Part shown: positions 1-64,000 of the stretch, piece after piece
Position numbering within the stretch: position 1 is the first letter of the stretch
How the letters are laid out: each line of letters begins with the position of its first letter
Assembly: GCA_026390435.1 (NCBI GenBank)
Contig: JAPLFY010000040.1
Span: 104,223-168,222 of the forward strand
Direction of reading: 5' to 3'
Origin: Pseudomonadota bacterium
Lineage (GTDB): Bacteria > Bdellovibrionota_B > Oligoflexia > Oligoflexales > CAIYRB01
DNA: 64,000 bases
Notes under the pieces: generated by a model
Told to the model about the DNA's origin: nothing
The model's input: the letters and a program-made list of their open reading frames with translations, nothing else
Database searches by the model: none
Made by a program: the position numbers and the translations under genes

Positions 1-1
1 T

Positions 2-1921
2 TACGACATGATCATGTCCTATGGGACCCGTACCTACACGGAATATAAAAAAGAGATTACTCATTTCACCTTTTTTGACGATCCCGTTGATAACGGCAAA
101 GATGCGATATATGGCCTGGACGTGCATCTGCAGAAATTAGTGCTGGTATTCAAAGCTGGTGCGCAGCGCTATGGTCCAGAAAAACGCGTCATTTTATTGC
201 ATGGCCCGGTTGGATCATCAAAATCCACAATCGCACGCCTGCTTAAAAAGGGATTAGAACGCTACTCTCGCACTCCGCAAGGCGCCCTCTACACCTATGT
301 GTGGCGTAACCTTTCCGACATTGTCGGAATGGAAGACACGATGCCAGATCCGATGCATGGCGAGCCTCTGCAACTGATTCCGGTCGAAAGACGGGATGTA
401 GTGCTGCGCGCATTAAATCAGAATCGCGACCGCAGTCGGCAAGTCTTCATCGAGGGCGATATCAATCCAGCCAGCCGCTATGTCTACCGCGCGCTCATGG
501 AGCATTACCGCGGTGACTGGGAAAAGATGCTTGAGAACCACGTAGAAGTCCGCCGCCTAGTGCTATCTGAGCGTGACCGCGTCGGTATCGGCACCTACCA
601 GCCTAAAGACGAAAAGAACCAGGACTCAACTGAGCTCACCGGCGACATCAACTACCGCAAGATCGCTGAATACGGCTCTGATTCAGATCCTCGGGCCTTC
701 AATTTTGACGGTGAATTCAATATCGCAAACCGCGGTATTGTCGAGTTCATCGAGGTTTTGAAGCTGGACGTCGCCTTCCTCTACGACTTATTGACAGCGA
801 GTCAGGAACACAAGATCAAACCGAAGAAGTTCGCGCAGTGCGATATCGACGAAGTGATCATCGGCCATACGAACGAGCCGGAATTCAAAAAACTGCAAAA
901 TAACGAATTCATGGAAGCGCTACGCGACCGGACGATCAAGATCGACGTGCCCTACATTACAAAGCTGCAAGAAGAGATCAAGATCTACGAGAAGGACTTC
1001 AACTCCGTATCCGTGCCCCACATTCATATCGCGCCGCACACGCTGGAAATGGCCGGCATGTGGTCCATCTTGACTCGCCTTGAAGAGCCTAAAAAAGCCA
1101 ACTTGACCCTGATGCAAAAGTTGAAGCTTTATAACGGCAAAACGACTCAGCAGTTCACTGAAGACAACATCAAGGAACTGCGCAAAGAGGCGAAGCGCGA
1201 GGGTATGGATGGCATATCGCCACGCTACGTACAGGATAAAATTTCAAACGCATTAGTGGTTGATAAGGGCGGCGGCTGTATCAACCCGTTCATTGTCCTC
1301 AATGAACTAGACTCAGGCCTTAAGGCGCATTCGCTGATCAACAACGAAGAGATTCGCAAACACTACCGCGAACTCCTCTCCGAAGTGAAACGCGAGTACG
1401 AGGATATCGTCAAACACGAAGTCCAGCGTGCCATCTCCGCCGACGAGTCTGCGATCGACAAGCTGTGCGGCAACTACATTGATAACGTCAAAGCCTATGT
1501 ACAGCGTGAAAAGGTGCGAAATCCATTCACAGGGGCCGACGAAGAGCCTGATGAGCGCCTCATGCGCGCGATCGAAGAAAAGATCGACATCTCCGAGAGC
1601 CGCAAAGACGACTTTCGGCGCGAGATCATGAACTATATCGGTGCATTGGCTTTGGAAAAACGCTCTTTTGACTTCCGTACCAATGAGCGCCTCCACCGGG
1701 CCCTTGAGCTTAAACTTTTCGAAGATCAAAAAGACACGATCAAGCTAACGACCCTGGTATCCAGCGTCGTCGACCGGGAAACACAGGCTAAAATCGACGT
1801 GGTTAAAAATCGCCTGATTAAAAACTACGGCTACTGTGAAATCTGCTCTAGCGATGCCTTAAGCTTCGTAGCGAGCATCTTCGCCCGCGGCGACGTGACC
1901 AAAGCTGACAAGGACAAATAG
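2..1921 (+). CDS. prkA: PrkA-family serine protein kinase (5' end outside window)
   Basis: PrkA (YeaG) proteins are AAA+-like Ser/Thr kinases of the general stress and stationary-phase response. The Walker A loop GPVGSSKST and the downstream PrkA kinase region are present, and the C-terminus looks complete. The first in-window ATG is at 8, but the frame is open to base 2 and reads YDMIMSYG, which is internal to PrkA homologues, so the true start lies upstream and roughly 40-50 residues are missing. A DUF444 gene (27 bp gap) and spoVR follow, the usual PrkA-YeaH-SpoVR arrangement. Such operons are thought to act together in starvation or sporulation-like responses; the substrate here is unknown. 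Family assignment is secure, the start is not. Confidence 0.95.
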
Positions 1922-1948
1922 CCTTAAGACAGAGAAAAGAGGTCGCAA

Positions 1949-3058
1949 ATGCCGATGCACATGGAATCGGACCTCAACCGGTTCCGCAAGATCGTTCGCG
2001 GGAAGATCAAGAAGGAGCTTCGCCGCTTCATCTCCTCCGGCGACTTGATTGCACGGCAGGGCAAAAAACAAGTGACGATCCCCCTACCTAGGATCGACAT
2101 TCCTCACTTCCAGTACGGTTCGAATGAGCAAGGCGGCGTTGGGCAAGGTAATGGTGAGGTCGGGGACCAAGTAGGTCAAGGTGACCCGCAACCAGGCGAG
2201 GGTCAGGCCGGAGACTCTGCTGGTCAGCATAGTCTTGAAGTGGATGTCACCTTGCAAGAGTTGGCGGAGATCCTCGGCGAGGAACTAGAACTCCCCAACA
2301 TTGAGAACAAGGGCAAGAAGAACCTCGAGGACAAGCAGTATAAGTACACAGGCATCCTCAAGCAGGGTCCGGAGTCGCTTAGGCACTTCAAGCGTACTTA
2401 TAAAGAGGCTCTCCGCCGCGCCATCTCTTCTGGCAATTACGACCCAGAAAATCCCGTCATCATTCCAAGAAAAGAAGACAAGCGCTACAGGTCCTACCGA
2501 GTCTATAACCTGCCGGTAGCGAATGCCGCGATCATCTACATGATGGATGTTTCGGGGTCCATGGGAGATGAGCAGAAGGAAATCGTTCGGCTCACAAGTT
2601 TCTGGCTCGACACTTGGTTATCGACGCAGTATGCCGGTCTAGAGAGACGCTACATCATTCATGATGCAACGGCGCGCGAAGTCGATCAGCAGACGTTCTA
2701 CCGCACTAAAGAGTCGGGTGGGACCTTGATCAGTTCGGCTTACCGATTGGCTCAAAAAATGATTGAAGAGTCATTTGATCCGGCGGAATGGAATATCTAC
2801 TTGTTCCACTTTTCCGACGGCGACAATTGGTCCGGCAACGATACCGCCGAGTGTATGAAGATCCTGGAAGGCCAGTTAATTCCAGCCGCCAATCTATTTG
2901 CCTATGGCCAGGTCGAATCGCGCTATGGCTCTGGTCAATTTTTGCGCGACTTACAGAAGCATTTTGGCGATACATCAAATAAAATCACTCTATCTCAAAT
3001 TAAAGATCGAGATGCGATAGTAGACGCTCTCAAAACGTTTCTTGGCAAAGGCAAATAA
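1949..3058 (+). CDS. YeaH/YhbH family protein (DUF444)
   Basis: This 369-residue protein belongs to the DUF444 family (YeaH of E. coli, YhbH of Bacillus), the usual partner of PrkA. The N-terminal third is charged, with a low-complexity Gly/Gln-rich stretch near residues 50-90. The C-terminal half carries a von Willebrand A-like fold with the metal-binding motif DVSGSMGDE near residue 200. A GAGAAAAGAGGT purine stretch sits just upstream of the ATG. It is probably co-transcribed with prkA and spoVR and may be phosphorylated by PrkA, which is known for the family only in outline. No defect was seen. Confidence 0.93.
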
Positions 3059-3062
3059 GTCT

Positions 3063-4556
3063 ATGCATGGTTACAATACCCAACTAACGCCAGAGCTTGC
3101 GGAGGTCGCCGCGCGGCTGGCAGATGCAGCACGTGCAGCCGGCCTAGACTTCTTTGATACGATCTTTGAATTAGTCGACTATAAGCAACTGAATGAAATC
3201 GCCGCATATGGTGGCTTCCCGACGCGCTATCCCCATTGGCGCTGGGGCATGGAATACGAGCGACTGTCTAAAAGCTACACCTACGGTCTATCGATTATCT
3301 ATGAGATGGTCATCAACAACGACCCCTGTTATGCCTATCTTCTGCGCGCAAATGACATGGTCTACCAAAAGACCGTAATTGCTCACGTTTATGGTCACTG
3401 CGATTTTTTTAAAAATAATTATTGGTTTAGCAAGACCAATCGAAAAATGCTCAATCAAATGGCGAATCATGCCGTTTTAATGAGAAAATTTATCGATGAA
3501 GTCGGACAAGACGAAGTCGAGTCTTTTATTGATACCTGCCTCTCACTAGAAAACCTGATCGATATCCACTCGCCCTTCAAAGCTCAGCCCAAAAAGAACG
3601 AAGACCAAGACGAGTACGGTCGCCCAAAACAGCCATCTAAGATCAAAGCCAAGTCCTATATGGACAACTATATTAATCCAGCTGAATTCATGGAATATCA
3701 GCGGCGCAAGCAGGCTGAAGAGGCCGAAAAGGTCAAAGGCTTTCCAGAGAACCCCGAGCGGGATGTACTCAAATTTCTGATAGACCATGCACCGATGTCT
3801 AGTTGGGAAAAGCGCGTCCTTGGGATCATTCGGGATGAGTCCTACTATTTTGCGCCGCAAGCACAGACCAAAATCCTCAATGAGGGATGGGCTACCTACT
3901 GGCATAGCAAAATGATGACTCAAATCGCCCCCCTCCACGAGAGCGAGATTATTGACTACTGCGATCACTTCGCAGGTGTAGTGGCATCACACCCAGGCGG
4001 ACTTAACCCCTATAAGCTTGGCGTTGAATTGCTGCGACACATTGAACGCAGATGGGACCGGGGCCAGTTTGGTATCGATTATCTGCACTGTGATGATCCC
4101 AAGACTCGCTCAGAGTGGAATAAAAATCTCGGTCTAGGAAAACAAAAGCTCCTCGAGGTGCGTCGCATCCATAACGACATCACCTTCATAGACGAGTTCC
4201 TAGACGAAGACTTCTGCCACGAATCAAAGATGTTCCTATACGATTACGACCGGCGCTCGAATCGGCACGTAATCTCGAGTCGCGACTTCCGCGAGATCAA
4301 ACAACGCTTATTGCAGCAGCTGACCAACTTCGGCCAACCGATTATCAGAGTCGTCGATGGTAACTTCCGCAATCGCGGCGAGCTCCTCCTCACTCACAGT
4401 CATGAGGGAGCAGATTTAAAACACGATGCGACCCTAGAGACTTTGAAGAATCTACATCGTATTTGGAAGCGACCGGTACACATCGATACCTTGTTCGAAG
4501 AGGTTAAAAGAAGGATCTCCTATGACGGTACGAACCACCAGATTGAGAAAATCTGA
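3063..4556 (+). CDS. spoVR: SpoVR family protein
   Basis: This is a SpoVR-like protein, about 497 residues and within the family's usual length. Family features include the N-terminal ARAAGLDFFDTIFELVDY region, the YAYLLRANDMVYQKTVIAHV segment with HVYGHCDFFKNN, and an NEGWATYWHSKMM block, which could bind a metal through its His and Glu residues. I prefer the ATG at 3063, five bases after the DUF444 stop, with AAGG upstream; a TTG at 3042 in the same frame would overlap the previous gene. SpoVR was found as a spore cortex protein in Bacillus but is widespread in non-sporulating bacteria next to prkA, where its biochemical role is unsettled. Confidence 0.93.
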   Translation: MHGYNTQLTPELAEVAARLADAARAAGLDFFDTIFELVDYKQLNEIAAYGGFPTRYPHWRWGMEYERLSKSYTYGLSIIYEMVINNDPCYAYLLRANDMVYQKTVIAHVYGHCDFFKNNYWFSKTNRKMLNQMANHAVLMRKFIDEVGQDEVESFIDTCLSLENLIDIHSPFKAQPKKNEDQDEYGRPKQPSKIKAKSYMDNYINPAEFMEYQRRKQAEEAEKVKGFPENPERDVLKFLIDHAPMSSWEKRVLGIIRDESYYFAPQAQTKILNEGWATYWHSKMMTQIAPLHESEIIDYCDHFAGVVASHPGGLNPYKLGVELLRHIERRWDRGQFGIDYLHCDDPKTRSEWNKNLGLGKQKLLEVRRIHNDITFIDEFLDEDFCHESKMFLYDYDRRSNRHVISSRDFREIKQRLLQQLTNFGQPIIRVVDGNFRNRGELLLTHSHEGADLKHDATLETLKNLHRIWKRPVHIDTLFEEVKRRISYDGTNHQIEKI

Positions 4557-6288
4557 CGCTAAGCTGACCCTGCTCGCATTTGCATGGTGGATAGCTGGTT
4601 CGGTGGTAGCTCTCGCCGCTAGCGAAGCTAGACTGCCCATTATCCAAAATGTCGGCGTCATACCCGTGCAGTGGGAAGGCTCTGCGAGCGCGCTCCCAAA
4701 CAAAGACACCCTCGAGCAAGGGTTTCCTACGGCCGTGCGTTCGACCCACAGGTTTCGCGTGTTAGGCGACGAATTGGTCGCCGGCTTGTGGCAGACAGAG
4801 CGGGGCCGCAGCGACCTGCGCGACCAGTACGAAGCTCAGGCACTCATGGGGTTAACGGTTAACCAAAGAGACGGCGTGCTCACCCTGACTGCGCGACTCA
4901 TGGACCCCGCTTTGAAGACCGAACTTCTCGAGACGGAAACGATCACGACCGGCTGGCTCACCGATGCGAGCCCTCAGCAGATCACAGATAAGCTCGAAAG
5001 TTTGACCTACAGGATTATCAACAGACTCCCTGTCGATGTCGCTGTGACCTCTATACAGGGTCAGTTTCTCACCCTGTCTGGTGGGACAGAGCAAAACATT
5101 GCCATTGGCGACCATGTTGACGTAGTGCGCAGCAACATAAAAAGCCTACACCCCGCCAACGGCACCTGGTTAGAGTTCCAGACCAAACCACTCGGGACTG
5201 CCCAAATTGTCGATGCCAAAAGCACCACGTCCGTCGCCCGCATCACCAAACAGACCTATGACAATGCCATCGAAGTCAGTGACGGAGCCCGAATAAGCGC
5301 CATTGCCTCGCGCGTAAAATTTGCCCGGTTAGCTGCCAATTCTGGACTCAAAGATGCCGGTAGACAAGACACCGTGATAGTTTCGCCGCTGTATGTTTCA
5401 GGCTCAGCACCGATCGCAAGATCAACCGGCAATAAACTTGCGGAAGAAAATGAGGCTGCACCTGCTCCGGATCAAATTGATGTGGCTAATGCTGACTACT
5501 CAAACACAGAATCAAAACCTTCTGCATTACCGAACGCAGCAGTAAAACCAAATGAAAATCAAGTTAACATCGATGAATCCTCACCCAATCTTTGGGACGA
5601 TATAAGCAAAGAAGCAGGTGGCCATCGACTCATTGACTATGCCAGCCTCTCCGCCGGGCCAATACTCTGGCGAGTTAGTGGCGTCGGAATAGCTGGAGCA
5701 GCGAGCAAATTCCCCATGCTACTTATGAATAATATTGGAGCCAACATAAGTAGAACTTTAATCTTCAAAATCAAAAACGACTTTGGGGCGAAATTATTAG
5801 CCGGTAGCACTGCCAAAGGTCGCTTTTCCGGCTACGAGGGTAGTACGAGAATCTATTGGGAAGAGGATCTACCCGTAGTGATTGGAGGCATCGTCAAAGG
5901 CTGGCGCGGCGGTGGCGTCGGCCACATTAAAGGCCTCTCCGTGACAGGTGAATCCTTCGGCGGTGGTGACTGGGTTTCTGGCGGTGGCTTTATCGGACTC
6001 CTTGGAACCTTGCCCGCAAGCTTACTAGGCGACCGTTATGATTGGTCCGCAGAGTTCGCACTGATACCTTTGACGATTGGCAGAGTGGGCATTGCTGGTA
6101 AGTGGCAGCAGATACAATCTGCATTTGGCTACCATGCGACTCTAGATGCAACGCAGTATCGCCCACCGCAGATGCTAGCTTGGGGGGCAGGTATTGATAT
6201 AGGTAACGAAGAGCAGAGCCTGCGCAACGATTTGCGCGCTAAGTTCCGCGTCTATGATATTCATGTGCTAGCAAAATATCGCTTTTAG
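4522..6288 (+). CDS. Secreted, probably outer-membrane protein of unknown function
   Basis: This 588-residue protein is not recognised by name. Residues 1-33 form a signal peptide ending in VVALAA. Residues about 170-270 contain INRLPVDVAVTSIQGQFL and NIAIGDHVDVVR, resembling the C-terminal fold of FlgT-type envelope proteins. A linker rich in Ala, Asn and Pro follows. The last ~220 residues alternate polar and hydrophobic residues and end HVLAKYRF, a terminal aromatic typical of outer-membrane beta-barrels. The start lies 35 bp inside spoVR with AGAAGGAT upstream, so translation is probably coupled to the PrkA operon. A similar GDxxDL module occurs in the lipoprotein at 25486-28503. Confidence 0.75.
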   Translation: MTVRTTRLRKSDAKLTLLAFAWWIAGSVVALAASEARLPIIQNVGVIPVQWEGSASALPNKDTLEQGFPTAVRSTHRFRVLGDELVAGLWQTERGRSDLRDQYEAQALMGLTVNQRDGVLTLTARLMDPALKTELLETETITTGWLTDASPQQITDKLESLTYRIINRLPVDVAVTSIQGQFLTLSGGTEQNIAIGDHVDVVRSNIKSLHPANGTWLEFQTKPLGTAQIVDAKSTTSVARITKQTYDNAIEVSDGARISAIASRVKFARLAANSGLKDAGRQDTVIVSPLYVSGSAPIARSTGNKLAEENEAAPAPDQIDVANADYSNTESKPSALPNAAVKPNENQVNIDESSPNLWDDISKEAGGHRLIDYASLSAGPILWRVSGVGIAGAASKFPMLLMNNIGANISRTLIFKIKNDFGAKLLAGSTAKGRFSGYEGSTRIYWEEDLPVVIGGIVKGWRGGGVGHIKGLSVTGESFGGGDWVSGGGFIGLLGTLPASLLGDRYDWSAEFALIPLTIGRVGIAGKWQQIQSAFGYHATLDATQYRPPQMLAWGAGIDIGNEEQSLRNDLRAKFRVYDIHVLAKYRF

Positions 6289-6333
6289 CAGGCGCTGCGA
6301 AAACTTCTCGTCGCCGGAACGCCGCCTGCTAAA
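6284..6333. terminator. Inverted repeat overlapping the stop codon, possible terminator
   Basis: The arms TTTAGCAGGCG (6284-6294) and CGCCTGCTAAA (6323-6333) are perfect reverse complements separated by 28 bases. The left arm contains the TAG stop of the preceding gene. There is no clear U-run after the stem, so this may be a weak terminator or an RNA stability element. Confidence 0.4.
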
Positions 6334-6339
6334 GCGCAA

Positions 6340-6741
6340 TTATTTGCAAACTACTGCCCTGTCAAACATCGCGATAGGCAGCTGAATAGTTTTAACCTCG
6401 CCGACATTGATTGTGCTCGGCGGGAGCGAGGCAGCGATCATCGACCAATGCTTTGATAGCCCCAGAATCGGCAGCACGACAAACGTGAGTCGATTTAACA
6501 TCCTATATTCAAACTTAGGCTGATTCCCGACGCAACTTGACATCAATCTGTAAGATCCTGTGATCTCAAGAGAAATATCGGCCAAAATAAATGCGCCCCG
6601 TCGACCCAGGAAGTGCTTAAAAACTAAACAAGTAAATATGAAGGCTGAGTAAATAACTTTTACTTGAGTATCCCCCAAGAGCCAGCTAGCGTACTGAGAG
6701 ACAATCCTAAAAAAGACAGAATTAAGGCAAAGACTCACCAA
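6340..6741 (-). other. Gene-poor 500-bp gap with one doubtful ORF
   Basis: The gap 6289-6789 has no convincing gene. A 133-codon minus-strand frame is open here but begins with TTG, has no visible ribosome binding site and has no recognised similarity. Its product would be hydrophobic at the N-terminus (SAFIFTCLVF). It might be a chance ORF or a decayed membrane-protein gene. Confidence 0.2.
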
Positions 6742-6789
6742 GTTGATCTACGGCAGATTGACGGTGCATTTTAATGGGGGACCTGAACC

Positions 6790-8142
6790 TTGAAGACTAA
6801 CATTCTGGCCATCCTTATCGGAGCCATGACTCCACTATCGGCACAGGCCACCACCGTCGCAATCATCGACTCGGGACTTGATTACGAGCACGAAGCGTTG
6901 CAAGGCAAAGTCTGGACTAACCCCGCTGAAGTCGCTGACGACACTCTAGACAACGATGGCAACGGCAAGATTGATGACATTCACGGCTGGAACTTCGCGG
7001 ACAACGATGGCCTGATCATCGATTACAAACTGCAAGAGAGCTACGTACCTGACATTGAAAAATTCCTTGAACTGCAACTTGCTGCTACGGAAGGATCTGC
7101 GACCGAAGGCGAAAAAATCTGGCTGAAAGAGCGCCTTGGCGATGGCGAATTCATCAAGAGGCTACAAACATTCGGCGGCTATGCACACGGTACTCACGTG
7201 GCCGGAATCGTCGCCCGCGACAATCCAGGCGTACAACTACTTGCAGCTAAGTTGATCTCGACAAAAACCTTCTTCGAAAAACTAAAACGCAAAGTCCAGG
7301 CGTCGTTGGCCGAGGGCAAAGATGTTGGCTTCATCCAAGAGTTCGTAATCAAGGCTGGTATGTATGGACTGGCCATGCAGCAGGCGAAGACGTTCGCGAA
7401 TATCGCCGAGTATTTACATGCTAACGGTGTGACGGTCGCCAACGGATCATTTGGCACCGGGATGGAACAAGCTCGCGGCCTCGTAGGACCTATCTTGATG
7501 GCGGTTACTAGAGGTCAGCCATCACCAGAACTTGTTGACGAGTATGCCGCGTTCTTCGTCAACCGGATCATCGCTGAGCAAGCAAAGGTTTTTGCCAAAT
7601 ACCCAGACATTCTCTTCGTCTTCGCCGCAGGCAACGACAGCTCTGATAACGATGCACTTCCCGCTGCCCCGGCTGGCGTCCGTCTGGATAACGTCATAAC
7701 AGTGGGAGCCACCATTGGTAACTCTGCGATTGCACCGTTCAGCAACTTTGGTGCATCCCGCGTCGATTTATTTGCTCCAGGTGTAGGCACCAGATCATCC
7801 GTACCGCACCAAAACATGTACCTACCACTTAGCGGAACTAGCATGGCTGCTCCAGAAGTGACCCGCGTCGCTGCCCTGATCAAAGACAAGAATCCTAACC
7901 TCGCCGCTAAGGATCTTCGCGACATTCTCATGGGCACGATCGATCGTAAGGATTTCCTGAAAGGTCGCTCTTACACAGAAGGCGTCGTCAATGACGAGCG
8001 CGCTGTTGCCGCTGCTGAAGGATCGTTGACCACCGACATCCGCAGCGCCATCAAGTCCGCCAAGCGCGCCGTGGCCGACAAAAACTCCGTCGGCAAGTAT
8101 GACTCTAAAAATGGCGATTTCTCTTACGTGACTCCTTTCTAA
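6790..8142 (+). CDS. Secreted subtilisin-like serine protease (S8)
   Basis: This 450-residue S8 peptidase has the catalytic triad Asp27 (AIIDSG), His133 (HGTHVAG) and Ser351 (SGTSMAAP), with FAAGND giving the probable oxyanion Asn. Translation from the TTG at 6790 gives a clean signal peptide MKTNILAILIGAMTPLSAQA, and a GGGGGA site lies upstream, so TTG is chosen over an internal ATG. The mature enzyme starts almost at the catalytic Asp, so there is no long propeptide. An insertion of about 60 residues separates the Asp and His motifs. It is likely exported to the periplasm or medium. It sits alone between two gaps; a terminator-like hairpin follows and a trypsin-like protease gene lies downstream. 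Confidence 0.93.
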   Translation: MKTNILAILIGAMTPLSAQATTVAIIDSGLDYEHEALQGKVWTNPAEVADDTLDNDGNGKIDDIHGWNFADNDGLIIDYKLQESYVPDIEKFLELQLAATEGSATEGEKIWLKERLGDGEFIKRLQTFGGYAHGTHVAGIVARDNPGVQLLAAKLISTKTFFEKLKRKVQASLAEGKDVGFIQEFVIKAGMYGLAMQQAKTFANIAEYLHANGVTVANGSFGTGMEQARGLVGPILMAVTRGQPSPELVDEYAAFFVNRIIAEQAKVFAKYPDILFVFAAGNDSSDNDALPAAPAGVRLDNVITVGATIGNSAIAPFSNFGASRVDLFAPGVGTRSSVPHQNMYLPLSGTSMAAPEVTRVAALIKDKNPNLAAKDLRDILMGTIDRKDFLKGRSYTEGVVNDERAVAAAEGSLTTDIRSAIKSAKRAVADKNSVGKYDSKNGDFSYVTPF

Positions 8143-8167
8143 GTCACAGCTCTATGTCACAGCTCTA
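8143..8167. repeat. 12-bp near-tandem direct repeat
   Basis: GTCACAGCTCTA occurs at 8143-8154 and 8156-8167, directly after the stop of the subtilisin gene. It is probably a local slippage duplication. Confidence 0.7.
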
Positions 8168-8177
8168 AGTTACCGCA

Positions 8178-8205
8178 GGCCCTCAGCTATTCGCAGCTGA
8201 GGGCC
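8178..8205 (+). terminator. Terminator-like hairpin after the subtilisin gene
   Basis: An 11-bp perfect stem, GGCCCTCAGCT / AGCTGAGGGCC, closes a six-base loop and is followed by ATCTTCCCCC. The stem is strong, but the downstream T-tract is poor, so efficiency is uncertain. Confidence 0.65.
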
Positions 8206-8326
8206 ATCTTCCCCCGCCCTTTCCTGCACCCATCCCTCATTCCAGCCATCATGAAGTTAGTTCCTTGCCGCCAGCCGATGTGGTAGCACTTCCGCAGCAT
8301 TAGTCGGATTATGCAAGGAGACAGCT

Positions 8327-9217
8327 ATGCGGCTTGGTAAAATTGTTCAATCAATTCTGACCGTTACGACCATGATCGGGGGCACAGCAACCACCGCTTC
8401 CGCCCTACCAATCGGACATTCCAGCGATTATTCCTATATTGAGAGCTCGGCTGTGCCGGCGCTTTTGGCTCCAGGAGTTAACTTTCTTGGCACCGTCGCA
8501 CTGAACAATTGCTCCGGTGCACTGGTACGATTTCGCCAATCTCGCCCAGACGACCGCGCTTTAGTACTGACGAACGGACACTGCTTAGAGAGCGGCCTAC
8601 CGTCGCCAGGTCAAGTCATCACTGATGCGCCGTCACGCCGTACTTTTGACTTAATGAACAAAGACGCCTCGGATGTCCTGGGCACTCTCAGTGCAGAGTC
8701 CATGCTCTACGGCACGATGACCGATACGGACGTCGCTCTGTATCTGCTAACGGACACGTATACCGAGATCACCCAGCGCTACGGTGTGCAACCACTGACC
8801 GTTAGCGACAAGCATCCAACAGCTGGCGCCGCGATCAACATAGTTTCAGCGTACTGGCGCCGCACCTATACGTGCAGCATCGACAACTTTGTATCGGAGC
8901 TTCACGAGGACGGCTGGATTTTCCGCGATGCTATCCGTTATACGGCTAAAGGTTGCGCTGTCATTGGCGGCACCTCGGGTGCGCCTATTATTGGCACCGA
9001 CCCTAGTCAAGTGATCGGGATCAATAATACGATCAATGAACAAGGTGGCCGCTGCACCCGCAACAACCCTTGCGAAGTCGATCAAAATGGCTCCGTCGTG
9101 GTGAAAAAGGGGACTGGCTACGGTGAGCAGGTCTACTTGTTCTATGGCTGCTTAGACGACACAGGACACGGCCTCGATCTGAGTCGTGCTGGCTGCAGTC
9201 TGCCCAAGCCTAAGTGA
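8327..9217 (+). CDS. Secreted trypsin-like serine protease
   Basis: This 296-residue protein has a signal peptide ending near TTASALP and a chymotrypsin/V8-like catalytic domain. The triad is visible as His in LTNGHC, Asp in TDTDVALYLL and Ser in GGTSGAPI. Several Cys residues (LNNCSG, NGHC, YTCSID, KGCAVI and C-terminal ones) suggest disulphides after export. CAAGGAGAC lies upstream of the ATG. It is adjacent to the subtilisin gene but separated from it by a hairpin, so probably an independent unit. Its substrate is unknown; a role in degrading external protein is plausible for both proteases. Confidence 0.88.
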   Translation: MRLGKIVQSILTVTTMIGGTATTASALPIGHSSDYSYIESSAVPALLAPGVNFLGTVALNNCSGALVRFRQSRPDDRALVLTNGHCLESGLPSPGQVITDAPSRRTFDLMNKDASDVLGTLSAESMLYGTMTDTDVALYLLTDTYTEITQRYGVQPLTVSDKHPTAGAAINIVSAYWRRTYTCSIDNFVSELHEDGWIFRDAIRYTAKGCAVIGGTSGAPIIGTDPSQVIGINNTINEQGGRCTRNNPCEVDQNGSVVVKKGTGYGEQVYLFYGCLDDTGHGLDLSRAGCSLPKPK

Positions 9218-9231
9218 TGGTTAGGTGATCA

Positions 9232-10032
9232 CTAGGTGCCCGTGAAGATAGACGAAGCGGGCTGCCGAACGAACGGCAGTCCCGGCTCTTGCAATAAGAT
9301 GCGTTGAAACGCATCGTCCTGAAATACAAGCAAATTAGGCTGGTCCCAGCTCGCGACACTCATCATCAGCTGCGATGTGCGAGGATGTTTCTCTGCATAT
9401 GGCACGTGAAAGTGTCCGATGATCCCGTGATCACACTCACTGTCCTCCGTCCAGCGGGCGAAGGCGTCGAGGATGCGGTCATGCTTGAGCGTCCGGTAGT
9501 GGTCCTGAGCACGGGAAAACTTGGCGTGTCTTAATGCGTAGGCGTCTAACCAGCCACCGGGGACATAGGCCGCTGCAAACCTCACTGCCTGGGACTTCAG
9601 GGTTCCGCGGAACAGCTTGTACAAGGGCTCATCAATCAGTAGGTCACCGTGGGTCACTTTGAGGCGAACGCCTGACTTAAGGGTGATGAAGAGATCACGC
9701 TCTTGGACGATCTCAATGCCCTTCCAGCCGATGCGCTCGAGATGGAACTCATGATTGCCCTCGACATAGATCACTCGTACCCCACGCTGTGCCAAGCCCA
9801 TGAGGGCCTCACCCAGCGGGCGAAACTTGTGCCGAAAGTAGTCGCTATCGCCAAAGCAAAAGTCACAGATGTCGCCATTGAGGACTACGGTCTCTACCTG
9901 CGGCCCAAGACGCTCAAGGGCGTCCAACAATAGACGAGCTCTCTTGTCAGCCATGTGCTGAATATGAATGTCGGATACCAGCACGAAGGGCGCTGTGAGG
10001 TGAGACTCACCGTTGGCATTGAAGTTAGTCAT
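9232..10032 (-). CDS. LpxH-like metallophosphoesterase
   Basis: This 266-residue calcineurin-type phosphoesterase has the metal-binding blocks SDIHI, GDICD, GNHE, THGD and GHFHVP. It resembles UDP-2,3-diacylglucosamine pyrophosphatase (LpxH), which makes lipid X in lipid A synthesis. True LpxH usually has GNRD where this protein has GNHE, so it may be a relative with another phosphate ester substrate. It is transcribed divergently from acpP, and LPS genes occur elsewhere in the window (31-33 kb), so a lipid A role is reasonable but unproven. Confidence 0.8.
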   Translation of the reverse strand: MTNFNANGESHLTAPFVLVSDIHIQHMADKRARLLLDALERLGPQVETVVLNGDICDFCFGDSDYFRHKFRPLGEALMGLAQRGVRVIYVEGNHEFHLERIGWKGIEIVQERDLFITLKSGVRLKVTHGDLLIDEPLYKLFRGTLKSQAVRFAAAYVPGGWLDAYALRHAKFSRAQDHYRTLKHDRILDAFARWTEDSECDHGIIGHFHVPYAEKHPRTSQLMMSVASWDQPNLLVFQDDAFQRILLQEPGLPFVRQPASSIFTGT

Positions 10033-10175
10033 GTTGATGATCTCGTACTCCTATCAGGCCTGCCACTATAACCTGTATCCTACGGAATGCTCTTGCAAAA
10101 TCGGGGGAATTCTGGTTTTTTAACAGGGCTACGTCCATTTTAAACCTAACCGTGGCGTCAATCAGGAGGACTCCA

Positions 10176-10418
10176 ATGTCTCTTTCCGTCGAAGAAAAGG
10201 TCAAGCAAATCGTCATCAACCAGCTCGGCGTTGAAGAGGGCTCTGTAGTTGGCAAAGCTAAGTTCATCGAAGACCTGGGCGCTGACTCCCTGGACATCGT
10301 AGAGCTAGTCATGGCGATGGAAGAAGCTTTCGGCGTTGATATTCCTGACGAAGAAGCTGAAAACATCCGTACCGTCGACGACGCCGTTTCCTTCATCAAA
10401 AAGGCTGAAGACGCCTAA
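10176..10418 (+). CDS. acpP: Acyl carrier protein
   Basis: This 80-residue acidic protein carries the phosphopantetheine attachment motif GADSLD with Ser38, and has the standard ACP length and helices. It carries acyl chains in fatty acid and lipid A synthesis. The ATG at 10176 is fixed by a perfect AGGAGG six bases upstream (10164-10169); the longer frame from a GTG at 10152 is not used. rpiB follows after 8 bp and is probably co-transcribed. Confidence 0.97.
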
Positions 10419-10426
10419 GGAACTTA

Positions 10427-10894
10427 ATGATGGCAACCAAAATCGGAATCGCAGCTGATCACGCCGGCAAAGAGCTCAAGCAACTTATCGGCGAATTCGT
10501 GAGGATGAAGAATTACGAAGTGGTCGACTACGGGGTTGCCGTCGATTCCGCTAAGTCAGTTGATTATCCCGATTATGCAGCCATTCTGTCGGCGGATGTC
10601 GCCAGCGGCAAGCTAGACCTTGGGGTTTTAATCTGTGGCACAGGCATCGGCATGTGCATCACAGCCAACAAATTCCCTGGGGTCCGCGCGGCGTGTGTCT
10701 GGGACGAATTTACTGCTCGTATGAGCCGAGCTCATAACGACGCCAACATCATCTGTCTTGGCGCTCGAGTGGTCAATCATCATCGCGCGGCTGAGCTGGT
10801 GAACCTTTGGCTGGATACCCCTTTTGAAGGGAATCGCCACAAGGCACGGCTTGATAAAATCCGCGAAATAGAAAAAAAGCTGAGCGCGCGCTAA
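10427..10894 (+). CDS. rpiB: Ribose-5-phosphate isomerase B
   Basis: This is RpiB, 155 residues, which interconverts ribose-5-phosphate and ribulose-5-phosphate in the pentose phosphate pathway. Family hallmarks are [12 protein letters not shown] at the N-terminus, the [13 protein letters not shown] loop with the active-site Cys, and [18 protein letters not shown]. Two ATGs in a row (10427 and 10430) follow AAGGA, and either could be used. RpiB and glyA are frequent neighbours in many bacteria, as here, and ribulose-5-phosphate also feeds the DHBP synthase encoded at 13405. Confidence 0.95.
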
Positions 10895-10950
10895 GCGCTG
10901 CCTTTCTGCTGCGTTTGACCCGCCACGCGACTGTTATTAAGGAAAAAGCC

Positions 10951-12213
10951 GTGCAAAAGCCGTGGGAGATTCTCCAAAACAAAGACCCGCAAGTGTATCA
11001 ACTCATCGAGGCCGAATTTAAGCGGCAACAAGATGGCCTAGAGTTGATTGCATCGGAGAACTTCGCCTCGGCTGAAGTGATAGCTAGCATGGGCAATGTG
11101 CTTGCTAATAAATATGCCGAAGGACTCCCAGGCAAGCGCTACTATGGCGGTTGTGAGGTTGTGGATGCGGTAGAGACGCTAGCGATTGAGCGGCTAACGC
11201 GCCTGTTTGGTGCCAAGTTTGCCAACGTCCAACCACATTCGGGCGCCCAGGCAAATGCCGCCGTGTTCCTTGTGTTAGCCAAACCAGGCGACCGCATCCT
11301 AGGTCTAGACTTGGCCCACGGTGGTCACTTGACTCACGGGGCGAAGGTTAACTTCTCAGGCTTAATCTATGAATCCCATTTCTACCAACTTGAGGCGGGC
11401 AGTGATCTCATCGACATGAACCAGGTGCGCGAGCAGGCCCACCGGGTCAAGCCGAAGATCCTAATCGCCGGTGCTAGCGCTTATTCAAGAACCCTTGATT
11501 TCGAAGAGTTTCGCCGTATCGCGGATGAAGTGGGGGCCTACCTAGTCGTCGACATGGCACACATTGCAGGTTTAGTGGCAGCAGGGTTGCATCCAAGCCC
11601 GGTGCCGCATGCCCACGTGGTGACCACGACGACCCACAAGACCCTGCGCGGCCCACGTGGTGGCGTGATTCTATGGAACGACGAGACCCTCAGCAAAGAG
11701 ATCAACAAGGGCGTGTTCCCAGGCACACAAGGTGGTCCACTGGAACACGTAATTGCAGCAAAAGCGGTCTGTTTCCAAGAAGCGCTCCAGCCGTCCTTCA
11801 AGGACTACCAGCTAGATGTGGTGCGTAATGCCAACACCCTAGCTAACGCCCTAATAGAGCGGGGCTTCAAACTGGTATCAGGCGGAACAGACAACCACTT
11901 GTTGCTAATTAATCTAAGCGACACGCCAGTCAGCGGCAAACAGCTCGAAGAGGCGCTGGGCAAGATCGCAATTACCGTAAACAAGAACACTGTCCCCGGT
12001 GAAAAGCGCAGCCCATTCGTCACCAGCGGCATTCGTATCGGCACCCCAGCCGTGACAACACGCGGGTTGCGCCAGGCCGATATGGAACATATTGCAAATT
12101 GGGTTAAGCAAGCCTTCGACCACGTTGCAGATGACGCTTATCTGGCTAAGCTGAAAGGCGAAGTCGAATCATTTGCGCGACGGTTCCCGCTTTATCCAAA
12201 TTGGACGAGCTGA
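10951..12213 (+). CDS. glyA: Serine hydroxymethyltransferase
   Basis: This 420-residue PLP enzyme interconverts serine and glycine with tetrahydrofolate and supplies one-carbon units. Diagnostic segments are [30 protein letters not shown] and the PLP-lysine motif [14 protein letters not shown]. The GTG at 10951 is chosen because AAGGA lies seven bases upstream and the resulting start MQKPWEIL matches the family length; a TTG at 10915 would add 12 residues. nrdR follows 12 bp downstream. Confidence 0.97.
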
Positions 12214-12225
12214 TCGGAGTGGAAC

Positions 12226-12678
12226 GTGAGATGCCCGAAATGTGGCTTTGACGACACCAAGGTACTGGAAAGCCGCATCCACGACGGAGGACGCAGTGTC
12301 AGGCGGCGGCGTTCTTGCGTTGCCTGCAATTACCGTTTTACCACGTATGAAAAAGAAGAAAGCTTCGCCTTCTCCGTCATGAAGAAGGACGGCCGCATCG
12401 AGCCTTATAATCGCGACAAGATCTTCCGCTCCATCCAGATTGCCTGCCAGAAGCGTCCGATCAACTATGACCAGATCGAGATGATGATTGCGCGTCTGGA
12501 AAAGCAAATCCAAGAATCTGGTGAGCGAACCGTGCCTAGCCAGAAACTGGGTGACTTGATTATGAACAGCTTGCAAGGGCTGGATAAAGTCGCGTATGTG
12601 AGATTTGCTTCCGTCTACAAAGATTTCCAGGATCCGAGCGAGTTTATGCGAGAGATCCATAGTTTGGACAAAAAATAA
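12226..12678 (+). CDS. nrdR: Transcriptional repressor NrdR
   Basis: NrdR is 150 residues, with an N-terminal zinc ribbon (MRCPKCGF...RRRSCVACNYRFTT) and an ATP-cone domain (VMKKDGRIEPYNRDKIFRSI). It represses ribonucleotide reductase genes in response to ATP/dATP. The start is GTG, directly giving MRCPKC. It lies between glyA and riboflavin genes, a common nrdR-rib arrangement in proteobacteria. The ribE ATG follows immediately after the stop codon. Confidence 0.97.
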   Translation: MRCPKCGFDDTKVLESRIHDGGRSVRRRRSCVACNYRFTTYEKEESFAFSVMKKDGRIEPYNRDKIFRSIQIACQKRPINYDQIEMMIARLEKQIQESGERTVPSQKLGDLIMNSLQGLDKVAYVRFASVYKDFQDPSEFMREIHSLDKK

Positions 12679-13305
12679 ATGTTCACCGGTATCGTCGAGC
12701 GCACTGGTAAAATCCTGTCTCTATCGCGACCACCTCTAGGCTCTAGTGGTGCTATGAGCAGTATTACTCAACTCCTAGTTGATGCCGGCAAAGGTTTTGA
12801 GACCGCTCTAGGTGACAGCGTTTCCGTGAATGGCTGCTGCCTTACCGTGACCAGCAATAAATTTCACATGCTGGCTTTTGACGTCAGTAGCGAAACGCTG
12901 AGCAGAACAGGCCTCGGTGATTTGACCGAAGGCAGCGAAGTAAATTTAGAGCGGGCGCTAAAAGTAGGTGATCGCCTTGGCGGCCACTTGGTCACGGGCC
13001 ATGTAGACGGTATCGGCACCGTAACAAAAGTGGGTAAGCAGGCTGACGGCTGGGAGATTTCGGTTCTTATCCCGCGAGTCCTCAGTCGCTACGTCATTTA
13101 CAAGGGCTCCATTTGCTTGGACGGCGTGAGCCTGACAGTAAATACCTTATCAGACCGGGACGATGGCACCTTGGTCGGGCTCATGCTAATTCCTACCACA
13201 GTAAGCCTGACGTCCTTCAACAGCTTACAGCCAGGACAAAGCCTAAATGTAGAGGTGGACCCCATCGGCAAGTATGTGGAACGCCTGACCACGTTAAGCC
13301 AGTAA
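12679..13305 (+). CDS. ribE: Riboflavin synthase alpha subunit
   Basis: This 208-residue protein begins MFTGIVER, typical of riboflavin synthase, and contains two lumazine-binding repeats (SVNGCCLTV with SSETLSRT; KGSICLDGVSLTVN near residue 145). It dismutates two 6,7-dimethyl-8-ribityllumazine molecules to riboflavin. It abuts nrdR with no gap and precedes ribB(X) and ribH. No FMN riboswitch was seen upstream. Confidence 0.96.
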   Translation: MFTGIVERTGKILSLSRPPLGSSGAMSSITQLLVDAGKGFETALGDSVSVNGCCLTVTSNKFHMLAFDVSSETLSRTGLGDLTEGSEVNLERALKVGDRLGGHLVTGHVDGIGTVTKVGKQADGWEISVLIPRVLSRYVIYKGSICLDGVSLTVNTLSDRDDGTLVGLMLIPTTVSLTSFNSLQPGQSLNVEVDPIGKYVERLTTLSQ

Positions 13306-13404
13306 CCATCCGTATTTAATAGTATTTTACCTGTTGACAAAAACAAGTGTCATGGCGCAAAAACTCTGCTAGCATTCGTCGCCTGTTCCACCGGAGCTAG
13401 CTCT

Positions 13405-14568
13405 ATGACATCTCAAGACGTTGCCATTGCCCGCGTAGGCCAAGCCATTGACGCCATCAAAAATGGTGGGATGGTCATTATGGTTGATGATGAGGACCGC
13501 GAAAACGAAGGCGACCTCGTCTTTGCTGCCGCCCACGTGTCCCCAGAAAAAATCAACTTCATGACCAAGGAAGCTCGAGGCCTAATTTGCCTGAGCTTAG
13601 ACCAAGACAGCATCGAGCGGCTGCAGCTGCCGATGATGGAAGACTCCAGCAAAAGAGTCCCGACTAAGTCGACCGCATTTACCGTCAGCATCGAAGCTCG
13701 CGAGGGCGTGACTACGGGTATCTCAGCTGCGGACCGCGCGCATACTATTCGTGTCGCTACGGCTGCTAACGCGACTCCAAACGACATCGTGGTGCCTGGC
13801 CACATTTTCCCGCTTAAGGCCCGCAGCGGCGGAGTGCTGCAGCGTGCAGGCCACACAGAGGGATCCATCGATTTGGTAAGGCTTGCTGGCCTACCCTCAT
13901 CGGCGGTCATTTGTGAGATCATGAATGATGATGGGACGATGGCAAGAATGCCGGACCTTGAGTCGTTCGCTCAGCGCCATAAGATTCCTATCGTCACCAT
14001 TGCTGACATCATCACCTACCGCCTACAGCGCGAGTACTTGATGACGCAAGTTGCCAAGGGCCCGGTTAAAACGGCCTACGGCGAATTCCAAAGTATTTTA
14101 TTTAAGAGCGAGATCGATCATCTCACTCATGTGGCACTCGTTAAGGGTGACTTAGCAAATCACATCGTCGATGTTCGGGTACACCGGCAACGGCCGTTGC
14201 TGGACGTTTTAAGTCACCCCGAGCAAGGTGATCGTTCTCGGATTGAGTACGCTCTGCGCATGCTCCGGGATCATAGCCACGCCGTGGTATTATACCTGTC
14301 ACATCCCGATCCTCAACTCGCCTGGAAGGCAGATTTCAACAACTTGATTAAGCCCGAAAGCCAATCGGCTGATGTGGCGACCAGTGTGCCACAACGGCCT
14401 TGGACCGAAATGGACCCACTCCAGCTTGGGGTCGGAGCCCAAATACTGCGGCACCTTGGGGTGCGTCAAATGAGAGTCCATATGTCGCGCGCAACACCGC
14501 TTAAGGGCCTAGCCGGATTCGGTCTGGAAGTCGTAAGCACCGTCCAGCTCCCCAGTGGGCAAGCATAA
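13405..14568 (+). CDS. ribB: 3,4-dihydroxy-2-butanone-4-phosphate synthase with degenerate GTP cyclohydrolase II domain (RibBX type)
   Basis: Residues 1-205 are an intact DHBP synthase domain (DDEDRENEGDLV, HTEGSIDLVRLAGL, CEIMNDDGTMAR), which makes the four-carbon unit of riboflavin from ribulose-5-phosphate. Residues about 215-380 align with GTP cyclohydrolase II, but the three zinc cysteines and the usual catalytic region are absent; the matching stretch reads HRQRPLLDVLSHPEQGDRSR. The end LGVGAQILRHLGVRQMR is still recognisable. It therefore resembles the RibBX variant known from Proteobacteria rather than bifunctional RibBA. A separate RibA would be required elsewhere. A TTGACA hexamer at 13334-13339 may belong to its own promoter. 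Confidence 0.92.
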   Translation: MTSQDVAIARVGQAIDAIKNGGMVIMVDDEDRENEGDLVFAAAHVSPEKINFMTKEARGLICLSLDQDSIERLQLPMMEDSSKRVPTKSTAFTVSIEAREGVTTGISAADRAHTIRVATAANATPNDIVVPGHIFPLKARSGGVLQRAGHTEGSIDLVRLAGLPSSAVICEIMNDDGTMARMPDLESFAQRHKIPIVTIADIITYRLQREYLMTQVAKGPVKTAYGEFQSILFKSEIDHLTHVALVKGDLANHIVDVRVHRQRPLLDVLSHPEQGDRSRIEYALRMLRDHSHAVVLYLSHPDPQLAWKADFNNLIKPESQSADVATSVPQRPWTEMDPLQLGVGAQILRHLGVRQMRVHMSRATPLKGLAGFGLEVVSTVQLPSGQA

Positions 14569-14593
14569 GTTACCAATTAAAGAGGTATATATC

Positions 14594-15043
14594 ATGGCAA
14601 CGCGTTTTCTTGTCCTCGCCAGCCGATTTAACGACACCATCACCAAGGCTCTGCTTTCAGGAGCTCAGGACACCTTGAGCTCGGCTGGTGTAGCGGATGC
14701 CAATGTCGACCTCTTGTGGGTCCCCGGCGCGTTTGAGCTGGCGACCGTTGCGGCACAAGCTGCCAAGAGCAAGGCCTACGGAGCCATCATCTGTCTCGGC
14801 GCCGTGATCCGCGGTGACACCCCGCACTTCGACCTAGTTGCTGGTCAAGCAGCCGCGGGTCTACAGCGCGTTGGCATTGAGACAGGCATCCCTGTGATCT
14901 TCGGAGTCTTGTCTACTGACACTGTCGAGCAGGCCTTAACCCGCTCAGGTATCAAAGGCGGCAACAAGGGCGTAGACGCCGCCCAGGCAGCACTCAGCAT
15001 GGTAAAAACCATGGCCCGCTTAGCGGAGCTGACACACAGGTGA
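14594..15043 (+). CDS. ribH: 6,7-dimethyl-8-ribityllumazine synthase
   Basis: This 149-residue lumazine synthase condenses the DHBP and pyrimidinedione precursors. Motifs are ASRFND, VPGAFELATVA and the GDTPHFD segment with the active-site His. The ATG at 14594 follows AGAGGT, whereas the frame from a GTG at 14555 would overlap ribB(X). The stop overlaps the nusB GTG by four bases (GTGA). Confidence 0.96.
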   Translation: MATRFLVLASRFNDTITKALLSGAQDTLSSAGVADANVDLLWVPGAFELATVAAQAAKSKAYGAIICLGAVIRGDTPHFDLVAGQAAAGLQRVGIETGIPVIFGVLSTDTVEQALTRSGIKGGNKGVDAAQAALSMVKTMARLAELTHR

Positions 15044-15459
15044 GCACCAACAGCAAGACCAAATCCCGAGAATATGCCCTCCAGTTCCTCTATCAGTCTG
15101 AGATGGAGAAACTCTTTCTATTCTCTGACAGCCATTTTCAAGGTTTCGTCAGTCATCAACAGGTTCCTACAGAACACGTTGCGGAAGTGCGCGAGCTAGC
15201 CCGGGGCACGATAGAACGCAGTCTAGAAATAGACGCCAAAATCCAAGAGGTCTCTGCCAATTGGAAATTGAGTCGAATGTCGGTCATCGACCGCAACGTC
15301 CTGCGCCTAGCTACGTTTGAGCTCCTCCTCGGATCCGAGCCACACCGGGTCATTCTCAATGAAGCTATTGAATTGGCAAAGAAATTTGGAGCTGCCGAGT
15401 CCAGCCGATTTGTCAATGGCGTGCTCGATCGGATCGCCAAAACCACTGCAGTGCGATAA
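15040..15459 (+). CDS. nusB: Transcription antitermination protein NusB
   Basis: NusB is 139 residues, an all-helical RNA-binding protein that works with NusE/S10 in rRNA antitermination. Recognisable segments are SREYALQFLYQSE at the start and SVIDRNVLRLATFELL, RVILNEAIELAKKFG and FVNGVLDRIA. The GTG start overlaps the ribH stop. ribH-nusB is a standard pairing. The next 33 bases include CCAGAT-caac-ATCTGG (15465-15480), a small hairpin before the next gene. Confidence 0.95.
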   Translation: MSTNSKTKSREYALQFLYQSEMEKLFLFSDSHFQGFVSHQQVPTEHVAEVRELARGTIERSLEIDAKIQEVSANWKLSRMSVIDRNVLRLATFELLLGSEPHRVILNEAIELAKKFGAAESSRFVNGVLDRIAKTTAVR

Positions 15460-15492
15460 TCTAGCCAGATCAACATCTGGTAGGAGCATTGC

Positions 15493-16119
15493 ATGGACGA
15501 GCAGTTGATCGGCGGCGCCACAAAGGCGACGCCAACCCCGGCTCTAGGCCTGGCTGATCAGAGCGCGACTGATTCGAATCCCAAAGTCGATTTCATCAAC
15601 ACAGGACGGCAGGTGATTGCGCGGATAGTGCGCGATGCCTCGGCCTCCCCCTGTGAGTTCTGGTTTGGTTTGGCCAAATCAGGACCACATGCCCCGCTAG
15701 GACTCCTAGGGGAAAAACCTACTGATGACCTGCTCAAGATCGCAGCCACAGAGGGCATTAGCGAGTCCGGCCCTGTCGTCTTATTTGACGCCGAAAGAGA
15801 TAGTCCGCGAGGACTACTTCTCATGCCTTTACCTGAGGCTAATTACCAGGAGCAGAGCGGCTGGCTAGACTTATTGACGGCAACGCTGTTGCCTTGGTCG
15901 CCTGATCGGATTGGGATTTATTTAGCTCCCGAGGCAGTTGGCACTGATCCTAGTATGGAACTGCTCTCCGCGGTGCTGCACCGGATTGTGCAGAACACCC
16001 GCATCCGAGAAATTTTTCTGCTTACCGGCAATCACGGGACCAACCACCTCTTAAATGCCGTACTACGCTTAAAGCAGGAACTAACCACAGACGAGTTTGA
16101 TCTTTACGTCTATCATTAG
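15493..16119 (+). CDS. Hypothetical protein
   Basis: This 208-residue cytoplasmic protein is not recognised. AGGAG lies upstream of the ATG. The first 35 residues are Ala/Thr-rich and probably disordered; the rest looks globular, with hydrophobic strands such as ESGPVVLFDAE, DRIGIYLAPEAV and IREIFLLTGNHGTNHL. There is no signal peptide or membrane segment. It stands between nusB and an SDR gene on the same strand with short gaps, so it may belong to the same transcript. No function is proposed. Confidence 0.7.
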   Translation: MDEQLIGGATKATPTPALGLADQSATDSNPKVDFINTGRQVIARIVRDASASPCEFWFGLAKSGPHAPLGLLGEKPTDDLLKIAATEGISESGPVVLFDAERDSPRGLLLMPLPEANYQEQSGWLDLLTATLLPWSPDRIGIYLAPEAVGTDPSMELLSAVLHRIVQNTRIREIFLLTGNHGTNHLLNAVLRLKQELTTDEFDLYVYH

Positions 16120-16145
16120 CCTTAATTGGGTAAGGAGCTTATTCG

Positions 16146-16970
16146 ATGAGTACATCACCTTTTCGTCCCGACGCGCTTGCCGGTAGGGTTGCCCTTATCA
16201 CCGGAGGCGGTACCGGAATTTGCTTTGGTATCGCTCAGGAGCTTGGCCGACACGGCGCCAAACTCATGCTGATGGGGCGCCGTGAAGAGGTCTTAAAAGA
16301 AGCTTGCGACGCCCTAAACAAGCAGGGAATCGCTGCCGCTTACGTTGCTGGCGATGTGCGTGAATATGCCAATGCCGAAAAGGCGATTGCTACCACCGTC
16401 GCTGCCTATGGCAAGCTCGACATCCTGCTGAATGGCGCTGCCGGCAACTTTCTCTGTCCCACTGATAAATTAAGCGCCAACGGCTTTAAGACCGTCATCG
16501 ACATCGACCTACTTGGCACGTTCAATATGTGCCGTGCCGCCTTTAGCTCACTGAAAGCTGCGAAAAATAGCCTGATCCTCAACATCTCTGCGACCCTACA
16601 TTATCAGGGGACCATTATGCAGTCCCATGTAATGGCTGCGAAGGCTGGTGTCGATGCCCTAGGAAAAAACCTGGCCTGTGAATGGGGCGAATTCGGAATT
16701 CGAGTATGCACGATTGCCCCGGGTGCCATAGGTGACACCGAAGGGATGCGCCGCCTAGCTCCACTGGGTGCAGACAAAAAAATTGCCGCCGATGTACCGC
16801 TCCGTCGCCTCGGGACTACGGATGACATTGGATCTGCTGCCGTATTCTTGGCATCAAGTGCGGCGTCTTACATCACTGGCGAGATCTTAGTCGTGGATGG
16901 CGGGGGCTGGCTGACCAAACCAGCTTTTGTTGACAGAGCGACTTGGGAAAAACTCGCAGCAAAGGGTTGA
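16146..16970 (+). CDS. SDR family oxidoreductase, 2,4-dienoyl-CoA reductase-like
   Basis: This 274-residue short-chain dehydrogenase has the Rossmann motif TGGGTGICFG and a GRR segment after the second strand that fits NADPH preference. NGAAGNFLCP and the HVMAAKAGVDAL...EWGEFGIRV block match the 2,4-dienoyl-CoA reductase (DECR) subgroup, in which the usual YxxxK becomes a variant with Lys retained. DECR enzymes reduce conjugated double bonds during oxidation of polyunsaturated fatty acids. AAGGAG lies upstream of the ATG. The substrate is inferred from subgroup resemblance only. Confidence 0.85.
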   Translation: MSTSPFRPDALAGRVALITGGGTGICFGIAQELGRHGAKLMLMGRREEVLKEACDALNKQGIAAAYVAGDVREYANAEKAIATTVAAYGKLDILLNGAAGNFLCPTDKLSANGFKTVIDIDLLGTFNMCRAAFSSLKAAKNSLILNISATLHYQGTIMQSHVMAAKAGVDALGKNLACEWGEFGIRVCTIAPGAIGDTEGMRRLAPLGADKKIAADVPLRRLGTTDDIGSAAVFLASSAASYITGEILVVDGGGWLTKPAFVDRATWEKLAAKG

Positions 16971-16973
16971 ATC

Positions 16974-17999
16974 ATGTGGCGCCGGCTGAGACAGGGATCG
17001 TCACAGCTCTTGCAGCGTTTGCGCTGGGTTTTGCACCCGATCACCATTTTTGTGTCGCTACAAGTTGTGTGGCTAGCGATCACTCTAATTTGGGTGATTT
17101 GGTTTGTCAGCGAGCGAGCTGAGATCGGAGCTCTAGCAAAACGCTTTGGTCAGGAGTATTTCAGCACAGAAATGACTGTGGCAATCCTTGTCGTGGGCTG
17201 CATCCTGCTCGGAGTCCTATTAGTTGGTACCATCATTCTTTTCGTGACTGGACAACGCCAGAGCTCTGCTGCGCGCCAGCAACGAAATTTCGTCTCAAGT
17301 GTCACCCACGAATTGAAATCCCCCCTAGCAAGTCTGCAGCTAGCTTTTGAAACCATGACAAGTCATGAGTTAGACGGACCGACAAAGCAGCGCATTGCAG
17401 ACATCATAGACAGCGACATCGAGCGCCTACGACGCTTGATCGATCAAATATTGGTCGCTGGCCGCCTTGACCGCGGTATTTTGAGTTTTGATGATGCATC
17501 GTCCATAGTGCCGATGGAAGATTTGATAAGACGCATCACGGACAAGCTGTCCTATATGGACCCAAATCTAAATGCGAGATTAACTATCGACTGCCCGCCA
17601 GGATTGGCACTTAGAGCCTCACGCATGGCACTCAACTTAATTCTAAACAACTTAATTGAGAATGCTATTAAGTACTCCCCTAGGCAGTCGCCTATTAAAA
17701 TTGGCTTTGATCAAATTAGATCTGAAGTATTCATGTACGTAAGAGATCAAGGTATTGGCCTGGATAAAAAAGACAAAAAGCGTCTTTTTAAACTCTTTCG
17801 CCGTGGCGAAGCCGCAGTCAAAAAAGCGATACCCGGCACTGGACTTGGGCTCTATATCGTCAAATCTGCTGTTGGCGTCCTAGGTGGCCGAGTCTGGGCT
17901 GAAAGCGCGGGGAGTGGCCAGGGAAGCACTTTCTACGTCTCACTACCCACTAATGAAGAGCTGCGCCAAATTAAGCTCGACCAAGTGGAGCACGTATGA
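16974..17999 (+). CDS. Sensor histidine kinase
   Basis: This 341-residue kinase has two predicted membrane helices (about residues 22-45 and 64-92) enclosing only some 20 residues, so it has almost no periplasmic sensor. HisKA follows with the phospho-acceptor His112 in SSVTHELKSPLAS, then a HATPase domain with N-box LIENAIKYS, DQGIGL and GTGLGLYI. The stop overlaps the regulator start by four bases, so the pair is co-translated. The signal may be sensed in the membrane or relayed by another protein. The SDR stop lies three bases upstream. Confidence 0.93.
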   Translation: MWRRLRQGSSQLLQRLRWVLHPITIFVSLQVVWLAITLIWVIWFVSERAEIGALAKRFGQEYFSTEMTVAILVVGCILLGVLLVGTIILFVTGQRQSSAARQQRNFVSSVTHELKSPLASLQLAFETMTSHELDGPTKQRIADIIDSDIERLRRLIDQILVAGRLDRGILSFDDASSIVPMEDLIRRITDKLSYMDPNLNARLTIDCPPGLALRASRMALNLILNNLIENAIKYSPRQSPIKIGFDQIRSEVFMYVRDQGIGLDKKDKKRLFKLFRRGEAAVKKAIPGTGLGLYIVKSAVGVLGGRVWAESAGSGQGSTFYVSLPTNEELRQIKLDQVEHV

Positions 18000-18712
18000 C
18001 TACTCCCAAAAAGCGCATCCTGTTGGTGGAAGACGAACCCAACCTAGCATTCAATCTGCAGTTCAATCTTCAGGTTGAGGGTTATGAAGTAGTACCAGCA
18101 GTAGATGGGCGGATCGCTGTAGCTAAATTCCTCGAGGACGGTCCATTTGATTTAGTCATACTCGATGTCATGCTTCCCGAAATGAATGGATTTGAAGTTG
18201 CAGAAAAGATTCGCCAATCCGACGACCAGACACACATCCTTATGTTAACTGCTCTTGGCAAAGAAGAAGATCGCCTACGCGGCTTTGAAGCCGGAGCTGA
18301 CGACTACATTACCAAGCCCTTCCACCTTAAAGAATTTTTGCTCCGCGTTAGGCGAATGGTCAAACGCTCGGAGTATTTCCAATCAACTCCTCCTGAATCT
18401 GCCGACAGCCACGAACTTGTTTTCGGACCTTTTCGGCTCGACACGGAGTTGCTGCAACTACATGGTCCAACCGGTCACCATACATTGACTGCGTTGGAGG
18501 CCGATGTGTTGCGGGAGTTTATGAAAAATCCTAAACGCGTGCTCTCTCGCCAATACTTACTTGATACCGTTTGGGGCATGAAAGGCGACATCGAAACTAG
18601 AACTGTCGACAATTTCATAGTACGCCTGCGACGCTATCTTGAACCTGAACCGAGCAAACCACGCTACCTCGTCAGTGTGCGTGGACGTGGATATCGTCTT
18701 ATCGTTGAATAA
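17996..18712 (+). CDS. OmpR/PhoB-family response regulator
   Basis: This 238-residue protein has a receiver domain with the acidic pair EDE, phospho-acceptor Asp57 (VILDVMLPEMNG), switch Thr (MLTALG) and Lys (YITKPF), then a winged-helix DNA-binding domain (LTALEADVL ... TVDNFIVRLRRYLE ... VRGRGYRL). It is the cognate partner of the preceding kinase (ATGA overlap). The regulon is not evident from the window. Confidence 0.95.
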   Translation: MTTPKKRILLVEDEPNLAFNLQFNLQVEGYEVVPAVDGRIAVAKFLEDGPFDLVILDVMLPEMNGFEVAEKIRQSDDQTHILMLTALGKEEDRLRGFEAGADDYITKPFHLKEFLLRVRRMVKRSEYFQSTPPESADSHELVFGPFRLDTELLQLHGPTGHHTLTALEADVLREFMKNPKRVLSRQYLLDTVWGMKGDIETRTVDNFIVRLRRYLEPEPSKPRYLVSVRGRGYRLIVE

Positions 18713-18725
18713 TTTGGGATCATGT

Positions 18726-19664
18726 ATGTTTCTGAACTTTGAAAAATGGCATGGCTGTCTAAACGATTTCGTAGTGATTTGGATCTCTGACAGCGACGGT
18801 GATGTCGTCCTAGACAGTATTATACGGCAAACGAAACATCTCTGTGATCGCCGTGCCGGCATCGGTGCTGACGGCATACTTGTGCTTAGACGAAAAAAAT
18901 CCCAGGACCTGACGCCATACGGCCTGACGATTATAAACAGTGACGGATCGATTGCTAAAACTTGCGGCAATGGCCTGAGGTGCGCAGCTCTTAGTGTACT
19001 CAAAACCCACCAAGAACACGGCGACTCAAAACAACTCCCCGAATTTGTCGAATTTTTGGTGGAAGGTGAGACCTTAACTTGCCGCTTTGCGCCAGACGGA
19101 GGATCACTGCCACTAGTTATTGTGGAGATGGGAGTCCCCGCGCTAAATAGCGAAGTTTCCTGGCATAATATCGCCAAAGACATGTTAAAAAAAGTCGCCG
19201 AGGACCTCGGCATTCCAGCTTTGGCCAAAGACTTTGGTGTTTGTACGATTGGCAATCCACACATTGTCATCCATTCGGATCAAGCATCGCGAGAGCTACT
19301 GCTAAAACTCGGCCCAGCCTTGCAAAAATCCTCGGCTTGGGATGGAATAAACCTACACCTAACAAGATCATTAGAATTGACACCCAAGGATCAAGCACGA
19401 GCAGGACAAGAGCTCGGACAACGCCTTAGCGAAGGCTTCCAAGTATATGTCTGGGAACGCGGAGCTGGGGAAACTATGGCCTGCGGCAGCGGTGCCTGCG
19501 CTGTAGCGGCACTAGCCTTAGAAAGCGGACTCTTGGAGCGAGGAAATTGGGTTGCGATCGACATGCCAGGTGGTCGGCTTTATGTGAAACAAGCGGGAGC
19601 CAATGAGCCCGTCATGCTAGCAGGGCCGGGCGTATTCTCCTTTAACGGTAGGATCAGCATTTGA
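18726..19664 (+). CDS. dapF: Diaminopimelate epimerase
   Basis: DapF converts LL- to meso-diaminopimelate for lysine and peptidoglycan. The two catalytic Cys are visible, in CGNGLRCAA and in ETMACGSGACAVAAL. The N-terminus reads FEKWHGCLNDFVVIW, matching the family's HGLGNDF region. The length of 312 residues is somewhat above the usual 275-280 because of extra residues near 100-110 and 205-235. The ATG at 18726 is preferred, 13 bp after the regulator stop; the frame runs open back into that gene. The stop overlaps the next gene's TTG. Confidence 0.95.
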   Translation: MFLNFEKWHGCLNDFVVIWISDSDGDVVLDSIIRQTKHLCDRRAGIGADGILVLRRKKSQDLTPYGLTIINSDGSIAKTCGNGLRCAALSVLKTHQEHGDSKQLPEFVEFLVEGETLTCRFAPDGGSLPLVIVEMGVPALNSEVSWHNIAKDMLKKVAEDLGIPALAKDFGVCTIGNPHIVIHSDQASRELLLKLGPALQKSSAWDGINLHLTRSLELTPKDQARAGQELGQRLSEGFQVYVWERGAGETMACGSGACAVAALALESGLLERGNWVAIDMPGGRLYVKQAGANEPVMLAGPGVFSFNGRISI

Positions 19665-20380
19665 ACCCATTACGCCAACATGAACAGTGGCTCAAAATGA
19701 TCACCCCAGCTTTTGAGGCAGCAAGACGCTATCATAAGCATACCGTCCACGGCCTGGAGCACATCCCGAGCGACCGCGGTGCAATCGTTGCCGTCAATCA
19801 CAGCCTAGCAACCTATGACATCACACTGCTGATGACAGCCATGTATACCGAGCGCAACATCATCGCTCGACCATTGGTAGACAAGCTGTTTTTTCGTATC
19901 CCTTTACTTGGACCGCTCGTGAGCAATTACTTCGGAGCCGTACAAGGCAGTCCCGAAGCAGCAGAACAGCTATTGCGTGAGGGTGAGATCATAACAGTGG
20001 CACCAGGCGGTATGCGGGAAGCTCTGCGACCTTCGCGTGATCGCTACAAAATCGAATGGGACAAGCGATTAGGCTTTGTCCGCCTTGCCATGAAGACTCA
20101 GGTCCCGATTGTCTTAGCAGCCTGCCCTAAAGCGGATGACCTGTATGAAGTCTATCCATCACACGTTACTGCGTGGTTCTATCAGAATTATCGCGTACCG
20201 GTTTTTATTGCACGCGGGCGAGGCTGCACGCCTTTACCCAAACCAGTTAAACTAGTCCATTATCTGAGCGAACCAATGGAGCCGCCGCCTTGGACGGAAG
20301 ATGAAGCAGAGCGAGAAAAACGACTTAAAATATTCCACGCCAAGATTGTTAGTCGGATGAAAGAACTTTTGCAAAGTTGA
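19661..20380 (+). CDS. Lysophospholipid acyltransferase family protein (TMEM68/DGAT-like)
   Basis: This 239-residue acyltransferase of the PlsC superfamily has a His-Asp motif in VNHSLATYD, with five rather than four residues between His and Asp. Together with APGGMREALRPS and KRLGFVRLAMKTQVPIV this places it near TMEM68/diacylglycerol-acyltransferase-like proteins rather than classical PlsC. It may acylate diacylglycerol or another lipid at the membrane. The start is TTG with AGGATC upstream and overlaps the dapF stop by four bases. The exact acceptor is unknown. Confidence 0.8.
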   Translation: MNPLRQHEQWLKMITPAFEAARRYHKHTVHGLEHIPSDRGAIVAVNHSLATYDITLLMTAMYTERNIIARPLVDKLFFRIPLLGPLVSNYFGAVQGSPEAAEQLLREGEIITVAPGGMREALRPSRDRYKIEWDKRLGFVRLAMKTQVPIVLAACPKADDLYEVYPSHVTAWFYQNYRVPVFIARGRGCTPLPKPVKLVHYLSEPMEPPPWTEDEAEREKRLKIFHAKIVSRMKELLQS

Positions 20381-20444
20381 ACATGTTTACATTTTGAAAT
20401 AACATTCTTAGATGATTTTCACCTCGAATTTGAGGGTTTTAAAC

Positions 20445-20816
20445 ATGGACATCAGAGCATTAGCTGGAAAAATACAATTTTTTTCCGCAAGCGCGACATG
20501 GGCTGCATCCGTATTTGCCTGTCTTTTAAACGCTTCGACCGTCACCGCCGAGCCAGCTCCACCTTATGAGCAAGTGCACCGCATCCTGACTGCTGCCTGC
20601 GGCAAATGCCACATGAATGGCCATCATCGCGGGGGCATTCAACTCAATACCGAACTACAGTTAGAGAGAGATGCAGAGGTTATCCTCACATCGATCGAAA
20701 CCAGTGACATGCCGTATATGGACCCCACTTGGAATCAGACAGCCCAAGGCAAACTAGTGATACGCTACCTAAAAGCCAAACTCGGCCAAACCGACGACGA
20801 CAATAACCTAGAGTGA
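20445..20816 (+). CDS. Small exported c-type cytochrome-like protein
   Basis: This 123-residue protein has a signal sequence (hydrophobic segment about residues 12-33, cleavage near VTAEPAPP) and a single haem c motif CGKCH followed by HHRGGIQL, reminiscent of planctomycete-type cytochrome c domains. MPYMDP may give an axial Met. The ATG at 20445 has GAGGG eight bases upstream, whereas the in-frame ATG at 20412 has none. It ends convergently with, and overlapping, the CysQ-like gene. An electron-transfer role is assumed from the motif; no oxidoreductase lies nearby. Confidence 0.72.
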   Translation: MDIRALAGKIQFFSASATWAASVFACLLNASTVTAEPAPPYEQVHRILTAACGKCHMNGHHRGGIQLNTELQLERDAEVILTSIETSDMPYMDPTWNQTAQGKLVIRYLKAKLGQTDDDNNLE

Positions 20817-21629
20817 TAGTTTTTTTAAAAACTCGCTCCAGGGAAAATTAGCATCGCCGAAAGCCACAAAGGGCGGATTGATCAAAGTCCCTGTCCGGTA
20901 CCTGAGTGGCTCTCCCTTAAAATCAAGCATTTTGCCACCAGCTGTCTCCAAAACACACTGCGCGGCTGCAGTATCCCAAAGGCTGGTTGGTGAATTACGT
21001 ACAGACACATCGGCGGCACCGGCCGCAATCTCCACATACTTTAATGCACTACCCACCCGCTTAACTCTTGCATGGGGATAGCCCGCCAATAATCTTTGGT
21101 CCTCCCCATGTAGGTGAGAACGGCTGACTAAACATGTAAAATGCTGTTGATCCGCTACTCTACTGCGAATAGGTAGCAGCTGTGAGGCCGGTGCATTTTG
21201 CATAAATGCACCTTCATTCCGCTCGGCGACGTAGCAAACGCCACTTGTAGGAGCGAGGACACAGCCTATAGCAGGCTGGCCGTCTATCATCAGAGCAATG
21301 TTGACACTGAAATCGCCAGTCCGAGACAAAAAGTCTCTGGTCCCGTCGAGCGGATCAATAAGCCAAAAGCAGCTCTCGTCCTGCACTAGTCGGATGCTTG
21401 TCGCCGCGTCAACACCACCTTCCTCTGACACTATCGGCACACCAGGCAATAATCGTGGTAATTCCGCTGCCAATAGCTCATGAGCTGCTAAATCGGCCTG
21501 AGTCACTGGAGACTCGTCTCTCTTGGCTTCTGCCCGCAGTTCTTCATTTTTATACCAGTGCATCACTCGTGCACCGGCCATCCGAGCTACGCCCACCAAA
21601 GCCGGCAGAGATACTAAACTTTGACTCAT
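20808..21629 (-). CDS. cysQ: CysQ-like 3'(2'),5'-bisphosphate nucleotidase (inositol monophosphatase family)
   Basis: This 273-residue phosphatase has the metal sites SEEGG, WLIDPLDGTRDFL and SLWDTAAAQCVLE of the IMPase/CysQ superfamily. CLVSRSHLHG and GSALKYVEIAAG match CysQ, which recycles PAP from sulphate assimilation. It is the last gene of the minus-strand series that begins at 30543, 27 bp after the REC-PilZ gene, although its housekeeping role seems unrelated. An inositol phosphatase role is the alternative. Confidence 0.87.
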   Translation of the reverse strand: MSQSLVSLPALVGVARMAGARVMHWYKNEELRAEAKRDESPVTQADLAAHELLAAELPRLLPGVPIVSEEGGVDAATSIRLVQDESCFWLIDPLDGTRDFLSRTGDFSVNIALMIDGQPAIGCVLAPTSGVCYVAERNEGAFMQNAPASQLLPIRSRVADQQHFTCLVSRSHLHGEDQRLLAGYPHARVKRVGSALKYVEIAAGAADVSVRNSPTSLWDTAAAQCVLETAGGKMLDFKGEPLRYRTGTLINPPFVAFGDANFPWSEFLKKLSL

Positions 21630-21656
21630 ATCGAAGACCTATCGCATTTTACGGAA

Positions 21657-22511
21657 CTAGCCACGCCTCATGTTTTGAACGTTCGCTAAAGAGGTTATCA
21701 GCTTAGTAAGAGCCTGACTCTTTTCCTCTGTAGTATGTTCAAAACTAATGCCAGCCTCGCTACCCACCATAAAGATACGGCGCACACGGGCCGAGAGTTT
21801 CAAGTATTCGCCGTCAGCCAGTGGTGCCGATTTACCGATTGGAATACGCACTCTTAGCTGCTCACCGGGTTGAAAAATGCGGCCGTCCTCGTCGCGCAAG
21901 TAGGCGCCATGAACACTCAAATCAAAGACACGTCCCTTGAGAGTTTGCTCGTCACCAAGCAATGAATACCTGAGGGGGATATTGACTTTATAGCGCCTAC
22001 TGCGCCGCCGATTGCTTGATGTGATGGCATAGCGAACTCGGCTCAAAATTTCGGCATTGGATAGGGAGGCGAATTCCACATAGTCATCTGTTTCATGGAA
22101 CGGCGCCAACACTTGATTATAGGCCTCGATTAATCGAGTTGGATCCCTAGTTAAAAACAACACGGGTACGGCGTCTTCGTTTAATCGGCGTTTCATTTCG
22201 CTAACTAAATTCAAACCGTCCATCAAAGGCAGAAACTCGTCATCAAATACAAGTAATGAAATTTGCCGACTAAAACCTTTTTTTAAATCCTCAGGAGACC
22301 CTGCCCTGGAGACACCAAGCTGTTTAAAGTTAGTTCGAATTAGCTGTTCTAGTCCGTTGGCGACATCGGTCGGCACACCCCTGCCTAATGCAAAGAAAAC
22401 ATAGCTCTTACGCTTTCGCCTCGGTGCCTGAAGCAATTCGGCAACGCGATTCTTAGCTTCCTTTTTATCGTCTACCTTGGGCGTAGCTTCATCAAGTTCA
22501 GTTTGAGTCAT
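21657..22511 (-). CDS. Receiver-like plus PilZ domain protein
   Basis: This 284-residue protein has an N-terminal receiver-like domain (about 40-160) with SLLVFDDEFLPLMDGLNLV in place of the phospho-acceptor strand and VLFLTRD at the switch. A PilZ domain follows (about 175-275) with RRSRRYK and FDLSVHGAYL, the arginine and D/N-x-S-x-x-G motifs that bind cyclic di-GMP. The ATG at 22511 has GGAG upstream and lies 14 bp inside the preceding gene, so the two are coupled. It probably links the envelope operon to c-di-GMP signalling; phosphorylation is uncertain because the acidic cluster is incomplete. Confidence 0.82.
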   Translation of the reverse strand: MTQTELDEATPKVDDKKEAKNRVAELLQAPRRKRKSYVFFALGRGVPTDVANGLEQLIRTNFKQLGVSRAGSPEDLKKGFSRQISLLVFDDEFLPLMDGLNLVSEMKRRLNEDAVPVLFLTRDPTRLIEAYNQVLAPFHETDDYVEFASLSNAEILSRVRYAITSSNRRRSRRYKVNIPLRYSLLGDEQTLKGRVFDLSVHGAYLRDEDGRIFQPGEQLRVRIPIGKSAPLADGEYLKLSARVRRIFMVGSEAGISFEHTTEEKSQALTKLITSLANVQNMRRG

Positions 22512-24108
22512 GGTTATTCTCCATGCGCCAACCGAGGATATATTTAAAAAAGGCGAACGGCTCGACGCGCACCCCAGAAAGCCGCTGATTATGAGCAGCG
22601 TGATGCTGAAGAGTCCAAAGATAAGTGTAGGGTGCATCTTCAGCTAAAATTGCATGAATCTTATGATAGATCGCGCGTTTCATATCGAAATCGTTACTCA
22701 CATCAGCCTCGGTGAGTAGACTATCGACCTCTGTATTCCTATACTGGACGAAATTGTTACCCCAGGGCTTGCCACTCGAACTATGAAACAAACTTGTGAT
22801 GTTGCTCGCATCGTCGAAAGACCAGGCCGCAATAGTCACGTCATAATCATGCTCAGCAAGCACCTTTTTCTTCCAAACCAACCAATCCATGAACTGCAAT
22901 TCAACTTTAATACCGACAGCCTCTAGGTATCCTTGAAAGGCCAGAACCACGCGCTTAATCATCTCGCTCTCACCAGCCAAAGGAACGGCGAAGCTAAGTG
23001 TCACTGGCTGACCGGTAGGCGAGACTAGCCTGCCATCTTTGTACCTAAGTCCAGCAGCAGTCAGTAAGGACTTCGCTCTTTCTGGGTCGTAACTAAGCGG
23101 CTTAACATCGAGATTGTAGGCCCAGGAAGACGGCGGAAATGGACCCGAAATCAATCGTCCCTTACCCTGAAAAAAAGCATCGATCATCTCCTGCCGATTG
23201 ATCGCCTGACTAATCGCCTGCCTAACTCTTTTGTCTCTCAGTACTCCGCGAGCGTTATTCATCGCGAAGAAAGAGAAGGAGAGAGCATCGTAAGGGACAA
23301 CATTAAGCTTGCTATCGCCCATCATCTCGCCAAGATCGCGGGGACTAACATATGTGACCAAGTCTAACGACTTAAACATGAGAGACTGAGCCATCACGTT
23401 TTGATCCGAATAAGCCTTCATCACAATATGTGGTATCTGCGGGTTACCGCGGAAGTATTTTGAATTAGCTGTAAGCAGTACCTCCCCATGACCGCTCACC
23501 TTAACGACGGAATACGGGCCTGTGCCGACGGGATGTTTGGCAAACTCGCTACTGCGAAGCAAGGCTGGCGCAGAACCTAAAATGTGAGATGGCAAAATTT
23601 TGAACATCAATGTCCGCATGGGATCCGTCAGAGCTCTGCCAAAGCGAATAACGACAGAGTGCTCGCCCGTTTTCTCTGCAGACTTAATTACATTAAAACG
23701 CTCACGATTTGGCACTTCACTTGCTGAATTCGACAGTAACCGAATCGTTGTGACCACATCATTCGCGTTAAACTTAACGGTACCCCCCTGACGCTGAGGG
23801 CCATCATGCCAGATCACATCATCTCGGAGATTTAAGGTTACGGTCGTTCCTCCATCACCAATAACCCAACTTTTGGCAAGGGACGGGACATATGCTTCTC
23901 CTGGACCCATTTCAATTAGCGAGTCAAAGATCAGGTCGCTCAACCTTTGGCCGGCAGCCTCTGGGGACGTGAAAGGATCAAGGGTATCCAGACGGGTAGT
24001 CTCGCCATAGGTCATGGCAGCGTTGCCACCAGTAGCAGCTACTGCCAGTCCGATGTTTAGAAAATTTGCTAACACTGCCACTAAGGGCGCTACTAAATTA
24101 AACTGCAT
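22498..24108 (-). CDS. Extracellular solute-binding protein, family 5
   Basis: This 536-residue periplasmic binding protein of the DppA/OppA class has a signal peptide ending LAVAATGG. Family hallmarks are LDPFTSPEAAGQRLSDLIFD, the KSWVIGDGGTTVTLNLRDDV segment and GTGPYSVVK. Such proteins deliver peptides or nickel to ABC importers, but no permease or ATPase gene is nearby. No lipobox is seen. It sits between a beta-propeller lipoprotein and a c-di-GMP receptor in one transcript, suggesting a specialised sensing or scavenging role. Confidence 0.88.
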   Translation of the reverse strand: MQFNLVAPLVAVLANFLNIGLAVAATGGNAAMTYGETTRLDTLDPFTSPEAAGQRLSDLIFDSLIEMGPGEAYVPSLAKSWVIGDGGTTVTLNLRDDVIWHDGPQRQGGTVKFNANDVVTTIRLLSNSASEVPNRERFNVIKSAEKTGEHSVVIRFGRALTDPMRTLMFKILPSHILGSAPALLRSSEFAKHPVGTGPYSVVKVSGHGEVLLTANSKYFRGNPQIPHIVMKAYSDQNVMAQSLMFKSLDLVTYVSPRDLGEMMGDSKLNVVPYDALSFSFFAMNNARGVLRDKRVRQAISQAINRQEMIDAFFQGKGRLISGPFPPSSWAYNLDVKPLSYDPERAKSLLTAAGLRYKDGRLVSPTGQPVTLSFAVPLAGESEMIKRVVLAFQGYLEAVGIKVELQFMDWLVWKKKVLAEHDYDVTIAAWSFDDASNITSLFHSSSGKPWGNNFVQYRNTEVDSLLTEADVSNDFDMKRAIYHKIHAILAEDAPYTYLWTLQHHAAHNQRLSGVRVEPFAFFKYILGWRMENNHDSN

Positions 24109-24123
24109 AAATTACTCCACCGA

Positions 24124-25464
24124 TTACATCGATAAATAATGAATTTTTGAAGGCAAATGAGACTCTGTCTGGATTTGGACACCTTGATTGGTCAACGCCA
24201 CAAAGACGCGGTCCCAGGCACCGATCTGAGCTCTAAAGCTGAGAATTCCAAGCTTAGACACCAAGAGATCGCGATTCATCTTCGTATTGGTACTAAAAAG
24301 ATAGCTGCGACCAGAAAAGAGATCGTAGGCATAAATTGGATTAGATACTGAAACGTCGTGCTTAACATAAAAAATCTTTCGACTATCAGGCGACCAAGCG
24401 GGACCAGTATTTAAATCGATCACTACATCCCGCGCCACGAGCATCGAGCGAAGCTCTACCAAGCTATAGGTCTTTCCGGAGGCAACGGGAACTACAACTA
24501 GATTCCATCGCCTTTGCACGGATTCGCTCTGAGCAATATCTTCAGCGTAGAAGGCGACGTACTCCCCGTCAGGTGAGACCGTTGGGCGTAGATGGTCCGC
24601 ACCAGCTTCAGTCAACGGATAAGGATCACGCCAGATATCATTGTGCCTAGTTACCATATTTAAGCTGTGATGAAGAGCATCACCTGAAGAATAAACGACT
24701 CCATTCCCACCTGGAAACCAGTCCGGAAAAATATCCACTTCATCACTACGAGTCAGCCTGACCAGCTTCTTGTCGCTCAGGCTCAAGGAGTAAATGTCAC
24801 CGTTACCGGACCTGGCGCTAACGAATGCTATTTCATTGTTCACTGGGCTCCAAGTTGCATAACCATCTTTACTATGACTATTACCCAGCGATTCTTCCTT
24901 AGCTCCGATCGCACCGACATAGATATTGTAGTCACCGATTCCACCATTCGACATGAAGGCAAATCTAGTAGAGTCATGGGACCAACGCAGCCCCGCATTA
25001 TAAGACTGCGCAGACTTAGTAACCATCCCATCCAGAAAATCGCTAGAGCCTCTCGGGATTACCTGCAATTCTCTCGAATAATTACCAACTAAGTCCTTCA
25101 ACATGATCTTACGAAACCCGTCGACTAAGACCTCGTATCCAAGATAAACGCCATCAGCTGACCAACTAAGGTTTGCCTCATTAAACCGCGTCTCATTGGC
25201 ATTGAGTTGGCGCACTTCGATCAAAACAACATCACTACGCGCAGATTCTAGCGTTGGATAAGCCTTCGCGAAGGCGCGTGCACCGGGAAAAAACTGGCTG
25301 ATAAAACGCGGAAAATAGTGCCTATTACTAGCAGAAAATGCTGCCAGCGGCACCCCAACTTCCGGACTGGAAACCCCCTTAGACCATGGGCTCAACCGAC
25401 AACTAGCCAAGAGCGCCAAAGTCGCTGGTATTAAGATGCGTCGCCAGGAAGTTTGTGGGCCCAT
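24124..25464 (-). CDS. TolB-like beta-propeller lipoprotein
   Basis: This 446-residue protein has a lipoprotein signal (lipobox LLASC, Cys22) and a series of WD40-like PD40 repeats: NLSWSADGVYLGY, GLRWSHDSTRFAF, YATWSPVNNEIAF, FPDWFPGGNGVVY, RPTVSPDGEYVAF and GPAWSPDSRKIFY. This is the propeller type seen in TolB. It should lie at the periplasmic face of a membrane and bind proteins. It is 16 bp upstream of the solute-binding protein gene and 21 bp downstream of the PEGA lipoprotein gene. No Tol-Pal genes occur here, so it is not TolB itself. Confidence 0.85.
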   Translation of the reverse strand: MGPQTSWRRILIPATLALLASCRLSPWSKGVSSPEVGVPLAAFSASNRHYFPRFISQFFPGARAFAKAYPTLESARSDVVLIEVRQLNANETRFNEANLSWSADGVYLGYEVLVDGFRKIMLKDLVGNYSRELQVIPRGSSDFLDGMVTKSAQSYNAGLRWSHDSTRFAFMSNGGIGDYNIYVGAIGAKEESLGNSHSKDGYATWSPVNNEIAFVSARSGNGDIYSLSLSDKKLVRLTRSDEVDIFPDWFPGGNGVVYSSGDALHHSLNMVTRHNDIWRDPYPLTEAGADHLRPTVSPDGEYVAFYAEDIAQSESVQRRWNLVVVPVASGKTYSLVELRSMLVARDVVIDLNTGPAWSPDSRKIFYVKHDVSVSNPIYAYDLFSGRSYLFSTNTKMNRDLLVSKLGILSFRAQIGAWDRVFVALTNQGVQIQTESHLPSKIHYLSM

Positions 25465-25485
25465 AAATTAAGAAACCAATCTGTT

Positions 25486-28400
25486 TTACTGACGAGACAC
25501 CGACCGCGAAGAATTTAGCGAAGCTGACGCCTGCTTAAGATAGACCTCAGCATTTCCGATATAAGATTTGCTGTTGTCATCCAATGGAATCGCTCGCGCG
25601 CTACCTTCGAGATAATTACGCCAGCCACGCACCGTCTCTACGAGCAACTTCGGATCCTGCGTGGTCATCCAAAGTCGATGACGGCAAAGTGCTCGATGGT
25701 AGTCGACATTGTGAACTGCGTGAGGGTAATCCTTAGCCGCGACGAAACGTAAATAAGGCATCACTCGCTCGAGAACCTCCGACGCCTTCTGATAATGAGC
25801 CCGGGCTGCCTCCGCATTATCAGTCGCCAAACGTTCTGCTGTCGCGAATAACGCAATACCCTCGTTGATATGAGATGCCACAAATCGCTTGTCAGTAAAC
25901 TGTTGCACAGCCTCATTAGCGGTCACTGCACTAAAAGCGGCAGCAGCGTTGGCTGGTTGATCTAAGACATTTAAATAGATCTCACCAGCTTCATGACGAC
26001 CAAAAAGATAATCACTGTGATCCTTAGAAATCTCATTCAATAACGCTAGAGCCTCGGTAGGCTTGCCAGCCTTTAGTAGATTTTGGGCAGCAGCTCTAAA
26101 GTCCCGTTCGAGTGTAATTGCCTCCTCACCCACTAAAGCCAGAGTGCCTTGGTCAAGCTCTAGCACCGAGCTATAGGCCTTATATCCAGGCACACCTTCT
26201 AATTCTATTTTTACGAAACCACTTTGCACGGACACGGGCGTGGAAAGCGGGGTCTTACCAATCACCAATCCATCTAACTTGACCACAGCACTGCTTGGCT
26301 TGGATTCCAGCCTAAGGTAGGCGAGTTGTCTTTTTAGTTGAATATTGTGCTGAATTTGGTCGTTTAAGCTGATGCTCTGAGTGTAGTCAGCATAGCCCAT
26401 TTTGATGATTTTAAGTGTCCCAGACCCCTTAGCTGTGAGTGGAAGACGTCCCGTAGAATCCGTCGCTCCCAACCAGATGTCATTGAAATATACGTTTGCT
26501 TGCGCAACAGGTTGTAAGGTCAACCCTCTCGCCGATGTGATACGCAGCTCACCAGATTTGGAGTCTTCGACCTTGCGTGTCCTAAGCCTAACTAAATCAC
26601 CACGCTCTATAATAGCTCTTGGGGCTAAGCCACTGACGCTACAGGTGGCTGTTTCATCGCCGACCACTCGTACCGTCAATACCCCAATTTTGCCGTGCAG
26701 CTGACTATGACCTAGCTTCTCTGTCTGAAGGCCAAACAGATCCAACTGATCCCCGACTTTGACGCCTCTACCCTGAGATCTGCCAAGATTAATGACGACC
26801 TTATCGGCCTCTTTTTTCAGTACAGCGCCCTCAAAGGGAAAGACGCGATCGATTCTTTTTCCTACCGAACCCACAGCCCGATCTAAAGCGTTTAGGTCAT
26901 CTAAGCTAAGGAGGTTCTCTTTGCCGGCAGCCATAACGTGACCGTAACTATCTATCACACTCAACTCTAGGACGGGAGTCGATCCCAGGACAATGGTTGG
27001 AACGATGACAGCATCGACCATCGCTTTCAAATCGGTATTACGCCAACCATGACGCGCCACATCCTTCAGACCCTTGCCCGAGCGCTGCAACTTCTGCTCA
27101 AATTCCTCGAAAGACACCTCTTTGAAAGCCATCGAGCTAAAAAGCATCTTCCGTGCCGAAGACTGCACTACTTTGGTAAAATCATCATTAATCTTGGCGA
27201 GTGCCTCAGCACTTATAGATCCACTTGCGGTTGGTTTTAACACTGTCAAGCGCGCTGGCGGTGGCTCTAACGGGGCAAAGTATTTCACCAGTGTCATTTG
27301 CTGAGAAGCTACAAAGTCAGTTTCGAAGGTCTCCGGCAAAAATGACTGCGGCTTCAAGCTCACTGCAATTAGATCATCGTTCTTGCCACTATAAGCATGC
27401 GAATAACGTCCAAATTTATCAGTCACACCGACCTTCTTGCCGCCGAAATAAACCTCAACATCTTCGAGTCCATAAACATGTCCGTAGGACTCAGTCACTG
27501 CATAGATGTCGAGAGTATGTCCCTGCTCCAGCTGAACTCTAAGCTTGTCCTTATTCTTGATAAGTACAGTCGTTACATTTGTTTTGTAGCCTTTCTTGGA
27601 GGTCACAAATGTAACGGGAGTCTGTGGCTTTGTCGGAAACCGCACCACACATCGTCCCCGTTGATTGGTGGTGCAGACTGTCTTCAGCTGACTGGACTCT
27701 TCGTCACCGATGGCAAGCTGCACGTCTGCTACCGGCATAGCTCCCGAGATGACATGCACTGTAAAGATAAAAAGCCCTTGATTTGCTGCGGATGCCTGAG
27801 GATAGACTGAGCTATCCGGAATCTGTGATTCCGCCTCAGATTCAGAGTCTTTCTCTGCTACAACAGTCGACTTATCTTTTGGCTGTTCCGCAGTCGCCTG
27901 ATCTAGTGGCACTGTTTTTTGTGCCACATTCAAGTTATCGGCATTATTAGGCTGCGGATTCCCTTGCGCCTCGTTAGTCAATGATGCGGTATCCGCACTT
28001 ACTTTAGCCACAGTCTCCTGGGCCGTGCCGGTTGTTGCGGCAGAGTTGGCGTCACTAGCAGTATTTTTCGAATGATCCGGAGAATTGTCGGGAGAACTCA
28101 GCGATGCATTAGCCGGGGGTCCAGCTAGCACCTTGGCGCTAGTTGGAGACGGCTTCGGAACGAAATAGAGAATCGCAGCTACCGCGACATCTTGCGGCGT
28201 CACTGAACTCACTTCAAAACTCTGCACATAAGGCGCAAAATAATAGGTGTCACTGTCCTTGCGGAGCTCGACCCTGGATTTAGCCGATACCGGTAGTTTT
28301 ATCTCTCCACTGAAAGAACCATTATTAGCTGTCTCACCGAGAATTTTACCGTCGACGATAACGGCAGCAGCGCTGACAGGTTCACCCTGATTCGTTCTCG

Positions 28401-28503
28401 CGTCTACATGAAATCGCACCGTAGTTTCCTTGGGCGTACATGCAAACAAAAATTGTAGGGTCACAGCCACCAGAAGATTAAATTTCACAGCCATCCTCCA
28501 CAC
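25486..28503 (-). CDS. Large multi-domain lipoprotein with PEGA and carboxypeptidase-regulatory-like domains
   Basis: This 1005-residue lipoprotein has a lipobox (FLFAC). In order: an Ig-like module (30-110), an Asn/Ala/Pro-rich linker (115-235), two further regulatory-like beta modules (TTNQRGRCVVRF; VTDKFGRYSHAY), a region near 430-640 with VKVGDQLDLFG resembling FlgT-type domains, another module (ATDSTGRLPL), a PEGA domain (LESKPSSAVVKLDGLVIGKT, about 735-800) and a helical repeat C-terminus (820-1000) like TPR. PEGA and these modules are typical of surface and envelope scaffolds. The GTG at 28503 is tentative; an ATG at 28494 has GGAGG directly against it, which is too close. Function unknown. 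Confidence 0.78.
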   Translation of the reverse strand: MWRMAVKFNLLVAVTLQFLFACTPKETTVRFHVDARTNQGEPVSAAAVIVDGKILGETANNGSFSGEIKLPVSAKSRVELRKDSDTYYFAPYVQSFEVSSVTPQDVAVAAILYFVPKPSPTSAKVLAGPPANASLSSPDNSPDHSKNTASDANSAATTGTAQETVAKVSADTASLTNEAQGNPQPNNADNLNVAQKTVPLDQATAEQPKDKSTVVAEKDSESEAESQIPDSSVYPQASAANQGLFIFTVHVISGAMPVADVQLAIGDEESSQLKTVCTTNQRGRCVVRFPTKPQTPVTFVTSKKGYKTNVTTVLIKNKDKLRVQLEQGHTLDIYAVTESYGHVYGLEDVEVYFGGKKVGVTDKFGRYSHAYSGKNDDLIAVSLKPQSFLPETFETDFVASQQMTLVKYFAPLEPPPARLTVLKPTASGSISAEALAKINDDFTKVVQSSARKMLFSSMAFKEVSFEEFEQKLQRSGKGLKDVARHGWRNTDLKAMVDAVIVPTIVLGSTPVLELSVIDSYGHVMAAGKENLLSLDDLNALDRAVGSVGKRIDRVFPFEGAVLKKEADKVVINLGRSQGRGVKVGDQLDLFGLQTEKLGHSQLHGKIGVLTVRVVGDETATCSVSGLAPRAIIERGDLVRLRTRKVEDSKSGELRITSARGLTLQPVAQANVYFNDIWLGATDSTGRLPLTAKGSGTLKIIKMGYADYTQSISLNDQIQHNIQLKRQLAYLRLESKPSSAVVKLDGLVIGKTPLSTPVSVQSGFVKIELEGVPGYKAYSSVLELDQGTLALVGEEAITLERDFRAAAQNLLKAGKPTEALALLNEISKDHSDYLFGRHEAGEIYLNVLDQPANAAAAFSAVTANEAVQQFTDKRFVASHINEGIALFATAERLATDNAEAARAHYQKASEVLERVMPYLRFVAAKDYPHAVHNVDYHRALCRHRLWMTTQDPKLLVETVRGWRNYLEGSARAIPLDDNSKSYIGNAEVYLKQASASLNSSRSVSRQ

Positions 28504-28559
28504 CCACTTCTAACTGGTCAAGGTCACGGAATTCACTGAATCGATTCACGATAGTTCAA

Positions 28560-28976
28560 TTACATGCTCGGGGGCGCCAAATTGGCTGATCCTGATCCAC
28601 GACTATCTTGCTGGCCATTTGGGAGCTGCGTAGCTCGTAACGAGGTCGGCGGTAAAGGACGCAGCTTTAATTCGACTCGATTTTTACTGTCTATATTGAC
28701 ATGGATTGAGGCTAGAGAATATCCGGGCACCAATGCCTCGATGAGACAATCTCCAGGCGGCAACTTCGCGTCCGTAGAAAACTTACCATCAGGCTGAACT
28801 TTAAGAACTAGAGTTTGATTTGAAGCACTGTCTTTAGGCATCACTGGCTCAATCAGGGGCGTTATATTTACCCGAGCGTCAGGACCAAACGGCTGTCCAC
28901 TTGAACCTTGCAGCTGTCCAGACAAAGTGGGAGCGCAGCTGGTACTCAACCATATAAAAAAAGTAGTCCAACGCAT
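28560..28976 (-). CDS. Small putative lipoprotein
   Basis: This 138-residue secreted protein has the N-terminus MRWTTFFIWLSTSCAP, an imperfect lipobox, then one carboxypeptidase-regulatory-like beta module (VQPDGKFSTDAKLPPGDCLI ... VNIDSKNRVELKL) and a disordered tail. The ATG at 28976 shares its A with the preceding gene's TGA, and AAAGGAT lies upstream. Its single module resembles those in the 1005-residue lipoprotein next to it, so the two may associate. Not recognised further. Confidence 0.65.
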   Translation of the reverse strand: MRWTTFFIWLSTSCAPTLSGQLQGSSGQPFGPDARVNITPLIEPVMPKDSASNQTLVLKVQPDGKFSTDAKLPPGDCLIEALVPGYSLASIHVNIDSKNRVELKLRPLPPTSLRATQLPNGQQDSRGSGSANLAPPSM

Positions 28977-29599
28977 CAAAGAACATCCTTTCGTGACAAC
29001 CACATGACTGAGTTTGTTTCAGGTAACCAAACTAAAGCGCCGTTACCATTAAGCCTTAACTGACGAAACATTGCTCCGCGTGGGATCATGACATGCCATT
29101 GCTTGGAGCTCGGAAAGTCCCAGACTAAATTGGTGTCGTGGACAACTTGAATCGTTGGCAGTCTCTGCAGCGAAAGACTAAATGGTTGCACATTTAACCT
29201 GGGGCGCGACAGCGCCTGACGATGTACCCATCCACTCGCCCCCGAAATCACGGGCAGGATCTTCAGCCACACGCCATGCTGGGCTAATACTATCGCGTCT
29301 GCACCCCGATCTAAAGTAGCGTCCAGTAGTTCATATTGAGTGCCAGGGCCTACGCGCATCTCTGCATGCGGCCTGACCACCTGACTGATGAGCAACATTT
29401 GGGGTGGGACTTCGGCTTTAGCCACCGGCTCAGCTGACAGCTTTGATGAGAAGCTTGTTGGCAATAGGGTCAAAGACTTTAAATGCGTCGGTGATTCAGA
29501 AGACATAGCATCACTCGACGACGAGATCTTACCCAGGCAGCCAACCAATGCGGCGCAGCCGACAAGCGACCATAACATATGCCAGCGCCACGAAATCAT
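28976..29599 (-). CDS. SH3b-domain lipoprotein
   Basis: This is about 207 residues. A strong lipobox LVGC follows a hydrophobic signal. Residues about 75-135 form a bacterial SH3 domain (HAEMRVGPGTQYELLD ... GVWLKI ... SGWVHRQAL), usually peptidoglycan- or protein-binding. The C-terminal 70 residues are unassigned. The ATG at 29599 is chosen because it gives a clean lipoprotein signal; an upstream frame to 29650 overlaps the preceding gene. It is likely anchored in the periplasm as part of the same assembly as its neighbours. Confidence 0.75.
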   Translation of the reverse strand: MISWRWHMLWSLVGCAALVGCLGKISSSSDAMSSESPTHLKSLTLLPTSFSSKLSAEPVAKAEVPPQMLLISQVVRPHAEMRVGPGTQYELLDATLDRGADAIVLAQHGVWLKILPVISGASGWVHRQALSRPRLNVQPFSLSLQRLPTIQVVHDTNLVWDFPSSKQWHVMIPRGAMFRQLRLNGNGALVWLPETNSVMWLSRKDVL

Positions 29600-29604
29600 G
29601 TTGC

Positions 29605-30543
29605 TTAACCCGATTTTGACGTCCCACCGGACTGGGCATTCTTCTCCCAACCATGCTTGCCGATTCGGAGCTGAACTGGCAGATCATAGGCTGAAATTGG
29701 ATTACCCTTAGTACCGATTACGGCAATATGAAGCTTAGTAAAAGTGCCCAATATATTAGCCCGAATAGGGAACTTAAATCCCTTTTGCTTGAAGCGTTTG
29801 ATGGCGAAAGAAGTGGCCTTTAACGGCAACTTTGGGATACCGGCTTCAGACACCGCGATATCTCGTGGCGCCCCGATAAACTGGCGCTCTCCCTGATCTG
29901 TCGTAAATTCGGCAATAGCAAATATGAAGCCTTCAGCAAGATCTACCCCAGAGCGAGTCGTCAAGTCGAAGCGCAACTCGAGTGAGGTTGGATGAGTTAA
30001 AAGCACGGGACGGCTGATGGAAACAGCCGCATCCTCAGTTGAATCTGGAATGTCATTTGATTTAGTTTTTGCCGCACCCGCATCAGCAATCGAGGCGGAG
30101 CCTGCCGAATTACTGGCTGCGATACTCTCCTGATTGGGTTCGGGCTTGGACTCGAATTGAGCTGCGGGCGGCGGCGGCAAGCTTGGCTCAGCAGGGCGAG
30201 CAGTAACGGGCTTGACCTCGACTTGCGCAACAGGCGGTCGGGATGCTTTAGGCTGTGGATAAGCCAAATCAAATACATTATCAACTCGGGTTTCATAGTC
30301 AAAAACTGTATTCAAGGCGACGTGGAGTCTGCTGAGTAAGTTTGCTCTATCCGTCAGCAACGAGGCTACCAATGCAATACTAGCGATGGACCAGACTATC
30401 AGTCCAACACAGAAAGCGATCATGACTCGAAGCTGCCCCAGAGACACAGTGATTGTATGAGTACGCGAGGCGTCAATAAAATAAATGAGATTAAGTTGGC
30501 GCTTACGCCCCGCATTTGACGGCGCTGAATCGAGCTTGGTCAT
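29605..30543 (-). CDS. Single-pass membrane protein of unknown function
   Basis: This 312-residue protein has a cytoplasmic N-terminus (~38 residues, basic), one membrane helix (RVMIAFCVGLIVWSIASIAL), a linker rich in Pro, Ala and Lys (100-190) and a periplasmic beta-rich C-terminal domain starting LTHPTSLELRFDL. It is first in the minus-strand envelope run and probably anchors it to the inner membrane. It shares a 225-bp divergent promoter region with the GT9 gene. Family not recognised. Confidence 0.65.
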   Translation of the reverse strand: MTKLDSAPSNAGRKRQLNLIYFIDASRTHTITVSLGQLRVMIAFCVGLIVWSIASIALVASLLTDRANLLSRLHVALNTVFDYETRVDNVFDLAYPQPKASRPPVAQVEVKPVTARPAEPSLPPPPAAQFESKPEPNQESIAASNSAGSASIADAGAAKTKSNDIPDSTEDAAVSISRPVLLTHPTSLELRFDLTTRSGVDLAEGFIFAIAEFTTDQGERQFIGAPRDIAVSEAGIPKLPLKATSFAIKRFKQKGFKFPIRANILGTFTKLHIAVIGTKGNPISAYDLPVQLRIGKHGWEKNAQSGGTSKSG

Positions 30544-30768
30544 GATGCCCCGCTAACAGGCTCTTGCCGGCGAAAAGATTGGATATATACTCAGTTTATG
30601 CGTAAACCTTGGCAAACGCAACCAATGCCCCGGCAACGAGAGGCTGTAAATAGTGCTCAGGCCTAAAACCTCTTTCCTTAAGCACTGGTAGATTTCACAG
30701 TTTTGAAACCTTTCCCAAATGCATTCGGATCTTGTAGAATCCGAGAAAAGGGAAAAGGGAAGTTGCGC

Positions 30769-31980
30769 ATGTTTACCCCATCGGCCAGTACTCCAGTGCT
30801 ACGTATTGCCATCTACCGGGCTTCCAGCCTAGGGGACATGGTACTTGCGACCGCATGCTTAGATTTACTGCGTCGACTTTCCATAACTACCGAGGTTACC
30901 TGGATCGGCCGTGGGCCAGCCCTTGAGACTATTGCCACTGCTTGGCCTTCTGTTAAGACCATTACGGTCAATCGTTCGGACTCTCTAGTAGAGCTTCAGA
31001 AGATCATCGAGCAAGTCTCCAATTCTCACTTATTCATCGACTTGCAGTGCAATTTGCGCTCGAATTGGCTAGCGCGCAACCTCAGAGCGATACATAAAGT
31101 CCCGTATTTCTCGGCGGAAAAGGCCCAGTTGGCGCGCAACCGCCTCATCTTCGAGGCCCGGGTCCGCGGCCGCAGGCGCCCACTCCCCGAACGTGCAAGA
31201 ATACCGGCGCGCCTTCAGTACGATACGATGGCTGACGCCCTGAAACGCGGTTTGCGCCATTATCTTCCGGTCGAAATGCGGGAAGGAATGGACCATTTGG
31301 CGTGCCGCCCTGCGCTTCCGATACCCCTCGACTTCGATCCGCCCTGGCGCAAAGAGCTGCGCTTCGGCATTTGGCTAGCCATAGCTCCAGGTGCCGCACA
31401 TCCAACTAAGCAAGCACCCCTTGAGACTACCTACGGAATTTTAGATCAAGTTCGCACAAGCCTAACAGCCAAGTCTGGACTGCACCAAATGCCCGTAGGA
31501 TTGGTATTTCTCGGCGACAGCAAGGACAGGCATGCGGCGCGGCATTTACTCGATCAGCTCGACTGGCAAGGCCCAGTCCTCAATCTGGCAGGACGCTTAT
31601 CGCTTTGGGAAACGGCCGTGGCTCTGAGTGAAGCGAACTGCCTGCTGAGCAACGACTCTTCGTTGGGACACATTGCAGAATCAGTCGAGACCCCGACCGC
31701 CGTCATGTTCGGTCCGACAATCGAATCGTTTGGATTTGCACCGCGGATGCCCGAAAGTAAGGCCTTTTCGTCCTTGATTGGCTGTCGACCGTGTTCTAAA
31801 CACGGCAAAGTGACGTGCCGCTTCGGCGACAAACTATGCTTTAGCACACTTAAACTTGCAGAAATTTCAGATCACTTAGTTGCACTCCTGCAAAAACCGA
31901 AGAATCGCCGCACCTCACTTCCGCCACTTAATCTTGGTGGCTGGATGTCGCCTCAATTCAATTCCGAGCTGGGTGGTTGA
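30769..31980 (+). CDS. Glycosyltransferase family 9 (heptosyltransferase-like)
   Basis: This is about 403 residues with GT-B folds of the ADP-heptose:LPS heptosyltransferase family: IAIYRASSLGDMVLATACLDLL at the N-terminus, LAIAPGA before the nucleotide site and LSNDSSLGHIAESVETPTAVMF in the C-domain. It adds a sugar to the LPS inner core. The ATG at 30769 has AAGGGA eight bases upstream; the frame from a TTG at 30703 is less likely. It contains an unusual Cys group near the end (GCRPCSKHGKVTC). The stop overlaps waaA by one base. Confidence 0.88.
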   Translation: MFTPSASTPVLRIAIYRASSLGDMVLATACLDLLRRLSITTEVTWIGRGPALETIATAWPSVKTITVNRSDSLVELQKIIEQVSNSHLFIDLQCNLRSNWLARNLRAIHKVPYFSAEKAQLARNRLIFEARVRGRRRPLPERARIPARLQYDTMADALKRGLRHYLPVEMREGMDHLACRPALPIPLDFDPPWRKELRFGIWLAIAPGAAHPTKQAPLETTYGILDQVRTSLTAKSGLHQMPVGLVFLGDSKDRHAARHLLDQLDWQGPVLNLAGRLSLWETAVALSEANCLLSNDSSLGHIAESVETPTAVMFGPTIESFGFAPRMPESKAFSSLIGCRPCSKHGKVTCRFGDKLCFSTLKLAEISDHLVALLQKPKNRRTSLPPLNLGGWMSPQFNSELGG

Positions 31981-33305
31981 TGTTGGCCCTCCTTCGCTCT
32001 CTATTCAGCTTCCCGATCTTAGCTGGCTACTCGGCAGTATTTAAATTGCTACAGCCGTTAGCGCGAATACTTGGACGCCTAAGCCCCAAGCTAAGGGCGC
32101 AGTTGGATCAGCGTTGCGATGTCGCACGTATAAGCCCGAGCCTCGCTTTAGAGCGGGCGCGCTACCGTCACTGCGCCGTATTCTTCTGCAGTTCTGCAGG
32201 TGAGTTTGAACAGGCTAGACCTTTGATCCGTAGGCTACAGGCATTAAAAACCGTTTATATCCAAGTCATATTCTTTTCCAATTCCGGCCTTGACTATGCA
32301 AAGGCCAGAGGTGAAACAGTCCCGTGCTGCCTATCTCCATTAAGCGACTCGGTATGGACTTGGGGATGGCTTTACTCCGCTCTCTTGCCCGACCTCACCT
32401 GCGTGGTGCGCCACGAACTTTGGCCCGGTTTTCTCACCACTGCACGTCGCTTTGGTAAGCTTTATCTTCTCGATGCCAGCCGTAGTTTGGCCGAAAAGAG
32501 CTCGCCGCTGAGACAACTAGCCAGGAGCTTTTTACTCCATAGATTCGACCAAATTTATGCAGTCAGCGCGGAGGATGAGGAATATTTTCGCGTAAAATAC
32601 CGCATTTCAAGCCACCGTCTGATGATAACCTCGGATACTAAATACGACCGCGTCATAGAGCGCGCCAAGTCCAGACCAGATGAGATTGAGCGGCTAAAGG
32701 ATATTTTTAGTCAATTGGCTCCGGCCCCGAACACTCCGCGTTTGGTGGTAGGGAGCGCCTACGAGCATGAAGTCTCACTACTAGTGCAGGCCTACAAACA
32801 GAGAGCGACCACGGAGCCGCAGTGGCAGATTATCATTGCACCCCACATAGTCACAGACGACCACGTCTCACGAATCTGCGGCATTATTGAGCAGGCCGGC
32901 TTGCAGGCGCTGCGATTCAGCCGTCTAAAAAGGCATGAAACTTCACGTTCGGCGTCTATCATCGTAGTAGATAGCATCGGTATCCTTGCCGAAATCTACG
33001 GCACTGCCCAGGCTGCCTTTGTTGGCGGAGCCCTCCATCACCAGGTTCATAATGTGCTCGAGCCGGCGAGTCATGGCCTTGCCTTAGCATATGGACCATT
33101 CTATAAGAACAGTCAGGAAGCTATCCACCTGGTGCAATCTGGTCTGGCGGTCGTCATCAAAGACCCTAGCCAATTTGTCACGTGGTGGCGGCAACTAGAT
33201 CATGATGCTGCGGCTTTACGCCGGCGAATGCTGGCCGCCACTGCCGAGCTCACCGGCGCCTCAGACCGCATTTTCGCAACTTGGCGCCCGCTGCTGGAAA
33301 CCTAA
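31980..33305 (+). CDS. waaA: 3-deoxy-D-manno-octulosonic acid transferase
   Basis: This 441-residue KdtA/WaaA-type transferase adds Kdo to lipid A. Family blocks are FFCSSAGEFEQARPLI, with the catalytic Glu, VRHELWPGFL and LLDASRS, and C-terminally AFVGGALHHQVHNVLEPASHGL. A hydrophobic N-terminal segment suits membrane anchoring. The ATG at 31980 is preferred to the adjacent TTG at 31977. SSAGEF replaces the usual SVGE, a small departure. It overlaps both neighbours by one base, so GT9-waaA-rng form an operon. Confidence 0.88.
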   Translation: MLALLRSLFSFPILAGYSAVFKLLQPLARILGRLSPKLRAQLDQRCDVARISPSLALERARYRHCAVFFCSSAGEFEQARPLIRRLQALKTVYIQVIFFSNSGLDYAKARGETVPCCLSPLSDSVWTWGWLYSALLPDLTCVVRHELWPGFLTTARRFGKLYLLDASRSLAEKSSPLRQLARSFLLHRFDQIYAVSAEDEEYFRVKYRISSHRLMITSDTKYDRVIERAKSRPDEIERLKDIFSQLAPAPNTPRLVVGSAYEHEVSLLVQAYKQRATTEPQWQIIIAPHIVTDDHVSRICGIIEQAGLQALRFSRLKRHETSRSASIIVVDSIGILAEIYGTAQAAFVGGALHHQVHNVLEPASHGLALAYGPFYKNSQEAIHLVQSGLAVVIKDPSQFVTWWRQLDHDAAALRRRMLAATAELTGASDRIFATWRPLLET

Positions 33306-34831
33306 TGGCCGATCGACAACTGATCATCAATTCTAATGCCTCCGAAACGCGAATTGCCTTGCTAGAGAAGGACCGCGTTGCTGAGATCTTCATCGAACGC
33401 CAGCGCGAACGAGGAGTCGTCGGCAACATCTATATGGGCGTCGTGGTGCGCGTGCTTCCGGGCATGCAGGCGGCCTTTATTGATATTGGGACCGAGCGTA
33501 CAGCATTTCTCTATGGTGGCGACGTACTTGATCCTGAGCTCGTGCGCGAGCAAAGGCTGGATATGGGCGCTCAAGGCTTAGAGGATCTGAACCCGGAAGA
33601 GCTAAGGGAACGCAGCACTAAGCAGCGCAAACCGATTGAGAAACTTCTGCGCGAGGGTCAGCACATTGTGGTTCAGGTGGCTAAGGAGCCGCTTGGCAGC
33701 AAAGGCGCCCGAGTCACCATGTTCCTGTCATTGCCTGGGCGCTTTCTCGTCATCATGCCGGACTTCACTCATATTGGCATCTCGCGGCGCATTGAAGATG
33801 CGGCACAAAGGCAGCAACTCACCGATCTGGTCAAAGAGATAAAGCCTGACGACATTGGCGTCATCGTACGCACGGCAGCCGCCACAATTGATGCGGTGCA
33901 TCTGCAGAAGGATCTCAAGTTCCTTCTCAAGACGTGGCGTAACGTCGACGCGAAAAGACGCCGCGCGGAGCCACCCGCCTTACTTTATCAGGACTTAGAT
34001 TTAGCCCTAAAGACGACACGCGACCTCTATTCCGAGGATATTGAACGTATTGTCGTGGATGATCTCAATACTTATGAAGAACTAAAAAAGTTCCTCACCG
34101 CCACCATTCCCGGCGCAGCAAAAAGGCTAGTCCGCTACGATGAGCCCATACCCATTTTTGATGTCTATGGCATCGAAATGGACATTGGCCGAGCGCTAAG
34201 TTCCAGGATCGAGCTGCCGTCTGGCGGTTATCTCGTGATCGATCAGACCGAGGCGCTCACATCATTCGATGTAAACACGGGCAAGTATGTCGGCAAAGGC
34301 AACGCTCACGAGACTATTTTAAAAACCAATCTTGAAGCGGTAAAAAAGATTGTTTCGCAGCTCCGTATTCGTAACATCGGCGGCATCATCGTCATCGATC
34401 TAATCGACATGGAGCGGCCAGAAGACCGCGAGATTGTATACAACGCCCTCCAAGAAGAGCTGAAGGCAGACAAAGCGCGGACAAATGTCCTCCGCATCAG
34501 TGAGCTCGGGCTGGTGCAAATGACCCGCAAGCGCACTGCCGAATCTCTAGAGCGCCGCCTCATGGAGCCCTGCGACCACTGTGAAGGCCGCGGCCGAGTC
34601 CGCAGCACCGCAACCGAAGCGTACGACCTACTCCGCGAAATCCGCCGTCATACGGTACAAACGGGCCAAACCTCGATCACCGTCAAAGTACGCGACGATA
34701 TTCGCCACTGGCTTGAGGTAGAAGAGCGAAAGCTCTTTAACGACCTAATCGAGGAATTTGGCCTCAAAATCGAATTCAGGCAGACCCAATTAAATAATGA
34801 GATGCTGACCGAAGCCCCCTACGAAGTCTAG
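33305..34831 (+). CDS. rng: Ribonuclease G/E family protein
   Basis: This 508-residue RNase G-like endonuclease processes rRNA and mRNA 5' ends. Features: an S1 domain near 38-130 (GNIYMGVVVRVLPGMQAAFI), the catalytic core with YLVIDQTEALTSFDVNTGK and GGIIVIDLIDM (Asp pair for Mg), and the zinc-link CDHCEGRGR. It lacks the long RNase E C-terminal scaffold. The ATG at 33305 overlaps the waaA TAA; the longer frame from 33281 lies inside waaA. Confidence 0.95.
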   Translation: MADRQLIINSNASETRIALLEKDRVAEIFIERQRERGVVGNIYMGVVVRVLPGMQAAFIDIGTERTAFLYGGDVLDPELVREQRLDMGAQGLEDLNPEELRERSTKQRKPIEKLLREGQHIVVQVAKEPLGSKGARVTMFLSLPGRFLVIMPDFTHIGISRRIEDAAQRQQLTDLVKEIKPDDIGVIVRTAAATIDAVHLQKDLKFLLKTWRNVDAKRRRAEPPALLYQDLDLALKTTRDLYSEDIERIVVDDLNTYEELKKFLTATIPGAAKRLVRYDEPIPIFDVYGIEMDIGRALSSRIELPSGGYLVIDQTEALTSFDVNTGKYVGKGNAHETILKTNLEAVKKIVSQLRIRNIGGIIVIDLIDMERPEDREIVYNALQEELKADKARTNVLRISELGLVQMTRKRTAESLERRLMEPCDHCEGRGRVRSTATEAYDLLREIRRHTVQTGQTSITVKVRDDIRHWLEVEERKLFNDLIEEFGLKIEFRQTQLNNEMLTEAPYEV

Positions 34832-34987
34832 GGGGTCAGGCACTCAGTCTAACGCGTTGATATTAAAGGATTAGATTCAAATTCGGCGTCATCCCAACGG
34901 CTTTTCAAGTCACCGATCGAGATTTGGGGAGATCCAGGATTACACTTTCCTGTAACTCACTACAGTGGACTATCCACGCTGATGGCC

Positions 34988-35002
34988 CCACGTTTAAGAC
35001 GG
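34988..35002 (+). repeat. Short copy of the island repeat (unit 1)
   Basis: CCACGTTTAAGACGG differs by one base from each of the two longer repeats at 38781-38809 and 42002-42030. It lies 57 bp beyond the 3' end of the first TA pair, the same relative place as the other copies. The rest of the gap 34832-35059 shows nothing recognisable. Confidence 0.6.
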
Positions 35003-35059
35003 ATATCCATTGCAAGCAGCTCTAGTTCCGGGAAAATCGTGTTTTTTAGATCGAGAGAT

Positions 35060-35389
35060 TCAGGCTCCAGCCGCTTTCCTCAGGTCGAAGTGAATCTGTA
35101 TACCCGCACTCCTGAGTTCATCCTCTATTGCAGCAATCACAAACTGGTCAACAGGATAGCCGAGGGCACCAGCAAATTTTGCTGCTCTCGCTGAACTCAC
35201 GGCCTTTTTCCCATTTTCTATCGCGGAAAGATGTTGTTTAGAAATGCCGAGTATTTTTGCTAGCTCAACCTGAGAAACATCATCACAAAGTCTTATGCTT
35301 CGAATTAATTCACCAAAAGACACTTGATCATGCAAACGTGCAATTTCACTTAGAGCGTTGTAGACTTTTCGCTTCTTGCTAGTATTCAT
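35060..35389 (-). CDS. HTH (XRE-type) antitoxin
   Basis: This 109-residue DNA-binding protein has a helix-turn-helix near residues 35-75 (VSQVELAKILGISKQHLSAI-ENGKKA). It overlaps the preceding RelE-type toxin gene by 11 bp, the toxin-first order of HigBA-type modules. The C-terminal part (QFVIAAIEDELRSAGIQI) probably wraps the toxin. It likely represses its own promoter through the inverted repeat at 35688-35727. Confidence 0.85.
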   Translation of the reverse strand: MNTSKKRKVYNALSEIARLHDQVSFGELIRSIRLCDDVSQVELAKILGISKQHLSAIENGKKAVSSARAAKFAGALGYPVDQFVIAAIEDELRSAGIQIHFDLRKAAGA

Positions 35390-35657
35390 GTTTTGTTATC
35401 TCCTCAACTTGAATCAATTCGATCTTTTGACCCGATATGACGATGTAAATGGCTCGATAAGCCTTCGACAGACGGATCGATCGCTCTCCCTGTCTTTGAC
35501 CTTTTAGTGGCTCATCATGAAATCCGGGTATTTTTCGAACCTTGGTGATCCCCTCAATAGTCACCTGCTTAACCCAAAACTCAAATTTTCTAAAAATATG
35601 AAGAGGTAGCTTCGCTAGGTCTTTTCGCGTTCTACTTGTCAAAACCACTTGATTCAT
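35379..35657 (-). CDS. RelE/HigB-like toxin
   Basis: This 92-residue basic protein with the RelE fold (VVLTSRTRKDLAKLP ... EPLKGQRQGERSIRLSKAYR ... QVEEITKHEY) is typical of ribosome-dependent mRNA endonucleases. AGGAG lies upstream of the ATG. It is encoded first, with the HTH antitoxin following. The gene ends of this pair and of the S74 array point away from each other. Toxin class is inferred from the fold only. Confidence 0.85.
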   Translation of the reverse strand: MNQVVLTSRTRKDLAKLPLHIFRKFEFWVKQVTIEGITKVRKIPGFHDEPLKGQRQGERSIRLSKAYRAIYIVISGQKIELIQVEEITKHEY

Positions 35658-35687
35658 AGAATCTGGCTCCTAGAATCTTTAAATGTA

Positions 35688-35727
35688 AACCTACCAGGTT
35701 GTCATAGATTGGTCAACCTAGGTGGTT
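35688..35727. promoter_or_regulatory. Imperfect inverted repeat, probable TA operator
   Basis: AACCTACCAGGTTG (35688-35701) and CAACCTAGGTGGTT (35714-35727) are inverted with three mismatches and lie 30-70 bp upstream of the toxin start. They fit binding sites for the HTH antitoxin. CAACCTAGGTGG recurs with a spacer upstream of brnT. Confidence 0.55.
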
Positions 35728-35737
35728 GATGATCTGA

Positions 35738-38638
35738 GGGCATGTCGTAATCGGCACTACCTCCCCTGGCTCTAAACTTCAGGTGAACGGAAACGCAGCA
35801 ATTGGGTATTCAACCTCAACCGCTGGCCCTACTAATGGACTAGCCGTAAGTGGCAATGTCGGCATCGGCACCACGGCACCCGGTCAGATGTTGGAAGTGG
35901 CTGGCACTATTCGCTCGACTAGTGGTGGGATTATGTTCCCTGACGGCACCGTCATGACCACTGCCTCGGGCGGCACATCAAGTGGCACGACCAGCGTCAC
36001 CGATCTCGCATTTGCATCAGGCACAGGCACCAGCAGTTCGGGTGTTATTACCTTAGCAACACACAATCTCGAACGTATGAGAGTCGATTACAACGGCAAC
36101 GTCGGCATTGGCGCAGCAGCGCCAGTCAATAAACTAGACGTTGCTGGTGGAGTAGCTATCGGTGCCACTTATGCAGGTGGTACTACTGCACCGAGTAACG
36201 GGCTTATAGTGCAGGGGAACGTTGGTATTGGGACAATTTTACCGGTAGCGCTGCTCGATGTTGTAGGTTCAATCAACATCGCCCAATCAAGCGCAATACG
36301 TTCGAACAGCAATTGGCTTATCGGACAGCAGAGTGGGACCAACCTAATCTCTTTGGGGTCGGCTTTCGTAGCAAATGATATTCGCTTCGACTCATCAATT
36401 GGCACGATGGTTACCATTAAAAACACCGGGAATGTTGGCATTGGCACTTCAGCTCCTGCGGCCTTACTAGACGTAAGCGGCGCAAAATCGGCAGCACCTA
36501 CCTTACTGGGAGCATACATTGGTCTTGCCGGCCCTATATTTACAGACAACTCCACGGCTGCATCTGCTACAGCTGCAAACATGGCGTTTAACGCGATCGC
36601 TGCTCCAACTTTGGCATCGACCAACACGTCGGTCACTACATCAAACGCTTATACAAGCTACATTGCTGGCGCTCCGAAGAAAGGCACAAACAACACTGTG
36701 ACCAACGCTGTCGCACTCGGCATCGGTGCTGCCGCCGTCGGCGCTCAGGCCAACAGTTACGGTCTACTTGTTAATGCGCAAACAGGTGCTAACAATAATT
36801 ATACCGCCATCTTTAACGGCGGCAACGTCGGCATAGGCTCCACTGCGCCAGCGCAACGACTGGACGTTGCTGGTGCAATTCGCTCAAGCTCAGGTGGCTT
36901 CGTATTCCCTGATGGCACAATCATGACTACTGCTGTGACTGCTACAACTGCTGGTGCGACAAGTACCACTGATCTTAATTTAGTCGCAGACTCCGAAGCG
37001 GTAGGTGCTGGTGCAATCGTCGTTGCAACTAGTGGTACAGAACGGATGCGAGTGCTCAACTCAGGTAGAGTCGGCATCGGTACCTCTATCCCTCAGTCGG
37101 CACTAGACGTATCGGGTGGGATGTCCCTTGGTAGCTATGCGGGCGTAAATGCTGCGCCTAGTAATGGGCTGATTGTCAGCGGGAATGTTGGGATAGGCAC
37201 AACGGCGCCGGGCAGTCTACTCGAGGTCCAGGGCACCGCCGCCACTGCGACTAGTGATACCTTGGTAAGATTTCGTAACAACTTGACGACGACCACGGTA
37301 GCGCCCGCCTATACCTTGGCGTTAAGCCGTCAAAATTCTGCAACCGCCGCCATGTACCTGGGGAACGATGGCTATAACAGTGCGCTGATCGCTGCTAACA
37401 ATACCAATCTGCGCATCGGCAAAGATGTTAGCGGGACGTTTACGGAGTATGTTCGCGTCGACACTGCCGGCAACGTCGGCATTGGGACTACTAGCCCGCT
37501 AAAAACCTTGGAAGTCTCAGGCAACGACACCAACACGACAGTGGGCGGCGCCACTAAGGCTGCGCTTGCGATTATCAACACCAATAATTCAGCATTTAAT
37601 CAGCCCGCCGAACTTCAATTCTACGCGGGTGGGACGAATTTACCGAAGTATCTTTTGGGTGGGGTTTCAACACTATACTCGTCGTGGAATACTACGACCG
37701 GCGCTGGCGGTGATCTAGCATTTTTCACCAAAGACTCGCTTTCGGTCACGCCGGCGGAGCGGATGAGGATTTCCAGCGTGGGCAACGTCGGGATTGGTAC
37801 AACAACGCCGTTAGCCCTGCTCGACGTAAGCGGTGCTAAATCTGCGACCCCAAGCCTCACGGGCGCATACATAGGCTTCGCTGGGCCGACGTTCACCGAC
37901 AACAACACAGCTGCATCGGGCACTGCTGCTAACATGGCATTCAATGCTATCGCCGCACCAACCCTAGCCTCTGCCAACGCTACAGTAACGACAACCAATG
38001 CCTATTCATTGTATCTCGCAGGCGCCCCGAAAAAAGGCACCAACGACACCATCACCAACGCAGTGGCACTTGGCATCGGTGCCGCAGCGGTCGGAGCGCA
38101 AACCAATAGCTATGGTCTTTTCGTTAACGCTCAAACTGGCGCGACCAATAACTACGCTGCCGTATTTCAGGGTGGCAACGTCGGCATCGGCACCACCTCC
38201 CCCACCCAACGCCTTCAAGTCGGCACCAGCGGCGACGGCACGGTAGCATTAGCAAACGCTTGGAATACCTTCTCCGATATTCGACTGAAACGTGACCTCG
38301 CAGTCATTCCCGATGCGCTTGATAAACTGCTTGAGCTTCATGGTTACTATTACTTCTGGAAAGACGGATCAGACCAAACTCGTCAGGTTGGGGTAGTGGC
38401 TCAAGAAGTAGAAAAAATACTACCCGAGCTAGTGCGCACCGGCAGCGACGGAATCAAAACTGTCGATTATCCGAAACTAACAGCAGTGCTGATCGAAGGC
38501 ACAAAGCAGCTCAAGGCTGAAAAAGACAGCGAGATAGCACAACTCAAGGCTCGTGCTGATGCGGCTGAGGCAGAGACTGCGCTACTTAAACGAGCGCTTT
38601 GCAGTAAGTTCCGAGACTTGGCGGTCTGCTCGTACTAA
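35738..38638 (+). CDS. Fibre-like protein with C-terminal S74 chaperone domain (copy A, 5'-truncated)
   Basis: The frame is open from 35738, just after a TGA, and codes at once for a fibre repeat (VIGTTSPGSKLQV); no ATG start, ribosome site or signal peptide is seen, and the first possible start is a GTG at 35783 (951 residues). Many NVGIGTTAP-type repeats with FPDGTVMTTA segments give a trimeric beta-fibre, and two ~135-residue blocks are duplicated. The last ~145 residues form the peptidase S74 / endosialidase chaperone domain with the self-cleavage motif SDIRLKRDL and a terminal coiled coil (EKDSEIAQLKARADAAEAE). Such domains trimerise fibres and then cleave off. Probably a truncated or silent surface-fibre gene. 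Confidence 0.85.
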   Translation, partial: GHVVIGTTSPGSKLQVNGNAAIGYSTSTAGPTNGLAVSGNVGIGTTAPGQMLEVAGTIRSTSGGIMFPDGTVMTTASGGTSSGTTSVTDLAFASGTGTSSSGVITLATHNLERMRVDYNGNVGIGAAAPVNKLDVAGGVAIGATYAGGTTAPSNGLIVQGNVGIGTILPVALLDVVGSINIAQSSAIRSNSNWLIGQQSGTNLISLGSAFVANDIRFDSSIGTMVTIKNTGNVGIGTSAPAALLDVSGAKSAAPTLLGAYIGLAGPIFTDNSTAASATAANMAFNAIAAPTLASTNTSVTTSNAYTSYIAGAPKKGTNNTVTNAVALGIGAAAVGAQANSYGLLVNAQTGANNNYTAIFNGGNVGIGSTAPAQRLDVAGAIRSSSGGFVFPDGTIMTTAVTATTAGATSTTDLNLVADSEAVGAGAIVVATSGTERMRVLNSGRVGIGTSIPQSALDVSGGMSLGSYAGVNAAPSNGLIVSGNVGIGTTAPGSLLEVQGTAATATSDTLVRFRNNLTTTTVAPAYTLALSRQNSATAAMYLGNDGYNSALIAANNTNLRIGKDVSGTFTEYVRVDTAGNVGIGTTSPLKTLEVSGNDTNTTVGGATKAALAIINTNNSAFNQPAELQFYAGGTNLPKYLLGGVSTLYSSWNTTTGAGGDLAFFTKDSLSVTPAERMRISSVGNVGIGTTTPLALLDVSGAKSATPSLTGAYIGFAGPTFTDNNTAASGTAANMAFNAIAAPTLASANATVTTTNAYSLYLAGAPKKGTNDTITNAVALGIGAAAVGAQTNSYGLFVNAQTGATNNYAAVFQGGNVGIGTTSPTQRLQVGTSGDGTVALANAWNTFSDIRLKRDLAVIPDALDKLLELHGYYYFWKDGSDQTRQVGVVAQEVEKILPELVRTGSDGIKTVDYPKLTAVLIEGTKQLKAEKDSEIAQLKARADAAEAETALLKRALCSKFRDLAVCSY
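36455..38220 (+). repeat. Duplicated ~400-bp block within the fibre gene
   Basis: The block from about 36455-36866 recurs at about 37805-38218. Both encode LLDVSGAKSA, then AANMAFNAIAAPTLAS, AGAPKKGTN and AVALGIGAAAVGAQ. The two are similar but clearly diverged, so the duplication is older than the S74 copies. Confidence 0.8.
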
Positions 38639-38660
38639 GAGCCAAACACCTGGAGTCCGG

Positions 38661-38757
38661 ACCCGGTGTAATAATATATTTCAACGTATGATTACACCCG
38701 ACTGGGTACGATCAAGTTAGAACATAACGTTAGCAAAGAGGAACTCAGTGCAATTTG
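38661..38757 (+). pseudogene. Decayed hipB promoter and first codons
   Basis: Bases 38705-38757 align without gaps to 44648-44700, the operator and start of the intact hipB, with 39 of 53 identical by my count. The frame reads LAKRNSVQFD against hipB MAKRKSAQIE; the TTG start has become TTA. Upstream, GGTGTAATAATATAT resembles the intact promoter GGTATAATAAATATAT. The rest of hipBST is absent here. Confidence 0.65.
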
Positions 38758-38780
38758 ACGTCGGGGAGTCGATAATTTTC

Positions 38781-38809
38781 TTAGTTGTTCTTATCCAAGT
38801 TTAAGACGG
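38781..38809 (+). repeat. 29-bp island repeat (unit 2)
   Basis: It begins TTAGTTGTTCTTATCCA and ends AGTTTAAGACGG, and matches 42002-42030 at 26 of 29 bases. Both copies lie beyond the 3' end of a minus-strand TA pair. Confidence 0.75.
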
Positions 38810-38909
38810 CTACTCAAGTAAACGATTATATGTCGAACATTGAAGTGAGACCGCGACACTAAACTTTAATGATCAAAAAGGATAAGTTAGTCAATCAAGA
38901 CAAGAAAAA

Positions 38910-39161
38910 TCAGGCCGACTCTTTTCGCTTACGTACCGCCTCGACAAGCAACTGGCGCACAACCGAAGCCTTTGAGTTGGCTTGAAGACGTGCCAAGCCC
39001 TCAATTTCTAGCGCAAGCCACGCTGGGACAGATATCGGCGGCAATTTTACCACCTCACTGAGTCCCTCGGTTGGGATGGCTCGACCAAAGTCGATCACTG
39101 CCCGGCCCTCGTCAAACTCACTATCAAAGTCCTTCTCGGCGCGCTTGCTCTTCTTCTTCAC
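38910..39161 (-). CDS. brnA: BrnA-like antitoxin
   Basis: This 83-residue protein has an acidic and basic N-terminus and a ribbon-helix-helix-like C-terminal region (PPISVPAWLALEIEGLARLQ ... SVVRQLLVEAVRKR). It starts with GTG after AAGGAGG and overlaps brnT by 38 bp. In BrnTA modules this partner neutralises the toxin and represses the operon. Classification rests mainly on the adjacent BrnT. Confidence 0.82.
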   Translation of the reverse strand: MKKKSKRAEKDFDSEFDEGRAVIDFGRAIPTEGLSEVVKLPPISVPAWLALEIEGLARLQANSKASVVRQLLVEAVRKRKESA

Positions 39162-39396
39162 GTCTAGACCTCCTTACCGAAATGATTCTTACGGTCCCGT
39201 CCCTAATGGTAAAAATTCCGGTATAAAACTTGTTACGGAACCTACCAATGACCGCATGGCGCGGTTCGTTATCCTGGTATGCCACACCTACGGCCAAGAG
39301 ATTGTGGCCTTCGAAGATGGCATCCCGGGCCTCCTCGAACGTGATGCCATGTTTTCGCTTGTTAGAGGCAGATTTTTGGGGATCCCAAGTGTACAT
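39124..39396 (-). CDS. brnT: BrnT toxin
   Basis: This 90-residue BrnT-family ribonuclease toxin has the family signature WDPQKSASNKRKHGITFEEA at the N-terminus, with FEGHNLL and RIISVRRSRREE at the C-terminus. A strong AAGGAGGTG site precedes the ATG. brnT precedes brnA, as in known modules. It is encoded divergently from S74 copy B. Confidence 0.9.
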   Translation of the reverse strand: MYTWDPQKSASNKRKHGITFEEARDAIFEGHNLLAVGVAYQDNEPRHAVIGRFRNKFYTGIFTIRDGTVRIISVRRSRREEEEQARREGL

Positions 39397-39465
39397 CGCA
39401 CCTCCTTCGCCAGGATGGCATTTTTATATCAAAACGATATGAAATCAATATACTTTACGAGAAAT

Positions 39466-39485
39466 CCACCTAGCAGATTAGGTTG
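39466..39485. promoter_or_regulatory. Inverted repeat upstream of brnT
   Basis: CCACCTA (39466-39472) and TAGGTTG (39479-39485) are inverted with one mismatch, 70-90 bp upstream of the brnT ATG. The reverse strand reads CAACCTA-6-TAGGTGG, similar to the element upstream of the first TA pair. Confidence 0.45.
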
Positions 39486-39591
39486 AACTAGGCATACTGC
39501 TGAAATCACCAAGAAATTTACGTGTCATTCACTTGCCAATTGCCGAAAGAGTTTTGGAAATCGGACAAGTACCATAGTGTGCGCCTAGGAC

Positions 39592-40032
39592 ATGTCGGCA
39601 TCGGCACCAACCTCCCCCACCCAACGCCTTCAAGTCGGCACCAGCGGCGACGGCACGGTAGCATTAGCAAACGCTTGGAATACCTTCTCCGATATTCGAC
39701 TGAAACGTGACCTCGCAGTCATCCCCGATGCGCTTGATAAACTACTCGAGCTTCATGGTTACTATTACTTCTGGAAAGAAGGATCAGACCAAACTCGTCA
39801 GGTTGGGGTAGTCGCTCAAGAAGTAGAAAAAATACTACCCGAGCTAGTGCGCACGGGCAGCGACGGAATCAAAACTGTCGATTATCCGAAACTAACCGCA
39901 GTGCTGATCGAAGGCACAAAGCAGCTCAAGGCGGAAAAAGACAGCGAGATAGCAAAACTCAAGGCTGAGTCTGAGCAGCTCAAACAAGCTCTTTGCTCAA
40001 AGTTCCCTGACTTGAGTGTCTGCTCGCATTGA
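39592..40032 (+). CDS. Orphan S74 chaperone domain (copy B)
   Basis: This is the C-terminal ~140 residues of the fibre gene on their own, including SDIRLKRDL and the terminal coiled coil (KLKAESEQLKQALCSKFPDL). From 39594 to 39966 the DNA matches copy A with about nine substitutions plus one inserted A near 39609. The insertion puts the preceding GIGT repeat out of frame, but the ATG at 39592 opens the correct S74 frame (MSASAPTSPTQRLQV). No good ribosome site is visible, so expression is doubtful. The coiled-coil tail differs from copies A and C. Confidence 0.7.
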   Translation: MSASAPTSPTQRLQVGTSGDGTVALANAWNTFSDIRLKRDLAVIPDALDKLLELHGYYYFWKEGSDQTRQVGVVAQEVEKILPELVRTGSDGIKTVDYPKLTAVLIEGTKQLKAEKDSEIAKLKAESEQLKQALCSKFPDLSVCSH

Positions 40033-40207
40033 GTTACTAAAAACATAAGCGACTCTAAAGCTAGTAGGTACGATGCCGCAGGGATCTTTTTTATCGGGGA
40101 GCGGTCACTTGTCTAAACAAAGACGGAATCTCTATGCGGTTTATTACTCAGTAATTCCAATGTGTTGAGTCTTGGTAGCCAGGCAGACTGGTAGATCATG
40201 AAACTTT

Positions 40208-40275
40208 TAAATTGAAAGCAACAAAGTAATGGTGTAAATTTATATCATAAACTTAGAGGTTTCAATTTAGATCAT
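40208..40275. promoter_or_regulatory. Inverted and direct repeats upstream of the hipT-like gene
   Basis: TAAATTGAAA (40208-40217) and TTTCAATTTA (40260-40269) are perfect reverse complements. ATTTATATCAT (40238-40248) and ATTTAGATCAT (40265-40275) form an overlapping direct repeat. These fit operator sites for the HTH part of the fused HipS-HipB protein. Confidence 0.5.
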
Positions 40276-40284
40276 AGTAGGCCC

Positions 40285-41217
40285 ATGACCGAAGAACTTT
40301 GTCTCAAGTGTTTGGCCCCACTGAATGCATCTGATGAGTACGAGGAGACCGGCTTGCATGCGCCGTGCTTTGCCACCTGGTTCAAGCTCAAGCGGTCGGC
40401 ATCGTTCGGCGACTTCCAACGGCGTCAAACCGTCAGCGCAGATCCGGGCAAAGACAAACTCGACGCCTCAAGCTGGAACACCAGCTTTTTTCATGGGCGC
40501 TTCAAAAAATACTCCGCCTCGCTAGCGGGTCAGTCTTATATTTTCAAGGTGCGAGAACTCATTGCGCCAGAGCTACCCGATGTGGAATACGTCTGCAACC
40601 AAATCGCTAAGGCCCTTGGACTGCCAGTGCCGCCCTTCTATATGGTTAAGTTTGGCGGCGAGCGAGCATTTGTTACCAAGAACTTTATCCGCAAGAGTTC
40701 CGGAGTCGCCAACCTGGTCCATATTTATCATCACCTAAATCCCGTCGGTCCCTACGACTGCGAGACACTTCTAGAAGTCATTCTTCGAGAGACCGGTAAG
40801 TACGCCGATGCAGAGATTTTTGTGAAGACTTGCCTATACGATGCTTTGGTCGGCAACCATGACCGACATGGCCGTAATCTTGCGCTTCTCGTGACCGCTA
40901 AAGGGAGTGCGCTCGCCCCGATTTACGATAACGTCTCGGCGCTGGGGTTAGAGCAAGGGACCTTCCTTAAGGCCGATTGGAATCCGGCAGGAAAAATCGC
41001 CACCAAGGCCTCAGGGGAGCCGACGGCAAAAGACTACGCAAGGGAGTTTCAGCGTCTGGGCTACGGGCCACAAGTAACCGCATTCGCTAAGCGCATTCAT
41101 CTCAAAAAATTGATCGAAATCATCGATGCTAGTTTATGTTCCTCGCTGATGAAAGACGCATTGACTAGAGTAATCACCAAACGGGCAAGTGAGATCACCA
41201 ATGAAACTCGATCCTAG
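40285..41217 (+). CDS. HipT-like serine/threonine kinase toxin
   Basis: This 310-residue protein is related to the kinase core of HipA. A short zinc-ribbon-like N-terminus (CLKC ... HAPC) precedes a phosphate loop region (FFHGRFKKYSASLAG), the catalytic loop GNHDRHGRNLALL and the metal site PIYDNVSALG. It lacks the HipA N-terminal subdomain, which is encoded by the next gene. In HipBST systems the equivalent kinase targets tryptophanyl-tRNA synthetase; the target here is unknown. It overlaps the downstream gene by 17 bp. Confidence 0.83.
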   Translation: MTEELCLKCLAPLNASDEYEETGLHAPCFATWFKLKRSASFGDFQRRQTVSADPGKDKLDASSWNTSFFHGRFKKYSASLAGQSYIFKVRELIAPELPDVEYVCNQIAKALGLPVPPFYMVKFGGERAFVTKNFIRKSSGVANLVHIYHHLNPVGPYDCETLLEVILRETGKYADAEIFVKTCLYDALVGNHDRHGRNLALLVTAKGSALAPIYDNVSALGLEQGTFLKADWNPAGKIATKASGEPTAKDYAREFQRLGYGPQVTAFAKRIHLKKLIEIIDASLCSSLMKDALTRVITKRASEITNETRS

Positions 41218-41845
41218 TCCGCACCACCTAGAGGTTTTTCACGAGGGTCGACGTCGCCGTGAAGTCGTCGGCTCCTTGGCCTATGATCCCAAAGCCGCTC
41301 TTTATACCTTCACCTACGACGCGAAATACTTGCGTAAGAAGACCGCTATCCCAGTCGGGCCGGAGATGCCGCTGACTAGGCCAGTCCATAAGTCGCAGAA
41401 ACATAAGCTATTCCCATCACTGCTTGACCGCATCCCGTCAAAGGAAAACCCCGCCTACGCAGAATATTGCGAGGCCGCAGGTATCGACCCGCACGAGGTG
41501 AATCTGATCGTACTTCTGACGGCTATCGGTAAGCGCGGGCCGTCGACCTTCATATTCGAGTCGGTGTACGAATTTGACCGTGAGGCACTGGTCGCTAAGC
41601 TCAAGTCATTCCGCCAAAATCTCGATATTTCTCTATGGGAGTTGGCAGCTGCGCTCGATATCCCGTATTTGACATTGCAGCGTATCGAAAACGGGAAGAG
41701 TAAAGACACATTAACGATGCGCTTACTATACTGCTATCTCACGTTCCCCGAGCCTGCTCTTTGGCAGCTACGGTTGAGCGGCCGCTATGTGAATCACGAT
41801 GCGTTAGTGAAATTGGTCAAGGCAGTGACGAAGCCCAGCGCATGA
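41201..41845 (+). CDS. Fused HipS-HipB protein (HipA N-terminal subdomain plus HTH)
   Basis: This is about 214 residues. Residues 1-110 resemble the HipA N-terminal subdomain/HipS (VGSLAYDPKAALYTFTYDAK ... LFPSLLDRIPSKEN), and residues about 140-195 carry an XRE helix-turn-helix (NLDISLWELAAALDIPYLTL-QRIENGKS). It thus joins antitoxin HipS and regulator HipB in one chain. It lies downstream of its kinase, the reverse of the usual B-S-T order. The ATG at 41201 is preferred to a GTG at 41189. Confidence 0.8.
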   Translation: MKLDPSPHHLEVFHEGRRRREVVGSLAYDPKAALYTFTYDAKYLRKKTAIPVGPEMPLTRPVHKSQKHKLFPSLLDRIPSKENPAYAEYCEAAGIDPHEVNLIVLLTAIGKRGPSTFIFESVYEFDREALVAKLKSFRQNLDISLWELAAALDIPYLTLQRIENGKSKDTLTMRLLYCYLTFPEPALWQLRLSGRYVNHDALVKLVKAVTKPSA

Positions 41846-42001
41846 TAATTGCACAATGCTTATTGCGATACTTAGGCTGCAGCGCGCAGCGGAACCCGAT
41901 GTGCGTGCTCGTCGGCGCATTGTTCTGAGTGACCGCAAATAAAGGGGCGATCGAGCCAGCGTGCCAAGCCGCATCATCGCCAATCTACCGCAGCAAGGTC
42001 G

Positions 42002-42030
42002 TTAGGTGTTCTTATCCACGTTTAAGAAGG
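42002..42030 (+). repeat. 29-bp island repeat (unit 3)
   Basis: It begins TTAGGTGTTCTTATCCA and ends CGTTTAAGAAGG, and matches 38781-38809 at 26 of 29 positions. It ends 17 bp from the parE stop. The remaining gap from 41846 shows no gene; a 28-codon frame there is not recognisable. Confidence 0.75.
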
Positions 42031-42046
42031 AGCGATTGTATTGTCA

Positions 42047-42376
42047 TCATCGCGTCAAGCGCTCCCAAAGTAGATCAACGGCGTCTCGCCTGGAATCAAT
42101 AATGGCCAAAATATAGACGGCGCGATTTTCCGCCCGATAAACGATCCGCCATGGTTTAACCAATAGTTCCGAATATACGACGACTCCTTGCTCCTGAAGT
42201 TCAGGCACAACTCTCCCTCGATTTGGCGAGGATGTAAGAGAGCTGGCGGCATCTTCAAGCCTCTCACAAACCTCATGAGCTCTTTCAAGAGAATCGCGCG
42301 CGACAATGAAGTCTGCCAAGTGCGTAAGGTCAGCTACCGCGGCATCTGTCCAAAGCACTTTGAATTGTGAGCTCAT
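42047..42376 (-). CDS. ParE/RelE-family toxin
   Basis: This 109-residue toxin has the ParE/RelE fold: FKVLWTDAAVADLTHLADFI at the N-terminus, then LLVKPWRIVYRAENRAVYIL and DSRRDAVDLLW. It overlaps the antitoxin stop by four bases (ATGA), giving antitoxin-first order. ParE relatives inhibit gyrase and RelE relatives cut mRNA; the sequence alone does not decide. Confidence 0.88.
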   Translation of the reverse strand: MSSQFKVLWTDAAVADLTHLADFIVARDSLERAHEVCERLEDAASSLTSSPNRGRVVPELQEQGVVVYSELLVKPWRIVYRAENRAVYILAIIDSRRDAVDLLWERLTR

Positions 42377-42648
42377 GATTTAGTCTTCAGGCGTTTGCGA
42401 AGGTTATGAAAGACCTTTTCATGCTGAGTCAAATTGCCGTCTCGCACATCAACCTCGCCCAGAGACAAAATCTTAAACAATGCTATCGCTTGTTGAGTTT
42501 TCTCATAGGTCTCGGGATCTTGAATGACTGCTCTAGCTTCACCATTTTGTGTCACGATAACGGCAGTGTTCGTAGTATTAATTTCTTCCACGATCTCAGC
42601 TAAATGGCTCTTTACATGACTGATAGAATGAACTTTTTTTTTCGTCAT
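42373..42648 (-). CDS. Phd/YefM-family antitoxin
   Basis: This 91-residue antitoxin has the Phd fold signature (SISHVKSHLAEIVEEINTTN ... VIVTQNGEARAVIQDPETYE). The ATG at 42648 follows GGAGG; the longer frame to 42756 runs into S74 copy C sequence and is not used. It should neutralise the adjacent toxin and repress from the operator at 42665-42692. Confidence 0.9.
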   Translation of the reverse strand: MTKKKVHSISHVKSHLAEIVEEINTTNTAVIVTQNGEARAVIQDPETYEKTQQAIALFKILSLGEVDVRDGNLTQHEKVFHNLRKRLKTKS

Positions 42649-42664
42649 TGACCGGCCTCCAGTA

Positions 42665-42692
42665 GGTCTAATTTTAGACCTCAATTTAGACC
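42665..42692. promoter_or_regulatory. Operator palindrome of the Phd/ParE pair
   Basis: GGTCTAA-tt-TTAGACC (42665-42680) is a perfect inverted repeat, followed by a further half-site TTTAGACC (42685-42692). It lies 17-44 bp upstream of the antitoxin start, as is usual for Phd-type autoregulation. Confidence 0.75.
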
Positions 42693-42725
42693 CAATGCAA
42701 ATGGAAAAAATTGGTACCAATTTAA

Positions 42726-43151
42726 AATGGCGGCGACGGCACTGTAGCATTAGCAAACGCTTGGAATACCTTCTCCGACATCCGCCTGAAACGTGACCTC
42801 GCAGTCATCCCTGATGGGTTTGATAAACTACTCGAGCTTCATGGTTACTATTACTTCTGGAAAGACGGATCAGACCAAACTCGCCAGGTTGGGGTAGTCG
42901 CCCAAGAAGTGGAAAAAATACTACCAGAGCTAGTGCGCACGGGCAGTGACGGCATCAAAACTGTCGATTATCCGAAATTAACAGCAGTGCTGATCGAAGG
43001 CACAAAGCAACTCAATGCTGAAAAAGACAGCGAGATAGCACAACTCAAGGCTCGTGCCGGTGCGGCTGAGGCAGAGGCTGAGGCAGAGGCTGCACTACTT
43101 AAACGAGCGCTTTGCGACAAGTTCCCGGACTTGGCGGTCTGCTCTCATTAG
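42726..43151 (+). pseudogene. Orphan S74 chaperone domain without start (copy C)
   Basis: The frame is open for 142 codons from a TAA at 42723 and encodes the whole S74 chaperone domain from GDGTVALANAWNTFSDI to the end, again with the SDIRLKRDL motif and an enlarged Glu/Ala coiled-coil repeat (AEAEAEAEAA). No start codon occurs until an internal GTG at 42909, so it is a gene fragment. It is nearly identical to copy A, and ~80 bp downstream of the stop is also related to the sequence after copy A. Confidence 0.8.
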
Positions 43152-43273
43152 GGCCAAAACACCTGGACTACTGACCGGGCAATAATCATCTTCTTAAGCC
43201 CTTGATTGCGTCCAGTCGGGTCCAATCACTAGGTGACCTTGACCCGCCGTACCTTGCCTTCCCCCACTTTCTA

Positions 43274-43308
43274 TGGTCCACTAAAAGTGGTCCACTTTTA
43301 GTGGACCA
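43274..43308. promoter_or_regulatory. 35-bp perfect palindrome upstream of an ATPase gene
   Basis: The arms TGGTCCACTAAAAGTGG (43274-43290) and CCACTTTTAGTGGACCA (43292-43308) are perfectly inverted around one base. It lies 34 bp before the ATPase start and is probably an operator, perhaps for the ATPase's own C-terminal winged-helix region. Confidence 0.8.
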
Positions 43309-43342
43309 GCATAACAAACTGTAATTATGGTGAAGTTTTCAA

Positions 43343-44515
43343 ATGAGCGCCCTATTTCTATACGATCGCCTAATCGAAGCAAAGGATATCTGCAACTTCG
43401 TCGCCGAAATCGATCGGCTTAACGATCATCTGGAGCGCGGACGTTGTGTCCGCCTTTATGGCCGTCGTAATTTCGGAAAGACCTCAATCGTCAAAAACGT
43501 CGCTGCGAAGCGCTGGGAGGCAAGGGACCCTTCACGCCGCGTCGTTGTCTATGTCGATTTCTTCTCGATCGGAAACCTGGATGATATCTCGTTTGAACTA
43601 ACTAAGGCGTTCAATTCGGCCATCTCACGCAAGCGAAATCTCTTTGAGCGCGGTTTGGACTGGATGCGCGCTCTTAAGCGCGTGCGCCCAACTTGGCAAC
43701 CCCCAACTGCAGAAGGCGGTTTTGGCGAGTTCAGTATCCGCACGGAGTCCGGGCGCTCCGTCGTCGATTTTCAGGACGTAATCACCAACATTGGCAATCT
43801 CACCCGCGAAGGAGATTTGCGCTTTCTCATCATCTTCGATGAATTTCAGCAGATTGCTGCAATTCCCAAGGCCGATGCAAAGCTGCGCGAGAGTTTACAG
43901 ACCCTCGACAACGAGACACCAGTCGTCGTGCTGGGATCCAAGCAACATATGCTAGCTGAGATTTTCGATCGAAACAAAGCGCCCTTCGCTTCATGGGGAA
44001 CCACGATTGAGCTTAAGGAGATACCCTATGATGCATACCACGACTATATAGCGACGCGCCTCCGCACTGTTGGGAAATCTATCGATATCGAAGCATCTCG
44101 CCACTTGCAAAATTTGATGGACCGCATACCCGAAAGTATCAATCGTCTTTGCGATTTTCTTGCCGATCTCCCGGAAGTGACCAGGATAGACAACGTAAAT
44201 ATCGACAACGGATTGACTATATTACTTGACCAAACACTATCTATTTATTCACAGAGATACGTTAAGTTTACGGCCAGACAGCGGCTGGTTCTGTGCGCCC
44301 TCGCCCGACGTCATTATACAAGCAGCGTGCTAGCTGCTGACTTCGTAAATGAAGTTCAACAACTTTCCAAGTCGGGCATCGAAAAGATCGTGGCGAGAAT
44401 GCTGGACGATTCAGTGGTGGAGCGTGTCGCTGGTCCGGACGGCGAGTTGGCGTACGTTATCTCTGACCCTCTTTTTCGTATCTACATTCATCGGTACAAG
44501 ATTCTGCTCGATTAA
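43343..44515 (+). CDS. Archaeal-type/STAND-like ATPase with C-terminal winged helix
   Basis: This 390-residue P-loop ATPase has Walker A GRRNFGKTS, Walker B FLIIFDEFQ and sensor-like VVLGSKQHM. The last ~90 residues (YVKFTARQRLVLCALARRHY ... SGIEKIVARMLDDSVVERV) look like a winged helix. Such archaeal-type ATPases (PF01637-like) are common in accessory islands and often of unknown role. It stands alone, with a large palindrome upstream, in the TA-rich region; a TA-like or defence role is possible but not shown. Confidence 0.8.
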   Translation: MSALFLYDRLIEAKDICNFVAEIDRLNDHLERGRCVRLYGRRNFGKTSIVKNVAAKRWEARDPSRRVVVYVDFFSIGNLDDISFELTKAFNSAISRKRNLFERGLDWMRALKRVRPTWQPPTAEGGFGEFSIRTESGRSVVDFQDVITNIGNLTREGDLRFLIIFDEFQQIAAIPKADAKLRESLQTLDNETPVVVLGSKQHMLAEIFDRNKAPFASWGTTIELKEIPYDAYHDYIATRLRTVGKSIDIEASRHLQNLMDRIPESINRLCDFLADLPEVTRIDNVNIDNGLTILLDQTLSIYSQRYVKFTARQRLVLCALARRHYTSSVLAADFVNEVQQLSKSGIEKIVARMLDDSVVERVAGPDGELAYVISDPLFRIYIHRYKILLD

Positions 44516-44586
44516 GACTAGACATCTTATTTACCGTACACCTAACGACCATGTTGGGCCCCGATCGGGTACTAAAAATCGAAATA

Positions 44587-44652
44587 TTCTACTTTCCACC
44601 CCTTTCGGGTATAATAAATATATAATGTGAATTATTGTACCTGATCAGGTAC
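44587..44652 (+). promoter_or_regulatory. Promoter and palindromic operator of hipBST
   Basis: TTCTAC (44587-44592) and TATAAT (44610-44615) with 17-bp spacing form a plausible promoter; a second TATAAT is at 44621-44626. The perfect 16-bp palindrome GTACCTGATCAGGTAC (44637-44652) just before hipB is a likely HipB binding site. Confidence 0.65.
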
Positions 44653-44672
44653 GACAACCATGGAACATCCCG

Positions 44673-44915
44673 TTGGCAAAGAGAAAATCAGCGCAAATCG
44701 AAGCCGCCCTCGGACCGGTCGCCAAGTTTGTACGCAGTCGACGCGCTAAACTTGGCTACACCCAGGAGGAGTTAGCTCTTCGGGTAGGAGTTGGACTGCG
44801 CTTTATCCGCGAATTAGAGATCGGCAAACCTACTCTCAAAATGGACAAGGTGAATCAGGTCCTAAATTATTTCGGAGCCGAACTTGCTCCCCAGTCATTA
44901 CCACGCGAGCAATAG
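44673..44915 (+). CDS. hipB: HipB antitoxin/regulator (HTH)
   Basis: This 80-residue XRE-family DNA-binding protein has a helix-turn-helix in YTQEELALRVGVGLRFIREL followed by EIGKPTL. It starts with TTG; an ATG at 44660 is in another frame. First gene of a hipB-hipS-hipT operon. It should bind the palindrome immediately upstream. Confidence 0.88.
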   Translation: MAKRKSAQIEAALGPVAKFVRSRRAKLGYTQEELALRVGVGLRFIRELEIGKPTLKMDKVNQVLNYFGAELAPQSLPREQ

Positions 44916-44936
44916 CTCCATTCGAGAAGTGAACAG

Positions 44937-45269
44937 ATGCGCAAAGGCCATGTGTACATTGATGGGGAGAAAGTCGGCGACATCATCGAGACGATCGATG
45001 GGGATTTTACTTTCACTTATGACCAGCGTCACTTGCAGACTGAACATGCTCTAGCGGTAAGCCGCACCTTACCACTTAGGGCGGAGCCCTACCGCAGCCC
45101 TACACTGTTTCCCTTTTTTGATGGTCTAATTCCCGAGGGATGGTTACTAGATGTCGTCAGTCGCAACTGGAAGCTGGCTGTGACTGATCGCATGGGACTG
45201 CTACTTTCCTCCTGCGAGGACTGCATCGGCAATGTCAGTGTGCGACAAGCCACAGAGGTTAGCACTTGA
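44937..45269 (+). CDS. hipS: HipS antitoxin (HipA N-terminal subdomain)
   Basis: This 110-residue protein corresponds to the N-terminal subdomain 1 of HipA (HVYIDGEKVGDIIETIDGDF ... LFPFFDGLIPEGWLLD). In known HipBST systems this separate small protein is the antitoxin that neutralises the HipT kinase. It lies 21 bp after hipB, and its stop overlaps the hipT ATG by one base. Confidence 0.88.
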   Translation: MRKGHVYIDGEKVGDIIETIDGDFTFTYDQRHLQTEHALAVSRTLPLRAEPYRSPTLFPFFDGLIPEGWLLDVVSRNWKLAVTDRMGLLLSSCEDCIGNVSVRQATEVST

Positions 45270-46201
45270 TGAAATGTCTAAAATGTTGCCGCAATCTAGA
45301 TAAAGGTGATTTTCACTCATCTTGCGCGCAAGAAATATTTGGTCAAAAGATCCCGCCCCATCTCGACACGACTGAACATGAACTAGAAAAATTCACAGAA
45401 GTTCTTGTTACACGGCGCATCGCTGTAACTGGTGTACAGCGAAAACTATCGCTAGAGTTAACTGCAGCGTCACCGGATCGTTTCACTATCGTGGGAGCAC
45501 TCGGCGGAAATTATATTCTTAAGCCACCTAGCCACGAATATTCCGAGCTGCCAGAGAACGAGCACTTGACGATGAACCTAGCGCAAGTTTTTGGCTTAAA
45601 AACAGCGACACACAGCCTCATCCGCATGGCCGACGGAAAATTGGCCTACCTGACTAAAAGATTCGACAGAGCCGAGCATCGGAAAATCGCCGTCGAAGAT
45701 TTGTGCCAATTGTCAGAGGCCATGACCGAACAAAAATACCGAAGCTCACATGAGCGGGTTGCCAAACAGATCAAAAAACATTCGACCATACCAGGGGACG
45801 ATTTACTGCGGTACTTTGAATTGACGCTGTTTTGTTTTCTGACTGGTAACGCCGATATGCATTTGAAGAACTTCGCTATGATGCAAGATCAAGACGATTT
45901 TGTGCTGAGTCCGGCATATGACCTATTGTCGACTCGACTCATTCTTGCAGAATCTGTTGATCCGGAAGAGCTAGCACTGAGCCTTAACGGCAAGAAATCA
46001 AAATTATCGCGCACGGATTTCCTTGGGTTTGCGGAAAATATAGGACTCCTACGGCGAGTCGCCGAAGCGGTGATCGGCAGGTTCGCAAACACACAGGAAC
46101 AGGCTCAAGCGCTCATCAGCGCTAGTTTTCTTTCGACTAAGCTACAAAGAAAATACTCGGCGCTAATACAAGAGCGAATGGGACGCTTGGCTGAAGGCTG
46201 A
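45269..46201 (+). CDS. hipT: HipT serine/threonine kinase toxin
   Basis: This is about 310 residues, the kinase core of HipA. A zinc-ribbon-like N-terminus (CLKCCRNL ... HSSC) is followed by the Gly-rich loop ITGVQRKLSLEL, YILKPPS, and the catalytic region GNADMHLKNFAMM with the metal site SPAYDLLST. Known HipT enzymes phosphorylate tryptophanyl-tRNA synthetase and halt translation. The ATG at 45269 is preferred to a TTG one codon earlier. More HipA-like than the kinase at 40285. Confidence 0.9.
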   Translation: MKCLKCCRNLDKGDFHSSCAQEIFGQKIPPHLDTTEHELEKFTEVLVTRRIAVTGVQRKLSLELTAASPDRFTIVGALGGNYILKPPSHEYSELPENEHLTMNLAQVFGLKTATHSLIRMADGKLAYLTKRFDRAEHRKIAVEDLCQLSEAMTEQKYRSSHERVAKQIKKHSTIPGDDLLRYFELTLFCFLTGNADMHLKNFAMMQDQDDFVLSPAYDLLSTRLILAESVDPEELALSLNGKKSKLSRTDFLGFAENIGLLRRVAEAVIGRFANTQEQAQALISASFLSTKLQRKYSALIQERMGRLAEG

Positions 46202-46222
46202 GACTGAATTTGCGCGCAAACT

Positions 46223-46259
46223 AAAAGCCGCGTTCGCGGCCAATCAAATCACCACTTTT
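46223..46259 (+). repeat. Left copy of direct repeat flanking the DUF4143 ATPase
   Basis: AAAAGCCGCGTTCGC (46223-46237) and ACCACTTTT (46251-46259) recur, without the 13 bases between, at 47701-47725. The first part also forms a hairpin, GCCGCG-tt-CGCGGC (46227-46240), after hipT and may terminate that operon. Confidence 0.65.
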
Positions 46260-46269
46260 TGCGTTTCTA

Positions 46270-46321
46270 ATACCAAAATTACCCCTTAATATTGGTATGG
46301 GGCCCCCAATTTAGCCCCATA
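46270..46321. promoter_or_regulatory. Overlapping inverted repeats upstream of the DUF4143 ATPase
   Basis: ATACCAA (46270-46276) pairs with TTGGTAT (46292-46298), and TATGGGGC (46296-46303) pairs with GCCCCATA (46314-46321). The two overlap and could be alternative hairpins or operator sites in the promoter. Confidence 0.5.
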
Positions 46322-46337
46322 TTCTTGGAGTCATTCT

Positions 46338-47654
46338 ATGTATCTACCCAGGATGATTGATACATCTCTGGAATCTTGGGCCAATGCGTCAAGTCGGTGC
46401 CCATTGGTCCTACGAGGCGGTCGCCAGGTGGGAAAGACCGAGGCAATGATGGCCTTAGCGGCTCGCTTTGGAAACCATGCACTTGCTGACTTTGAACTTG
46501 CTCCTGAGCTGCGTAACATTTTTGCCGGAAACTTGAATCCTACCGCGATTATTCGAGATTTAGAGGCGTCTCTCAGCGTCCGTATTGAGGCGGGTCGGAC
46601 ACTTCTTATCCTTGATGAAATTCAGGAGTGCCCAAGGGCCATCCAGAGTCTGCGATACTTTAAGGAAAAACTTCCTGCACTGCATGTGATCGCAGCTGGG
46701 AGTCTTTTGGAGTTCGCCTTGGGCGAGATTTCGTTTCCGGTTGGGCGCGTCGACTACATGCATCTTTATCCTATGTCATTCGACGAATTTCTCACCGCAA
46801 CAGATCGCGCCATTTTGGTCGAACGAAGACCGCGTCGCACTGCATGGGATAATGCCTCTGAGTTATCACAGACCACAGCACAAGCTCTAAATGATGCGCT
46901 GCGAGAATATCTGGTGGTCGGCGGAATGCCCGAGGCTGTCGCTATTTATAAAAAGACGCGCTCTTTCCTCGAAGTTCAACGCATTCATGATCGGCTTATT
47001 CGTTCCTTTCGAGACGACATACCAAAGTACGCTAGCGGCGAACTCCAGCGTCGAAATGTGTCACAAGTATTTGCCGCAGTCGCTGCTGCAGTGGGCGAGC
47101 AGGTAACCTTCACAAAGTTAGTGGATGACGATTCGAAACGCACTAAGGCATCGCTGTTCTTGCTAGAAAAAGCGATGCTGCTTAGCATGGTTCATAGCAC
47201 CTCAGCAGCAGGACTGCCTCTCGGCGCATCGTCTGATCTAAAGACATTTAAACCCGTTTTCATTGATGTCGGCCTGATGCAGAGGCTATGTGGTCGTCAA
47301 GCCCGAGACATTATGGCTACAGATGATCTGGTCGCTAGCTTTAAAGGACAGATGGCGGAGCAATTCGTTGGACAAGAGTTGCTAGCATCAGGTCTTGGCA
47401 GCGAAGCCGGCCGCCTTTACTTTTGGGTGCGACAGGCGAAGGGCTCTGGGGCCGAGGTCGACTATCTCATCGTGAGAGATGGACAGGTAACACCGGTTGA
47501 GGTCAAAAGTGGATCCAGCGGACGTCTGCGTAGCTTGCATTTGCTGCTAAAGTCTTACGACAACATTAAAAGCAGTTTTTGCCTTCAATCACGCGACAAC
47601 TGTTCGACTTCGGACCAAATCACGTTTGTCCCACTGTACTTTGATCTTTCGTAG
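46338..47654 (+). CDS. AAA_14/DUF4143 ATPase
   Basis: This 438-residue ATPase has Walker A RGGRQVGKTE and Walker B LLILDEIQECP in the AAA_14 domain (about 1-150), a helical middle with YLVVGGMPEAV, and a C-terminal DUF4143 region ending in a nuclease-like GAEVDYLI ... VTPVEVKSG segment. These proteins are frequent in accessory DNA of bacteria and archaea with no settled function. GGAG precedes the ATG. The gene is framed by a direct repeat and has its own regulatory repeats, so it looks like a separate acquisition. Confidence 0.9.
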   Translation: MYLPRMIDTSLESWANASSRCPLVLRGGRQVGKTEAMMALAARFGNHALADFELAPELRNIFAGNLNPTAIIRDLEASLSVRIEAGRTLLILDEIQECPRAIQSLRYFKEKLPALHVIAAGSLLEFALGEISFPVGRVDYMHLYPMSFDEFLTATDRAILVERRPRRTAWDNASELSQTTAQALNDALREYLVVGGMPEAVAIYKKTRSFLEVQRIHDRLIRSFRDDIPKYASGELQRRNVSQVFAAVAAAVGEQVTFTKLVDDDSKRTKASLFLLEKAMLLSMVHSTSAAGLPLGASSDLKTFKPVFIDVGLMQRLCGRQARDIMATDDLVASFKGQMAEQFVGQELLASGLGSEAGRLYFWVRQAKGSGAEVDYLIVRDGQVTPVEVKSGSSGRLRSLHLLLKSYDNIKSSFCLQSRDNCSTSDQITFVPLYFDLS

Positions 47655-47700
47655 CAGTGGATAAGAAAAAGTAACGAAAATGGTCTGAATTACAGCTCAA

Positions 47701-47725
47701 AAAAGCCGCGTTCGCAACCACTTTT
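47701..47725 (+). repeat. Right copy of direct repeat flanking the DUF4143 ATPase
   Basis: AAAAGCCGCGTTCGC (47701-47715) and ACCACTTTT (47717-47725) match the left copy at 46223-46259. Confidence 0.65.
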
Positions 47726-47740
47726 GGCTCGAATCGCGGC
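47705..47740. terminator. Hairpin between convergent genes
   Basis: GCCGCG (47705-47710) pairs with CGCGGC (47735-47740), extended by TTCG/CGAA with one bulge. It is preceded by an A-run, so it could terminate the minus-strand gene at 47770-48426 and possibly also the ATPase transcript. Confidence 0.5.
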
Positions 47741-47769
47741 CTCGCATTAAAACCCATATCACCAATTTG

Positions 47770-48426
47770 TTAGCGATCTAGCACTGACCCAGCCTTTGGC
47801 AACCAGGTGTCGCCTTCCAATTTTTCCGGCGCAAAAAACACGGTTTTGGTTGGTTTAAAATTCGCGCCGTCCGCTTTGATTTTGACTTTCGTTCCCGCTT
47901 TTACGTCACCTACTTTGGAGTCATTAACCCGCGCAACGATCACGCCTGGCTGAACACTGATGACCGTCGCCTTAACTTCGCCGGCCTTAGGATAACGGTT
48001 GCCTGGATTAGCTCTGATGCCGCCCTCTGACGTTGAGCTTTCCAAAGCGATTTGCGCGTTTTGTGGCGCACGAATCTTAGTCTTCGCCACAGCAGCTAAG
48101 AATCCAGCTTCATCACCGGTATAAGTGACGGCCACCGACGTCGCCGACTGTTCCTTCACCTTAACACCCAGATTCGAGCTCAATTTAGTCTCAAGCGAAT
48201 CTTTAACAGCGCCTGCGCTGACGGCCACGCCTTTGCCGATCTCTTTAGATAGGTCGATGGTGAACTGGTATTCCCCGTCCTTTACCTTTTTCCACGACGT
48301 AGCTAAGCCAGCGGTCGGGGTGGCGCCATTTAGCTCGATTAAAGTCCGTACTTCAGCGACTGCGGTGGAAGCAAAGGCCGCTGTGACGAACGCCAACAAT
48401 GCTTTTCTCAACCCTAGAATCTTCAT
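47770..48426 (-). CDS. Secreted protein of unknown function
   Basis: This 218-residue protein has a signal peptide (MKILGLRKALLAFVTAAFAS, cleavage near AVA-EVR). The mature part is beta-rich, with a conserved-looking half near 130-200 (KAGEVKATVISVQPGVIVAR ... KAGTKVKIKAD). No Cys and no lipobox. Not recognised. It lies beside, but 55 bp from, the next minus-strand gene upstream and may share its transcript. Confidence 0.65.
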   Translation of the reverse strand: MKILGLRKALLAFVTAAFASTAVAEVRTLIELNGATPTAGLATSWKKVKDGEYQFTIDLSKEIGKGVAVSAGAVKDSLETKLSSNLGVKVKEQSATSVAVTYTGDEAGFLAAVAKTKIRAPQNAQIALESSTSEGGIRANPGNRYPKAGEVKATVISVQPGVIVARVNDSKVGDVKAGTKVKIKADGANFKPTKTVFFAPEKLEGDTWLPKAGSVLDR

Positions 48427-48481
48427 CTGTCAGACTCCTCTATCTCATGATTTATTTAAACACCATTACGGCACCTAGAAT

Positions 48482-48994
48482 TCAAGGAAACTCTGCGTAA
48501 TATACCGCCTTAAAACCGCTAGTCGTCAACTCCTGCGTCGTTTCAGGAGCCTCCACCGACTTGAGATCAACAATCACCTTCTTGCCCGACATCGCCTTGA
48601 GACCGCCTGGCACACTGAGGAGGCGCATTGATCTGCCATCATCAGTTGTAATCTGAAATACTCCGTCGTGCTGAGTCAAAGTACCAACGATGGCCTCTCG
48701 CCCTGCCGGAGTCTTGAGCACAGAAAATGAGCCTACGTCGAAACACTTGCTGCCGTTTTGCTCCCGCGTATTGCCCCAGACCTTAACGATCATACTTTCT
48801 AGCGCAATCAGCCGCTTTGCCTTGTCGCCAGGACAGAGATTAGTGCCGGAAAACTCGGTCTCCTTGGTAATCGCCACCTGCTTAGCTGCCGCAGTACCAG
48901 AAACTCGAACAAGCCCGTTTACCTGATCCGCGAACACCTGCTCACTCGTAGTCAAAACTGCTAACGCAAGAAGGACCCGATTAAGTCGCAACAT
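48482..48994 (-). CDS. Secreted protein, paralogue of the product of 50943-51479
   Basis: This is about 170 residues. The ATG at 48994 follows a perfect AAGGAG; the frame upstream overlaps the metallopeptidase gene. The signal peptide ends near EQVFADQ. The mature part shares VLKxxxGREAxxG, DGRxxxLxxVPxGLK and VxVDxKSxxxx with the protein encoded at 50943-51479. Two conserved Cys (LCPG, KCFD) probably form a disulphide. Function unknown; it follows the metallopeptidase gene by 10 bp. Confidence 0.7.
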   Translation of the reverse strand: MLRLNRVLLALAVLTTSEQVFADQVNGLVRVSGTAAAKQVAITKETEFSGTNLCPGDKAKRLIALESMIVKVWGNTREQNGSKCFDVGSFSVLKTPAGREAIVGTLTQHDGVFQITTDDGRSMRLLSVPGGLKAMSGKKVIVDLKSVEAPETTQELTTSGFKAVYYAEFP

Positions 48995-49004
48995 ATGTGC
49001 TCCT

Positions 49005-50837
49005 TTATTTAATGCGCACAATAGATGCAGCAATGTTCTCCGTCTCACCCCCGCAATCACACTGAAAGCTTAACTTCTCCGCAGGATTTGTGATGGTGTA
49101 GAGCAACGGTGCCGTCATGTAATAGCTCATCTGATTGGGCACGGCTGGACTGTTTTTGGGATTACCGTAGTCACTGTTGGGGTGCGTTGCCAGTTCAAGA
49201 TAGTTGTTAAAGCGCATACCGTAAGACTGAGCCGCGGTGCCCGTCAGATTAGTCACCACATTGCTTGGCTCTTGGACGGTATATTTGTTGGCGACTGTTG
49301 CACCCAAGTCGACATGGTCCACTGCTAGGGCGCCCAAGTAATTACCCATAGTCACCCACCAGTCGCCGCTAAAGTTAGCCGCAAGATTAGCCGGGCCTAT
49401 TGCAGTGGCGCTCTTAACGACATTCTTTACAAAAGTCAGCCCGCCGCCACCGCTAGGCTCTCCGTTAGCATCGAAGGTAACGCCACCCTTTTGGCTAGAA
49501 AGATAATATAGCAGCGTGTGCGAGGCGCTCCGAGCTAGCGGCGCACTCACACCGTCACCGTAATCATTACTCCCTACCAAGAATGGATTGGTCGCATCAG
49601 TGTATCCTTGCAGAAAAGGCACAGCCCAAAACTTAAAGCCATCGGCAGCATAGCCAAACAGGTCTTCCATAAAGTGCGCCAGACCCTCGTCAATCGACAC
49701 AGCCTCGGCATTAGACAAAGCTGTACCCGCTTGATTCAGACGGTAATAATGTAGAATCGCGTGCTGCACTTCATGTGCCATCACAGAGTAAAACTGCCCT
49801 TTAAGCACAGCAGTCTGACTACTCTCACCAAACGACCCGACCTTAGTGAAGTCGGAGGCTATATAGATAATCGGATAGCCAGCAGCCACAGATGTATAGG
49901 AAATGAAGGCACCGGCAAGATTAAGAGCGGTGCTTTGGTCCCAAACATCTTGGTCGCTCACATCAACAAACGCAAAGACAGGGCGAAATTTATAGGCACC
50001 TTTGGCCGCAAAGCTGTCGTTATAAATTGGCCCAGAATAAACTCTAAGGATCTTCGCGATAGCAGACTTAATCGCCTCCTTATCCGAGACTGTCACCGGA
50101 TTTGAGACGTAGGCAACACAGAACTTGTCCGATGGATCTGCATAGCTGTCGCTAACTGGCACACTGAGAGTATTGGCACCGTCTGCCTTTGGCACTTTCA
50201 ATGTGGTCGTTGGACATCCAGAATCGACCAACCCCAAAAATTGCTTCGGCTCATTTTTTTGCGGATTTTTTGCTAACTGGCGGTAAAAACCCTCAACGCT
50301 GGGCTTGTCGCTTCCAACTAGATTTTGTGCCTTAGGGATCTCGCCGTCGAGGTGACGCGCTAATTGCCAAAACCACTCTCCCTGATCACTGCCTTTGCTT
50401 GGATCAAAGCGGTTGGCGAGAGACCGCTTATCGTGATCCATTGCCAATCTGTGCTGCCAAGCGTTTTTATCGCCGACTTCAACGTCTGCAGAATTGCGCT
50501 TAAGCTGCAGCGCCGTGCCACCAGCAGCACGCACGTTGAAGGTGAAATTATGCGGCTTCAATGAGCCCGCGATCTTATTCAAGTTACCTAATACGAATGG
50601 GGCCACGATATATTGCTGACCAACAACCGCTGAAGAGAAATCCATGGTCACCGTATCCCCGGTAGATTTCACGACGCAGCCCTGGCCAGCAGCGCTATAG
50701 CTGCAATCGTTAGACTCAGTCGCGGGGACTCCGTCCTTTGATTTCTTGTCATGGCCACACGCGCCGGCACCAATAATCATGGCGGCAAAGACACCCGTAC
50801 GCATTACGACGCTCAACATAGGCGAGCTTAACAACAT
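49005..50837 (-). CDS. M30-like zinc metallopeptidase lipoprotein
   Basis: This 610-residue exported protein has a probable lipobox (IIGAGAC-GHDKK). The zinc motif HEVQH is at residues 355-359 with a following Glu in SIDEGLAHFMED near 382, resembling the hyicolysin (M30) group. N-terminal 60-300 is beta-rich and may be a prodomain or binding module. GGAGGG precedes the ATG. It sits between two paralogous small secreted proteins, which could be inhibitors, substrates or partners. Family is inferred from motif spacing. Confidence 0.75.
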   Translation of the reverse strand: MLLSSPMLSVVMRTGVFAAMIIGAGACGHDKKSKDGVPATESNDCSYSAAGQGCVVKSTGDTVTMDFSSAVVGQQYIVAPFVLGNLNKIAGSLKPHNFTFNVRAAGGTALQLKRNSADVEVGDKNAWQHRLAMDHDKRSLANRFDPSKGSDQGEWFWQLARHLDGEIPKAQNLVGSDKPSVEGFYRQLAKNPQKNEPKQFLGLVDSGCPTTTLKVPKADGANTLSVPVSDSYADPSDKFCVAYVSNPVTVSDKEAIKSAIAKILRVYSGPIYNDSFAAKGAYKFRPVFAFVDVSDQDVWDQSTALNLAGAFISYTSVAAGYPIIYIASDFTKVGSFGESSQTAVLKGQFYSVMAHEVQHAILHYYRLNQAGTALSNAEAVSIDEGLAHFMEDLFGYAADGFKFWAVPFLQGYTDATNPFLVGSNDYGDGVSAPLARSASHTLLYYLSSQKGGVTFDANGEPSGGGGLTFVKNVVKSATAIGPANLAANFSGDWWVTMGNYLGALAVDHVDLGATVANKYTVQEPSNVVTNLTGTAAQSYGMRFNNYLELATHPNSDYGNPKNSPAVPNQMSYYMTAPLLYTITNPAEKLSFQCDCGGETENIAASIVRIK

Positions 50838-50942
50838 AAATCGGCCCTCCAGAGGAATCAGAGCCTTATTGTCTCTCGCCCATGGACAATAAATCCAGCG
50901 ACTTCATGCTTTAAGCGAGAAAGGCTTGGAGCTCCGTGCCGT

Positions 50943-51479
50943 TCAGGGGAGAGACCGATAGGAGACGACAACTTTAGTTGCCTCAGCTGCTTGACGGCTG
51001 GCGATGGACTTGACATCGACCATGACGTTGAGCCCAAGTAGGCTCTTCAGCCCGTCAGGCACTTCCTGAAGGACCAATCGTCGACCGTCTGCGCTCTCAA
51101 TCACGTATCCAGCCCCAGATCGCGACAGCAGGCCAGTTACCGCCTCTCTGCCACTACTAGCTTTTAACACTGTGTAGTCACTAGCATCGAAGCACTCTTT
51201 CTCTCCGGACTTCGTCGTCTGCCATTCACCGGTCACTCGCACAATTAAATCGGTCAAATGCCGGATACGCTGTTCCGTAGCAGAGCCACAGATCCGTGTT
51301 CCTTCTTTTTTATCACCGGTAGAAACGCCGGAAGAAACTCCTGAAAAGACTCCTGGAGACACGAAGGTGACTGATTTCAAGGCAGAACCTTTGATCTGTA
51401 CCGTACCTTCGACAGCTTCCCCCAAGGCCAAGCCCTCATATGCCAACAAGCCAAGCAACAAAAGAAGCCGAAAGATCAT
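50943..51479 (-). CDS. Secreted protein, paralogue of the product of 48482-48994
   Basis: This is about 178 residues. The ATG at 51479 has AGGAAC upstream; the longer frame overlaps the lipoprotein gene before it. The signal peptide is MIFRLLLLLGLLAYEGLALG. The mature part shares GREAVTGLL, DGRRLVLQEVPDGLKSLLG and VMVDVKS with the other paralogue, and two matching Cys. A short Gly/Ser repeat (SGVSSGVSTG) is inserted near residue 47. Confidence 0.7.
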   Translation of the reverse strand: MIFRLLLLLGLLAYEGLALGEAVEGTVQIKGSALKSVTFVSPGVFSGVSSGVSTGDKKEGTRICGSATEQRIRHLTDLIVRVTGEWQTTKSGEKECFDASDYTVLKASSGREAVTGLLSRSGAGYVIESADGRRLVLQEVPDGLKSLLGLNVMVDVKSIASRQAAEATKVVVSYRSLP

Positions 51480-51489
51480 GTACCGTTCC

Positions 51490-52116
51490 TCACAGACCGC
51501 CTCTCCCTGTTGCACCACGGCATTCAATGCCGTCCAGAGCGTCCGGATCAAGATTTGCCCGACATGCAGCCATACGTAACGCGGCCCGTGCTAGACATTC
51601 GTTTTTTGCAGCACCAGTAATTTTCTGGTCCTCAGTTAAAGCCTGACCGGCATAGGAAGTTGCCGTACAGACTGATGGCTTGACGTTTTCTTTGCACACA
51701 GCCTGCGTCCCCGGACAGTGTCCACCCGTCGCATCTGGTACACACCGCACATCACCGAGCTTAGACGGCAAGAGCTTACGCGAGCAAGCTTCTTTATTGA
51801 GTCGCAATCGGCCTACACAAACATTACTGCCCCACACCATCAAGCGCGTTGACAGTGGCTGTTCCTTACCTTCATAAGTGCCTGCCGAACACACCACAGG
51901 TGCGTAGTTCATCGGGCAAATCACGTCACTGATTGGGCACTCAATAGCAGCCACAACCGTATTGTTTGATGGCTTAGTCTCAACTTTCACCTCTGCCTTA
52001 GGCTCCACCAAAACTGGCGCCTTTACCTCATCCGTCCGCTCGGACGTAGGCGCAGTCGTGGCGCAAGCTATCAAAAGATTTACCGAGAGCAGCAGAATCA
52101 GACCACTTTGCCGCAT
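51490..52116 (-). CDS. Cys-rich lipoprotein
   Basis: This 208-residue lipoprotein has lipobox LIAC, a Pro/Lys/Val linker (20-55), then about ten Cys in two similar halves (CPMNYAPVVCSAGTYEGKE and CKENVKPSVCTATSYAGQA; each followed by a C-x3-R/L segment), suggesting a duplicated disulphide-rich domain. It abuts flgD (overlap one base) and precedes the paralogue at 50943. Function unknown. Confidence 0.72.
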   Translation of the reverse strand: MRQSGLILLLSVNLLIACATTAPTSERTDEVKAPVLVEPKAEVKVETKPSNNTVVAAIECPISDVICPMNYAPVVCSAGTYEGKEQPLSTRLMVWGSNVCVGRLRLNKEACSRKLLPSKLGDVRCVPDATGGHCPGTQAVCKENVKPSVCTATSYAGQALTEDQKITGAAKNECLARAALRMAACRANLDPDALDGIECRGATGRGGL

Positions 52117-53258
52117 TAATGAGCCTCTTTCACGGGTGCAGTGTTCACCGCTTTGTTCACCTCTTTAGTATCAACCGTTGGAGTGACCTTAGCGACTGGA
52201 GCGCTAGGCGCAGGTGCCTTAGGTGGAGCACTAGCGACTGGGGCATTAGGCGCCGGCGCCTTCACTGGCGGTGCACCAGCCGCTCCTGACTCGATCAGTT
52301 TTGCAATTGCATCAGCACTTGGTCCGACACCCTCTGGTGCCTTGGCTACAGGCTTAGCAGCTGCATTGCTTGCCGGTGTTGTGCCGCCGATTGACGACAC
52401 ATCGCGAACACCGACTTTACCAATTTGGGTATAGAATGCCCCCCCAGTATCATGCAGATCTACACCAGTAACTTTTAGCGTACTCGCAATACTCGTGGGG
52501 ATCGGCTGATTGTTCATATCTGTGGCAACGACGTTGAAAGTATAAGCACCATTTGACAACTTCTTACCGTCTTTACCAACATCATTCCATTCGAGTTTCG
52601 ACTCGCCGGATGGCAAAGGCCCGATATCCGTGGACGCCACTAGGGCACCAGCGCCGTCGCGCACTTCGATCTTAGTGTTGACGGATTCCTGGTCCAGTTT
52701 AACGCGCGCGTCCGTTACCATCTGACTGTTCTCAATCATCAACTTTCCGTTACCGAGGGTTACGTCCTTGCCAACAAAGTTAATTAGATTGACGGCCCGA
52801 CCAATAGCCTCGTCGGTCTGCATTTTCTCAAGATTTTTATTCACGTTCATCATCTGCTCAAGGCCGTGGAACTGCGCCAGCTGGGACGCCATCTGAGCGC
52901 TGTCATCTGGATTCAGCGGATCTTGATTGCGCATCTGGGTCACAAACAGCTTAAGAAACGCATCTTTATCAAGCTCGTTTTGCGGCTTGCGCGACTTATC
53001 AGGGTTTGCCTTATCGCTCATCATCTTGGCAAATTCTTCGTCACTCTTCGCGGCACGCAAGGTGTCGCCATTCTTTTGCGCTGCTCGGTCGCGCGCAGAA
53101 TCGTCGTTTGAGTTCATCAAAACGTCGCGAAAATTGACCTTTTCCTTGCTATTGCTTTCTTTAGCCGGCGCATTCGGATCGTTGACCTTCGCATCGCTAA
53201 AGTCGCGAATAGAGGGCGATTCGAAGGGCTTAAATTTTGCTTCCAGAGCCCCATTCAT
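52116..53258 (-). CDS. flgD: Flagellar hook assembly protein FlgD
   Basis: This 380-residue hook-capping protein has the FlgD N-terminal signature DAFLKLFVTQMRNQDPLNP near residue 100, then the FlgD Ig/tudor-like region (VKLDQESVNTKIEVRDGAGA, NDVGKDGKKLSNGAYTF). It is longer than usual because of a ~75-residue N-terminal extension and a Pro/Ala/Val-rich C-terminal tail (about 300-380). It follows fliK by 32 bp, a normal fliK-flgD order; the rest of the flagellar cluster is not adjacent. Confidence 0.93.
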   Translation of the reverse strand: MNGALEAKFKPFESPSIRDFSDAKVNDPNAPAKESNSKEKVNFRDVLMNSNDDSARDRAAQKNGDTLRAAKSDEEFAKMMSDKANPDKSRKPQNELDKDAFLKLFVTQMRNQDPLNPDDSAQMASQLAQFHGLEQMMNVNKNLEKMQTDEAIGRAVNLINFVGKDVTLGNGKLMIENSQMVTDARVKLDQESVNTKIEVRDGAGALVASTDIGPLPSGESKLEWNDVGKDGKKLSNGAYTFNVVATDMNNQPIPTSIASTLKVTGVDLHDTGGAFYTQIGKVGVRDVSSIGGTTPASNAAAKPVAKAPEGVGPSADAIAKLIESGAAGAPPVKAPAPNAPVASAPPKAPAPSAPVAKVTPTVDTKEVNKAVNTAPVKEAH

Positions 53259-53290
53259 ATGTTCCAGCTCCTATGCTTAAACTTCAGAGA

Positions 53291-55543
53291 TTATGCGCGT
53301 ACCGCGATGCGACCGCCATTAGAGGTAATTACATTCGGCATATTTACAGGCTCAAACCGCACCGAACTTTGGCGCGCAACATTACCAACACCCTGAATAC
53401 CACTTTGGGATCTTTGGTCCGCTTGTTGACGTCCATCAAAGCCACGCCCACTGTTCTGCCCCGCATTGTTGTCAAAACCGGCAAATCCATTAGGCTGCCT
53501 ACCTTGAACGCCGACCTCTACGTTACCTAGCCGAACATTCTGCACCGACAGTGCATTCTTTAATTGGCCTAGCTCAGCCATCATGGCTTCACGGACTCGG
53601 TCAGAGCTGGTAATGACGCGCATATCCATCTGATCTTTATTCATGTTGATCGCGACCTGCATCGATCCTAGTTCAGGCGAACCCAAATCAAGGCGCACAG
53701 TGCCGCCACCTTCTCTGACCATCATCGTGGCGTGATTCATCACCTTCTGCATAATCTGAAAGCGTTGCTGCGGAGACAACCCAACTTCGGCATTTTCGCC
53801 GCGAGCAGCGAAGGTAGAGGGCGCACTATTTGTTTTGGACGGTTGAGCGACAGATCTATTTATTGACGCATCGTTGACCGACTTTTCTTGGCCAAATTGG
53901 GGACCACCTTGATTACTGCTGCCATTATCTTGCCGAGATGAGGAGTCACCGCCACCACGGCTTGAATTAGCCGCAAGATCTGGCACCGCAAGCCGCGCAT
54001 CGAGGACTTGGCCAGATGCATCTGATATTCCTGGCAGCCTAGCCTTTGTGGATGACTTAAGATCGGCACCATCAAGTCTATTCATCAATTTTTCGACGGC
54101 AGCAAATTGAGCACCGACCGTAGCCGGTGCATTATTTAATGCGGCAGAAAATGGCGAGGTCCCAATTGGCGAGTTAGGGCCATACAGTATCGAACTATCC
54201 GCCGCAGCATTATCAGCAGAGTCAGCAGAGTCAGCAGCAAGCTTTTGAACATCAAACCGCATAGTATCGACACCCTTTAATTGCTCACCCATAACGGCGA
54301 AAGCATCAAAAGTTGCCCGATTCATCGATGCTGGGCCCTGCGTCAGCAAATCGTCTGTTCGGATCTGATCCGGAAACTCAGCCATCCGATCGACTGACAT
54401 TAAGGTCCGGGGATCAGCATTTAACTGATTCAAGCGATCGCTACCGAACGATGTTAGATTTGCTTGCGCAACACCAAGGCCAGCAGCAAACTGCATGGCC
54501 GCTAGCTGAGGATCGACTTCAGTAATCAAAAATTCTTGCTGATCAGGACTGGCCAGTATTTTAAACATCTGCACTCTTTCGGGGCGCACACCCTCGATTT
54601 TGATGCCACTGCTCATGTCGGCAAGCTTAACTAGATCTACTGGCACCGCCTGTTGCTGAACCTGCAATTGCTGTGCTGCGAGCAAGGCACTAGCGTTGAG
54701 GAGGTTAGCGGTGGCTAAATTAGCATTGAGTTGATCTAAGCGATCTTCATTTAAGTTAGGAAGAGGTCTGTCCAAATTGCCAACACGAGCATCAACTACG
54801 CAATAACCGACGCTGTCATTGACGGGTGGGACGCCAGATAATTTTTCGGTGATTTTTGTATCACCAGCAGAGAGTCCGTTGTTTGCAGCTTGTGCGCCCA
54901 TTCCATTTAGTGCCACAGCTCGGTTCAAGTAAGGCGTCATACCCTCGGCAAGGATATTGCCCTTGAGCAGACTGAGCTCAGCAAGTACACGCTGGGGATC
55001 GACGCCGATCGCCTTGAGAAAAGACGCGGGGGTGATTTGCTCATTAAAATCTAGGCCGAGCTTGTTTGCTTCCGCTGTAAATGCAGGCGGCAGCCCAAGG
55101 TCCCGGATCATCTCGTTGATAGTTGTAGGTTGGTTCATAAAGCCAATGAGGTCATCTTGGGCCAACGCATCACCAAGAAATTTACTATCACTTGGAAGGG
55201 TAGGAATCTTTGCTTGGTCCAACTGTTCTAGATGGCCCGAGAGGAAAGCCACCGTTGGCGTGGATTCCACACTTTCACGACTGGAATTAGCTGCCTTCTT
55301 TACTGTTTCCGTGATCTTCTTCGGTTGATCAGACGATACAGTCCGATCTTTTTCGGTTGGTGCCTTGGCTTCTCGATCTGGCCCACGACTCAATTCATCA
55401 GCAAAGCTGCGTCCCGCCGTATCGTCACGACGCGCTGCAACCTGATTAACTGATGGCACTTTCGGTGCTGCTCTCGCAATATCGGCAGCCGGGGTTGGCG
55501 CGACAGAGAGAGGAAGCGTCGATTTGGCGATGTCATTAGCCAC
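53291..55543 (-). CDS. fliK: Flagellar hook-length control protein FliK
   Basis: This 750-residue protein is long for FliK. The N-terminal two-thirds are low-complexity and Asn/Asp/Ala-rich, as expected for a molecular ruler. The conserved C-terminal Flg_hook domain is at about 605-690 (GGTVRLDLGSPELGSMQVAI ... LGQLKNALSVQNVRLGNVEV). CAGGAG precedes the ATG. It controls hook length by switching the export apparatus. A sigma-54-like promoter lies ~100 bp upstream. Confidence 0.93.
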   Translation of the reverse strand: MANDIAKSTLPLSVAPTPAADIARAAPKVPSVNQVAARRDDTAGRSFADELSRGPDREAKAPTEKDRTVSSDQPKKITETVKKAANSSRESVESTPTVAFLSGHLEQLDQAKIPTLPSDSKFLGDALAQDDLIGFMNQPTTINEMIRDLGLPPAFTAEANKLGLDFNEQITPASFLKAIGVDPQRVLAELSLLKGNILAEGMTPYLNRAVALNGMGAQAANNGLSAGDTKITEKLSGVPPVNDSVGYCVVDARVGNLDRPLPNLNEDRLDQLNANLATANLLNASALLAAQQLQVQQQAVPVDLVKLADMSSGIKIEGVRPERVQMFKILASPDQQEFLITEVDPQLAAMQFAAGLGVAQANLTSFGSDRLNQLNADPRTLMSVDRMAEFPDQIRTDDLLTQGPASMNRATFDAFAVMGEQLKGVDTMRFDVQKLAADSADSADNAAADSSILYGPNSPIGTSPFSAALNNAPATVGAQFAAVEKLMNRLDGADLKSSTKARLPGISDASGQVLDARLAVPDLAANSSRGGGDSSSRQDNGSSNQGGPQFGQEKSVNDASINRSVAQPSKTNSAPSTFAARGENAEVGLSPQQRFQIMQKVMNHATMMVREGGGTVRLDLGSPELGSMQVAINMNKDQMDMRVITSSDRVREAMMAELGQLKNALSVQNVRLGNVEVGVQGRQPNGFAGFDNNAGQNSGRGFDGRQQADQRSQSGIQGVGNVARQSSVRFEPVNMPNVITSNGGRIAVRA

Positions 55544-55640
55544 GATGAGTCACTCCTGAAATGAGGAGAATCCACTTGCATGAATTGCGAAAGCAAAATG
55601 GAGGAGGGAGACAGGACGAAGATGATGCAGCGGCATGTCT

Positions 55641-55658
55641 AAAGCACGATTCGTGCCA
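55641..55658 (-). promoter_or_regulatory. Sigma-54-like promoter of fliK-flgD
   Basis: Read on the minus strand, TGGCACGAATCGTGCTTT keeps the -24 GG and -12 GC with exactly ten bases between and one mismatch in the TTGC block. It points at fliK, as in many RpoN-controlled hook operons. The site is also nearly palindromic, so another role is possible. Confidence 0.45.
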
Positions 55659-55728
55659 GGGTCGATAAGCAAGAAATACAGTGCCTTAGGACGGGTGATT
55701 CGCCGTGAACCAGGCAATTATAACCATA

Positions 55729-56538
55729 TTATAGGTGATTTATGCCTAGCCAATTCTCTAAAGTGGTGGTCAGTTCCTCTGGCTTATCCAAACTGATTTC
55801 ATGGCCTGCTCCGTCTATCTTAACCACCGTCGAGCGAGGCAGTAACTTCGCTAAATTGATGCTGTTGATGTTCGGGACAAACTGATCGTCTCCACCATAA
55901 ATCACTAGTGTCGGGATATCTAAATTACCAAGGCGTTTTTTCACTAAAAAACGACTAGCTGCGGCAAGTTGTTTAACCACAGTCAGCGCGCCAAAACCGT
56001 GTTGCTGAGCTATCTCAGCATATGATTGAGCTATCTGAGCTTTCTTGGCTGCGTCACAGGTAGGGGATACCAGTACATCGACCAAGGAAGTATGAAAGCG
56101 TTCATCACGAAAACGTACAATGCTCGACAGTGCCAAAACGGCCTTCGGCGACAGCCGCAGGGTGCGTTGCCCACCGATACTGGTATTCATCACCACGATA
56201 GACTGCGTGCGCTCGGGGTACTTAAGACCAGTCGCTAGAGCCACCATCCCCCCTAGAGAAACCCCCATCATATGCGCTTTTTCTAAATGCAAATGATCGA
56301 GGACTCGGACGACATCTTCAGCATTTGCAAATAAATCATCACGCCAACGATATCGCTGAGTAGAGAGCCCCATGCCACGCAGTTCGATGGCAATAACTCG
56401 AGCACTCTGCGCCAAGCGCTGGTCATAGCCTAGCCAATGCTTCACTGAACGACCTAAGCCGCGCAGCAGTACCACTGGCTCACCACTGCCGTGAACTTCA
56501 TAATACAGCGAGCCATCCCCTGACGCGATATATCCCAC
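55729..56538 (-). CDS. Alpha/beta hydrolase
   Basis: This 269-residue alpha/beta hydrolase has the nucleophile elbow GVSLGGMVAL, the acid in YGGDDQFVP and the catalytic His in GAGHEISL, with oxyanion region LLRGLGRS. The ester or thioester substrate is not evident. Five bases separate it from the upstream M1 aminopeptidase gene, so the two are co-transcribed. Confidence 0.9.
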   Translation of the reverse strand: MGYIASGDGSLYYEVHGSGEPVVLLRGLGRSVKHWLGYDQRLAQSARVIAIELRGMGLSTQRYRWRDDLFANAEDVVRVLDHLHLEKAHMMGVSLGGMVALATGLKYPERTQSIVVMNTSIGGQRTLRLSPKAVLALSSIVRFRDERFHTSLVDVLVSPTCDAAKKAQIAQSYAEIAQQHGFGALTVVKQLAAASRFLVKKRLGNLDIPTLVIYGGDDQFVPNINSINLAKLLPRSTVVKIDGAGHEISLDKPEELTTTLENWLGINHL

Positions 56539-56543
56539 GGAGC

Positions 56544-59135
56544 TTACTCCTTGTCTTCGAGTTCCTGCACGCGTTCGCTGAGCTTTCTAATTTTACCCTG
56601 AAGCTCCTCAAGTTGTCGCTGCAGGCCCATCACTTCAGGTTGGTCTTGCCGCCTAAGGTCGGCGAGTATGTGATCGATTACCACCTTTTGCTGGAGTGGC
56701 AGAGTTGCACGAAAGGCTTCAAGATTTGGAATTTCCTCGTGGGCTCGCGCAGCCTTAAGTGCCTTCGCCGCTTCCAAGCGGATATTAAGCTCCGGATCAC
56801 GAAGTAACTCTCGACAACGCTCGATAATCAGCGAACGGGTCGGTAGCGTCACGTAGGGGACTAATTGAGCTAAGCCTTGTACGGCTCCATCCCGAGCTCG
56901 ATATGGGGTGCGCCCCACCTGACTAGCTTCAATAAGAGACGGAGCCAACTTCTCCATACGAGTGATCCCTAGCGATTTTAGAGCTGCTGACTGCTCGGTA
57001 CCGCTCGTAGGATCACTGACCTCGGCAGCTGCGCTCAGGAGGTGCAATGGAGCCGCTTGCCGCTGAGCCCCCAAAGCTGCAAACGCCGCAGCCACAGACT
57101 GAGGCCCGAGATCACCACGCGCTAAGCGCTGTTCAATGGCTTTTTGAAGCTGGGAATCACGATAAAGTGATGCTGCGTGAAAGACCTCAGGTAGTACCAG
57201 AGCGTCGCGCTCGCTATCCACAAAGTCACGAATGGACTTAACCGAATCCGCACTATTCGTCTCAGCGAGTGCTTTGAGAATTTCCTTACGCACACCCCAA
57301 AACGGCTCGTTTAGATAGGCCTCAACCACGGCCTGAATATTTGCACGCTTACCTGATGAACTAAGCTGACGTGCGGCATGGATTCTACCTACAACGTCGT
57401 TGGCCTTGGTGAGTTGGCATTTTAACTTTGCTTCGCCTGGATCGAATTCAAGCTTATGCAATACCCGACCACGGGGGTCAAAACGGATCTGCTCCGGATC
57501 CGACACCATCGGAATCTCGAAGGTATGGCGCGCTGCCGACAACTTGATCTCCCGAAGATGCGACTCGCCACCTATAGTCCAGCCTAATTCGGTAGTCAGG
57601 ACGAAGGCCGGTATGTCCTTTTTCTCGTCCACCTGCTTTTGAACGATCTCGAAATTGCCAAGCTTCTTCGCATCGTCGTAACTGAAAGTAACTTTTATAT
57701 CTGGGTAACCTGGCGTGTAAACCCATTGGTCGAATAATTGCTGAAGAGCGCGACCAGAATGCTTCTCGAGCATCCGCTGCCAATCTTGCGTCTCCACAAC
57801 CTGTTCTCTGTGCGTGACCAAATAATCGGTTACAGCACGCCAAAAAACTGCGTCACCCAATTCCCAACGCAATGTGTGAAGACGGCATGCTCCTCCTGGG
57901 TACAAATGCCGGTCATACATCTGCCATGATGACGTAAACTTGCGTGTCACCAAGGGCCGGGAATAATGGTCATCGGCCTCTGAAAAATAGGCCCTCGCAT
58001 TGCAAAAAAGATCATAAAGCTGCTCGTCGCTGCCTTTTTGGTCTTCTAACCAGCAAGTCTCCATGTAAGTGGCCCAAGACTCTTTGAGCCAAGCATGAGC
58101 AAAGTCACGGCAAACGACCAAATCGCCAAAATAAGCATGGGCCATTTCGTGTACATTGACCTGATCAACTAGCCACGTACCTTCCGGGGCAGCACGTTCG
58201 GTTTGGACAAAATGATCACTCCAGCTCACTAAGGAGACGTTCTCCATCGCCCCGCCAAACTCAGGCAAAGCGAATTGATAGTATTTTGGGAACGGAAATG
58301 GCACGCCGAGCTTAGCCGTAATCCACGCGAGCATGCTACGGGTGCGACCAAAAGTTCGTTCCAGATCGCGCGAGGTGAAATCTTTACATCCGTAATATGC
58401 GAGGGGAATGCCCTCAAACTCACCATCGTTAAAGCGGACGAAATCACCCACAGCAAAACACACTAGATAGCTGGGACAGCGTTGTTCGAGGCGCCACAAT
58501 GCAGTTTTAGTACCGTCGTCATTGATCTCCTCAGATATCAGCTGTCCGTTGGCTAGAATCGTGAGGTTAGCCGCAGCGGTCAGACGGAACTCAAGCGACG
58601 TACGAACGTTGGGGAGGTCTACACACGCTAACCAATAGCGAGCCAATTCTGTCTCGTGATCAGTCGCAGCATAAAGAGGCTTGTGTGGATCCTCGGCAGT
58701 CGGCTGCATAAAAAACAATCCACTGACCGGCCTATGCACGCGGTACCTGACTTCAACCATCCGGTGCTCGTCGACCACAAAGGGCTCGCCCCAAGTGATT
58801 TTAATCTTCGCCCCGTCGTAAGACCAGGTTAGCGGTAAATTGGAAATATCCTTCACTTCGACGTTTTCGAAGGAAATGCCATCTAGTGTGAGCGTCCGAA
58901 TCCCTGCCACCCTACCAACAACAGTAGTAATAACGCGCATCTCAGCACTCTGCTGGGCAAGGTCAAGCTTTGCCCAGATCTTGATGGCCATGGGCTCGAT
59001 TTCAAGACTGGGGGGATAGTGAGCGATCGCCCCAGCGCCGCCAAACGCGCCCGACAGAGCTTTGCCGCGCCGGCAGTGACAGCTTCCTTGATGACCCAAC
59101 ACCAGCGATCCAGCGGCCATTTTCGCCATCGACAC
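56544..59135 (-). CDS. M1-family aminopeptidase with extended C-terminus
   Basis: This 863-residue M1 metallopeptidase has GGAMENV (exopeptidase motif, ~294) and zinc site HEMAHAYFGD (~329) with the third ligand Glu in KESWATY (~352). An N-terminal beta-domain precedes it. After the catalytic domain a long helical region (about 600-830) with repeats such as LLRDPELNIRLEAAKALKAA resembles HEAT repeats, and the end is a coiled coil (LQRQLEELQGKIRKLSERVQ). The GTG at 59135 or ATG at 59129 both fit AAGGAG. No signal peptide is seen, so it is probably cytoplasmic. Confidence 0.9.
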   Translation of the reverse strand: MSMAKMAAGSLVLGHQGSCHCRRGKALSGAFGGAGAIAHYPPSLEIEPMAIKIWAKLDLAQQSAEMRVITTVVGRVAGIRTLTLDGISFENVEVKDISNLPLTWSYDGAKIKITWGEPFVVDEHRMVEVRYRVHRPVSGLFFMQPTAEDPHKPLYAATDHETELARYWLACVDLPNVRTSLEFRLTAAANLTILANGQLISEEINDDGTKTALWRLEQRCPSYLVCFAVGDFVRFNDGEFEGIPLAYYGCKDFTSRDLERTFGRTRSMLAWITAKLGVPFPFPKYYQFALPEFGGAMENVSLVSWSDHFVQTERAAPEGTWLVDQVNVHEMAHAYFGDLVVCRDFAHAWLKESWATYMETCWLEDQKGSDEQLYDLFCNARAYFSEADDHYSRPLVTRKFTSSWQMYDRHLYPGGACRLHTLRWELGDAVFWRAVTDYLVTHREQVVETQDWQRMLEKHSGRALQQLFDQWVYTPGYPDIKVTFSYDDAKKLGNFEIVQKQVDEKKDIPAFVLTTELGWTIGGESHLREIKLSAARHTFEIPMVSDPEQIRFDPRGRVLHKLEFDPGEAKLKCQLTKANDVVGRIHAARQLSSSGKRANIQAVVEAYLNEPFWGVRKEILKALAETNSADSVKSIRDFVDSERDALVLPEVFHAASLYRDSQLQKAIEQRLARGDLGPQSVAAAFAALGAQRQAAPLHLLSAAAEVSDPTSGTEQSAALKSLGITRMEKLAPSLIEASQVGRTPYRARDGAVQGLAQLVPYVTLPTRSLIIERCRELLRDPELNIRLEAAKALKAARAHEEIPNLEAFRATLPLQQKVVIDHILADLRRQDQPEVMGLQRQLEELQGKIRKLSERVQELEDKE

Positions 59136-59245
59136 GTCACTCCTTGAATTGATTTCGGTAGGTTATCTCTTTTTTAGCTATACCGTCAGAGCGCCATGGT
59201 GTCTATCCACAGGTATTTTTGATTCTCTAGATCGTGGGATTCCAG

Positions 59246-59319
59246 TTGACAGAAAGCCGTCTAATGGACAAATATGTGACCCTTCGCTAGGGGTATCCAG
59301 TTTCGGAGGAAGTGTTCTT
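59246..59319 (+). promoter_or_regulatory. Promoter and leader of the rplU-rpmA operon
   Basis: TTGACA (59246-59251) is followed at 16 bp by ACAAAT (three of six matches to TATAAT), an acceptable promoter for rplU. GGAGGA (59305-59310) is its ribosome site. No clear L21 leader structure was identified. Confidence 0.45.
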
Positions 59320-59628
59320 ATGTACGCGGTGATAGTAGCCGGTTGCCGGCAGTTTAAAGTAGAGCAAGGTCAGACTCTGACCATCGACCGGGTCCCTGGT
59401 AACCCTGGTGACAATTACAAATTCGACCAAGTCCTAATGGTTGGCGGTGAGACTGTAAAAGTCGGTGCCCCTACCGTGGCCGGCGCTTCTGTAGAGGCCA
59501 CCATTAAGAGCCAAGGCAAGGGCGAAAAAATAATTGTTTTCAAATACAAGCGCCGGAAGAACTACAAGCGCACACGCGGCCATCGTCAGCCGATTACTGT
59601 GCTTGAGATCAAAGCTATCCACGCTTAA
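59320..59628 (+). CDS. rplU: 50S ribosomal protein L21
   Basis: L21 is 102 residues: MYAVIVAGCRQFKVEQGQTL at the start and GEKIIVFKYKRRKNYKRTRG near the end. The ATG at 59320 has GGAGGA nine bases upstream; the ORF extends further upstream only by chance. It binds 23S rRNA in the large subunit. rpmA and obg follow, the classical order. Confidence 0.97.
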   Translation: MYAVIVAGCRQFKVEQGQTLTIDRVPGNPGDNYKFDQVLMVGGETVKVGAPTVAGASVEATIKSQGKGEKIIVFKYKRRKNYKRTRGHRQPITVLEIKAIHA

Positions 59629-59658
59629 TTCTGGAATGTAAGAGAAGAGGGCTAGTCA

Positions 59659-59916
59659 ATGGCACACAAGAAAGCCGGTGGTAGTACTAGAAACGGTCGC
59701 GACTCAAACCCGCAGTACCGTGGGATCAAGGTTTACGGCGGGCAGAGCGTGACTGCAGGGAGCATCATCGTTCGCCAGGTCGGCGAGACGGTTAAGCAAG
59801 GTGTGAACGTCGGCCTGGGCCGCGATTTCACTCTGTTTGCTTTGGTTGACGGCACTGTCAATTATGAGACAGTCGCAGGCAATCGCAAGCGCGTCAGCGT
59901 TCACCCGCACGCTTAA
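59659..59916 (+). CDS. rpmA: 50S ribosomal protein L27
   Basis: L27 is 85 residues: [20 protein letters not shown] at the N-terminus, which reaches the peptidyl-transferase centre, then [14 protein letters not shown]. It has no N-terminal extension of the kind cleaved in Firmicutes. The 207-bp gap to obg contains no gene or obvious terminator. Confidence 0.98.
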
Positions 59917-60123
59917 GTCAATGCCCCTCGCTCTTTGTGTATAGCAAATGCGATGGGTATTTGATCGTAAGTCAGGCCTAGCCAGGTTTCTTTAGCAAAG
60001 CACGGCTGGGTCTTATTTTATAAGCAGATAAACTTAAAAGCAGACCGAATCTCCCCACCGTCTCAAGCTGACTTTCCCTCTGGCCAGTTCTTCAACCCAA
60101 GTGCTCCAGTAGATTAAAATCAT

Positions 60124-61206
60124 ATGAAGTTTCTCGACAGTATTGAGATCAAGGTCAAAGCCGGCCGCGGTGGCGACGGTGTTGTCAGTTTCATGCGTTC
60201 CAAAGGTAAGCCCAAACTGGGGCCTGATGGTGGCGATGGTGGAACGGGCGGTAGCGTACTTATCGTCGGCACGCACCGTTTAAACACCCTGAGCTCCCTG
60301 CGCTACCGAGCAATTTACAGCGCTGAGGACGGTGTTCGCGGTGGTAGCAAACGCTGCCGTGGAAAATGCGGCGAGGACCTCATCCTCCCGATGCCTGTCG
60401 GCACCGTTGTCTATGACGACGCAACCGGCGAAAAAATCGGCGAACTTTTGGCTGAGGGCGAGGAACTTCTTGTAGCAATAGGTGGTCGCCACGGACTCGG
60501 CAACGTGCATTGGGTGCGCTCGACGCATCAAGCACCGGAAGAATTCCGCCCTGGCGCTCTAGGCGAAGAAAAAGATCTGAAGTTAGAACTTAAGCTACTT
60601 GCCGATGTGGGCTTGGCAGGCTTCCCTAACGCAGGCAAATCGACCCTACTTAGCCGTGTCAGTGCTGCTCGCCCGAAAATTGCCGACTACCCATTTACGA
60701 CCTTAGTGCCAAACCTGGGAGTAGTAGAACTAGCCGGTGATGACTATATTCAACGCGCTTTCGTTATGGCAGACGTACCAGGCCTGATTGAGGGTGCTAG
60801 TGAAGGCCGCGGCTTAGGACTACAGTTCCTAAAGCACCTTGAGCGGACCAGCGTCATTACTTATTTGATCGATGTCGCCAATCCAGAACAACAGCCTGCC
60901 GAGGCGCTACGCATACTCATGGATGAACTGGCTAATTTTAGCCCAGAGCTCGCGGGTAAACGCAGTCTTGTGGTGCTAAATAAAATTGAGTTGGTTGAAC
61001 CTGCTGAATTAGAGCTGCAGGCGCAGCTGCTGACTGCGGCTGGACATGAAGTCCTAACTATTTCAGCCGTGACGGGACAAGGTCTTAATAGTTTAAAACA
61101 AAGACTTTACACCCTCGTCAGCGAAGAGAAGCTTAACCAAAGCTTACTCGTGGACCCTGTGCCTGTGGTGGATATGGATGAGCGGACCAACTCCCCCCAC
61201 GCATGA
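60124..61206 (+). CDS. obg: GTPase Obg (CgtA)
   Basis: This 360-residue ribosome-assembly GTPase has a Gly-rich Obg fold at the N-terminus (KAGRGGDGVVSFMRSKGKPK ... GGDGGTGGSVL), then the G domain with GFPNAGKST, FTTLVPNLGVV, DVPGLIEGA and NKIE. It helps 50S maturation and the stress response. The upstream ribosome site is weak. The nadD start lies 29 bp inside its 3' end. Confidence 0.97.
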   Translation: MKFLDSIEIKVKAGRGGDGVVSFMRSKGKPKLGPDGGDGGTGGSVLIVGTHRLNTLSSLRYRAIYSAEDGVRGGSKRCRGKCGEDLILPMPVGTVVYDDATGEKIGELLAEGEELLVAIGGRHGLGNVHWVRSTHQAPEEFRPGALGEEKDLKLELKLLADVGLAGFPNAGKSTLLSRVSAARPKIADYPFTTLVPNLGVVELAGDDYIQRAFVMADVPGLIEGASEGRGLGLQFLKHLERTSVITYLIDVANPEQQPAEALRILMDELANFSPELAGKRSLVVLNKIELVEPAELELQAQLLTAAGHEVLTISAVTGQGLNSLKQRLYTLVSEEKLNQSLLVDPVPVVDMDERTNSPHA

Positions 61207-61894
61207 TCCAGAACTGATCGCATACGGGGGAGCTTTCGATCCTCCGCATGCTGGTCACGTGCAGATGTTGCGCTTAGCGTTGAAACGCTTTCCGCAGGCA
61301 TTACTGTACGTATTACCAGCAGCACAACCCCCAGTAGCAGGAAACGGCAGCAAACAGGTATGTGAAGACTTTAGTCATAGGTTAGCTATGGCTAAGGACG
61401 TGTTCGAGGCTGAATCCCCAGGCCGAGTCAAAGTGTTACCGCTAGAGTTAGAACTACCTAAACCAAACTTCACCCTCAACACCCTAGGGCGACTCGCGGC
61501 AGATTATCCTAGTCGTCGTCTTGGTTTTCTCATGGGCCAAGACCAGCTGAGCTCATTTCCGCGATGGCACGAACCGATGGGCATTTTAAACTTAGCCGAT
61601 TTAATCATTGTCTCACGCGGCCAGGACGACCATGCACCACCACTCGATCAAGCGGTAGAGGACATGGCCTTACAGCTGAACTTAAAACTGTCCTGGTCGA
61701 AGGGAAGAGCGCGAGCAGATATAGCGACGACTGGAACGGCGCTTCACTTACTGCCAGGTAACGTTTGCCCCGCCAGTAGCACGCAGATTCGGAGTGACCT
61801 CGCCGCTGGCAGAATACCCCCTCAGAATTGGCTTCCTGCTGCCACATTAAACTATCTACAAAAGCACCAACTTTACCGTAAGAAAAAGGATTGA
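61178..61894 (+). CDS. nadD: Nicotinate-nucleotide adenylyltransferase
   Basis: This 238-residue NadD makes deamido-NAD from NaMN and ATP. The nucleotidyltransferase motif GGAFDPPHAGHVQM and the C-terminal ISSTxIR-like PASSTQIRSDLAAGR are present. The ATG at 61178 is within obg; an out-of-frame ATG lies four bases before it. rsfS follows directly. Confidence 0.94.
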   Translation: MSGPTPPTHDPELIAYGGAFDPPHAGHVQMLRLALKRFPQALLYVLPAAQPPVAGNGSKQVCEDFSHRLAMAKDVFEAESPGRVKVLPLELELPKPNFTLNTLGRLAADYPSRRLGFLMGQDQLSSFPRWHEPMGILNLADLIIVSRGQDDHAPPLDQAVEDMALQLNLKLSWSKGRARADIATTGTALHLLPGNVCPASSTQIRSDLAAGRIPPQNWLPAATLNYLQKHQLYRKKKD

Positions 61895-61897
61895 TTG

Positions 61898-62284
61898 ATG
61901 AATTCACTTGATATTGCTCGCCAAGCAGCCGCTGCTGCCCTTGATAAAAAAGCCGGACGCTTAGTGCTACAAGACCTTCGCGGCCAGTCCGACCTCTGCG
62001 ATTTCCAGCTAGTCTGCTCAGGCGAGAATGATCGCCAGACGCACGCGATCGCCGATGCCATCGAAGACCAATTGAAAAAAGCAGGTACGCGTCCAGTTGC
62101 CGTCGAAGGCAAGCAGACAGGTAATTGGATACTAGTCGACTTTGGCCCTGTATTAATTCATGTATTCTTGGACAGTTTGCGCGATTTTTACGCTATCGAA
62201 ACTCTATTCCCCAAAGCTAAGCTCGTGCAGCTCAATAGCGCCACAGCCGCAAGCGACTCAGAACAACCCAAAGGTACTGTGTGA
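61898..62284 (+). CDS. rsfS: Ribosomal silencing factor RsfS
   Basis: RsfS is 128 residues. It binds L14 and blocks subunit joining in starvation. Family blocks are DLRGQSDLCDFQLVCSGEND, HAIADAIEDQLKKAG, VEGKQTGNWILVDFG and VIxHxF-like LIHVFLDSLRDFYAIE. The ATG at 61898 is preferred to a TTG at 61895. Its TGA overlaps the rlmH GTG. Confidence 0.95.
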   Translation: MNSLDIARQAAAAALDKKAGRLVLQDLRGQSDLCDFQLVCSGENDRQTHAIADAIEDQLKKAGTRPVAVEGKQTGNWILVDFGPVLIHVFLDSLRDFYAIETLFPKAKLVQLNSATAASDSEQPKGTV

Positions 62285-62727
62285 AAGTTCGTGTGATCAA
62301 GCTTGGACGCATCGCCTATCCCGAAATCAAAGGTCTAGGCGAGATGTTCATTAAACGCTGTGGGCCGCTGGCTCGACCCATTCAGGTCGAGCATCTTGAG
62401 TCAAAAGAGGATGCCAATGTGGCGAACTTGCTGGAAAAACCAGCGGCTGACCACATCTTAATTGCTCTCGACGAGGGTGGGCAGCAGTGGAGCTCGATCG
62501 AATTCGCCAAAAAACTTCAGGCCTACGCCGACAATCCCGCCATAAAATCAATCACGTTTCTGATCGGTGCTCCTCACGGCTTAACCGATGAACAACGACG
62601 CTTGGCAAAGACGACATGGAGCCTATCACAGGTAACTTTAACCAGCGATATGGCTTGGCTGCTGCTTTGCGAGCAAATATACCGCGCCTTCAATATTCTC
62701 AAAGGCACGGGCTATCATCACGCCTAA
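62281..62727 (+). CDS. rlmH: 23S rRNA pseudouridine-1915 N3-methyltransferase
   Basis: This 148-residue SPOUT methyltransferase has LIALDEGGQQWSSIEFA, the knot motif FLIGAPHGL, LSLSxxTxxH-like WSLSQVTLTSDMAWLLLCEQ and YRAFNILKGTGYHHA at the end. It starts with GTG overlapping rsfS by four bases. rsfS-rlmH is a conserved pairing in ribosome maturation. Confidence 0.95.
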   Translation: MKVRVIKLGRIAYPEIKGLGEMFIKRCGPLARPIQVEHLESKEDANVANLLEKPAADHILIALDEGGQQWSSIEFAKKLQAYADNPAIKSITFLIGAPHGLTDEQRRLAKTTWSLSQVTLTSDMAWLLLCEQIYRAFNILKGTGYHHA

Positions 62728-62740
62728 AACGAGCCGAACT

Positions 62741-63574
62741 TTAGATCGCTGGAAAACGCTCAAGTAGTTCCTTGTGCTTTGCCAGCAATTCGCGCACGCG
62801 ATGCACATCGACCTTGTTTTCAGCGCGACCATCCTGCTTGAGCGACGTCCCGACAATAAAGCCAGATGCGTAGGGGATTAGCCCCTCTAGAGTCTCTAGA
62901 GATACACCGCTTCCCAGCAGAACCGGCGCGCCCTTCGCAGCTTCTCTAACGGCCTTAAGTTTGTCTACATCGACAGCAGCACCTGTACCACTGCCCGAAA
63001 CAATCACCGCATCGGCAAGTCCGCGTAGCAGCGTGTCTTTCACTTCATCGCCAAGCGGTCTATCAGCAAGCGGAGCAGAGTGCTTCACATCCACATCCGC
63101 AAGAATTCGAACATTTTTGGCGCCGATCGCCACCTGCTCACGTAGCAAAACGTCAGCGATACCACCAATGAGCCCCTGGTCCGTAACGCGAGCACCGGTT
63201 AGTACGTTAACCCTGATGAAGTCAGCATCTGCAGCTAGGGCTATGCCTAGAGCGCTCACTCCATCGTTGCGGAGCACATTAATCCCAAGCGGCAGAGGAA
63301 ACCTTCTCCTCACCTCTACGGCGACACGGGTCATGGCCGCCACCACGGTCGCAGGCACACGACCCGGTAGAAACGGAACGTCACCGAAATTCTCCATCAT
63401 CAAAGCGTGGCAGCCGCCTGTCGCAAGGGCTTCCGCATCAGCCAACGCCTTAGCCAGCACAGTGTCCAGCCCCGTGTTGGAGCGAGGAGCTCCTGGTAAC
63501 GGAGCCAGATGTATCATGCCAATGACCGGCTTAAAGCGCAGCCACTCACTAAAAGAATTCAGCTTACCAGACAT
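62741..63574 (-). CDS. BtpA/SgcQ family protein
   Basis: This is about 277 residues, a TIM-barrel protein of the BtpA family: GMIHLAPLPGAPRSN, ALMMENFGDVPF, INVLRNDGVSALGIALAADA and FIRVNVLTGA, then VIVSGSGTGAAVD and VLLGSGVSLETL. BtpA is linked to photosystem I stability in cyanobacteria, but most members are of unknown function. The ATG at 63574 fits the family start; an upstream extension to 63697 is unsupported. It converges on rlmH with a 13-bp gap. Confidence 0.9.
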   Translation of the reverse strand: MSGKLNSFSEWLRFKPVIGMIHLAPLPGAPRSNTGLDTVLAKALADAEALATGGCHALMMENFGDVPFLPGRVPATVVAAMTRVAVEVRRRFPLPLGINVLRNDGVSALGIALAADADFIRVNVLTGARVTDQGLIGGIADVLLREQVAIGAKNVRILADVDVKHSAPLADRPLGDEVKDTLLRGLADAVIVSGSGTGAAVDVDKLKAVREAAKGAPVLLGSGVSLETLEGLIPYASGFIVGTSLKQDGRAENKVDVHRVRELLAKHKELLERFPAI

Positions 63575-63704
63575 AGATGCCACCAGAGGAAAGAGAGGTT
63601 CAACAGCCCGACTCAAGGTCTTTTCAGAGACTGAACCGCACACACTACTATACGAAATGGAAGTTGGCTCTATAAGCCAAATCCTCCACGCTGGCAACGA
63701 CTGG

Positions 63705-64000
63705 CTAGTCGACTCTCGTGACAGCCGGTGGCAACCATTGCCCGTTCAAGACCTCCGGCCCCGGCCAATATGCCCGAATGATCAGATTGAAAGGACCTTT
63801 TGGCGCCGGCAACCAGTTGTCTTCAAAAAGAAGACCAGGTGACTCATGAGACAGGAGGATGTCGAGCGACCCATCCGCGTGGAAACGCATATGATCACGA
63901 CTACCCAGCGCGAACCTGTTTAATGGGTTGCTAGCAAATAGGTGATGGGCGTCATACATCGTAACCGACCAAAATGCCTGCACTGGCGGCGTCCCACTAG
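63705..64000 (-). CDS. DUF1254/DUF1214-type protein, C-terminal end
   Basis: Only the last ~98 residues are in the window; the frame stays open to the right edge (reading GTPPVQAFWSVTMYD), so the gene starts outside. Segments AFWSVTMYDAHHLFASNP, ADGSLDILLSHESPG and NWLPAPKGPFNLIIRAYWPG are typical of the DUF1214 domain at the C-terminus of DUF1254 proteins. These are often exported and of unknown function. Confidence 0.85.
   Translation of the reverse strand, partial: SGTPPVQAFWSVTMYDAHHLFASNPLNRFALGSRDHMRFHADGSLDILLSHESPGLLFEDNWLPAPKGPFNLIIRAYWPGPEVLNGQWLPPAVTRVD

Follow-up and report, generated by a model that had tools for sequence, protein, structure and literature searches.

A conserved envelope gene cluster with a PilZ protein and a FlgT-like lipoprotein in the Oligoflexales

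Introduction

Do the seven tightly packed genes found on the minus strand of an Oligoflexales contig (JAPLFY010000040.1) form one system, and could c-di-GMP act on the cell envelope through it? The genes, here termed A to G, extend from position 30543 to 21657 of the window, i.e., the whole stretch of 64,000 nucleotides that was analyzed. The initial annotation of the region described a close-packed set of envelope genes matching no familiar system, and proposed an envelope-spanning machine under c-di-GMP control. No described match was found in the searches made, and the titles and abstracts listed by the literature searches contained no description of this gene cluster.

Results

Gene layout and conservation

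All genes from A to G, and the cysQ gene (H) behind G, are intact reading frames. The gene identities first given agree with the Pfam matches (SH3_4, PEGA, PD40/DPPIV_N, SBP_bac_5, and PilZ). Given the likely start codons, five bases separate the stop codon of A from the ATG of B, and the gaps C-D, D-E, E-F, and G-H are 71, 21, 15, and 27 bases, respectively. The stop codon of B and the ATG of C share one base (TGATG at position 28976), while F and G overlap by 14 bases with the start of G located inside the end of F. The operon had been taken to end in a c-di-GMP receptor, but the region assigned to it includes an eighth gene, H, and the run here ends with that gene at position 20808. H encodes a CysQ-type 3'(2'),5'-bisphosphate nucleotidase (20808–21629, minus strand; TIGR01331, 4e-67) and is peripheral, cysQ being found in this place behind G only in family f1. 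Genes for a histidine kinase and an OmpR-type regulator (16974–18712, plus strand) are convergent with the operon here, while in family f6 such genes share the strand of G and follow it immediately. The surroundings of the operon contain LPS, dapF, and two-component genes, and not flagellar genes. Scans for promoters and terminators gave no more matches than were obtained in shuffled sequences.

The gene order recurs in eight of the 11 families of the order, and because it is kept across the order the gene run is far beyond chance. Of the 43 genomes of the order, 36 carry D (E < 1e-20) and 33 carry G (E < 1e-80). All genomes with G also carry D, and the two genes adjoin in every one of them (33/33). 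Linkage is thus conserved, and the scattering in relatives that would have spoken against a common system was not observed. The recurring minimal set consists of A, D, and G. The genes B, C, and E-F are optional, and many genomes with the core are without E-F. B (28976–29599, minus strand) encodes an SH3b lipoprotein (SH3_4, 1.9e-5, scoring above the cut-off) with homologues in nine loci. C (28560–28976, minus strand) encodes a small lipoprotein with a carboxypeptidase-regulatory-like fold and has a homologue in a genome of another phylum (G301, 5e-14).

The PilZ protein G

G (21657–22511, minus strand; 284 aa) combines a receiver-like N-terminal half with a PilZ domain (21696–22013, minus strand; 9e-13), the latter scoring 48.9 bits against a cut-off of 22.5. 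The PilZ domain carries the motifs RxxxR and [D/N/E]xSxxG. Among 26 sequences Arg173, Ser199, and Gly202 are invariant and Arg169 is near-invariant, while the first position of the second motif is mostly D and sometimes N or E. The receiver-like half reached 17.6 bits and is below the Pfam cut-off of 30.2. Asp91 is invariant in it, and Thr121, placed at the CheY spacing of 30, is near-invariant; neither an acidic pair after the first strand nor a Lys at the expected place was found, and the half was not classed as a receiver. The designation of G as a REC-PilZ protein therefore holds for the PilZ domain and its c-di-GMP motifs, but the receiver is degenerate. It is probably not phosphorylated and would serve as a docking domain.

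In its PilZ domain, to which the comparison is confined, G resembles the YcgR-type receptors by virtue of RxxxR and DxSxxG. It differs from them in its receiver-like N-terminal half, and in being tied to D and not to motor genes.

The lipoprotein D and flagellar co-occurrence

D (25486–28488, minus strand; likely start GTG at 28488) encodes a lipoprotein of 1000 aa with Ig-like domains, a FlgT-like middle, a PEGA domain, and TPRs. The Pfam matches are PEGA and CarbopepD_reg_2. D had been listed as a PEGA lipoprotein, which is correct, but it also has a region resembling the middle and C-terminal parts of FlgT (residues 411–640; 26569–27258, minus strand) that had not been named. This region was weakly matched by FlgT_C (E 4.7e-4; residues about 567–638), which at 21 bits is below the Pfam cut-off of 27. 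In Foldseek, the best solved match to the whole D model was FlgT (3w1e, E 6e-10, 326 columns), although TM-scores are low over the multidomain model. A viral fold search with D mainly brought up other surface or tail proteins with several domains and was uninformative. The class-mates in family f12 have a D-like gene of 620 aa without A, E, F, or G alongside.

In the flagellar motor of Vibrio, FlgT (PDB 3w1e, 8z5n) belongs to the H ring and touches the LP and T rings (PMC6504787). The occurrence of G was compared with that of the flagellar gene flgI. Among the 43 genomes, 31 had both genes, two had only G, two had only flgI, and eight had neither (Fisher p 1.3e-5, uncorrected for kinship, which inflates co-occurrence). 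The two genomes with only G are 87 and 72% complete, and one of the two with only flgI has the contig of D cut. The families lacking G and flgI (f3, f4, and f7) do not group together on a rough tree. Neither the D-G link nor the link between operon and flgI is strict, since D is kept in family f7 where both G and flgI are missing, and one genome (G028) has flgI without the operon. The D-G core tracks flagella across the order, and this favors a role in motility or surface behavior over predation specifically.

The operon might accordingly be a flagellar accessory, with D as a FlgT-like part of an outer ring surrounding the basal body, A as the inner-membrane contact, and G as a c-di-GMP brake of the kind of YcgR, a PilZ flagellar brake (PMC10140304). 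This agrees with the structural match of D to FlgT and its ring contacts in Vibrio, and with the presence of flgI in 31 of the 33 genomes with G, both exceptions being incomplete. D differs from FlgT, however, in being a 1000-aa lipoprotein with Ig, PEGA, and TPR parts, the operon is unlinked to flagellar genes, and D is kept without flgI in f7. Furthermore, the FlgT_C match is below the cut-off, and FlgT-like domains occur in other proteins too, one of them encoded in the same window. We consider a flagellar accessory rather unlikely, while it is the strongest of the alternatives.

The anchor A and its hairpin

A (29605–30543, minus strand; 312 aa) has no Pfam match and hence no M23 peptidase domain. 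It is predicted to be an inner-membrane anchor with, in order, a cytoplasmic β-hairpin (residues 16–34), a membrane/coiled helix (35–87), a low-complexity linker, and a periplasmic β-sandwich (174–294). The sandwich is similar to generic folds, e.g., ApaG, and offers no clue to function. The hairpin motif (30442–30498, minus strand; consensus LNIIYFVDSAKTxT) is the most conserved part of A. It is similar to the hairpin of LmdC-type M23 peptidases from the same order of bacteria, and in the model of A a hairpin likewise directly precedes the membrane helix. The full-profile score was matched by none of 300 column shuffles and the hairpin-only score by six of 300; the matched stretch is short, and the membrane helix is counted in the score. 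In contrast to the LmdC-type peptidases, the periplasmic part of A is a β-sandwich and not an M23 domain.

Since the LmdC hairpin is required for bactofilin binding (PMC10945521), the hairpin of A could bind bactofilin and place B, C, and D at the cell wall, tuned by G. Such a cell-shape or cell-wall scaffold is consistent with the SH3b domain of B and with the presence of bactofilin, in a single strong copy, in 38 of the 43 genomes or nearly so. But genomes lacking the operon have bactofilin as well, its presence does not separate them from genomes with the operon, and it was not found in one genome (G024) carrying A-D-G. We regard the scaffold as improbable.

The E-F pair

E (24124–25464, minus strand) encodes a TolB-like β-propeller lipoprotein (PD40/DPPIV_N), and within the order it is always immediately followed by F. 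E shares PD40 propeller repeats with TolB of the Tol-Pal system, but it is a lipoprotein paired with F and scores only 75.9 bits against the NCBIfam TolB cut-off of 343; it was not assigned to TolB. F (22498–24108, minus strand) encodes a family-5 (oligopeptide) solute-binding protein of the Opp type (SBP_bac_5, 2e-74; 251 bits, cut-off 32.4). It is nearest to AppA/DppA (AppA, 9.7e-66), and an invariant Asp aligns with the Asp of the DppA WTGD motif. All 15 D sequences from genomes with E-F have an intact PEGA-TPR half (25489–26316, minus strand), and in eight of 15 others this half is strongly reduced or absent.

The peptide-binding protein had been described as an orphan. The operon here indeed contains no genes for a permease or an ATPase, and none of the three full Opp-type permease loci read in this genome is dedicated to F, but the orphan state is probably derived, because an E-F cassette that includes C-D precedes Opp genes in another phylum: in G301 the run C-D-E-TPR-F continues into OppB and ABC ATPases, and in G390 OppB comes after D-E-TPR-F. 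These clusters have neither A nor G, and thus core and peptide module differ in their histories. Compared to the Opp/App/Dpp peptide ABC transporters, the present operon lacks the transporter genes and has a PilZ protein and an anchor added.

A further possibility is peptide uptake, in which C-D-E-F would carry peptides, e.g., muropeptides, from the outer membrane and deliver them to an Opp/Yej permease encoded elsewhere. Opp genes follow F in the other phylum and in family f141 they neighbor genes resembling F and E, and the kinship of F to AppA/DppA with its conserved Asp fits a transport role. However, each of the three full Opp-type permease loci inspected in this genome comes with its own binding protein, as do the loci read in two genomes of family f8 that carry E-F. 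A search with OppC_N was too insensitive to point to a permease for F. As many A-D-G genomes are without E-F, and G is left unexplained, peptide uptake is about as unlikely as a cell-wall scaffold.

An adhesion or predation machine specific to the lineage would fit surface lipoproteins with Ig-like domains that are conserved lineage-wide, but is very improbable as the Pfam scan recognized no adhesin domain, C-D-E-F occurs in another phylum, and co-occurrence follows flagella.

Discussion

The reading we prefer, while tentative, is that of a c-di-GMP-responsive envelope-spanning scaffold, probably acting on motility or surface behavior, to which some members add a peptide module descended from a transporter cassette. 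The proposal of an envelope-spanning machine under c-di-GMP control is supported in part, by the conserved linkage, by the arrangement predicted from sequence, and by intact PilZ motifs beside D in 33 of 33 genomes. G would be the cytoplasmic c-di-GMP receptor, with its receiver-like half for docking. A would be a single-pass inner-membrane protein offering its short hairpin as the docking site and exposing its β-sandwich in the periplasm. D, probably located in the outer membrane, would reach into the periplasm via its Ig-like domains and FlgT-like region. Binding of c-di-GMP to G would alter the state of an A-D bridge, and most likely slow or reposition motility or change surface behavior. 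Where present, E and F may form a periplasmic peptide-sensing or -delivery module docked on the PEGA-TPR half of D; this module would stem from the cassette with Opp ABC transporter genes seen in the other phylum, the permease having been lost here.

In its fullest form, which we hold to be possible but doubtful, the operon would represent a new kind of envelope-spanning complex, where a pseudo-receiver PilZ protein controls a FlgT-like outer-membrane lipoprotein via a small anchor. Many of its members would have acquired from an Opp cassette the half that binds peptides, and so coupled periplasmic peptides to c-di-GMP-controlled behavior.

Altogether, the cluster has been kept throughout much of an order of bacteria that are little studied, and provides a concrete gene set by which c-di-GMP could influence the envelope. 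It includes a peptide-binding protein that seems to have parted from its transporter and taken on another use, and the link to flgI makes a role in motility directly testable.

Organization of the Gene Cluster

The initial annotation proposed an envelope operon under c-di-GMP control at 20808-30543. The seven packed minus-strand genes, here termed A to G, were indeed found at 30543-21657 (-), but that range also takes in cysQ, which follows G and reaches 20808. The intergenic gaps are 5 to 71 bases, the stop and start of B and C overlap by one base and F and G overlap by 14 bases, which suggests that A to G probably form a single transcription unit. A promoter and terminator scan of the operon gave no signals exceeding those in shuffles.

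The anchor A belongs to no Pfam family. B matches SH3_4; D, a 1000-aa lipoprotein, matches PEGA, CarbopepD_reg_2 and, weakly, FlgT_C; E, a TolB-like propeller, contains PD40 repeats; F is a peptide-binding protein (SBP_bac_5); and G matches PilZ, with a receiver match below threshold. A lipobox-like Cys is present in B, C (a small lipoprotein), D and E, and the residue after it is never Asp. By the E. coli sorting rule, which may not hold in this lineage, all four would be outer-membrane lipoproteins.

Two other genes of the window were recorded. The gene at 20412-20816 (+), convergent with cysQ, encodes a protein of 134 aa that contains a haem-type CxxCH motif (CGKCH) and had no Pfam match at default threshold. 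A 951-aa protein at 35783-38638 (+) ends in an intramolecular chaperone domain (Peptidase_S74) of the kind found in phage tail spikes.

Conservation of Gene Order

D was searched in 144 relatives, and gene neighborhoods were examined at 33 loci. The ordered set recurs in eight of the eleven families of the order. A-B-C-D-E-F-G was found in f1, f6 (genome G022), f10 (G021), and f11 (G023). Genus g15 of f8 has A-C-D-E-F-G; in G026 no reading frame was called for C. The set is A-D-G in f2 and most of f6, and likewise in genus g9 of f8 and in G015 of f10. Two f11 genomes have B-D-G, while D-E-F-G is visible in f5 and f9 on contigs that are cut. Family f7 has D and lacks G, one of its genomes carrying a shortened A, and the set is absent from f3 and f4. 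Profile searches of the 43 genomes found strong D in 36 and strong G in 33; D adjoins G in all 33 and G never occurs without D. The cluster is real and conserved, and the predicted linkage was found rather than scattering. The component families are known, but their combination could not be filed under a known system, in line with the initial annotation, and is undescribed as far as our literature searches reached.

The flanks are largely unchanged across loci. Upstream and divergent are genes for a heptosyltransferase, a KDO transferase and RNase G; downstream are dapF and genes for a histidine kinase, its regulator and an acyltransferase, which f1 and f8 carry on the opposite strand. In f6 these four lie on the operon strand directly behind G, so that kinase and regulator may be cotranscribed with the operon there.

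In class-mates of family f12 (loci L055, L059, and L062-L064) a D-like lipoprotein of ~620 aa without PEGA and TPR adjoins a conserved ~360-aa protein; A, E, F, and G are absent there.

The Proposed Peptide Module

F directly follows every E found in the order, and its nearest relative is AppA. E and F are far more strongly conserved than A, D, and G (mean column identity 57% for E and 61% for F, against 25-41%), the E-F genomes being fewer and on average closer than those compared for A, D, and G. The source genome has four strong SBP_bac_5 genes; OppB/OppC-like genes accompany only the three others, and F thus has no dedicated permease in this genome.

Three genomes of a different phylum carry related sets. 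G301 has homologues of C (5e-14), D (6e-132), E (7e-89) and F (7e-184), with a TPR protein between E and F; genes for an OppB-type permease and for ABC ATPases come next. G390 has D-E-TPR-F-OppB and G391 D-E-TPR, both at contig ends. The A, B, and G profiles had no match in the different-phylum genomes with C-D-E-F homologues. The peptide module therefore looks older than, and distinct from, the A-D-G core, with D common to both. In two f141 genomes (L104 and L105), two F-like SBP_bac_5 genes stand in one run with OppB, OppC and two ABC ATPases; the same run encodes a TPR protein, an E-like propeller and a protein that weakly matches PEGA.

Predicted Features of D, A, and G

The structure model of D has a mean pLDDT of 81 and a pTM of 0.49, the latter making its domain arrangement unreliable. 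An N-terminal lipoprotein sandwich leads through a linker predicted as disordered (115-238) to two Ig-like domains. An alpha/beta plus beta region (~411-640), more sandwiches including PEGA, and a terminal TPR come after them. The top solved match was FlgT (3w1e, E 6e-10), the next a chain of the LPHT ring (8z5n). Genomes with E-F keep an intact PEGA-TPR half in 15/15 sequences, whereas it is lost or much reduced in 8/15 sequences without E-F, a pattern that would fit a possible docking of E-F on this half. A 588-aa protein without Pfam family, encoded at 4522-6288 (+) behind DUF444 and SpoVR genes, has a weak D-profile match (FlgT-like region) at ~4963-5295.

The best-conserved part of A is a cytoplasmic motif, LNIIYFVDSAKTxT, immediately before the membrane helix. 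It is predicted as a hairpin (mean pLDDT 74, linker low) similar to one that the order's own M23 peptidases of the LmdC type possess (profile comparison, P 8e-5). When hairpin columns were shuffled, the full score was reached in 0/300 cases and the hairpin-only score in 6/300. The LmdC hairpin is required for bactofilin binding (PMC10945521); the likeness of A to it is no more than suggestive.

Among 26 G sequences, Arg173, Ser199, and Gly202 of the PilZ half are invariant and Arg169 near-invariant. In the receiver-like first half Asp91, which falls on the phosphoacceptor site when aligned to a solved receiver, is invariant and Thr121 near-invariant. They are 30 residues apart, the Asp-Thr spacing of CheY. 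The acidic pair after the first strand is absent and Lys is missing from its expected place; despite the conserved Asp91 and Thr121 we read this half as a putative pseudo-receiver. A conserved basic PRKKRK-like stretch before it (22407-22430, minus strand) is possibly a membrane contact.

Co-occurrence and Possible Function

The reading of A-D-G as a scaffold competes mainly with three others, a flagellar, a bactofilin and an uptake reading, each of which overlaps with it in part. FlgI was detected in 31 of the 33 genomes with G, the two exceptions being 87 and 72% complete; both are missing from eight genomes, and two have flgI without G, including G039, where D is cut by a contig end (Fisher p 1.3e-5, uncorrected for kinship). 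Bactofilin, in contrast, is near-universal in the order. In a rough tree of bactofilin and neighboring genes (G025 and G037 not included) f3, f4, and f7, the families without G, do not group together, but backbone support is weak.

The analysis shows the anatomy of the cluster, its linkage and motifs, the predicted folds and the co-occurrence; protein contacts, location, an effect of c-di-GMP, and an output on motility or surface behavior are what we infer. Our tentative reading, possible but rated a little short of even, is that A-D-G would be a scaffold controlled by c-di-GMP, to which E-F may be added as an optional peptide module.
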